From positions 1 through 33,065 of the forward strand of contig JABFRF010000043.1 in the NCBI GenBank assembly GCA_013141315.1: a DNA stretch of 33,065 bases, written 5' to 3'. The notes under the pieces are model-generated. The model saw only the letters and a list, made by a program, of their open reading frames with translations. It did no database searches and was not told where the DNA came from. The stretch comes from Gallionella sp. GTDB taxonomy: Bacteria > Pseudomonadota > Gammaproteobacteria > Burkholderiales > Gallionellaceae. Below, one piece after another: positions 1 through 33,065 of the stretch; the stretch's first letter is position 1, and each line of letters starts with the position of its first letter. Made by a program: the position numbers and the translations under genes.

Positions 1-323
1 AGCCCATCCTGATGGCGTAGGAAAATTTGCGTACAGCCCAACTTCTTTTGATTGTCCTGCAAGGCACGATAAACCGCCGTATTTTTTTCGACCATCGTGA
101 CCCGTTCTGCACCGCGTGAAGCAGCCTCAAAACCCAGTGCACCGCTTCCTGCGAATAAATCCAGGCAGCTCCGCCCATACAGTGTTTGTCCCAACCAATT
201 GAACAACGTTTCACGCACCCGATCTGGCGTGGGGCGCAATCCTTCTGCATCGGGAAAACTAATCACTCGGCTGCGCAATTCGCCGCCGCCTATGCGTACC
301 TTATTTATTTTCTTTTCCTTCAG
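1..323 (-). CDS. rsmD: 16S rRNA (guanine-966-N2)-methyltransferase RsmD, N-terminal part
   Basis: RsmD methylates guanine 966 of 16S rRNA in the assembled 30S subunit with S-adenosylmethionine. The visible part reads KVRIGGGELRSRVI near the N-terminus, then LRPTPDRVRETLFNWL and the SAM-binding motif LDLFAGSGALGFEA, all matching the family in order. The catalytic (N/D)PP(F/Y) motif would lie beyond the left edge. The start is doubtful: the frame has a stop a few codons upstream and no ATG, GTG or TTG ahead of the conserved KVRI segment. The only start-like codon there is CTG at 323, which overlaps the end of the M16 gene. A gene finder would probably call TTG at 278, which cuts off conserved residues. 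The gene follows the M16 pair on the same strand with coding overlap, so it is probably co-transcribed. Confidence 0.9.
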   Translation of the reverse strand, partial: MKEKKINKVRIGGGELRSRVISFPDAEGLRPTPDRVRETLFNWLGQTLYGRSCLDLFAGSGALGFEAASRGAERVTMVEKNTAVYRALQDNQKKLGCTQIFLRHQDG

Positions 324-1761
324 GTGCGCCTACGATGATTGTCGCCATTGCATTGGGATTGATATGCCGAGCAAATGCCGCTTTAACCTGCGCAACACTG
401 ACCTGCTCAACCTTGCGCGTAAAGTCGTCCAAGTAAGTTAACGGCATATCGTAAAAACCTATCGTGCTCAGGTAGCCGATAATTTTGCTGTTACTGTCGA
501 TACGCAGCGGAAATCCACCGATGATGTTTTGTTTAGCGGCCAGCAACTCTTTTTCAGTCGGTCCTTTCGCAATGAATTCTGCCAAGATATTGCGCACTAA
601 TTGCAACGCCTCATCGGCTTGTTCCTTTTTGGTTTGCAAGCCAATCTCAAACGCGCCGGGTTGCTTCAGCGGAATGAAGTAACTATATACGCTATACGCC
701 AGTCCTTTTTTCTCGCGCACCTCGTTCATCAAACGCGACGTAAATCCACCGCCACCGAGAATATGGTTCCCCACATACAGCGCGAAGTAATCAGGGTCGC
801 TGCGAGCCATACCTGGTGCGCCAATCACGATATGACTTTGCGTAGCAGGATGCGCGATACGTTGTTCACTTGCAGCAATCTTTAGTTCTTCGTTGTGCAA
901 AGTCACGGTCGTTTTATCAGCGGATAACTTCTCTGTGAGTTGTTGTGCAATGGCTTCTGCCTGCACACGCGTCACGTCACCCATAATAGCGACCACGGCA
1001 GTATGGGCGGTGTAATGCAGATGATAAAAATCTTTCAAATCCTGCACTGTAATTTTTTCCACACTCGCGACATCACCTGAAACGGGCAAGGCATAAGGAT
1101 GCGTGCCGTACACCGCTTTTTGAAATGCCTTATCGGCAATGCTTTCCGGCTTGGTCTCCGCTTCTTTCAAGCCTGCAATCAAGCGGGCTTTTTCACGGAT
1201 CAAAATTGCTTCCGGAAAGGTGGGTTGCTGCAACACGCGTGACATCACGTCTAACGCTTTGTCGCGTTCAGTCGCGTTGCTCAAGGTGCGCAACGACACG
1301 CTGGCTTTATCCTGATCAACGCTGCTACCCAATACCGCGCCGATGTCCGCCATGCTGCGTGAAATTTCATCTTCACTCAGCCCGGCTGCACCCGCATCTA
1401 ACAGCTGCTGCGTCATGCTTGCCACTCCTGCGCTATCGGTAGAATCAAAGCTGCTGCCTGCTGGGAAACTCACCGACACATCCAGCATCGGAATGTTGTG
1501 ATCTTCTACAAACAACACTTTTGCACCGCTGACACTTTGCCAATGCTGGATGGTGGGCGTGGCGTGAGCGGTTGTTGATGAAAGAAAAAATATCGCAGCC
1601 ATCAACTGACCAAAACGCTTTAGAAGCGTAGCGAGCAAATCAATATGCGCGAAGCCGCGCAGCGAAAGACAAGACATATCATTTAGATAGGCGAGGAGTG
1701 AGCGAGCACGCGACAAAGCAGATTGATTGCAAAGTAGCTTGTTAAGTGTTTTAGTGACCAT
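301..1761 (-). CDS. M16 family peptidase-like protein lacking the zinc motif
   Basis: This is an insulinase/pitrilysin-fold protein (486 aa from the chosen start) that has lost HxxEH: the equivalent segment reads GVASMTQQLLDAGAAG. It keeps the C-terminal M16 signature GGGGFTSRLMNEVREKKGLAYSVYS, seen here as GGGGFTSRLMNEVREKKG followed by LAYSVYSYF. In families like this the non-catalytic chain pairs with the catalytic one encoded next door, and I infer the same here. The start is ATG 1761, because an AGGAGG-type site lies at 1767-1772, 5 nt upstream; the frame stays open further upstream but inside the neighbouring gene, which it overlaps by 11 nt. The N-terminus is odd: about 45 residues separate this start from the hydrophobic export signal LMAAIFFLSSTTAHA, and this stretch looks like an inserted repeat. 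An alternative start is ATG 1602, directly at the signal. Confidence 0.85.
   Translation of the reverse strand: MVTKTLNKLLCNQSALSRARSLLAYLNDMSCLSLRGFAHIDLLATLLKRFGQLMAAIFFLSSTTAHATPTIQHWQSVSGAKVLFVEDHNIPMLDVSVSFPAGSSFDSTDSAGVASMTQQLLDAGAAGLSEDEISRSMADIGAVLGSSVDQDKASVSLRTLSNATERDKALDVMSRVLQQPTFPEAILIREKARLIAGLKEAETKPESIADKAFQKAVYGTHPYALPVSGDVASVEKITVQDLKDFYHLHYTAHTAVVAIMGDVTRVQAEAIAQQLTEKLSADKTTVTLHNEELKIAASEQRIAHPATQSHIVIGAPGMARSDPDYFALYVGNHILGGGGFTSRLMNEVREKKGLAYSVYSYFIPLKQPGAFEIGLQTKKEQADEALQLVRNILAEFIAKGPTEKELLAAKQNIIGGFPLRIDSNSKIIGYLSTIGFYDMPLTYLDDFTRKVEQVSVAQVKAAFARHINPNAMATIIVGAPEGKENK
1615..1728. repeat. Possible palindromic repeat element inside the M16 reading frame
   Basis: Short inverted repeats cluster here: ACGCTT-TAG-AAGCGT at 1615-1629, AATCAAT at 1638-1644 against ATTGATT at 1722-1728, and GCGCG-AAGC-CGCGC around 1646-1660. 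The stretch is translated in frame with the M16 gene, ahead of its signal peptide, and the encoded residues (ARSLLAYLNDMSCLSLRGF and on) do not look like an export signal. I read it as a small mobile palindromic element inserted in frame. No second copy exists in this window, so this is an inference. Confidence 0.35.
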
Positions 1762-3115
1762 GTGAACCTCCTGCTGACTGATGCTTAGGCTTGCCTGAAA
1801 GCGGCTGTGGATCAAGCGTTGCAACGGTTAAATTATCGTCCTGCAAAAATTCTTGCGCCACTTGCTGCACTTGCTCTGCTGTGACGGCTTGCAGTTTTTT
1901 CAACATCACTGCGGTTGCACCATAGCCCAAACCGATGCTTTCCATTTGCCCAATTTGCATCGCTTGGTAAAACAGCGAATCAAGTTTGTACACTTCGCTT
2001 GCCATTACTTGCGCTCGGATACGCTGCAACTCTTCCTCACTCACACCATCTTTAATCAGCAATGCAATTTCTGCGCGCAATGCCGTTTCAACATCACTCA
2101 CAGTTTTGCCTGTGCTGGGCGTTGCTTCTAAGGTAAACAAACTTGGTCCGCGCGCAGTCGAGTCATAGCCAGCACCCGCACTACTGGCGATTTGTTGTTC
2201 ACGCACCAGATGTTTATTGAGACGCGCAGATTGATTGCCATCCAGCACCCCAGCCAAAATCTCCAGTGCATAAGGCTTCCAGTCCTGCGACAAATTTTGT
2301 ACGGTTGGTGTGTGATAACTCATCACCAGTTGCGGCAACTCGGCAGGAGCTTTCACCACCAAACGTTTTATTCCCAATTGGGCTGGCTCGGTAAAATGTC
2401 TGCGTGGCGGCTGTATCGATTTTGGAATCGGACCGTAATATTTTTTCGCCAATGCAAAAACTTCTTCCGCATTAACATCGCCCGCAATCACCAACGTAGC
2501 GTTGTTCGGTGCATACCAACGCTTATACCAATCGCGCGCATCGTTGACGGTGAGCTCTTCCAAATCACTCATCCAACCAATCACCGGATGTTGATAAGGA
2601 TGCTGCTGATAAATCGCCGTATTCATCACCTCATTCATCAGCGACTGTGGCTCATCATCGGTACGCATGCGCCGCTCTTCCATCACCACCTTCACCTCTT
2701 TGCCGAACTCTTCTGCGGTGAGATTAAGGTTATGCATGCGATCCGATTCCAGCTTCATCGCCAGGGGCAATTGCGATTTGTGTAACTGCTGAAAATATGC
2801 CGTGTAGTCCGTACTAGTAAACGCATTTTCGCGACCTCCCGCTGCGGCAATGCGCTTGGAGAATTCACCCATCGGCACAGCTTTCGTGCCTTTGAACATC
2901 ATGTGTTCCAGCACGTGCGCGATACCCGTCTTGCCGGTGCGCTCATCCATACTGCCCGCCTTGTACCAAATCTGCTGCACGATCACTGGCGCACGATGAT
3001 CTTCCTTCACCACCACTTTTAATCCATTCGCCAACGTACGCTCGAATATTTCCGCTTGAGCCGAAGTCAGCGACCAAGCTAACAGTAACGCGATGTAAAA
3101 TAGACGTGTCTTCAT
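1751..3115 (-). CDS. Exported M16 family zinc metallopeptidase
   Basis: This is a catalytic M16B peptidase of 454 aa. The inverted zinc motif HVLEH is at residues 67-71, and a glutamate-rich segment (EVKVVMEERRMRTDD) about 75 residues later supplies the third zinc ligand expected in the family. The N-terminus MKTRLFYIALLLAWSLTSAQA is a typical Sec signal, so the protein probably acts in the periplasm on peptides. I chose ATG 3115, where the signal begins; the frame is open for ten more codons upstream (ATG 3145) but those residues precede the signal without adding sense. The C-terminus is histidine-rich (GGSHGH). The gene is followed with an 11-nt overlap by its non-catalytic paralogue and is divergent from ftsY, a common betaproteobacterial arrangement. 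The exact substrate cannot be told. Confidence 0.9.
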   Translation of the reverse strand: MKTRLFYIALLLAWSLTSAQAEIFERTLANGLKVVVKEDHRAPVIVQQIWYKAGSMDERTGKTGIAHVLEHMMFKGTKAVPMGEFSKRIAAAGGRENAFTSTDYTAYFQQLHKSQLPLAMKLESDRMHNLNLTAEEFGKEVKVVMEERRMRTDDEPQSLMNEVMNTAIYQQHPYQHPVIGWMSDLEELTVNDARDWYKRWYAPNNATLVIAGDVNAEEVFALAKKYYGPIPKSIQPPRRHFTEPAQLGIKRLVVKAPAELPQLVMSYHTPTVQNLSQDWKPYALEILAGVLDGNQSARLNKHLVREQQIASSAGAGYDSTARGPSLFTLEATPSTGKTVSDVETALRAEIALLIKDGVSEEELQRIRAQVMASEVYKLDSLFYQAMQIGQMESIGLGYGATAVMLKKLQAVTAEQVQQVAQEFLQDDNLTVATLDPQPLSGKPKHQSAGGSHGH

Positions 3116-3210
3116 ATTTTCTAGCCCTAAAGGTTTAATCAGCATAAAATGCCGCGCGCATTATCCGACATTTTCTCGCTATCCGACTACGCTCATTTAC
3201 ATTCACTTAC

Positions 3211-4188
3211 ATGTTCAGCTTCCTAAAAAAATCTCACACTAAACCGACTGAAGAGCCAAAAAATAGCTCTTGGCTTGCGCGTCTTAAAACTGGCTTGGCG
3301 CGCACGGGCAACCAACTCACCAGCCTGTTTAGCAGTGGCGGCAAGATAGATGATGAGTTGTATGAAGAACTAGAAACCATCCTCATCACCAGCGATGTCG
3401 GTATGGACGCAACGCGCGCGCTATTGGCTGATTTGCGCCATCACGTGAAAGAACACCGCTTGAGCGAAGCTGCCGAGATGAAAGCCGCCCTCGCGCATTG
3501 TTTGCTCAAGCTGCTCGCACCTTTGGCGCAACCGCTGCAAGCCTCATCACATAAGCCTTTCGTGATTATGATGGTGGGGGTAAATGGTGCGGGAAAAACC
3601 ACTTCAATCGGCAAGCTCGCCAAGTATTTGCAAGGACAAGGATTATCGGTGCTGCTTGCGGCAGGCGACACCTTCCGCGCCGCTGCTCGCGAACAACTCA
3701 TCACCTGGGGTGAGCGCAACAACGTGACCGTCATCGCACAACAAAGTGGCGATGCCGCTGCGGTAATCTACGATGCGATACAAGCCGCGCAAGCGCGCAA
3801 GATCGATGTGGTGCTGGCGGATACTGCCGGGCGGCTGACTACCCAAGCGCATCTCATGGAAGAAATTAAAAAGGTGAAGCGTGTCATTACTAAGGTCATG
3901 CCGGAAACATCCACCTCACCCGCAGCACCGCATGAAGTGTTGTTGGTATTGGATGCCAACACAGGGCAGAATGCACTCAGCCAAGTGAAAGCTTTTGATG
4001 AGGCACTTGGGGTGACGGGATTGATACTCACCAAACTGGACGGCACGGCTAAAGGTGGCGTGATTGCTGCCATTGCGAAGGCTCATCCAATACCCGTGCG
4101 CTTCATCGGCGTGGGTGAAGGGCTGGATGATTTACGCCCATTTGTTGCGGAAGACTTTGTTGCTGCACTTTTAGGCTTGGATGAATGA
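3211..4188 (+). CDS. ftsY: Signal recognition particle receptor FtsY
   Basis: FtsY is the SRP-receptor GTPase that brings ribosomes translating inner-membrane proteins to the SecYEG translocon. The 325-aa protein has a short N-terminal tail, an N domain (roughly 30-105) and a G domain with P-loop GVNGAGKTT at 123-131, DTFRAAAREQL, DTAGR, TKLDGTAKGG and the closing GVGEGLDDLRPF. It lacks the long acidic A domain of Escherichia coli FtsY. The start is the ATG that opens the run MFSFLKKS; no strong ribosome-binding site was seen. The stop overlaps the ftsE start (ATGA), so ftsY, ftsE and ftsX form one translationally coupled operon. Confidence 0.97.
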   Translation: MFSFLKKSHTKPTEEPKNSSWLARLKTGLARTGNQLTSLFSSGGKIDDELYEELETILITSDVGMDATRALLADLRHHVKEHRLSEAAEMKAALAHCLLKLLAPLAQPLQASSHKPFVIMMVGVNGAGKTTSIGKLAKYLQGQGLSVLLAAGDTFRAAAREQLITWGERNNVTVIAQQSGDAAAVIYDAIQAAQARKIDVVLADTAGRLTTQAHLMEEIKKVKRVITKVMPETSTSPAAPHEVLLVLDANTGQNALSQVKAFDEALGVTGLILTKLDGTAKGGVIAAIAKAHPIPVRFIGVGEGLDDLRPFVAEDFVAALLGLDE

Positions 4189-4838
4189 TTTCTTTCAAAC
4201 ACGTTCACAAACGCTATCCGGGTGGCTATGAAGCGTTAAAAAATGTTTCCTTCGATGTCGCTGAAGGCGAGATGGTGTTTCTTACTGGACACTCTGGTGC
4301 GGGCAAAAGCACCTTGTTCAAACTCATCGCCGCCATCGAACGCCCCACCAATGGCAACGTGTTAGTCAATAAACAAAACCTCAACGCACTCAAACCCCGC
4401 GCGCTGCCTTTTTTACGCCGCAACCTCGGCATCATTTTTCAAGATCACAAACTATTGTTTGATCGCAATGTATTTGACAATGTGATGCTGCCTTTACAGA
4501 TTGGCGGCTTCGATTATCGTGAAATTCATAAACGCGTGCGCGCTGCACTTGATAAAGTGGGCTTGCTGAGTCGTGAGAAATCCAACCCCATCGCGCTCTC
4601 AGGGGGCGAACAGCAACGTTTATGCATTGCCCGCGCTATTGTCAATCGTCCGTCCATCCTGCTTGCCGATGAACCTACCGGAAATCTTGACGCAGAATAT
4701 ACCCACGAGATCATGGCCATTTTTAAATCGTTTCATCAGGTCGGTGTCACGTTGCTAATTTCCACACATGATGAAGCGGTGCTACAAAATTCTGATGTAC
4801 GCGTACTTGCGCTCAAGCACGGGGAATTGCAAGCGTGA
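4185..4838 (+). CDS. ftsE: Cell division ATP-binding protein FtsE
   Basis: FtsE is the ABC ATPase that, with FtsX, controls septal peptidoglycan hydrolases and divisome assembly at the inner membrane. The 217-aa sequence has Walker [10 protein letters not shown] at 35-43, a Q-loop (IIFQDHKLL), the ABC signature LSGGEQQRL and Walker [13 protein letters not shown] followed by a switch histidine (ISTHD). Length is normal for FtsE. It starts at an ATG overlapping the ftsY stop and its own TGA overlaps the GTG start of ftsX. Confidence 0.97.
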
Positions 4839-5731
4839 GGTATTTTTTCGCACAAAATATCGGCGTATTGAGGCGTATGTTTGCTTCGCCGCTAGCTGGA
4901 TTTTTTAATATCCTCGTCATCGGCATCACACTCAGTTTGCCAGTGGGCATGTACGTGCTGCTGCAAAACGCACAAGGCTTAGTTGCGCAATTATCCAGCA
5001 CGCCGCAGATCAGTTTATATTTGCAAATGGATGCGAGTGAAGATGATGTCGCTAAGCTGCGTACTCAGCTTGAGCAACATCGGGATGTTGCCAGTAACGA
5101 ATTTGTGCCGCGCTTAAAGGCATTGGAACAACTCAAACAAAGCAGCGGGCTGAGTGATGTGATTAGCGGTTTAGAAAAAAACCCTTTGCCCGATGCATTC
5201 ATCATTCATCCCAAACTAAGTGAAGCGCAAACACTCGAAAAATTGCGCAACGACCTAGCAAAACTACCCAAAGTAGAAATCGCCCAGCTCGATGCTGCTT
5301 GGGCTTACAAGCTCGAAGCCTTGCTAAAGTTTGGACGGATGATAGTCATCATTCTAACCAGCTTGCTTAGCCTCGCACTCATCGCGATTACCTTCAATAC
5401 CATCCGCCTGCAAATTCTCACTCAGCACGACGAGATTGAAGTCGCCAAACTGATAGGCGCAACCAACAGCTTCATTCGTCGCCCCTTTCTGTATTTTGGC
5501 TTAACGCAAGGACTACTCGGCGGTATCACTGCTTGGCTCATCACGACCATCAGCCTAATGCTACTCAACCACCAACTCGTTACGCTCTCGCAACTCTACG
5601 CCAGCCAATTTGTTTTGCGTTCGCTTACGACAGGCGATAGCCTTACTCTGCTGATGTTCTCAATGTATCTCGGCTGGCTGGGGGCGTGGCTATCTGTGGG
5701 CAGGCATTTATCAAAGATTGATTTGCAGTGA
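4835..5731 (+). CDS. ftsX: Cell division protein FtsX
   Basis: FtsX is the membrane partner of FtsE. The 298-aa protein shows one N-terminal membrane segment (about 20-45), an extracytoplasmic domain (about 50-165) and three C-terminal membrane segments typical of the FtsX/MacB permease fold, with the conserved EIEVAKLIGATNSFIRRPFL region before the third segment. The start is GTG 4835, which overlaps the ftsE stop as GTGA; there is no better start. In many gamma- and betaproteobacteria rpoH follows directly, but here rpoH lies about 5.6 kb further on. Confidence 0.96.
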   Translation: MRYFFAQNIGVLRRMFASPLAGFFNILVIGITLSLPVGMYVLLQNAQGLVAQLSSTPQISLYLQMDASEDDVAKLRTQLEQHRDVASNEFVPRLKALEQLKQSSGLSDVISGLEKNPLPDAFIIHPKLSEAQTLEKLRNDLAKLPKVEIAQLDAAWAYKLEALLKFGRMIVIILTSLLSLALIAITFNTIRLQILTQHDEIEVAKLIGATNSFIRRPFLYFGLTQGLLGGITAWLITTISLMLLNHQLVTLSQLYASQFVLRSLTTGDSLTLLMFSMYLGWLGAWLSVGRHLSKIDLQ

Positions 5732-5749
5732 CTCTGCACTGCAATTAAG

Positions 5750-5783
5750 TAAAAAGAGCGAATAACGCAGTGTTATTCGCTCT
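5750..5783 (-). terminator. Rho-independent terminator for the 68-aa gene
   Basis: A perfect 12-bp stem (AGAGCGAATAAC paired with GTTATTCGCTCT) with a 5-nt loop lies at 5755-5783. Read on the minus strand it is followed directly by five T residues at 5754-5750, which is the layout of an intrinsic terminator for the gene at 5810-6016. On the plus strand the stem has no T run, though it could still slow polymerase leaving ftsX. Confidence 0.85.
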
Positions 5784-5809
5784 GACAAAAGCCCGATAAA
5801 CTTTAAATA

Positions 5810-6016
5810 TTAACGTTGCATCGAATACATTTTCCTTAGAAAAAGATCGATAACCTCGTTCGTTAGGTCGGGCGGCATGGATGTATATGCATGTTGTTCT
5901 TGAGGCGCTAATCCGACAGCCGGATTCCAACCTGCTTCCAATATCTCATCGTCATAACCTGGTTCAATCGAAGGCTCTTCGATTTTGTCATAGTTCATAT
6001 TCATTTCGATACTCAT
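5810..6016 (-). CDS. Small acidic protein of unknown function (68 aa)
   Basis: I do not recognise this gene. Its reality rests on a strong ribosome-binding site (AGGGAGGT, a few bases before ATG 6016) and on an intrinsic terminator just after the stop. The protein begins MSIEMNMNYDKIEEPSIEPG, is acidic in its first half, carries a middle segment EILEAGWNPAVGLAPQEQHA and ends with a basic amphipathic stretch (VIDLFLRKMYSMQR). There is no signal peptide or membrane segment. The frame is open upstream to 6142 but those residues (many R, S and F) look non-coding. It stands alone between ftsX and the gspA-like gene. A short exported or modified peptide precursor is possible but nothing next to it encodes a modifying enzyme. 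Confidence 0.65.
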   Translation of the reverse strand: MSIEMNMNYDKIEEPSIEPGYDDEILEAGWNPAVGLAPQEQHAYTSMPPDLTNEVIDLFLRKMYSMQR

Positions 6017-6451
6017 CTCACACCTCCCTCTACTTCTGACAACACGGCTATTAACGCTTGCCGAAAATTTACTGCTTCCTTGCCTAAAGGACTTAGCATA
6101 TCGCATGCCAAAAAAACAGAAATTTCTCAACATCCTCACCAATATTGACTTGCAACGACATTAGTAACATTTTTTCGCGAAGGAATGCAGCAAAAAATGT
6201 CGGAAATTCGTCTTTCCGTCCTATCAATGAGAAATACCAAAGTGAAATGATAGAGTTTATTCACTACATCTCCCCCAATTTAATATCGCCAGCCCAGTAG
6301 ATATAAGCACTTCCCATTTTTGGCAATGTAATCATCACCAGATAATTTTGCAGTATTTTCAGGAGGACACCACTATAAAAATTAGTCAAAAAATAGTTGT
6401 TATGTCCTATGTGGCATACAATTAACGCTCTTACTTACCTGAATTTTTCTC
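6017..6451. other. Divergent intergenic region without a gene
   Basis: No supported gene lies in these 435 bases. They must hold the promoters of the 68-aa gene (minus) and of the gspA-like gene (plus). There is an inverted repeat ACATTTTTT (6167-6175) against AAAAAATGT (6192-6200) with a 16-nt loop, which could be an operator or a weak terminator. A possible -10 box TACAAT sits at 6417-6422, about 30 bases before the plus-strand start, without a good -35. The region is AT-rich compared with its neighbours. Confidence 0.5.
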
Positions 6452-8095
6452 ATGTATAAGGATTACTTCCGCCTGAATGAGATGCCGTTCTCGATTGCGC
6501 CCGATCCGCGTTTCTTATTCATGAGCGATCGGCATCGTGAAGCGATGGCGCATCTGTTATATGGTGTGCAAGGCGAAGGCGGTATCGTGCTGCTGACTGG
6601 CGAAGTGGGCACGGGCAAGACCACCATCTGCCGCAGCCTGCTTGAACAGTTACCCGAACACATCGACGTGGCGTTTATTTTGAATCCACGCATGAGCGTA
6701 GAGGAGCTGCTGCAAACTATCTGCGAAGAATTTCATATCAAAATTACCGCTACACAGCGCGGTATAAAAACCTTTGTTGATGCACTCAATGCACAATTGC
6801 TTGCAGCCCATGCTGAAGGTCACCGCGCCATTTTGATTGTGGATGAGGCGCAAAACCTCGACGCAACTGTGCTCGAACAATTGCGCTTGCTCACTAATCT
6901 CGAAACCAATACCCGCAAACTGTTGCAGATTTTCTTGATTGGACAGCCCGAATTGCAAGGCATGTTGGCGAAACCTGAAATGCGCCAAGTGGCGCAACGC
7001 GTGGTGGCACGGTATCACCTTGGCAACCTAAATCAGTCTGAAGCGAACACCTATGTCGCACATCGGTTGCGCATTGCGGGGGCATCGCCGCTGATTTTTC
7101 CTGAAGCCTTGGTCAAGCAAGTCTATCGCGCCAGCAATGGCGTGCCGCGTTTAATCAATCTGATTTGTGACCGTGCTTTACTAGGTGCTTACGTGCAAGG
7201 TCAACAACAAGTCACCTCGCCGATAATTCGTCAAGCAATCCTTGAGGTGTTTGCGGCAACGCCACGCAAGCCTCAGCGCGCTTGGTTCGTCTCGGCAGGT
7301 CTAGTCGCAGTCGCGACGGGTATCGCCATATTATTCGTCACACAAATGAATGATACTCAATCCAATAAAATTGTGCCTATAGCCACCAAGGTAGCTGCTG
7401 CTTCGGCTGTTGCACCAGCACAGGCTGCTTCAGCGCCCCTTGTCGTTACTTCACCCCTGCCCGTTAAGCCAGCAACCACGCCGCTCAAATGGCCTAGCGA
7501 CGTTCCACTTATTAACAGCGACGCACTGGCATTTCAGTCATTATTCAAACTCTATGATGTAGACTTCAACGCGCCATCCATTCCAATACCTTGCCAGCAA
7601 GCCGTTGCCAAAGGCTTGCGCTGCTATGAGGGGCGCGGTGGATTGTCCGATTTATTTTTAATTGACCAGCCAGTTGTACTGAGACTCACCTCGTCTGATG
7701 GCAAAGCCTATTCAGCTACGCTCACCGCCTTAGATCACCAAGCTGCAACTTTAGTTGTGGGCGGCATCGTTCAGCACGTCTCATTAAGTGATTTGGCCAA
7801 CGCTTGGCTGGGGCAGTTCGTGGTAATTTGGAATGCTCCACCCAATTTCAAAAGCGAGCTGAAGCAAGGTCAACGCAACGATACCGTGGCATGGATGCGT
7901 CATGCGATGGAGGCAGTAGATGGCATTCATGACAATGGCTCAGATGTTTTCGACGCAGCCCTTGAGAAACGTGTGCGTGCCTTCCAACTAATCGAGGGCA
8001 TGCAACCCGATGGCTTGGTCGGCTCGCGTACATTGATTCGACTCAACGTGCGCAACAGCAATTTGCCTCACTTAGTCACTGACAAGAAAGGTTAA
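6452..8095 (+). CDS. gspA: GspA/ExeA-like ATPase with peptidoglycan-binding domain
   Basis: Proteins of this family use ATP to help place the type II secretion secretin, or related envelope machines, across the peptidoglycan. The 547-aa chain begins MYKDYFRLNEMPFSIAPDPR, the family's typical opening, followed by an AAA+ domain with Walker A GEVGTGKTT at 50-58 and Walker B ILIVDEAQNL. A single membrane segment follows (near 280-300), then an Ala/Pro-rich linker, a degenerate C39-peptidase-like domain (PCQQAVAKGLRCYEGRGG) and a C-terminal peptidoglycan-binding domain (about 470-535, ending FQLIEGMQPDGLVGSRTLIRLN in part). The ATPase is cytoplasmic and the C-terminus periplasmic. The next gene encodes the GspB partner 2 nt downstream. 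No other secretion genes are in the window, so the symbol rests on the family alone. Confidence 0.88.
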   Translation: MYKDYFRLNEMPFSIAPDPRFLFMSDRHREAMAHLLYGVQGEGGIVLLTGEVGTGKTTICRSLLEQLPEHIDVAFILNPRMSVEELLQTICEEFHIKITATQRGIKTFVDALNAQLLAAHAEGHRAILIVDEAQNLDATVLEQLRLLTNLETNTRKLLQIFLIGQPELQGMLAKPEMRQVAQRVVARYHLGNLNQSEANTYVAHRLRIAGASPLIFPEALVKQVYRASNGVPRLINLICDRALLGAYVQGQQQVTSPIIRQAILEVFAATPRKPQRAWFVSAGLVAVATGIAILFVTQMNDTQSNKIVPIATKVAAASAVAPAQAASAPLVVTSPLPVKPATTPLKWPSDVPLINSDALAFQSLFKLYDVDFNAPSIPIPCQQAVAKGLRCYEGRGGLSDLFLIDQPVVLRLTSSDGKAYSATLTALDHQAATLVVGGIVQHVSLSDLANAWLGQFVVIWNAPPNFKSELKQGQRNDTVAWMRHAMEAVDGIHDNGSDVFDAALEKRVRAFQLIEGMQPDGLVGSRTLIRLNVRNSNLPHLVTDKKG

Positions 8096-8097
8096 GC

Positions 8098-8709
8098 ATG
8101 TCCTACATTCTTGATGCATTGCGCAAATCCGAACACGAGCGGCAAATCGCTGCGGGGCAAGGAGTCGGCATGCTTCATCCGATTGAGATTCAACGCGAGC
8201 GCAAGAGGTGGATACCGATAGGCATTGTCGTGGTAGTTACGATGATAACTTCCGTTTTGATTGGTTGGATGTGGTCGCACCCAGCCGCGACTGAGGTTGC
8301 CCGTACGATTGAAAAACCCGTCATCACGATTGTTTCTCAGCCTTCAGCAACCTATGCAGAAGTTCTTCCCGAACCAAAACTCGCACCTGAAGTTAAAAAA
8401 CTTATCCCCGTGATAGAGCCAAAAAAAATTCGCATTCCGACCACAGCGAACATCGTGAAAGCATCACCATCGGAATCGAAAGAATTACCCCAGAAAACCA
8501 CATCCGCTGTGAATACTGATCCACTAAAAGACTTGCCTGCTCTCAGCATTACGGGTTACATCCATAACTCTGTTAGCGGCAATCTAGCGATGATTAACAA
8601 CCAATTGGTTCATGAAGGTGATGAGGTATCGCCTGGTTTACGACTGGTTAAAATTCTCAATGACAGTGCGATATTCAGCTACAAAGGTTTCGTCTTTAGC
8701 CGCCAATAG
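8098..8709 (+). CDS. gspB: GspB-like general secretion protein
   Basis: The 203-aa protein opens with MSYILDALRKSEHERQ, the hallmark of the GspB family, followed by one membrane segment (about 41-60), a Pro/Lys-rich periplasmic linker and a C-terminal domain (about 150-203; SITGYIHNSVSGNLAMINN, then a late FSYKGFVFSR). GspB partners GspA in type II secretion secretin assembly in Aeromonas-like systems. It starts 2 nt after the gspA-like stop and is surely co-transcribed. Confidence 0.85.
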   Translation: MSYILDALRKSEHERQIAAGQGVGMLHPIEIQRERKRWIPIGIVVVVTMITSVLIGWMWSHPAATEVARTIEKPVITIVSQPSATYAEVLPEPKLAPEVKKLIPVIEPKKIRIPTTANIVKASPSESKELPQKTTSAVNTDPLKDLPALSITGYIHNSVSGNLAMINNQLVHEGDEVSPGLRLVKILNDSAIFSYKGFVFSRQ

Positions 8710-8730
8710 GCAATGATTTTATGCGGTGAG

Positions 8731-9492
8731 TTAGTGCACTCTCAACAATTCGTTAATCGCCCCTTCAAAAACCTCTAAAGGCTGCGCACCAACAATCTTG
8801 CGGCCTTCAACTGAATCGCCAACTGACTTGCCCAACACAAATGAAGGTGTGCCATTCACACCTAGCGAGTTGATGTAGCTCGCTTCATCGCTGATAGCCT
8901 TCAAGCGAACGTCATCTGCCATACAGGTTTTAAAGTTTTCTGCATTGAGCGAAATATCTTTTGCATAGCCAGTCAGTGCTTCAACTTCCAACCTATTTTG
9001 ATTTCTAAATAATAGGTCTTTCATCTCCCAAAATTTACCTTGCTCGCCTGCACAAGCTGAAGCTTGCGCGGCCTTAAGTGCATGAGTATGCATCGGCAAC
9101 GGCATATTACGGCTGATAAATTTTAGTTTGCCGGTTTCGATATAATTCTTTTTTAAAGTTTGAAATGTCGTCTCGTAAAAACGCTTGCAGAATGGGCATT
9201 CGTAATCGGTAAACTCTACCAAGGTTAATGGTGCGTCGCTTTTACCCAACACATAAATCCCGCCACCTTTAATGGTTAAATTCTCTGGTCTTTCTTGCGC
9301 GGTTGGCGCGGCAGGCACTGCCTGTTGTGGTTTGGCAAGCAACGCCTTAATTTCACGCAACTCCTTCAGTATTGCATCGCCCTGATTTTTGGTCAGTGAT
9401 TCGGCGCGAGTCAGACTGCTTAATGTTAAAGCACAAATACTCATCGCTACAGCCAACCCAATTTTCATACTATGATTTTTGCAATGCATCAT
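8731..9492 (-). CDS. Exported DsbA-family thiol:disulfide protein
   Basis: This is a periplasmic thioredoxin-fold protein of 253 aa. A signal peptide is visible (MKIGLAVAMSICALTLSSLTRA). After a short helical stretch the DsbA-type domain begins, with active site FTDYECPFCKRF (Cys99 and Cys102) and the cis-proline loop GVNGTPSFVLG. The helical stretch after the signal is like the dimerisation region of DsbC/DsbG or Com1-type proteins, so a disulfide isomerase or a dedicated oxidase are both possible. I chose ATG 9492 because GGGAAG at 9500-9505 is 7 nt upstream; TTG 9498 and ATG 9489 are alternatives. It lies downstream of the PilZ-like gene on the same strand and tail to tail with gspB. Confidence 0.85.
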   Translation of the reverse strand: MMHCKNHSMKIGLAVAMSICALTLSSLTRAESLTKNQGDAILKELREIKALLAKPQQAVPAAPTAQERPENLTIKGGGIYVLGKSDAPLTLVEFTDYECPFCKRFYETTFQTLKKNYIETGKLKFISRNMPLPMHTHALKAAQASACAGEQGKFWEMKDLLFRNQNRLEVEALTGYAKDISLNAENFKTCMADDVRLKAISDEASYINSLGVNGTPSFVLGKSVGDSVEGRKIVGAQPLEVFEGAINELLRVH

Positions 9493-9546
9493 GTTCAATC
9501 TTCCCAGTAAATATCAATTTTCAACGAAATGAAATCAAAAATACGG

Positions 9547-11178
9547 CTAAGCGTTAAGCAAAACAAAACTCACTCGCTCATAATCACCACCCTCCTCCAA
9601 TAAGCCTGTGAGTTTGATATTGCGGTTTTTTTCCCCCAACATCAACTCATACACCGCACCCAGCAAAAAATTTCCTGATGCCATCAGCATGGTGGCATTG
9701 GCATAAGAATTATTACTATCGGGCAATAAAATTACCCGCAGTGCTTTTCTAATGGTCATTTCTACTCCCACTTCCCACTCTAGCCCCTTATCTGCATTAA
9801 GGTTTTGCGCACGCAACAATACTGCCAATGGCTTTTTAGCTAGAATCTCAATACCAAATTGCATAAAATCATCGGAGCCAATCTTCAGCCGCCTTATCAT
9901 ACCCACCCACCATATTGGGCTGCCTTCAAGTTTGATGGCGCAAAGATCACCAATTTTCACCCAAGCACCGACAGCCTTCGGAATAACTCCCCCGACACCC
10001 CTCTCACTGACGTCCAAAACGATCCAAATTTCAGGCTCACCGTCACTGTACATTGAAGACAGCTGAATTGAAGCCGGACTGCGCGTTTTACCTGAATCTT
10101 GTGCGGTTACGTTTACCAAGTTACCTTGATCAATGTGGGCAACCCACTGACTAATTGATCCCATCCCATGAATCACCTCCACGGTAGCGGTGACAGTTTG
10201 ACGTTTTTGATTTCGACTCGGCTGATTTTTTCCCCAATACAATTGCAAATGCTTTAAGACGGTTAATTTTCCAGAAGGCATATAAACATTTTGGCTGCGT
10301 TCCGCATGTTGAATAAATGCTTGTTCGTGATGTTCAACGATGTCGGCAATTTTAGGTACCGCCTTAGCCGCACTAAAAAAACGCATGCTATTCACGACCT
10401 TGAGCTGCTCTTCCAACTTTTTGGGGGCAGAAGGTTTAACAAAATCTATATAATGTGTACTACCCTCATCTGACTCTAACTTACAATCAAAATAATTTAC
10501 CAAATGTCCTGTTATGCGATAACAAGCTGCAATCTGATCAGGTGCCAATGTTGCAGGTGAGGAGATGTAAAGCATCACGGCGCGCAAGAATTCATAGTGG
10601 GGCGTGGCTTGAACGGATAGTTTTGGATAAGCAATGATTTTCGACTCGGCAATCTGAGCATTTAAGGTAAAAACATAACAATTACATAGCTGCAACCAAA
10701 TTGCCGGCTCTACGTCGTCATATCGCATCATGCTGAGTTGCATCTGCTCAGATAATGCAAGCATTAATCTCACCGCTACAATCGGCATTATTTGCTTGAA
10801 ATCCAAAGGCATCACTTCTGCCAACTGATACTCTTCAATGCTCAATGCATAAGCCTCTGACAACGCATGTTTATAATCATTGAGACCTTGCCAAAGTTGA
10901 AAGCCTTTAAAGTTTTGTAGATGCGGCTCCCCAATGTATAACTGTAGAAGTTGCTCATACAATGGCAATCCAGTTACATCAAGCAACATGAAAATCTCAG
11001 CACGCAATTCGGGGCGAAAGCCATCCGCTCCCTTAACAGAAACCAGCCAGGACGTAATTTCACTCAACGCTTTAAAAGCGTCTTGTTTTGGCAAATCATT
11101 CAACAAGTTCTTTGCCTGCACAATATCAAACATCGGATGATCGGGTTTGCCGTCAAATACTTTCAGGAATGAGAACAT
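9547..11178 (-). CDS. Protein with degenerate PilZ-like domain
   Basis: This is a 543-aa protein without signal or membrane segments. The N-terminal 300 residues are mostly helical and unrecognised. The C-terminal half contains a possible PilZ domain for cyclic di-GMP: an RxxxR box (RNQKR, 322-326) and a DxSxxG box (DVSERG, 389-394). The two boxes are about 60 residues apart, more than the usual 20 to 40, so binding is uncertain. PilZ-type proteins of similar build occur in betaproteobacteria as hypothetical proteins. I chose ATG 11178 (MFSFLKVFDGK) with AAAGG about 10 nt upstream; the frame is open to 11214 but with no better site. It is divergent from rpoH and upstream of the DsbA-family gene. 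Confidence 0.6.
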   Translation of the reverse strand: MFSFLKVFDGKPDHPMFDIVQAKNLLNDLPKQDAFKALSEITSWLVSVKGADGFRPELRAEIFMLLDVTGLPLYEQLLQLYIGEPHLQNFKGFQLWQGLNDYKHALSEAYALSIEEYQLAEVMPLDFKQIMPIVAVRLMLALSEQMQLSMMRYDDVEPAIWLQLCNCYVFTLNAQIAESKIIAYPKLSVQATPHYEFLRAVMLYISSPATLAPDQIAACYRITGHLVNYFDCKLESDEGSTHYIDFVKPSAPKKLEEQLKVVNSMRFFSAAKAVPKIADIVEHHEQAFIQHAERSQNVYMPSGKLTVLKHLQLYWGKNQPSRNQKRQTVTATVEVIHGMGSISQWVAHIDQGNLVNVTAQDSGKTRSPASIQLSSMYSDGEPEIWIVLDVSERGVGGVIPKAVGAWVKIGDLCAIKLEGSPIWWVGMIRRLKIGSDDFMQFGIEILAKKPLAVLLRAQNLNADKGLEWEVGVEMTIRKALRVILLPDSNNSYANATMLMASGNFLLGAVYELMLGEKNRNIKLTGLLEEGGDYERVSFVLLNA

Positions 11179-11294
11179 GATTTTTCTACCTTTTATCCAA
11201 TTACAGGCAATCATATCGGAAACGTTATTTTATGGGGTAAATTTACTTTCTACCTTCATTTCTACACTAGATGAGCAAAGAACTATTTCCACAG

Positions 11295-11324
11295 TTGGCA
11301 CTCTTATAACTGGAGTGCTAAAAT
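11295..11324 (+). promoter_or_regulatory. CIRCE operator over the rpoH promoter
   Basis: TTGGCACTC (11295-11303), nine bases, then GAGTGCTAA (11313-11321): this is the CIRCE consensus (TTAGCACTC-N9-GAGTGCTAA) with a single mismatch. HrcA is the known repressor that binds CIRCE and is relieved by heat. The element coincides with a promoter: -35 TTGGCA at 11295-11300 and extended -10 TGC-TAAAAT ending at 11324, spacing 18. The rpoH start lies 25 bases further on, after a strong AAGGAGG. Confidence 0.85.
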
Positions 11325-11348
11325 GAACTTTCATAAGGAGGGATGTAT

Positions 11349-12212
11349 ATGTACGCGAAGATGAATTTGCTTATTCCTTCAAGCATTGGCAGCTTAGAGG
11401 GTTATATACAATCGGTGAATCGCTTCCCTGTTCTATCTCAAGAGCAGGAATTCGAGTTAGCAAATCGTTTTAATACCGAAAATGATTTGGATGCTGCGCG
11501 ACAGTTGGTACTTTCACACTTGCGTGTTGTGGTGAGTGTGGCTCGTGGCTATGCTGGTTATGGTTTACCACAGGCAGATTTAATTCAAGAAGGTAATATT
11601 GGCTTGATGAAAGCGGTGAAACGCTTCGATCCTGATCGCGGTGTTCGATTAGTTTCTTTTGCACTGCACTGGATACGTGCAGAAATTCATGAGTTCGTTG
11701 TTCGTAATTGGCGGCTAGTGAAGATCGCCACTACCAAATCTCAACGCAAGCTATTTTTTAATTTGCGCAGCTTGAAGCGGGGTCTCGCCCCACTTCACCG
11801 CAACCAAATCATCGAAATTGCGCAACAATTAAATGTCACTGAACACGATGTGGTAGAAATGGAAGGCCGTTTTGCAAATCATGAAATTGCTTTAGAAGCC
11901 GGCACTGACGACAATGAAGAAAGTTACGCACCTATTCAATATTTGGCTGACAATGCGGAACATGAACCTTCCTTTATTTTGGAGTCTGCCGAACATGAAA
12001 GTAAGCAAGCTTCGGAACTGTCTCAAGCTTTATCAATTTTGGATGAGCGCAGCCGCCGAATTATAGAATCTCGGTGGCTAGTTGAGGGCGACGCCGCCAC
12101 GCTGCATGAATTGGCAGAAGAGTTCAAAGTTTCAGCTGAACGTATTCGCCAAATAGAGCAGAAAGCGTTGAGTAAAATGCACGCTTCACTGTCCTTGGCA
12201 GGAAGGCAATAA
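11349..12212 (+). CDS. rpoH: RNA polymerase heat-shock sigma factor RpoH (sigma-32)
   Basis: RpoH directs RNA polymerase to heat-shock promoters. The 287-aa sequence has region 1.2 (LEGYIQSVNRFPVLSQEQEF), region 2 with LIQEGNIGLMKAVKRFDP, FALHWIRAEIHEFVVRNWR and the RpoH box KSQRKLFFNLR, and region 4 with a helix-turn-helix (ELAEEFKVSAERIRQIEQKAL). Length fits the family (284 in E. coli). ATG 11349 is preferred over ATG 11343, because AAGGAGG at 11335-11341 is 7 nt from the former and only 1 nt from the latter. A CIRCE element overlaps the promoter, so HrcA control is likely. Confidence 0.97.
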   Translation: MYAKMNLLIPSSIGSLEGYIQSVNRFPVLSQEQEFELANRFNTENDLDAARQLVLSHLRVVVSVARGYAGYGLPQADLIQEGNIGLMKAVKRFDPDRGVRLVSFALHWIRAEIHEFVVRNWRLVKIATTKSQRKLFFNLRSLKRGLAPLHRNQIIEIAQQLNVTEHDVVEMEGRFANHEIALEAGTDDNEESYAPIQYLADNAEHEPSFILESAEHESKQASELSQALSILDERSRRIIESRWLVEGDAATLHELAEEFKVSAERIRQIEQKALSKMHASLSLAGRQ

Positions 12213-12295
12213 ATTCAAGTTTATTGCAAATCGACCCGAATTATTTTTTGTGTTGAGGTGGTTGCCTGGCTACTGCGAGTAAATTATGCGGATTG

Positions 12296-12685
12296 TTATT
12301 TAACTAGCTTGAGATAATCTTTTTTTGCAGAAGGCGTTTTGGCTGCTCTTTCGTTTGTCGGTGGCGGAATAGGGTCTTCTGGTTGAAATACCAAACCCTG
12401 TCCATTTTCTTTGGCAAATATTCCCACGACTGCACCAACAGGAACAATCAGCTCGAAGGACGCACCACCAAATCGCCCACTGCAAGTAATGATTTCATTA
12501 CCCATCTGCAAGTTATGTACAGCGCTAGAACTAATGTTGAGTACGATTTGCCCGTCTTTGACGTGTGCGGGTGGAACTGAGGTGTACTGATTAACTCGAA
12601 CAGCTAAGTAAGGCGTAAACGAGCTGTCCACACACCATTCATGAATCGCACGAATCAAGTATGGTCGTGTCGACAATTCACTCAC
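12296..12685 (-). CDS. sspB: ClpXP adaptor SspB
   Basis: SspB tethers ssrA-tagged proteins to the ClpXP protease. The 129-aa sequence matches: RPYLIRAIHEWCVDSSFTPY at the N-terminus, the substrate-binding core (VLNISSSAVHNLQMGNE, FGGASFELIVPVGAVVGIFA), a flexible Pro/Lys linker and the C-terminal ClpX-binding tail LKLVK. The start ATG overlaps the sspA stop by 4 nt (ATGA). Confidence 0.95.
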   Translation of the reverse strand: MSELSTRPYLIRAIHEWCVDSSFTPYLAVRVNQYTSVPPAHVKDGQIVLNISSSAVHNLQMGNEIITCSGRFGGASFELIVPVGAVVGIFAKENGQGLVFQPEDPIPPPTNERAAKTPSAKKDYLKLVK

Positions 12686-13281
12686 TTGCGCATTGCTCTT
12701 TCATAAGGCGTCAATGAGTCAATAAAGCCCTGTCGTGAGAACAATCGCTCCGCATATTTCATCAATGGCGCAGCCTCTTTGCCCATTTGAATACCATAGT
12801 GATCCAAGCGCCATAACAACGGCGCAATTGCCACATCAAGCATAGAGAACTCCTCGCCAAGCAGAAACTTTTGACGGGTTAAAATTTGTGCAAATTGCGT
12901 CAAACTATCACGAATGACTGAACGGCTTTTATCAGCAGCCTTAACTGCACCGTTTTCTATGATGTCGATTTGGCTATAAAGCTCGATTTCAAAACGATGC
13001 AGGAACAAACGAGCACGACCACGCATGACAGGATCAGGCGGCATCAATTGAGGATGAGGGAAACGCTCATCAATATATTCGTTGATGATATTAGCCTCAT
13101 ACAACACCAAATCGCGCTCTACCAAAACCGGCACTTTATTGTATGGATTGATAGTCGCAACATCTTCGGATTTATTCATCAAATCCACGTCGATTACTTC
13201 GAAATCCATACCTTTTTCAAACAGCACAATTCTGCAACGGTGGCTATAAGGGCATACTGACCCTGAATACAATCTCATCAT
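12682..13281 (-). CDS. sspA: Stringent starvation protein A (SspA)
   Basis: SspA is a glutathione S-transferase-fold protein that binds RNA polymerase and acts in acid and starvation responses. The 199-aa chain has an N-terminal thioredoxin-like domain (LYSGSVCPYSHRCRIVLFEKG; VPVLVERDLVLYEANIINEYIDE in two parts) and a helical C-terminal domain. Start ATG 13281 or 13278 cannot be separated. It begins 8 nt after actF ends and overlaps sspB, so ACIII and sspAB appear to share transcription. Confidence 0.94.
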   Translation of the reverse strand: MMRLYSGSVCPYSHRCRIVLFEKGMDFEVIDVDLMNKSEDVATINPYNKVPVLVERDLVLYEANIINEYIDERFPHPQLMPPDPVMRGRARLFLHRFEIELYSQIDIIENGAVKAADKSRSVIRDSLTQFAQILTRQKFLLGEEFSMLDVAIAPLLWRLDHYGIQMGKEAAPLMKYAERLFSRQGFIDSLTPYERAMRK

Positions 13282-13289
13282 TTTAGTAT

Positions 13290-14306
13290 TTAACCTTTTA
13301 TCAACTGTGTACGCTGCATTTGCATACGTACTAGGAAAAATCCTATTGCTGCAACGACCCCACCAACAACTATCGCCGCAATGACAGGGTAATCGCCCAC
13401 ACCATTATTGGCCCCGCCAATCCAAACATAACGTTCAAATAATGTACCTATGATTATGCAGGTCGCAACAGCAGTCACTGCGCTAACGTTGTGCCTTGGT
13501 TTAGGAAAGGCAAGCGTTACGAAAGGGACAGCGAACTTCAACACCAGCATAGACCACCAAATGAAAGTGTAATCACCATCCTGCATAGAGAACACGCGAT
13601 CTGTCTCATCCGGGATGTTGCCGTACCAGATAGTCAGATATTGAGCGTTAAAGGTATATATCCACAACAAAGTAAATGCAAACAACATCTGTGCCAAGTA
13701 GTTATAGATGTAAGTCTCAACCGGACGCACCAGCTTATCACGGCTATTTAATACATAAATCCAAATCACCAAAAACGCCAAGAACATACCAAAATTACTG
13801 ATGAATTGTTGCATGCCAAAAACGGCACTATGCCAATGTGGCACCAAAGTCATCTCAAAATCCCAAGCTACCATGGTGCTATACAGAACAAACAGGAAAG
13901 GTATCCAAGTTGCAATCGAATGGAAGCTTGCGGCATCTTCTGGGCTGCGTTCACTCACAGCCTGACGTTTGATAAACACACGATATAACACCATCATAAA
14001 GAGCATGCCAATCACTTCACGTGCAATCAACCATTTTGGATGATACCAGCCTGGCATGTGCGCTTCAGCCGTACCCGCACCTTTCCACCAAGGAAATGTA
14101 TGCTCCCCCCCAACCAACAGAATAATCAGCAACACAAATGCCAGTGGAAATAATGCATACAACGAAGTCGCAATATTCCTCACTTCAAATCGCCACTTGG
14201 CGTTGACTAAATGGAGCACTGAACTTAAGGCTACACCACCCAATGCAAGCGACAACACCACCACAAAACTAACGGTCAACACCGCCCAATTACTGTAAGC
14301 AAACAT
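13290..14306 (-). CDS. actF: Alternative complex III membrane subunit ActF
   Basis: ActF is the second NrfD/PsrC-like integral membrane subunit of ACIII. The 338-aa protein shows about nine hydrophobic segments, with HMPGWYHPKWLIAREVIG before the third and TMVAWDFEMTLVPHWHSAVFGM around the fourth and fifth, motifs shared with ActC (SDFAMSQQPGWHVTSFPPYF). It is somewhat shorter than the ten-helix ActC. The family has no cofactor in this subunit; quinol sites are thought to lie in ActC and possibly ActF. It ends the ACIII operon, 11 nt after actE. Confidence 0.9.
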   Translation of the reverse strand: MFAYSNWAVLTVSFVVVLSLALGGVALSSVLHLVNAKWRFEVRNIATSLYALFPLAFVLLIILLVGGEHTFPWWKGAGTAEAHMPGWYHPKWLIAREVIGMLFMMVLYRVFIKRQAVSERSPEDAASFHSIATWIPFLFVLYSTMVAWDFEMTLVPHWHSAVFGMQQFISNFGMFLAFLVIWIYVLNSRDKLVRPVETYIYNYLAQMLFAFTLLWIYTFNAQYLTIWYGNIPDETDRVFSMQDGDYTFIWWSMLVLKFAVPFVTLAFPKPRHNVSAVTAVATCIIIGTLFERYVWIGGANNGVGDYPVIAAIVVGGVVAAIGFFLVRMQMQRTQLIKG

Positions 14307-14317
14307 TCTTAAGTCTC

Positions 14318-14872
14318 CTATTTAGCTTGAGCTTGTGTCTGCCCAACTTGGCTTCTTTGCAATACATTACGCACATAATTCACAACATGCCAGCGTTCAG
14401 TGGCAGTTAAATCATTTGCGTAACTAGGCATCACTGCGCCCCCCAAACTTATATAACCGAAAATGTATCCGTCCGGATAATCTTTGGTGTCCCACTTGTG
14501 CATGTCATTGCTATTGGTCAGGTTCCAAGGTTTCATCAACAGCTTTTCCCCCACTAAACCATCTCCAGTGCCGGACTGACCATGGCATGGCGTGCAATAT
14601 ATAGCAAACAAACGCCCCCCCTGTGCGATTGATTTTTCATCCGCAGGAACAGGATTCGCCATTTTATTGGCTGCTTGCTGATCCTTGATAAAAACAGTGG
14701 AGCCAGAAACTGGCACGGATCGTTTGGGAAATGGATTCATACCCGGATTAGCTTGATCAACACTTTCTTGCGGCTTAATGCTGATCTGATTTGCCATATC
14801 GTTAGACCATGGCCAAGCATGCGCCATAGTTGGTGCAAGTAACAATGCAATTGCTAAGGATAACTTTTTCAT
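14318..14872 (-). CDS. actE: Alternative complex III monoheme cytochrome c subunit ActE
   Basis: ActE is a periplasmic c-type cytochrome of ACIII. The 184-aa protein starts with a Sec signal (MKKLSLAIALLLAPTMAHA), contains a single CxxCH heme site (CTPCHGQSGTGDG) after ARP-like residues, and a late methionine (GGAVMPSYANDLT) that fits as the sixth heme ligand. Its start overlaps the actD stop by 4 nt. Confidence 0.93.
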   Translation of the reverse strand: MKKLSLAIALLLAPTMAHAWPWSNDMANQISIKPQESVDQANPGMNPFPKRSVPVSGSTVFIKDQQAANKMANPVPADEKSIAQGGRLFAIYCTPCHGQSGTGDGLVGEKLLMKPWNLTNSNDMHKWDTKDYPDGYIFGYISLGGAVMPSYANDLTATERWHVVNYVRNVLQRSQVGQTQAQAK

Positions 14873-15399
14873 TTCCCCGCCTCTTCCTGAATTTCAACCG
14901 CCTGATGCTTGGTAAAAATGGCTTTTAACTCACCTGCCGCACTGTCATCAGATTTAACCAGAATGCTTATTTGATCCTCTGAGACTTTGGCGCTATACAA
15001 AGGTGAGCGTTTAGCGGGAAGCCCAGCACAAATCAAAAAACCTAGAATAGAAACAAAAACCCCGCCCAGAATGAACATTTCATAAGTCAGAACAAAATTT
15101 GGCGGAAACGGCACAATCGGTTTACCACCTTTAACTTGAGCGAAGAAATTGGCTTGCGCACCTGAAATCAAAAAGAAACCAAGCAATCCGCCCATCAATG
15201 CACCACCCAAGGTAAACCACTGCACATAAACAGGCTTTTCCCCTAAGAACTCCTCGACTTCGGGATGCTCAATTGGCGACTTAACCACCATATCGCTATC
15301 GGCATTAAACCCCTTAATGCTAGCCCCACGTAGCTCCCGAACAACCGCTTCAGCCTCTTCAAAATTATTGAATAACGCTAGCATATGACGCTGACTCAT
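14869..15399 (-). CDS. actD: Alternative complex III subunit ActD
   Basis: ActD is a small membrane subunit (DUF3341 type). The 176-aa protein has a soluble N-terminal domain (MLALFNNFEEAEAVVRELR) followed by two membrane segments (about 58-80 and 105-128) separated by a short loop with VPFPPNFVLTYE, typical of the family, and a soluble C-terminus. It starts directly after the actC stop with no spacer. Confidence 0.92.
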   Translation of the reverse strand: MSQRHMLALFNNFEEAEAVVRELRGASIKGFNADSDMVVKSPIEHPEVEEFLGEKPVYVQWFTLGGALMGGLLGFFLISGAQANFFAQVKGGKPIVPFPPNFVLTYEMFILGGVFVSILGFLICAGLPAKRSPLYSAKVSEDQISILVKSDDSAAGELKAIFTKHQAVEIQEEAGK

Positions 15400-16761
15400 T
15401 TAGTGTGCCCCCTTCGCTGACCCAAGATTTTTCTTGGCCAAAGTACGGTGATAAACCATTTCTTTTACCTCATACATGGATACCGATGGGAATATTTTGC
15501 AGAACAACATAAACAGCAAAGTAAACCAACCAAAGCTACCAAATACAATGCCCCACTGCACAAAACTTGGCCATTGGTCATGATCCCAAGTCCATGGATA
15601 GTAGCCATGGGAATATGTAGGTGCCACAATCATCCAACGCTCTAACCACATTCCCAAGTTCAACAACAATGAAACCGCTAGCAACACAGGGATATTAGTT
15701 TGGAAACGTTTAAAAGCTAAGATAAGTGGGACAACCGAACCGCAGAAAATCATCATCCACCAGAATGGCGCATAAGTTCCTGTGGCTTTCTGAATCAACA
15801 CTGCTTTTGAAGCAACATCATGGCTATACCAAACTGAAGCGAATTCAACCGCATTCAAATAAGTCCATACCATAGAGATAGCGAATGTCAGACGCACTGT
15901 CTTTTTCAAAATCGAAAGTGTCATGTACTCCTCAAAGCGGAAGACGTAACGCAAGATGATAAATAGCGTAATGATCGCGGCACAACCAGAATACAACGCA
16001 CCCGCAACAAAATAAGGAGGGAATGAAGTCACATGCCAGCCCGGCTGTTGTGACATCGCAAAATCCGAGGCCACGATAGAGTGAACCGATACCGCCAATG
16101 GAATTAAGAAGCACGCAATCGTTAAATAAGTAACTCGGAAATTACGCCATTGACGATCCGTTCCTTCCCAACCCAAGGACAAGGCTGTGTAAAGTTTTTT
16201 GCGCCACCCACTGTGAATATTGTCACGACAAATTGCCAAATCAGGAATCATCCCCACATACAAGAACAAGATTGACGAACTCAAGTAAGTGAAAATAGCC
16301 ATCGCATCCCATAATAACGGGGACTGAAAGTTCGGCCACAATCCTCGCTCATTCGGATAAGGCAAGGAGTAATAGAACTGCCAAAGGCGACCAAGATGCA
16401 CCATCACGAATAAACCAGCGGTCATCAATGAAAAGGTGGTCATCGCTTCAGCGAAACGGTAAATCGGCTTACGCCAGTCAGCGTGCATCAAATGCAGAAT
16501 TGCCGACAAGAGCGTACCCGAGTGACTCATACCGATCCAGAAGATGAAGGTCGCAATGTATAAACCCCATACATGAGGATTATTCATATTTGCTACGCCC
16601 ATACCCATTTGGTATTGATAGGTTTCGCAACCCACGGCAACAGCAATCATGGCAATCGCTACAGCCAAAATTACCCAATACAACTTCCTTGGATTTTCTA
16701 AGCTCTTCAGGACATCCGTATTAATTTTTGCCCAGGCTATATCTTCGTTGATATCTTTCAT
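15400..16761 (-). CDS. actC: Alternative complex III quinol-binding membrane subunit ActC
   Basis: ActC is an NrfD/PsrC-like polytopic membrane protein thought to bind and oxidise menaquinol or ubiquinol. The 453-aa chain has about ten hydrophobic segments, with characteristic stretches GMSHSGTLLSAILHLMHADW, HLGRLWQFYYSLPYPNERGL and ASDFAMSQQPGWHVTSFPPY. A site AGGGAAG precedes ATG 16761 by 5 to 6 nt. It lies 46 nt after actB2 ends, the only notable gap inside the operon. Confidence 0.93.
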   Translation of the reverse strand: MKDINEDIAWAKINTDVLKSLENPRKLYWVILAVAIAMIAVAVGCETYQYQMGMGVANMNNPHVWGLYIATFIFWIGMSHSGTLLSAILHLMHADWRKPIYRFAEAMTTFSLMTAGLFVMVHLGRLWQFYYSLPYPNERGLWPNFQSPLLWDAMAIFTYLSSSILFLYVGMIPDLAICRDNIHSGWRKKLYTALSLGWEGTDRQWRNFRVTYLTIACFLIPLAVSVHSIVASDFAMSQQPGWHVTSFPPYFVAGALYSGCAAIITLFIILRYVFRFEEYMTLSILKKTVRLTFAISMVWTYLNAVEFASVWYSHDVASKAVLIQKATGTYAPFWWMMIFCGSVVPLILAFKRFQTNIPVLLAVSLLLNLGMWLERWMIVAPTYSHGYYPWTWDHDQWPSFVQWGIVFGSFGWFTLLFMLFCKIFPSVSMYEVKEMVYHRTLAKKNLGSAKGAH

Positions 16762-16807
16762 TGTTCTTCCCTAATTATTCTCTAAAGGAGTTCCAGTTAT
16801 CTTCTCA

Positions 16808-17662
16808 CTACACTGCAGTTTCACGAACACGTTCTAGATACATCACTGAAGGATATGAACGCAACTCTTCAAGAATGCGATACCCACGTAATTTGTTATC
16901 CTGCTCACCACGATCCTTGGCTTGCTCAAACTCTGCAATTTCAACATGCTGCGCTTTCCATTGCTTGAATACCTTGGAATCAGCATCAACCAGATTTCCA
17001 AAAGAAATTGCGCCTGGAGGGCATGCTTGTTGACAAGCAGTTTGCACTTCGCCGTCATGCACAATGCGACCTTCATTCTTTGCTGTGTTCTTGGCTGATG
17101 TTAAACGTTGCACACAGAATGTGCATTTCTCCATCACGCCTTTACCACGCACCGTGACATCAGGATTTAACTGCTGGCTCATCTCAGCGGGCCAGACGTT
17201 ATCCGTGGTGGGATAATCATACCAATTGAAATAACGCACTTTGAATGGGCAGTTGGCCGAGCAGTACCTTGAGCCCACACAGCGATTGTATATCTGAGAA
17301 TTCAAACCATCCGGCGTGTGATTGGTCGCACCGACCGGGCAAACTGTTTCGCATGGCGCTGCTTCACACTGCTGACACATCATCGGCAAGAATTGAGCGC
17401 CTTGGTCTGGGAAATCACGACCATCCTCATCCCAATAACGTTCAATACGCATCCAATGCATTGATTGACCGTGCAAAAATTTCTCTTTACCTACAACGGG
17501 CAGGTTATTTTCTGCATAGCAAGCAACACTACAAGCATTGCATCCCGTACAAGCATCCAAATCTATGCTCATTGCCCATTTATAGGGATCATGAGGCACA
17601 TCGTCCACAGGATGAGTATGACGAAACTCAGCCCAGTTCTCTAATAGATTACTTACTGACAT
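16808..17662 (-). CDS. actB2: Alternative complex III iron-sulfur subunit ActB2 (separate from ActB1)
   Basis: This 284-aa protein corresponds to the ferredoxin-like domain that forms the C-terminal part of ActB in Rhodothermus-type ACIII. Four cysteine clusters are visible: CTGCNACSVACYAE, CQQCEAAPCETVCPVGA, CVGSRYCSANCPFK and CTFCVQRL with a later CQQACPPGA. In the third cluster one cysteine position is taken by Ser-Arg, which fits the single [3Fe-4S] cluster known for ACIII; the others should be [4Fe-4S]. AAGGAGG, encoded in the last codons of actB1, serves the ATG at 17662. The gene is 3 nt from actB1. Confidence 0.92.
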   Translation of the reverse strand: MSVSNLLENWAEFRHTHPVDDVPHDPYKWAMSIDLDACTGCNACSVACYAENNLPVVGKEKFLHGQSMHWMRIERYWDEDGRDFPDQGAQFLPMMCQQCEAAPCETVCPVGATNHTPDGLNSQIYNRCVGSRYCSANCPFKVRYFNWYDYPTTDNVWPAEMSQQLNPDVTVRGKGVMEKCTFCVQRLTSAKNTAKNEGRIVHDGEVQTACQQACPPGAISFGNLVDADSKVFKQWKAQHVEIAEFEQAKDRGEQDNKLRGYRILEELRSYPSVMYLERVRETAV

Positions 17663-17665
17663 TAT

Positions 17666-19867
17666 TTAGACCTCCTTCGAAAGATCAACATGGTCGGTAT
17701 TCAGACGTACGGCAATTTTTTTACCCATTTGCTTACCGCCTGCCGCACCTTCATCTTTTACAACAATTACGCGCTGACCGGTTTTGCTAACCTTGACACG
17801 CGTTTCATGCATAGCCAACTCGCCCGTTTCTTTATCAAATACCGCATCCAAAATATGGAATGGATTAACACCGAAACCTTTAGCGTAGCGACCCATCGCC
17901 TCATGGCCGCGACCTAGCGGCACTGAAATCGCATCGGGATGAATACCAGGGAACAGATAAGCTTGCGCTTTGATCGAACCATTCTTGCCAGCCACTTCAA
18001 CAATGTCACCTTCGACAATGCCTAATTCAGCGGCCTTCTTAGGATGAATCTCCACCCACGAATCCCAGACTATCGTAGTCAAAGGATCTGGCGATTCTTG
18101 CAACCATGGCTGGTTGGCATTGCGACCATCTCTAAGGTTGGCATTAACGCTTGGGATTAAATGTAGCGGATATTGCGCATCAGCAACAGGCGCATTGGGC
18201 AATGACAAACTGCCAGCAGAAATACTGCCAGACAAATTAGCCACCGAACCAGCCAATTTAAAGATTCCGTTACTCAACGAAGCATCCCAAAACTCATCAT
18301 CATCCGCACCACTTCCGCCCAATGCATTTTTATTTTGCAATACGGCACCACGCAGGTAAGCGTAATAATCTGTATAGTTTTTATATGACTCTGGATTGCG
18401 CTGCTTCAGCAAAGCTAACAGTATGTCGCCAAAGCCCCGCGTATTCGCGTGCAGGCGCTCCATCAGTGGTTGCTGAATATTGATTTGCGCATCGTCGCCA
18501 GCCATGTACTCAGGAACACTAGTACCCCAATCCTCCAAGGCGGAATCTAACGGCAATACTAAGTCAGCTTGCAAAGCAGTTTCATCCAGATAATGCGCGA
18601 ATGCCACCTTGAAACCTACTTTAGCAAAATGCTCTTGGAACTTCATTGCAGTCGGGGCAGAGAACACCGGGTTAACACCGCAACTAAACATGACCTTGTA
18701 TTTACCTGCATCCAAAGCATCGCTCACATTTGCCAACGCGGCGGTATTGCCAACCACTGGAGACATTTGCGGGAACGGCACACTAACTGGACCTACTACT
18801 GTTTTACCCACGTTACCCAACACTTGATTGAGCAGGTTAATCGCCGCAGCATTTTGTGAGCCATGCGCATAACCTTCAGCCGCACTTCCTGCTAAAACCA
18901 AACTTGGGCTGTGCGACTTCAACAACGCTACTAGCTTGTCGATTTGCTCAACTGACACACCCGTATCTTTGCTAACCCGCGCCCTATCGTAATCTTTAAC
19001 CGCAGCAGCCACATCGCCACTAGCCGTACCTAATGCGTTAACCAAGCCAAGTGCTAAAATTCCTTCCGTGCCGGGACGAACCACCAGCCAACGGTCAGCA
19101 TTAGCGCCCGTCAAAGTCATCTTAGATTCAACTTGCACCAACACACCACGCTGACCATCCGCACCCTTACGGAATTGCCCATATTGTTGCGAAAAGTGCA
19201 CCGGTGAAACCCAGCTACCCAAGAAATCCGCACCAAAAGACAATACCAACTTAGCCTTGCTAATGTTGAAACGTGGCATCGCAACACCATAAGCTTTCTT
19301 ATTGGCAGCGCGCACTACACCTGGCGCGATCGCTTCATAAGCGAAGTGATTTTTGCAGCCAAAGCTTGCCAAATAATTTTCCAGCAACACCTTGGTGTGA
19401 CCACTCATTGCACCCGTCAAAAATGCGATTTCTTCACCGCTTACACCTTGCAACTTTTCAGCAATCAACGCGTAAGCTTTTTCCCAAGTGATCGCTTCGC
19501 CCTTTTCACCGTTACGCAGCAGAGGCTCACGAACTCGGTCAGGATTGTAATGATGTTGCACGCCTGCTTGACCTAAGCCACACAACTTACCGCGATTGAT
19601 TGCGGAAGCTGGATTTCCTTCCAGCTTCAACACACGACCTTCACGCACTCGTCCATTGATACTGCAACCAGCATCACATTGCGCGCAAGTTGAATTGTAA
19701 TAAACGCCAATACTGGGAACCATAAAGTCCGTCGCTTCCACATAGGAAACCACAGTCTCTTTACCATCCTCAACCGAGGTAAATCCGCAGCCAGTCAAAG
19801 CAACTGTTGCACCACCCCAACCCAGCACCTTCAGAAAATCTCGTCGATCAAAACTACTGTCCATCAT
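17666..19867 (-). CDS. actB1: Alternative complex III molybdopterin-family subunit ActB1
   Basis: This 733-aa protein belongs to the molybdopterin oxidoreductase fold and equals the N-terminal part of fused ActB. A twin-arginine signal is present (DRRDFLKVLGWGGATVALTG), so the folded complex faces the periplasm. Cysteines at 61, 64, 68 and 96 (CAQCDAGC and GKLCG) form a site like that of a [4Fe-4S] cluster; in characterised ACIII this domain has no molybdenum cofactor, and whether the cysteines hold a cluster here cannot be told. I chose ATG 19867 (MMDSSFDRRDF), with AAAGGGG about 7 nt upstream; the frame is open to 19936 inside actA. It ends 3 nt before actB2. Confidence 0.9.
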   Translation of the reverse strand: MMDSSFDRRDFLKVLGWGGATVALTGCGFTSVEDGKETVVSYVEATDFMVPSIGVYYNSTCAQCDAGCSINGRVREGRVLKLEGNPASAINRGKLCGLGQAGVQHHYNPDRVREPLLRNGEKGEAITWEKAYALIAEKLQGVSGEEIAFLTGAMSGHTKVLLENYLASFGCKNHFAYEAIAPGVVRAANKKAYGVAMPRFNISKAKLVLSFGADFLGSWVSPVHFSQQYGQFRKGADGQRGVLVQVESKMTLTGANADRWLVVRPGTEGILALGLVNALGTASGDVAAAVKDYDRARVSKDTGVSVEQIDKLVALLKSHSPSLVLAGSAAEGYAHGSQNAAAINLLNQVLGNVGKTVVGPVSVPFPQMSPVVGNTAALANVSDALDAGKYKVMFSCGVNPVFSAPTAMKFQEHFAKVGFKVAFAHYLDETALQADLVLPLDSALEDWGTSVPEYMAGDDAQINIQQPLMERLHANTRGFGDILLALLKQRNPESYKNYTDYYAYLRGAVLQNKNALGGSGADDDEFWDASLSNGIFKLAGSVANLSGSISAGSLSLPNAPVADAQYPLHLIPSVNANLRDGRNANQPWLQESPDPLTTIVWDSWVEIHPKKAAELGIVEGDIVEVAGKNGSIKAQAYLFPGIHPDAISVPLGRGHEAMGRYAKGFGVNPFHILDAVFDKETGELAMHETRVKVSKTGQRVIVVKDEGAAGGKQMGKKIAVRLNTDHVDLSKEV

Positions 19868-19910
19868 TACAAACCCCTTTGCAAAATTCTTGGGAAAATC
19901 TTTGGCTCGA

Positions 19911-20621
19911 TCACTTATGGCATTGCCAGCAATCATTCGGGCCTTTTGCCGTCAACGGCGCAGAGGCATTCACCACCGGCTTTTTGAAGCCATACCAATA
20001 GGCTTGATTGCCGATAGCCGTACCGCCCTCAGCACTCACCAAATGATCCTTCTTGTGGCAATCCACGCAAAACCCCATCGACAATGTTTTGCTGCGACGC
20101 GCAACCGTCATAGTCTTCACATCACCGTGGCAATAGCCGCATGCTTCTTGAACCGGGCGATTTTGCTGGAATACGAAACGCTTGATATGACGCTCATGGT
20201 TAAAGCGCACAAAATCCGGAAGGTCATGTACTTTTTTCCAAGGTATTGGACTCTTGGCAGCTATCTTTCCATCCTTACTACCTTCCCAATATTCGAACAA
20301 TTTTTTGATGCGTGGCGTTTCGCGCACTGACTCGATACTCTGATGGCAACCAATACATTTCTGCAATGGTGGAATACCAGCAACCGCACTGCGGCGCGCA
20401 AAGGTATGGCAGTACATGCAATCGATTTGCATGCCACCCTTTTCAGGATGCTCTTTATTGACATCACCCGCATGCCGAAAGTGAGGGAATTCGATAGGTT
20501 GTTCAACCAAAGGACCTAAACTGTCCTCGGTCATTTTTACAGCTTGAGTTGCGTCTGCGGCGAAGCTGCTGGCGGCGAACAAGCTAATTAACAATATGGA
20601 TAAACGTAGAAAACGGTGCAT
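19911..20621 (-). CDS. actA: Alternative complex III pentaheme cytochrome c ActA
   Basis: ActA is the multiheme cytochrome at the periplasmic face of ACIII. After a signal peptide (MHRFLRLSILLISLFAASSFA) the 236-aa sequence has five CxxCH sites: CMYCH, CIGCH, CGYCH, CVDCH and CWQCH, the last at the very C-terminus. ATG 20621 is chosen because the signal begins there and GGGAG lies 8 nt upstream; an open extension to 20663 adds nothing. First gene of the ACIII operon. Confidence 0.93.
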   Translation of the reverse strand: MHRFLRLSILLISLFAASSFAADATQAVKMTEDSLGPLVEQPIEFPHFRHAGDVNKEHPEKGGMQIDCMYCHTFARRSAVAGIPPLQKCIGCHQSIESVRETPRIKKLFEYWEGSKDGKIAAKSPIPWKKVHDLPDFVRFNHERHIKRFVFQQNRPVQEACGYCHGDVKTMTVARRSKTLSMGFCVDCHKKDHLVSAEGGTAIGNQAYWYGFKKPVVNASAPLTAKGPNDCWQCHK

Positions 20622-20920
20622 CGTAAGGGCTCCCACAACAAACAAATGACCCCAAACTGGCAAACAGCCAGAATGACTGAACGGGTAAATCGGATTATTT
20701 TTGATGCGATGCGTCGAAATTATTATTATTATTCGCTTCTTTTAAAGCCACCAAAATTGAAGCATAGCGTGTCGACACAACCGAATAATGTCTAGTCTGA
20801 AAAATAAAGTCAATACAGATTCGCTCAACTTAGTGCTAGCACTACAAAAAAGTTATATCTCCCACGCAATTACAGCAATTGCTTATATTTAATTCCACGC
20901 CAACACTCCGGTGCCAGCAA
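20622..20920. promoter_or_regulatory. Divergent intergenic region between actA and the 211-aa gene
   Basis: This region should hold the ACIII promoter on the minus strand. Seen in it are a run of five ATT units (20719-20733), a 10-bp palindrome GTGTCGACAC (20770-20779) and a perfect 14-bp palindrome TAGTGCTAGCACTA (20831-20844) that could be a regulator site. I could not fix a -10/-35 pair with confidence for either gene. Confidence 0.4.
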
Positions 20921-21556
20921 ATGAATGAACAACAAGCAGTATTGGATTTCTTCGCCAAAGCAGAAAATTTGCCCTTAGCCTTGGCCGTAGCCGAGCAAGT
21001 TGATAAGCAACGCAAACAACTCAACAACAATTTGTGGTTAGCTTTGCTGCAACGCCTCAACGCCTTATGTAGCGAACATCAGCTACCGTGGCATATCGAA
21101 ATCACCGAAGATAAAAATTCGCCAGATAATCTAGTTGGATTGCATGGAAATTTGCACACCACACAAACACTCTATCTGCGTCCAATGATTGAGCAGCAAA
21201 ACCTCGGCGGGGATTTGCGTATTTATTTTGGCTTAATGTGGAGTACCGCACCCTCACCCGAACAACTCGCATTGCCAGCAATCAGCGAACTAAAAGAAGC
21301 TTTGAAAAAAGCAAATTTCAAAACCAACGAAAGCTTTCTTGGGTGGCAATGGACATCCTTCCACCCACGTCGCAAAGATTTTTTACTGCGCTACTCGGAG
21401 CAGCCAGAAAGCGTACTGGACGAAATAATCAAAATTTTGCAAACCCTACTCGTTGATTTCAACGAGGCTATCGCCCTCGCAAATACAGCTCTACAACACA
21501 CACCACACGGTTTATCTGCCTCATTGAATCAATTACGCAAAGAGCTTCTCGATTAG
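20921..21556 (+). CDS. Unrecognised protein (211 aa)
   Basis: I do not recognise this protein. It starts MNEQQAVLDFFAKAENLPLA and is a soluble, mixed helix and strand chain without signal or membrane segments. A central segment (LYLRPMIEQQNLGGDLRIYF, then GLMWST) and a later WQWTSFHPRRKDFLLRY look like a conserved core, followed by a helical C-terminus. Coding character is good and no other frame is open. I chose ATG 20921 over the upstream in-frame start at 20879, but no strong ribosome-binding site supports either. It opens the accessory region, 68 nt before the MNT gene. Confidence 0.7.
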   Translation: MNEQQAVLDFFAKAENLPLALAVAEQVDKQRKQLNNNLWLALLQRLNALCSEHQLPWHIEITEDKNSPDNLVGLHGNLHTTQTLYLRPMIEQQNLGGDLRIYFGLMWSTAPSPEQLALPAISELKEALKKANFKTNESFLGWQWTSFHPRRKDFLLRYSEQPESVLDEIIKILQTLLVDFNEAIALANTALQHTPHGLSASLNQLRKELLD

Positions 21557-21568
21557 CCGCGTTTGTGA

Positions 21569-21599
21569 TTCGACGTTGCGCGACTTCCACCGCTATAAT
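21569..21599 (+). promoter_or_regulatory. Possible promoter of the mntA-hepT pair
   Basis: A perfect -10 box TATAAT at 21594-21599 stands 25 bases before the MNT start codon. The best -35 is TTCGAC at 21569-21574 with a long 19-base spacer, so the promoter is plausible but weak on paper. Confidence 0.35.
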
Positions 21600-21624
21600 G
21601 CCGCGAACCATCAAGGAGCAAGCC

Positions 21625-21915
21625 ATGCGCCCTTCCATAGCACTACAGCAACACCGCGATGAAATTCGCCGCATCGCACTCAGCCATCGCGTTACCAACA
21701 TACGCGTGTTCGGCTCTGCACTGCATGGCGACGACACCGAAGACAGCGACCTCGACTTGTTAGTTGAACCAACTTCAGAAACTACCTTGATGGACATCGC
21801 CAAGATACAAGTAGAAGTGGCAAAGTTACTCAACCTCAGCGTGGATGTATTAACTCCGAATGCTCTACCCGACAAATTCCGCACCCAAGTAATAAACGAG
21901 GCTGTAGCAGTATGA
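21625..21915 (+). CDS. mntA: MNT-family nucleotidyltransferase antitoxin (MntA-like)
   Basis: This is a minimal nucleotidyltransferase of 96 aa. The catalytic GSx10DxD motif is intact (Gly30-Ser31 and Asp42-Leu-Asp44 in GSALHGDDTEDSDLD). In the MntA-HepT systems such enzymes silence the HEPN RNase toxin by adding AMP groups to a tyrosine near its active site. ATG 21625 is chosen because AAGGAG lies 6 nt before it; the frame is open upstream but without a site. Its stop overlaps the start of the hepT-like pseudogene as ATGA. With the toxin frame broken, this antitoxin may be an orphan. Confidence 0.9.
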   Translation: MRPSIALQQHRDEIRRIALSHRVTNIRVFGSALHGDDTEDSDLDLLVEPTSETTLMDIAKIQVEVAKLLNLSVDVLTPNALPDKFRTQVINEAVAV

Positions 21916-22274
21916 GTAGAGCGGACGTTTTGCGCATCCCAGACTACCTCGAACACATAGTCGAAGGCATTGAACGCATTCACCGCTACGTTTCTGATGT
22001 AAGTGAAATTGATTTTCTTGCAGATGAAAAAACCTAGGATGCCGTGATACGCAATTTTGAAAACATCGGTGAAGCCGCGCACAACATCGAACGCTACCAC
22101 TCGACATTTGCCGAAGCACATCCCAACATCCCCTGGACAGTTGTTTACGCCATGCGCAACCGTATCGCACACGGCTACTTCAAAGTTGATTTAGAAATGA
22201 TTTGGGAAACTATCCACGCCGAATTGCCAGAGTTACATACGCAGATCAAGCAACTGCTCGAAGAGATCAAATAA
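21912..22274 (+). pseudogene. hepT: HepT-like HEPN toxin interrupted by an amber codon
   Basis: The frame from ATG 21912 encodes a complete DUF86/HepT protein of about 120 residues but is broken at codon 42 by TAG (22035-22037). The flanking residues read DEKT-stop-DAVIRNFENIGEAA; relatives normally have Gln there (KTQDAVIRN), so one C-to-T change of CAG explains the break. The remainder is intact, including the RX4HXY active-site motif RNRIAHGY (Arg82, His87, Tyr89), where the tyrosine is the known target of MntA. A GTG 6 nt after the stop (22044) could restart translation of a 76-aa fragment lacking the first helices. A sequencing error or amber suppression cannot be excluded. Confidence 0.85.
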
Positions 22275-22307
22275 CCCGCCGCCGAGCATTGTAAAAAACC
22301 CCAAGCC

Positions 22308-23306
22308 ATGGATCGCCTGCAACGTATCTACAAACTTCATCAGGCAATTTTGTCGCGCCGCCATCCCTTATCCTTAAAGACATTACAAAATGAACTTGAA
22401 TGTTCGCGCGCCACGGTCAATCGCATCATTCAAGAAATGCGCCTGTACTTCAACGCACCAATTGAGTATGACCGCCAGCGCAACGGTTACCACTACGCAC
22501 TGAGCGATGGACAAACCTTCGAGCTACCCGGACTCTGGTTCAGCGAAACCGAACTCTATGCGTTGCTCACTACCCAACAATTGCTCGCACACGTACAACC
22601 CGGCTTGCTCGACACACAACTCAAACCGATCAAAGAACGCATCGAACAAATCCTCGCTGCCAGACACTTGGGCGACGCAAAGCTTTTGTCCGGGCACCCG
22701 AGTGAAGGAATCTCCAAGCGGGTGCGTATCCTGCGCATGACTGGACGCAATGTCGCACTGGAATGCTTTCAAACCGTAGCAGGTGCATTGCTGCAAAGAA
22801 ATGCTCTGCGCATCAGCTACCACGGGCGCGGCAACGACGAAACCAGCCAGAGAGAAATCTCTCCGCAGCGGCTCATCCACTACCGCGACAACTGGTATCT
22901 GGACGCTTACTGCCATACCCGCAACGCCCTGCGCAGCTTCGCCGTCGAACGCATCACCGCCGCCCAAGCATTGCCACAACGTTGCCGCGACGTACCCGAA
23001 AAACAACTTGATGCACATTACACCAGCTCCTACGGCATCTTCGCGGGCAAACCCAAATACACCGCCGTGCTGCGCTTCACCCCGGAGAGGGCGCGCTGGG
23101 TAGCCGATGAACACTGGCATCCTCAGCAACAAAGCCATTGGTTAGAAGGCGGCAGCTATGAACTGCGCATCCCTTATTCCGACCCGCGCGAACTGGTGAT
23201 GGACATACTCAAGCATGGAGCAGAAGTGGAAGTTGTTGAACCTGCCTCGCTGCGCCAGATGTTATTCAAACACTTGCAACAGGCGATACAAAACTATGAA
23301 AAATAA
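22308..23306 (+). CDS. WYL-domain transcriptional regulator (YafY type)
   Basis: This 332-aa regulator has an N-terminal HTH domain (about 1-60: LSLKTLQNELECSRATVNRI), a WYL domain (about 140-225; ISYHGRGNDETSQREISPQR and a DNWYLDAYCH segment) and a C-terminal WCX extension (SYELRIPYSDPRELVMDILK). Such proteins sense ligands, possibly nucleic acid-derived, and often control defence loci. It lies just before cas3 on the same strand, so it probably regulates the CRISPR-Cas operon. The direction of control cannot be told. Confidence 0.88.
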   Translation: MDRLQRIYKLHQAILSRRHPLSLKTLQNELECSRATVNRIIQEMRLYFNAPIEYDRQRNGYHYALSDGQTFELPGLWFSETELYALLTTQQLLAHVQPGLLDTQLKPIKERIEQILAARHLGDAKLLSGHPSEGISKRVRILRMTGRNVALECFQTVAGALLQRNALRISYHGRGNDETSQREISPQRLIHYRDNWYLDAYCHTRNALRSFAVERITAAQALPQRCRDVPEKQLDAHYTSSYGIFAGKPKYTAVLRFTPERARWVADEHWHPQQQSHWLEGGSYELRIPYSDPRELVMDILKHGAEVEVVEPASLRQMLFKHLQQAIQNYEK

Positions 23307-23311
23307 TTTCT

Positions 23312-23347
23312 CAGGCTCGTTAAATGAGCCTGCGCCTAGAGTACTCT
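23312..23347. promoter_or_regulatory. Inverted repeats between the WYL gene and cas3
   Basis: CAGGCTC (23312-23318) and GAGCCTG (23326-23332) form a perfect 7-bp inverted repeat with a 7-nt loop, and AGAGTACTCT (23338-23347) is a perfect 10-bp palindrome ending 7 bases before the cas3 start. They could be a WYL regulator site or an attenuator. No T run follows the first stem, so it is not an intrinsic terminator. Confidence 0.4.
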
Positions 23348-23354
23348 TACTTAC

Positions 23355-25925
23355 ATGGATAAAGTTATAACACTTCAAGACATTACGATTGCGCATCATC
23401 GAAAAAGCGATGATGCAATTCAAACCCTTGAGCAGCACCTGCTTGGTGTTGCAAACAAATCTTGCCTATACGCAAAAAAATTGAATCTGGAAGACCAGGG
23501 GGAGTTGATTGGCCTTCTCCATGACCTAGGAAAATACAGTCTGGCATTTCAGTCCTACATCAAATCTGCCGTCGGCTTGCTCAATCAAGATGAGGATGAA
23601 GAGTTTGTTGATGCAGTGGGCTTGAAGGGCAAGATTGACCATTCCACGGCAGGTGCACAGCTGATCTGGCAAGAACTCTCGAAGCAGGGGCAGCTTGGAC
23701 AGATTGTTGGTCAAATCCTTTCTCTATGTGTTGCGTCTCACCACTCTGGCCTGATTGATTGCTTGTCGTCTGACACAAACAGCTTGGGCGAAGACGTATT
23801 CAGCAGGCGCATGAACAAGGTTACGGAGCGCACTCATTTACAAGAATCACTTACCAAGGCTGATGCTTCGATTCTTTCACGAGCAAAGGCACTGACCGGC
23901 AAGCCGAACATGATTCCCGCAATGCAGGCGGCACTTGCAAAAATCATACGATTAGCCCCAATCAAGAATGACAAAAGCACGGTGGTTCAACAGCAGTTCG
24001 GCTTGCTAGTGCGTTTTTTGTTTAGTTGCCTGATTGATGCAGACCGTGTTGATTCAGCAGATTTTGAAAGTCCAAAAGCTGCAAAATTAAGGGCGAACGG
24101 TCAATACACTGAATGGAATGCCTTGTGTGAACGCTTGGAAAACCACCTTTCCTTGCTTACCCCCTTAAAGGACATTGATTATCTTCGTAGTGATATTTCC
24201 AACCACTGTCACAATGCCGCAACTCGCGCCAAAGGTATCTATACCCTGACTGTCCCCACGGGCGGAGGAAAAACCCTCGCCAGCCTGCGTTTCGCACTAC
24301 ACCACGCGAAAATGCACAAGATGGATCGAGTGATTTACGTCATTCCGTTCACATCCATCATTGATCAAAATGCGGATGTAACAAGAGAAGTGCTTGAGCC
24401 AAATAGTTTTTGCTGGTTAAAAAAATCGTATAAGTCAAATTGCAACCATGCAGATTGGGCGGCACTTGAACCACGTGGCGTGGAATCTGGCAGTGTCGTT
24501 CTCGAACACCATTCCAACCTAACGCCAGAAGAGCAAAGTTGGCGCGGGAAAATTCTGGCGGAGAACTGGGATGCGCCCGTCATTTACACCACGAGCGTGC
24601 AATTACTGGAAACTCTTTTTGGTGCTGGTACGCGCGGCGCACGTCGGATGCATCAGCTAGCCAATACCGTGCTGATCTTCGATGAAATCCAAACGCTGCC
24701 AGTTAACTGTGTTCACTTGTTTAACAACGCCATCAATTTTTTAGTCGAACAGTGCGGGAGTACCGTTGTTCTGTGTACCGCCACCCAACCGTTACTCGAT
24801 CAAGTTAACGTCGAGAAAGGTGCGCTCAGAATACCAGCGGGTAATGAACTGATGCACGATGTAAAAAAGTTGTTCGATGAACTGAAGCGGGTCGAGGTAA
24901 AAAACCGGCGCAAGCCCGGCGGCTGGACAAATGACGAGATTGCCGCACTGGCAATGGAAGAGACGCGGCGCGCCGGTAGTTGTTTAGTAATCGTCAACAC
25001 CAAGAATGCCGCACAAACCTTATACCGTTTATGCCAGCAACCGGACGGCATCCCGCTCTACCACTTGAGCACAAGCATGTGCCCGACACATCGCAGAGCG
25101 ATATTGGCCGAGATACGAGAGCGCTTGGAGCAACAACTACCCGTGCTTTGCTTCAGCACTCAACTGATTGAAGCAGGAGTAGATGTCGATTTTGGTTCTG
25201 TCATTCGCTTCACAGCAGGATTGGATTCAATCGCTCAAGCGGCAGGACGCTGTAACCGCAACGGCCTGCGCGATATTGGAACTGTGCATGTGGTCAATCC
25301 CCAGGATGAGCGCATTGAAATGTTGCAGGATATTTGTATCGGGCGAGACAAGGCTGAACGTGTACTGGACGAATACGAAGATAACCCACTCCAGTTCGGA
25401 AACGACCGAATTGGCCTCGAAGCAATGAAACGCTACTACACCTACTATTTCTTTGCTCGACAAGACGAGATGGATTACCCGCTCTCTGACAAAACTATCG
25501 GACACACAGATACCCTGCTCAACCTGCTTTCAGGAAATTCATTAGCTGTACGTGATTATGGTAAAAAAGCTGGGCACGAACCCAACATCTACCTACGCCA
25601 ATCTTTTATGTCTGCCGCCAAGGCATTCAAGGCCATTGATGCGCCGACTCAAGGTGTCATCGTGCAATATGGCAAAGAGGGACAAGCAATCGTCGCCGAA
25701 CTTTGCGCGGCTTATCTGCCGGACAAGGAATTCGATATGCTGCGCCGTGCGCAGCAATTTACCGTCAATGTCTTCCCCAATGTTTTGGATCGACTGACCA
25801 AAGCGGGGGCAGTGCGGGAAATACAAGAAGGAACGGGCATCCTGTATCTTGATTACCGTTACTACAGCGACGAATTTGGACTGAGCGAAACACCCGTGAG
25901 AAATATGGAGGCATTGAATGCTTAA
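23355..25925 (+). CDS. cas3: CRISPR-associated helicase/nuclease Cas3 (type I-C, HD fused)
   Basis: Cas3 is recruited by Cascade bound to a target and shreds DNA by ATP-driven unwinding and an HD nuclease. The 856-aa protein has an N-terminal HD domain (LLHDLGK with His56-Asp57, a DHSTAGAQL segment, CVASHHSGL) and a C-terminal SF2 helicase with motif I PTGGGKT (301-307), motif II DEIQ (443-446), TAT in motif III and a motif VI region QAAGRCNRNG. Length suits a fused I-C Cas3. The start is the ATG that opens MDKVITLQDI; no clear ribosome-binding site. The stop overlaps cas5c by 8 nt. Confidence 0.95.
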   Translation: MDKVITLQDITIAHHRKSDDAIQTLEQHLLGVANKSCLYAKKLNLEDQGELIGLLHDLGKYSLAFQSYIKSAVGLLNQDEDEEFVDAVGLKGKIDHSTAGAQLIWQELSKQGQLGQIVGQILSLCVASHHSGLIDCLSSDTNSLGEDVFSRRMNKVTERTHLQESLTKADASILSRAKALTGKPNMIPAMQAALAKIIRLAPIKNDKSTVVQQQFGLLVRFLFSCLIDADRVDSADFESPKAAKLRANGQYTEWNALCERLENHLSLLTPLKDIDYLRSDISNHCHNAATRAKGIYTLTVPTGGGKTLASLRFALHHAKMHKMDRVIYVIPFTSIIDQNADVTREVLEPNSFCWLKKSYKSNCNHADWAALEPRGVESGSVVLEHHSNLTPEEQSWRGKILAENWDAPVIYTTSVQLLETLFGAGTRGARRMHQLANTVLIFDEIQTLPVNCVHLFNNAINFLVEQCGSTVVLCTATQPLLDQVNVEKGALRIPAGNELMHDVKKLFDELKRVEVKNRRKPGGWTNDEIAALAMEETRRAGSCLVIVNTKNAAQTLYRLCQQPDGIPLYHLSTSMCPTHRRAILAEIRERLEQQLPVLCFSTQLIEAGVDVDFGSVIRFTAGLDSIAQAAGRCNRNGLRDIGTVHVVNPQDERIEMLQDICIGRDKAERVLDEYEDNPLQFGNDRIGLEAMKRYYTYYFFARQDEMDYPLSDKTIGHTDTLLNLLSGNSLAVRDYGKKAGHEPNIYLRQSFMSAAKAFKAIDAPTQGVIVQYGKEGQAIVAELCAAYLPDKEFDMLRRAQQFTVNVFPNVLDRLTKAGAVREIQEGTGILYLDYRYYSDEFGLSETPVRNMEALNA

Positions 25926-26634
25926 ACGAAATAGCATCGAATTTAAGGTCTGGGCGCGACATGCCCTGTTCACCGACCCGCTGACTCGCATCGGCGGTGA
26001 GAAATGTTCTTATCACATTCCCACCTTCGAGGCACTTAAAGGCATTGCCAAGTCAATTTACTGGAAGCCAACCTTCATCTGGGTCATTGATGAAGTAAGA
26101 GTGATGAAGCGCATCCGCACACAGACCAAAGGCACCAAGCCTTTGGAATTTGGCGGCGGCAACTCCTTGGCCATTTACACATTCCTATCTGACGTGGAAT
26201 ACCAAGTACGCGCTCATTTCGAGTGGAATGAACACCGCCCCGAATTGGCGGATGACCGGAATGAAGCAAAACATCACATCGTAGCCAAGCGAATGCTTGA
26301 ACGTGGCGGTCGCCAAGACATTTTTCTTGGGACACGGGATTGCCAAGGATATGTCGAACCCTGCGTGTTCGGCTCTGGAAGCAGCCCTTACGATGGCGAA
26401 GGCAAATTGGCTTTCGGCTTAATGTTTCATGGCTTCGACTATCCCGACGAAATCGGCGAGGAAAAGCTTTATGCCAGATTTACCCGACCAACGATGGTTG
26501 ACGGAAAAATCCTATTTGAACGCCCGCAGGACTGTACGGTGCGCAAGTTCGTTCGCGACATGGGCAAAAAAATGTTCACCAAGGATCGCAATCTTCTCGA
26601 CGTAGAAACCGAAGAGTCACGGCTGGAGGTTTGA
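25918..26634 (+). CDS. cas5c: Type I-C Cascade subunit and crRNA endonuclease Cas5c
   Basis: In type I-C, Cas5c (also Cas5d) cuts the pre-crRNA, replacing Cas6, and stays bound to the 5' handle. The 238-aa sequence opens VWARHALFTDPLTRIGGEK, typical of the family. A Tyr48 and Lys118-His119 (EAKHHIVAKRML) stand where the Bacillus halodurans enzyme has its catalytic Tyr46, Lys116 and His117, from memory. GGAGG precedes the start by 7 nt. It overlaps the cas3 stop. Confidence 0.94.
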   Translation: MLKRNSIEFKVWARHALFTDPLTRIGGEKCSYHIPTFEALKGIAKSIYWKPTFIWVIDEVRVMKRIRTQTKGTKPLEFGGGNSLAIYTFLSDVEYQVRAHFEWNEHRPELADDRNEAKHHIVAKRMLERGGRQDIFLGTRDCQGYVEPCVFGSGSSPYDGEGKLAFGLMFHGFDYPDEIGEEKLYARFTRPTMVDGKILFERPQDCTVRKFVRDMGKKMFTKDRNLLDVETEESRLEV

Positions 26635-26635
26635 C

Positions 26636-28591
26636 ATGAGCTGGATTCAGAAACTTTACGAGACATATGAGCAGTGCAAGGGTAATGAGCCTCCCGGCTC
26701 AGTCCCTTTGATGCCTATCAGCCATACACCGCAGCAAGCACACATCGAAATTACGCTCGATGTCGCGGGCAATTTTAAAGGTGCCAAAATTGTCCCCAAA
26801 GAGGAAACCATCATACCGGCCACCGAAAAATCAGCAGGTAGGGCTGGCGCAGTATGCGCACCTCACGCGCTGTGCGACAAACTCCATTATTGCGCCAAAG
26901 ACTATCCAAACTTTGGCGGGAAAAAACTTCCCTTTTTCAATGAATATGAGCGGCAGCTATCAGCGTGGTGTAACTCAGTATTCAGCCATCCTAAAGCTCG
27001 CGCCATCCTTGCATATGTAAGCAACAACGGTGTTGTGGCCGACTTGGTTAGAGAACGGATTATCCATATTGGAACAGATGGGAAACTGCTTACCCGGTGG
27101 GGTAGCGAGGATGACACACCAGAGATTTTTCGTTTACTCACAGCAAAGGATGGGGAACGAGACCAAGGAGACGCATTTATCCGCTGGCATGTCAGGGAAG
27201 GAAACAATCCATGCTCTGCGGTTTGGGAAGACAATTCCCTGCAAGATGCGTGGGGATTGTTTGATGCCAGCATAAAAGATACGAAAGGTGTGTGCATAGT
27301 TACCGGTGAGCTAGACGCATCGCTCGCGGTAAATCATCCAAAGAGAATTCGTCATGCTGGAGATGGCGCAAAACTGATTAGTGCAAATGACGATACTGGC
27401 TATACATTTCGTGGGCGATTTACTGATAAAACTGGTCAGCAAGCCTGCGGTGTCAGTTATGCCGTGACCCAGAAAGCCCACAACGCCTTGCGCTGGCTGA
27501 TCGGTCGGCAAGCATATCGTAGCGGCAGTAATTTCGTTGTCGTCACATGGTCGGTTGCTGGCAAGCCCGTACCCGACCCATTCAAGGACTCTCGTTCCCT
27601 GATTCTGGGTAGCGGAGAACCGCCCGCCGAAGCCGCCCAAACCGAGCAATTAGATGTAGGCGATGTTGGTCAAGCTTTTGCAATCAGGCTGCGCAAGGCA
27701 ATTGCGGGTTACGGTGCGAAGCTATCCCCTACCGAAGACATCGTCGTCATGGGCTTGGACTCTGCAACTCCAGGCCGCATGGCTATCACCTTCTATCGCG
27801 AACTTAAAGGTTCCGACTTCCTGAATCGCGTGCAGCGTTGGCATGAGCAATATGCTTGGCAGCAAAACTTTGGCAAAGACTCAAAGTTTGTTGGCGCTCC
27901 AGCCCCGCGAGACATCGCCGAGGCTGCATTCGCAACGCGAATGGGGGACAGCGGTGAGTTGCGCATTGACGAAAAACTTCTCAAAACGACGATCGAACGG
28001 ATACTGCCATGCATAGTCGATGGTCGCGATCTGCCACGCGACCTCGTCGATTCAGTTTCCCGTAGAACTTGTAACCGCATTGGGCTGAAATACTGGGAAT
28101 GGGAGAAGCGTTTAGGCATTGCCTGTGCCTTGTTTAGAGGTTATTACACAGAAAGGGAATATCAAATGACATTGGAAATTGACCGGACATCACGGGACTA
28201 CCTTTATGGTCGCTTACTAGCCATTGCAGAAAATATTGAAAATTTCGCGCTGACAAAAGCCGAGAAAAACAGGGAAACAACGGCTGCAAGACTGATGCAG
28301 CGATTTTCAGATAGGCCATATTCCACATGGCGAAATATCGAGTTGGCCTTAACCCCCTATAAATCGCGATTACGTTCATCTGAGATGGGCGCTGGCTTCC
28401 TTGTCAAAAGGGGAAAGCTACTGGATGAGGTTCTATGTGCATTTCAGCACGATGACTTTATCAATGACCGAACCTTATCCGGCGAATTCCTGCTGGGCTA
28501 CCACTGTCAGCGCCAAGCGCTGCATCCACCAAAGTCAGGCAAAACGGAGGTTCCTGCCTCAGACGACAATTCCACAAACACAGACAACTAA
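26636..28591 (+). CDS. cas8c: Type I-C Cascade large subunit Cas8c
   Basis: Cas8c (Csd1) is the PAM-recognising large subunit. The 651-aa protein shows the family's opening (MSWIQKLYETYEQC), a core with AVTQKAHNALRWLIGRQA, TPGRMAITFYREL and a helical C-terminal domain (about 500-651). GGAGG lies 7 nt before ATG 26636 and the gene starts 1 nt after cas5c. The C-terminal part is likely also made as separate Cas11c from an internal start (see that entry). Confidence 0.94.
   Translation: MSWIQKLYETYEQCKGNEPPGSVPLMPISHTPQQAHIEITLDVAGNFKGAKIVPKEETIIPATEKSAGRAGAVCAPHALCDKLHYCAKDYPNFGGKKLPFFNEYERQLSAWCNSVFSHPKARAILAYVSNNGVVADLVRERIIHIGTDGKLLTRWGSEDDTPEIFRLLTAKDGERDQGDAFIRWHVREGNNPCSAVWEDNSLQDAWGLFDASIKDTKGVCIVTGELDASLAVNHPKRIRHAGDGAKLISANDDTGYTFRGRFTDKTGQQACGVSYAVTQKAHNALRWLIGRQAYRSGSNFVVVTWSVAGKPVPDPFKDSRSLILGSGEPPAEAAQTEQLDVGDVGQAFAIRLRKAIAGYGAKLSPTEDIVVMGLDSATPGRMAITFYRELKGSDFLNRVQRWHEQYAWQQNFGKDSKFVGAPAPRDIAEAAFATRMGDSGELRIDEKLLKTTIERILPCIVDGRDLPRDLVDSVSRRTCNRIGLKYWEWEKRLGIACALFRGYYTEREYQMTLEIDRTSRDYLYGRLLAIAENIENFALTKAEKNRETTAARLMQRFSDRPYSTWRNIELALTPYKSRLRSSEMGAGFLVKRGKLLDEVLCAFQHDDFINDRTLSGEFLLGYHCQRQALHPPKSGKTEVPASDDNSTNTDN
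28166..28591 (+). CDS. cas11c: Predicted internal Cas11c (small subunit) within cas8c
   Basis: Type I-C systems are known to make the small subunit Cas11c by internal initiation inside cas8c. Here the in-frame ATG at codon 511 (28166) follows GAAAGGG with an 8-nt spacer and opens a helical 141-aa product starting MTLEIDRTSRDYLYGRLLAI. Position and size match expectation, but other internal starts cannot be ruled out from sequence alone. Confidence 0.55.
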   Translation: MTLEIDRTSRDYLYGRLLAIAENIENFALTKAEKNRETTAARLMQRFSDRPYSTWRNIELALTPYKSRLRSSEMGAGFLVKRGKLLDEVLCAFQHDDFINDRTLSGEFLLGYHCQRQALHPPKSGKTEVPASDDNSTNTDN

Positions 28592-28610
28592 TCGACCAGG
28601 AGACAACAAC

Positions 28611-29516
28611 ATGAGCACATTGCAAAATAAGATCGACTTCGCCGTAATTCTTCGCGTAAAAAATGCCAACCCGAACGGTGACCCACTCAACAGCAACCGC
28701 CCCCGCACCAACTATGAAAACTTCGGTGAAATCACTGACGTTTGCATCAAACGAAAACTTCGGGATCGGCTGGTTGAGCGGTTTACAAACCTCGGTGGCA
28801 AAGAGGGTAAGGCCGAAGCAAAAGGCCAAGCCGTGTTCGTTCAGTCGGATGATCGAAAAATCGACGATGCCACCAGCTTGCGCGACAGGGCTGAAAAGTT
28901 CTTCAAGTCCATTGGAAAAACGCTTGGCGCGGATGAGACGGTGAATCTCGCTTGCGCACAATGGATTGATGTACGCGCTTTCGGCCAACTATTCGCATTA
29001 TCCAAAAAGAAGGGCAAGAAAGCCGAAGGGGGGAGTGATGAAGAAGGCGATACCGGAATTTCCATCGGCATCCGTGGGCCGGTGACTGTTCAGTCTGCAT
29101 TCAGCCTGACCCCTATCGACATCAGCAGCACGCAGATTACCAAAAGCGTGAACGGTGAAGACACCAAAGATGGCAAAAGAAGTTCCGACACGATGGGTAT
29201 GAAACACCGCGTAGATCAGGGCATCTATGTTTTCTATGGCAGCATGAATCCACAACTTGCGGAGAAAACAAAATTCAGCGACGAAGATGCACAAGCTATC
29301 AAAGAAATCTTGCCTAAGCTGTTTGAAAATGATGAATCCAGCGCCCGTCCTGCGGGCAGCATGGAAGTTATCAAAGTGCTTTGGTGGAAACACAACTGCA
29401 AATCGGGACAGTATTCCTCATCCAAAGTACACCGTAGTTTGACGGTTCAATCCGATGGAAACATCCAGCTTGGCACACTTGATGGCATGAGTCCTGACGT
29501 TATTGATGGCTTCTGA
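28611..29516 (+). CDS. cas7c: Type I-C Cascade backbone subunit Cas7c
   Basis: Cas7c (Csd2) polymerises along the crRNA spacer. The 301-aa protein starts MSTLQNKIDFAVILRVKNANPNGDPL, here shown by its parts KIDFAVILRVKNANPNGDPL and the later RPRTNYENFGEITDVCIKRK, both characteristic. An internal GIRGPVTVQSAFSLTPIDI is the conserved core, and the C-terminus has KVLWWKHNCKSGQYSSSKVH. ATG 28611 is preceded by AGGAG; the longer open frame to 28401 overlaps cas8c and is not needed. It lies 19 nt after cas8c. Confidence 0.95.
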   Translation: MSTLQNKIDFAVILRVKNANPNGDPLNSNRPRTNYENFGEITDVCIKRKLRDRLVERFTNLGGKEGKAEAKGQAVFVQSDDRKIDDATSLRDRAEKFFKSIGKTLGADETVNLACAQWIDVRAFGQLFALSKKKGKKAEGGSDEEGDTGISIGIRGPVTVQSAFSLTPIDISSTQITKSVNGEDTKDGKRSSDTMGMKHRVDQGIYVFYGSMNPQLAEKTKFSDEDAQAIKEILPKLFENDESSARPAGSMEVIKVLWWKHNCKSGQYSSSKVHRSLTVQSDGNIQLGTLDGMSPDVIDGF

Positions 29517-29531
29517 TATAGGGGACAATGA

Positions 29532-29810
29532 ATGAGAAGCGATACCCCTCTCTATCTTATGTTAGCCAGCGCAGGCGGTCTGTTGGTGTTTATACTCACC
29601 ACCGACTGGCCGCGCCATGGCACATTATCTCTGCGCCATGCCGCTTGTTCTTTTGCCAAATCCGCCGGAATCACGCCTGCAACTACCGATACCGGTTGTA
29701 CTCTGGAAGGAAAATACGACATTGGGTGGAGTTTCACTGAAGTGCGCCTGCCCAACAAACAAAAACTGCTCATCAGCAATGCCGAGATTAGCGGCATAGT
29801 GCGAAAATGA
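29532..29810 (+). CDS. Unrecognised small membrane-anchored protein in the cas operon
   Basis: I do not recognise this 92-aa protein. Residues 7-23 (LYLMLASAGGLLVFILT) form a single membrane anchor or uncleaved signal, followed by a soluble domain with two cysteines (HAACSFAKSAG and TGCTLEGKYDIGW). GGGGA at 29521-29525 is 6 nt before ATG 29532, so the start is supported; another ATG at 29528 in a different frame has poorer spacing. It starts 15 nt after cas7c, so it is read with the cas operon, where standard I-C loci have cas4 instead. Confidence 0.6.
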   Translation: MRSDTPLYLMLASAGGLLVFILTTDWPRHGTLSLRHAACSFAKSAGITPATTDTGCTLEGKYDIGWSFTEVRLPNKQKLLISNAEISGIVRK

Positions 29811-29867
29811 TTGTTGTGATAGGGTATGCGCAAACACTTAAGCGCACGCAGCATAAGGAGAACACAC

Positions 29868-30077
29868 ATGCAATACGCTGACATCATCGCAAGGGAGGCC
29901 GATTCGCTCCCCGTGGAAAAACAGGCTGAGGTACTCGATTTCATCGAGTTCCTGAAAGCCAGGCAAAGCCGTGCCACAACTCCCATGACGATTACGGAAA
30001 TCGAGGCGTTCTTCCGCAGTTTCAAAGTAGATACGAGTGACTACAAGTTCGACAGGGGAGAAGCCAATGCACGCTAA
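29868..30077 (+). CDS. DUF2281-like small protein (putative antitoxin)
   Basis: This 69-aa protein has the DUF2281 pattern SLPVEKQAEVLDFIEFLKAR, found in small proteins near toxin-antitoxin genes. The rest (TITEIEAFFRSFKVDTSDYK) is acidic and aromatic, which could wrap a partner. AAGGAG at 29855-29860 stands 7 nt before ATG 29868. Its end overlaps the MNT gene by 11 nt. In this family the role as antitoxin is a prediction. Confidence 0.75.
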   Translation: MQYADIIAREADSLPVEKQAEVLDFIEFLKARQSRATTPMTITEIEAFFRSFKVDTSDYKFDRGEANAR

Positions 30078-30414
30078 GGTGTTCAGTAACGAAGAGGGAC
30101 TGCTCCAACAAATGGTACAAACCATCGTCAGTGAAGTCGCACCAGAGACGATTATTCTCTTTGGTTCGCGTGCGCGCGGTGATGCCCGCTCCGATTCCGA
30201 CGTAGATTTGCTGGTAATAGAAAAAGAACCCTTTTCACCGCAACGCAGCCGTCGTAAAGAGATGGCGCGCCTGCAAATGGCATTGCGAAATCTGCCCCTT
30301 TCAAAAGACATTCTCTTGTATAGCCGAGACGAGTTCGAGTACTGGCGGAATTCGTTGAATCATCTGGTTGGGCGTGCAGGACGTGAGGGGAGAGTTTTGC
30401 ATGGCCGACTTTGA
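30067..30414 (+). CDS. MNT-family nucleotidyltransferase (module inside cas operon)
   Basis: This 115-aa nucleotidyltransferase has an intact GSx10DxD motif (Gly33-Ser34, Asp45-Val-Asp47 in GSRARGDARSDSDVD). It is more closely like the MNT enzymes paired with PF05168 HEPN proteins than like the mntA gene at 21625. AGGGGAG precedes ATG 30067 by about 6 nt. It overlaps the DUF2281 gene by 11 nt and the HEPN gene by 14 nt, so the three are coupled in translation. Confidence 0.9.
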   Translation: MHAKVFSNEEGLLQQMVQTIVSEVAPETIILFGSRARGDARSDSDVDLLVIEKEPFSPQRSRRKEMARLQMALRNLPLSKDILLYSRDEFEYWRNSLNHLVGRAGREGRVLHGRL

Positions 30415-30802
30415 ACATGCCCGCGCCCTGTTACGCATGGCGCATAAGGATTTCAATGCACTGACGGGTATGTTGGATAAGGCTTTATTTGCCGATGAAA
30501 TTTTCGGATTCCATGTTCAACAGGCGGTAGAGAAAGCTTTGAAAGCTTGGCTCTGCGCTTATGATGTTATTTACCCACCAACGCACGATCTGGCGCGCTT
30601 GCTGACTCTGCTGGAAAAAGCCGGGGCGGATATTGAAGAATTCTGGCCGCTGGTTCAGTTCACCATTTTTGCAGTTCAGGCACGCTACGAAGAAGGTCTT
30701 ACCGAGTTGGATGAGCCGATTGATCGTGCTGCCGAAATTCAAAATGTCTCTGACTTGTTAACGCGCGTCGAAAAATTGATTGTCGCAAAATCCCTTGGCT
30801 GA
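30401..30802 (+). CDS. HEPN-domain protein partner of the MNT gene
   Basis: This 133-aa protein is a PF05168-type HEPN domain, shown by FHVQQAVEKALKAWLCAYDV and PPTHDLARLL. It lacks an RX4-6H RNase motif at the expected C-terminal helix; the only match (Arg8 to His15) lies in the first helix and is probably chance. So it may serve as a substrate-binding or regulatory partner of the MNT enzyme and not as an RNase toxin. GAGGGGAG lies upstream of ATG 30401. Its stop overlaps the proposed cas4 start. Confidence 0.88.
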   Translation: MADFEHARALLRMAHKDFNALTGMLDKALFADEIFGFHVQQAVEKALKAWLCAYDVIYPPTHDLARLLTLLEKAGADIEEFWPLVQFTIFAVQARYEEGLTELDEPIDRAAEIQNVSDLLTRVEKLIVAKSLG

Positions 30803-31418
30803 CGATGATCCCATCATGCTTTCCGCGCTCCAGCATTGGAGTTATTGCCCTCGCCAGTGCGCCCTGATTCATGTTGAGCAGGCATTCGATGAGAACGTCC
30901 ACACCATGCGCGGCAATGCGGCGCACGAGCGAGTGGATTATCCCGGATTTGAAACCTTCGAGGGTGTACGTGCCGAGCGGGCTTTGCCAGTGTGGTCGGA
31001 TAAGTTGGGGCTAATCGGCAAATGTGATGTGGTGGAGTTTCATCCCGACGGGCGCATTTATCCGGTGGAATACAAACATGGCAAAAAACGCGAAAAGTCC
31101 CATGACGATATTCAGCTTGCCGCGCAGGCAATGTGCTTGGAAGAAATGACAGGCAAGGTCATCACACACGGTGCGATTTATCACCACGGTTCGCGGCGCA
31201 GGCGTGAGGTGGCGATTACGCAGGAATTGCGTAACAAGGTGGTAGAGACCGTCAGTGCCATTCGCGCCATGATGAATTCCGGCAAACTGCCATCGCCTGC
31301 AAACGATGCGCGTTGCAAGGAGTGCTCGCTGAAAGAAATCTGTCAGCCACAGGTTATCGCTGAACATGCAATACAGTGTGGCCTGTTGCAAAATTTGTTC
31401 AAGCCAGAGGTGCTATAA
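30795..31418 (+). CDS. cas4: CRISPR adaptation exonuclease Cas4
   Basis: Cas4 trims prespacers and selects the PAM end in complex with Cas1. The 207-aa protein shows ISALQH-like opening MLSALQHWSYCPRQCALIHV, the RecB-type nuclease motif (CDVVEFHPDGRIYPVEYKHG) and C-terminal cysteines for an Fe-S cluster (DARCKECSLKEIC). The start is uncertain: TTG 30795 gives a normal family N-terminus and overlaps the HEPN stop; TTG 30780 and ATG 30816 are alternatives, and none has a clear ribosome-binding site, which suggests coupling to HEPN translation. Confidence 0.93.
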   Translation: MADDDPIMLSALQHWSYCPRQCALIHVEQAFDENVHTMRGNAAHERVDYPGFETFEGVRAERALPVWSDKLGLIGKCDVVEFHPDGRIYPVEYKHGKKREKSHDDIQLAAQAMCLEEMTGKVITHGAIYHHGSRRRREVAITQELRNKVVETVSAIRAMMNSGKLPSPANDARCKECSLKEICQPQVIAEHAIQCGLLQNLFKPEVL

Positions 31419-31420
31419 AA

Positions 31421-32458
31421 ATGGCGCGTCATATTCAAAACACCCTGTATGTGATGACCCCGAACTCCTACCTCCATCTGGAGAATGACACCTTGCGCGT
31501 GGATGTGGAGCGCGAGAAAAAGCTGCAAGTGCCTCTGCATCATCTGGGCAGTGTGGTGTGTTTGGGCAATATCATGCTCTCCCCCGCGTTGATGCACCGC
31601 TGTGCTGATGACGGCATTAGCTTGGTGTTGCTAAACAATCACGGGCGATTCAAAGCGCGGCTGGAAGGCTCAGTATCCGGCAATATCTTGCTGCGGCAGG
31701 CACAGCATCGCTTGGCACTAGATGAGAAATTTTCACTGAGCATTGCGCAAAGTGCCATTGCTGGAAAATTACGCAATAGCCGCCAAGTCTTGCTGCGCGG
31801 CGCGCGCGAAGCAGGTGATGAAGAAGATAGCAGCATGCTGACAGCCACTGCGGACATGCTTTCAAACTCGTTGCGCAATCTGCCGCACGCCCCCGATTTG
31901 GACGTACTACGCGGCATTGAAGGTGATGCGGCAAAAAATTACTTCGCCGCGTTACCGTTGTTGGTTAAGCGCGAGGCACGCGATAAATTCACGATGGATG
32001 GGCGTACTCGGCGACCGCCACGCGACCGATTCAACGCGCTTCTTTCGTTTCTCTACTCTATGTTGATGAACGACTGCCGGTCTGCGCTTGAGGCTGTCGG
32101 TCTCGATCCCCAGCTTGGCTTTCTGCATACCGTGCGTCCCGGACGAGCCGCACTTGCGCTGGACTTGATGGAAGAGTTTCGCGCTATTTTCGCCGACCGA
32201 CTGGCATTGACGCTGATTAACCGAGGGCAAATCAGCTCAAATGATTTTGCCGAACGTGAAGGCGGCGCGGTGCTGCTCGAAGGCGATGCGCGCCGTACCG
32301 TGGTAGTCGCGTATCAGGAGCGAAAACAAGAAGAAGTAATGCACCCGTTGTTAGAAACCAAAGTACCGATTGGGCTGCTACCATTATTGCAAGCGCGCTT
32401 CATGGCGCGCACCCTGCGTGGCGATATGGAAGGCTACCTTCCGTTTCTTTACCGTTAA
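31421..32458 (+). CDS. cas1: CRISPR integrase Cas1 (type I-C)
   Basis: Cas1 integrates new spacers at the leader end of the array. The 345-aa sequence starts [20 protein letters not shown] and has the catalytic-region hallmarks [20 protein letters not shown] and a following [15 protein letters not shown]. Length is normal for the I-C subtype. ATG 31421 is 2 nt after cas4; the longer open frame to 31376 overlaps cas4 and is not needed. Confidence 0.95.
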
Positions 32459-32463
32459 ACACT

Positions 32464-32754
32464 ATGCTGATTATTATCACTTACGACGTTTCCACTGTAA
32501 CCGCCGCCGGACGCAAGCGGCTGCGCCGTGTCGCAAAAGTTTGCGAAAGCACTGGGCAACGTGTGCAAAATTCAGTCTTTGAGTGCAAGGTCGATCAGAT
32601 GCAACTAGAAGAATTAGAGCGGCGGTTACTTGATGAGATCGACGAAAAGGAAGACAGCCTGCGCTTGTACCGATTGACGGAACCAGTGGAATTGCACATC
32701 AAGGAGTATGGCAAATTTCATGCTGTGGATTTTGAGGGGGCGCTGGTAATATGA
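32464..32754 (+). CDS. cas2: CRISPR adaptation protein Cas2
   Basis: Cas2 dimers bridge two Cas1 dimers in the spacer integration complex. The 96-aa sequence has the ferredoxin-like opening [20 protein letters not shown] and [13 protein letters not shown], both typical. It starts 5 nt after cas1 and is the last gene before the leader. Confidence 0.95.
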
Positions 32755-32932
32755 TGCGCGAACCAATAGCAACGACACAAACGCGGCAGGTTCGCGTTGT
32801 GGCTAATATATTGACGAAGGATGATTTTCTGCCTTCGTCGTTTGATTGTGTGAGCTCTCGGAGAGAAGAATGCCGAGGGTTCGCGCAAAGTGCGCTTTTC
32901 AACGTTGAAAGTCATAGCGTTGCAAGCGGACT
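32755..32932 (+). promoter_or_regulatory. CRISPR leader with several inverted repeats
   Basis: The 178 bases between cas2 and the first repeat form the leader, which should hold the array promoter and the integration signals. Seen here are inverted repeats CGCGAACC (32757-32764) with GGTTCGCG (32789-32796), GACGAAGG (32813-32820) with CCTTCGTC (32832-32839), and CTCGG (32857-32861) with CCGAG (32873-32877). A TAATAT stretch near 32805 could be a -10. There is no gene in it. Confidence 0.75.
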
Positions 32933-33065
32933 GTAGCGCGCCCTCTCACGAGGGCGCGAGGATTGAAACAAGCAAAAGAAGAATTTGAGACTTAGTTTTA
33001 TTTTGTAGCGCGCCCTCTCACGAGGGCGCGAGGATTGAAACACAGCATCAGAGGCAGCATATAAA
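32933..33065 (+). CRISPR. Start of a type I-C CRISPR array (two repeats, window ends inside)
   Basis: Two identical 37-nt repeats lie at 32933-32969 and 33005-33041. Each opens GTAGCGCGCCCTC, has a perfect 9-bp stem CGCGCCCTC / GAGGGCGCG around TCAC, and ends AGGATTGAAAC, which should be the 11-nt 5' handle left by Cas5c. The first spacer is 35 nt (32970-33004), AT-rich; the second starts at 33042 and is cut by the window edge. A T before and an A after both copies may be chance. The array runs plus-strand away from cas2. Confidence 0.96.

Follow-up and report, generated by a model that had tools for sequence, protein, structure and literature searches.

A predicted HrcA operator overlaps a sigma-70 type promoter and a probable sigma-E promoter upstream of rpoH in Gallionella and other Betaproteobacteria

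The heat-shock sigma factor RpoH is controlled at several levels in Escherichia coli. Its gene, rpoH, has sigma-70 and sigma-E promoters, its mRNA contains a thermosensor, and RpoH is further under DnaK/FtsH control. The regulatory meaning of the RpoH box and of residues L47, A50 and I54 is also known from E. coli. Promoters of sigma-E (RpoE, ECF02) have the form GGAACTT, a spacer of about 16 nucleotides, and TCNNA. Another heat-shock regulator, the repressor HrcA, has the CIRCE inverted repeat as its operator, and GroEL-dependent activity of HrcA has been established in other bacteria.

Parts of the arrangement described below are already known separately. A CIRCE element upstream of rpoH (at -51) was predicted in Geobacter sulfurreducens, where groESL has further CIRCE sites and hrcA-grpE-dnaK-dnaJ also carries CIRCE (Rodionov et al. 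2004, PMC545781). This is a computational prediction in one deltaproteobacterium, and the available part of that paper does not describe overlapping promoters. In Bordetella bronchiseptica, SigE transcribes rpoH (fam) in vitro from a promoter immediately upstream (PMC3490749). An RpoE-like factor thus acts on rpoH, as proposed here; CIRCE and HrcA are not mentioned in the available text of that report. For Burkholderia pseudomallei, RpoE is likewise reported to control an rpoH promoter that is inducible by heat (PMC5994319). In the searchable literature, we found neither a CIRCE upstream of betaproteobacterial rpoH, although Permina and Gelfand (2003) may list such sites, nor a description of an operator and two promoters that are superimposed and conserved together.

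In this study, we analyzed a stretch of Gallionella sp. DNA of 33,065 nucleotides (hereafter, the window) and compared its rpoH locus with those of more than 120 relatives. An initial annotation had placed a near-perfect CIRCE over both the -35 and the -10 of rpoH and proposed that HrcA represses rpoH, in contrast to the RNA-thermometer control of E. coli. The features of the locus are:

9547–11214, minus strand: divergent gene, function not assigned, sharing a 128-bp intergenic region with rpoH
11279–11285, plus strand: probable sigma-E -35, AGAACTA, 5/7 of GGAACTT, in a conserved alignment block
11295–11321, plus strand: CIRCE, predicted HrcA operator, 17/18 of TTAGCACTC-N9-GAGTGCTAA, kept 5' of rpoH in relatives
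11295–11300, plus strand: sigma-70 type -35, TTGGCA, the left end of CIRCE, with left-arm asymmetry in relatives
11302–11306, plus strand: probable sigma-E -10, TCTTA (consensus TCNNA), inside CIRCE, 16 nt after the -35
11319–11324, plus strand: sigma-70 type -10, TAAAAT, with TAA common to the right end of CIRCE and the last T kept in relatives
11335–11341, plus strand: Shine-Dalgarno sequence AAGGAGG, read directly, favoring ATG 11349 as start
11343–12212, plus strand: rpoH, heat-shock sigma factor (TIGR02392, 389.8 bits, cut-off 323.1)

The operator has the arms TTGGCACTC-N9-GAGTGCTAA (full sequence, TTGGCACTCTTATAACTGGAGTGCTAA) and lies 21 bp upstream of rpoH. It is the single CIRCE match in the window at up to three mismatches, and none occurred in 100 dinucleotide shuffles of the window. 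When 11100–11400 was scanned, one sigma-70-like promoter was found, TTGGCA-18-TAAAAT at 11295–11324, which matches 10 of 12 positions and has TGn before the -10; its score alone is near chance level, with 0.7 matches expected by chance per 300-bp region. CIRCE overlaps both of its hexamers, as the initial annotation had stated. The sigma-70 and sigma-E assignments used throughout are based on consensus and conservation. The rpoH open reading frame opens at ATG 11343; however, because the spacing of the Shine-Dalgarno sequence fits ATG 11349 better, the latter is suggested as the true start.

The divergent gene had no NCBIfam match. Farther upstream, about 5.6 kb before rpoH, open reading frames at 3211–5731 read as ftsY, ftsE and ftsX. 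Because ftsYEX adjoins rpoH in E. coli, an old neighborhood seems to have been kept here, with genes between. On the other side of rpoH, minus-strand frames at 13290–20663 read by eye as an alternative complex III (Act) respiratory operon. Also by eye, a type I-C-like CRISPR-Cas operon occupies 23355–32458 (cas3, cas5, cas8, cas7, then cas4, cas1), with a nucleotidyltransferase/HEPN-like gene pair between cas7 and cas4 (30037–30802) and a WYL-type regulator-like frame upstream (22308–23306).

The initial annotation had suggested a search of the genome for hrcA and for other CIRCE sites, and both are there. hrcA lies on contig C94 as a 339-aa open reading frame (229 bits, over the cut-off). The CIRCE core occurs without mismatch in two places, at rpoH and at C93:3572. 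The latter site is upstream of groES-groEL and matches 17/18 positions of the full consensus, equal to the rpoH site. The genome thus combines an operator near a promoter, hrcA, and a groESL with CIRCE, as in an HrcA/CIRCE regulon. The remaining candidates examined in the genome matched 13/18 positions at most and were set aside as chance. No CIRCE was found at the hrcA locus itself, which, like the embedded promoters and the class-wide occurrence described below, sets this case apart from G. sulfurreducens; CIRCE close 5' of rpoH together with CIRCE at groESL is common to both. The CIRCE scan covered dnaK from the contig end at which its piece begins, its upstream region being absent. At 81% completeness, the assembly may miss members of the regulon beyond rpoH and groESL.

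The groESL locus is the nearest comparison within the genome. It has the same operator, and a promoter for an alternative sigma factor again adjoins it. The promoter differs, however: CTTGAAA-N13-CCCAAT, read by eye as sigma-32 type, precedes CIRCE, and similar sequences are seen at other groESL loci. This pattern matches 14/23 groESL CIRCE sites and no rpoH site.

We then asked how widely CIRCE is found at rpoH. One set comprised 80 rpoH loci of named genomes, almost all of which are betaproteobacterial according to their titles. A CIRCE matching 14–18 of 18 positions lies in the 400 bp upstream of 79 of them, and only a Neisseriaceae MAG (L077) has none. When 27 genomes of this set were examined for hrcA, the gene was missing from this MAG and from one 1.3-Mb MAG and present in all others. 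In the window's own family, CIRCE is present at 29/30 rpoH loci. In a separate, evenly drawn sample, the genomes of the window's order and class (beta- and gammaproteobacteria) had CIRCE at rpoH in 19/20 cases with hrcA and in 0/35 without it (Fisher p = 7e-14, a value that is too small since related sequences are not independent). E. coli, a control in the hrcA profile search, had no hrcA match. More distant genomes of the phylum often have hrcA (22/25 tested), but CIRCE at rpoH was seen in only one of the 22 (G161). As judged from these alignments and searches, CIRCE at rpoH is the usual betaproteobacterial arrangement rather than a peculiarity of the Gallionella genome, and in beta- and gammaproteobacteria the operator is lost along with hrcA. 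Two loci from two genera of one gammaproteobacterial family, L116 (G058) and L121 (G121), have altered rpoH CIRCE arms, TTAGCAGTC-N9-GAYTGCTAA, and in G121 the change is matched in both arms (GACTGCTAA). Because hrcA is present alongside the altered arms, HrcA specificity in this family may have shifted with the operator.

The alignment of the 80 sites also relates CIRCE to the sigma-70 promoter. With offsets counted from the left end of CIRCE, the hexamer at 24–29 is TAANAT or near in almost all sites. T at offset 29 occurs in 79/80, although offsets 27–29 are outside CIRCE. This final T of the -10, just outside the operator, is found at 96/99 rpoH sites (29/29 in the window's family) versus 3/23 groESL CIRCEs. 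Because it is kept at rpoH but rarely at groESL, we conclude from the alignment that operator and sigma-70 promoter are locked in phase at rpoH. In addition, the left arm changes from TTAGCA to TTGGCA in 28/80 sites, whereas the right arm shows the mirror-image change in just 1/80 (p = 8e-9, likewise too small for related sequences). Such asymmetry would be expected of a left arm that also serves as a -35.

Offsets -17 to -12 of the alignment form another conserved block, GGGAAC, and within the N9 spacer of CIRCE, where the bases are otherwise free, T is preferred at offset 9 and A at offset 11. Together with the fixed TC of the left arm, these positions read GGAACTT-N16-TCTNA, the form of a sigma-E promoter. 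A -35-like match is present in 77/99 rpoH sites and missing from 22. TCNNA follows at 15–17 nt in 64 of the 77, whereas 2000 random re-pairings of the offsets gave 42 such sites on average and never more than 49. The two halves also move together between registers relative to CIRCE. Most sites, including that of the window, have the -35 at -16/-17 and a -10 that begins at offset 7. In Alcaligenaceae, e.g., Bordetella and Achromobacter, the register is -28 and the -10 abuts the operator, as in L068, a locus related to Bordetella, with TGAACTT-N16-TCGAA; the element thus ends just before the operator there, whereas the sigma-E -10 of the window lies inside it. In five genomes of one family, the register is -12 and the -10 begins at offset 11 (5/5 versus 0/94 elsewhere). 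A at offset 11 follows the register: where the -35 lies at -15 to -17, 51/57 sites have it, compared with 9/42 of the remaining rpoH sites and 2/23 at groESL. No sigma-E pair was found at the 23 groESL CIRCEs. Several Burkholderiales (L039 and L045–L087) show a different picture, some keeping CIRCE and the sigma-70 -10 while the usual registers lack a GGAAC block. Gammaproteobacteria without hrcA lack CIRCE at rpoH, unlike the window, but 16/34 of them carry a sigma-E-like element 5' of the gene. These patterns point to a second, probable promoter of sigma-E type that overlaps the rpoH operator, which the initial annotation had missed. The circuit it described is well supported in its core but was incomplete, and its layout is not special to this genome.

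This sigma-E limb is less certain for the window organism than for the class because the -35 of the window is weak and is often degenerate in the family, where many members have AAAC or GAAT for GAAC; TCNNA is missing in 7/29. The sigma-70 -10, on the other hand, is kept in 29/29 members of the same family. HrcA might then repress the sigma-70 promoter only, the sigma-E-like element being vestigial in this lineage. We regard this as unlikely, as 22/29 family members keep both the register and TCNNA, the element is strongly supported across the class, and rpoE is present in the genome (TIGR02939, 320.6 bits, cut-off 236.15). The promoter of rpoE itself, inspected by eye as a species-specific sigma-E reference, showed no clear element.

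A role for CIRCE mainly as an RNA hairpin, affecting stability or translation in the leader of a longer rpoH transcript with a start farther upstream, appears very improbable. In other bacteria, groE mRNA can be affected by a CIRCE in its leader, and in some relatives the operator is up to 175 bp from the start of the rpoH match. However, the two predicted transcription starts fall within the operator or beyond it, so that CIRCE would not be transcribed whole; the gene upstream of rpoH is divergent; and loss of the operator with hrcA would not be expected if it acted purely as RNA. We can practically dismiss the idea that the inverted repeat arose by chance or survives as a relic without function, a chance origin being rejected by the empty shuffles and both versions being opposed by near-universal conservation, by loss with hrcA and by G192, a genome without hrcA that shows what decay looks like. 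At its rpoH locus (L126), the sigma-E pair and TTGGCA...TAGACT are kept and CIRCE seems to have decayed to 13/18, an apparent fossil of a composite control region.

We therefore return to HrcA as a repressor of rpoH, the core of the initial proposal, which is well supported at the sequence level by hrcA, the CIRCE at groESL, the conserved CIRCE over the promoter and its co-occurrence with hrcA. The rpoH upstream region is probably a composite control region in which HrcA gates both the sigma-70 and the probable sigma-E promoter. HrcA bound to CIRCE at 11295–11321 would cover TTGGCA-N18-TAAAAT as well as the -10 of AGAACTA-N16-TCTTA. Plentiful GroEL would keep HrcA active and rpoH repressed. 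Heat or misfolded protein would occupy GroEL and leave HrcA inactive, and groESL and rpoH would be derepressed together. Envelope stress could then add sigma-E transcription of rpoH. RpoH would activate its targets, including groESL via the sigma-32 type promoter beside its CIRCE, and induction of groESL would let GroEL restore HrcA, closing a negative loop through GroEL and HrcA. We infer the GroEL-HrcA step, like HrcA binding, repression and the two starts, by analogy and from the arrangement of the sites.

The proposed contrast with E. coli holds in part. The rpoH 5' end gave a folding z of -1.30, with the Shine-Dalgarno sequence unpaired in the minimum-energy model, and the region had no Rfam match; an RNA thermometer like that of E. 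coli thus has no support from folding or Rfam at this locus, though one may still operate. On the other hand, a sigma-E promoter would feed rpoH as in E. coli, and most region 2.1 residues are retained (by eye, L and A align with L47 and A50, and V with I54), as is the RpoH box, QRKLFFNLR. Because the box and the L47/A50 equivalents are kept, protein-level control of the E. coli type may coexist with HrcA.

On balance, we favor the view that in Betaproteobacteria and in most sampled gammaproteobacteria that keep hrcA, about 45 bp upstream of rpoH fuse the HrcA operator with promoters for both sigma-70 and sigma-E, so that sufficient GroE in the cytoplasm would veto the induction of rpoH by envelope stress. 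If so, the E. coli picture of rpoH control would belong to lineages without hrcA, and most of the beta branch would run RpoH under a repressor that reads GroEL availability. The wiring would consist of HrcA and sigma-E acting on rpoH and HrcA and sigma-32 acting on groESL, and would cover a group that includes culturable laboratory species, e.g., in Methylophilus, Aromatoleum and Nitrosomonas, which share the layout. It would also offer a dense example of how three recognition sites evolve when they share their bases.
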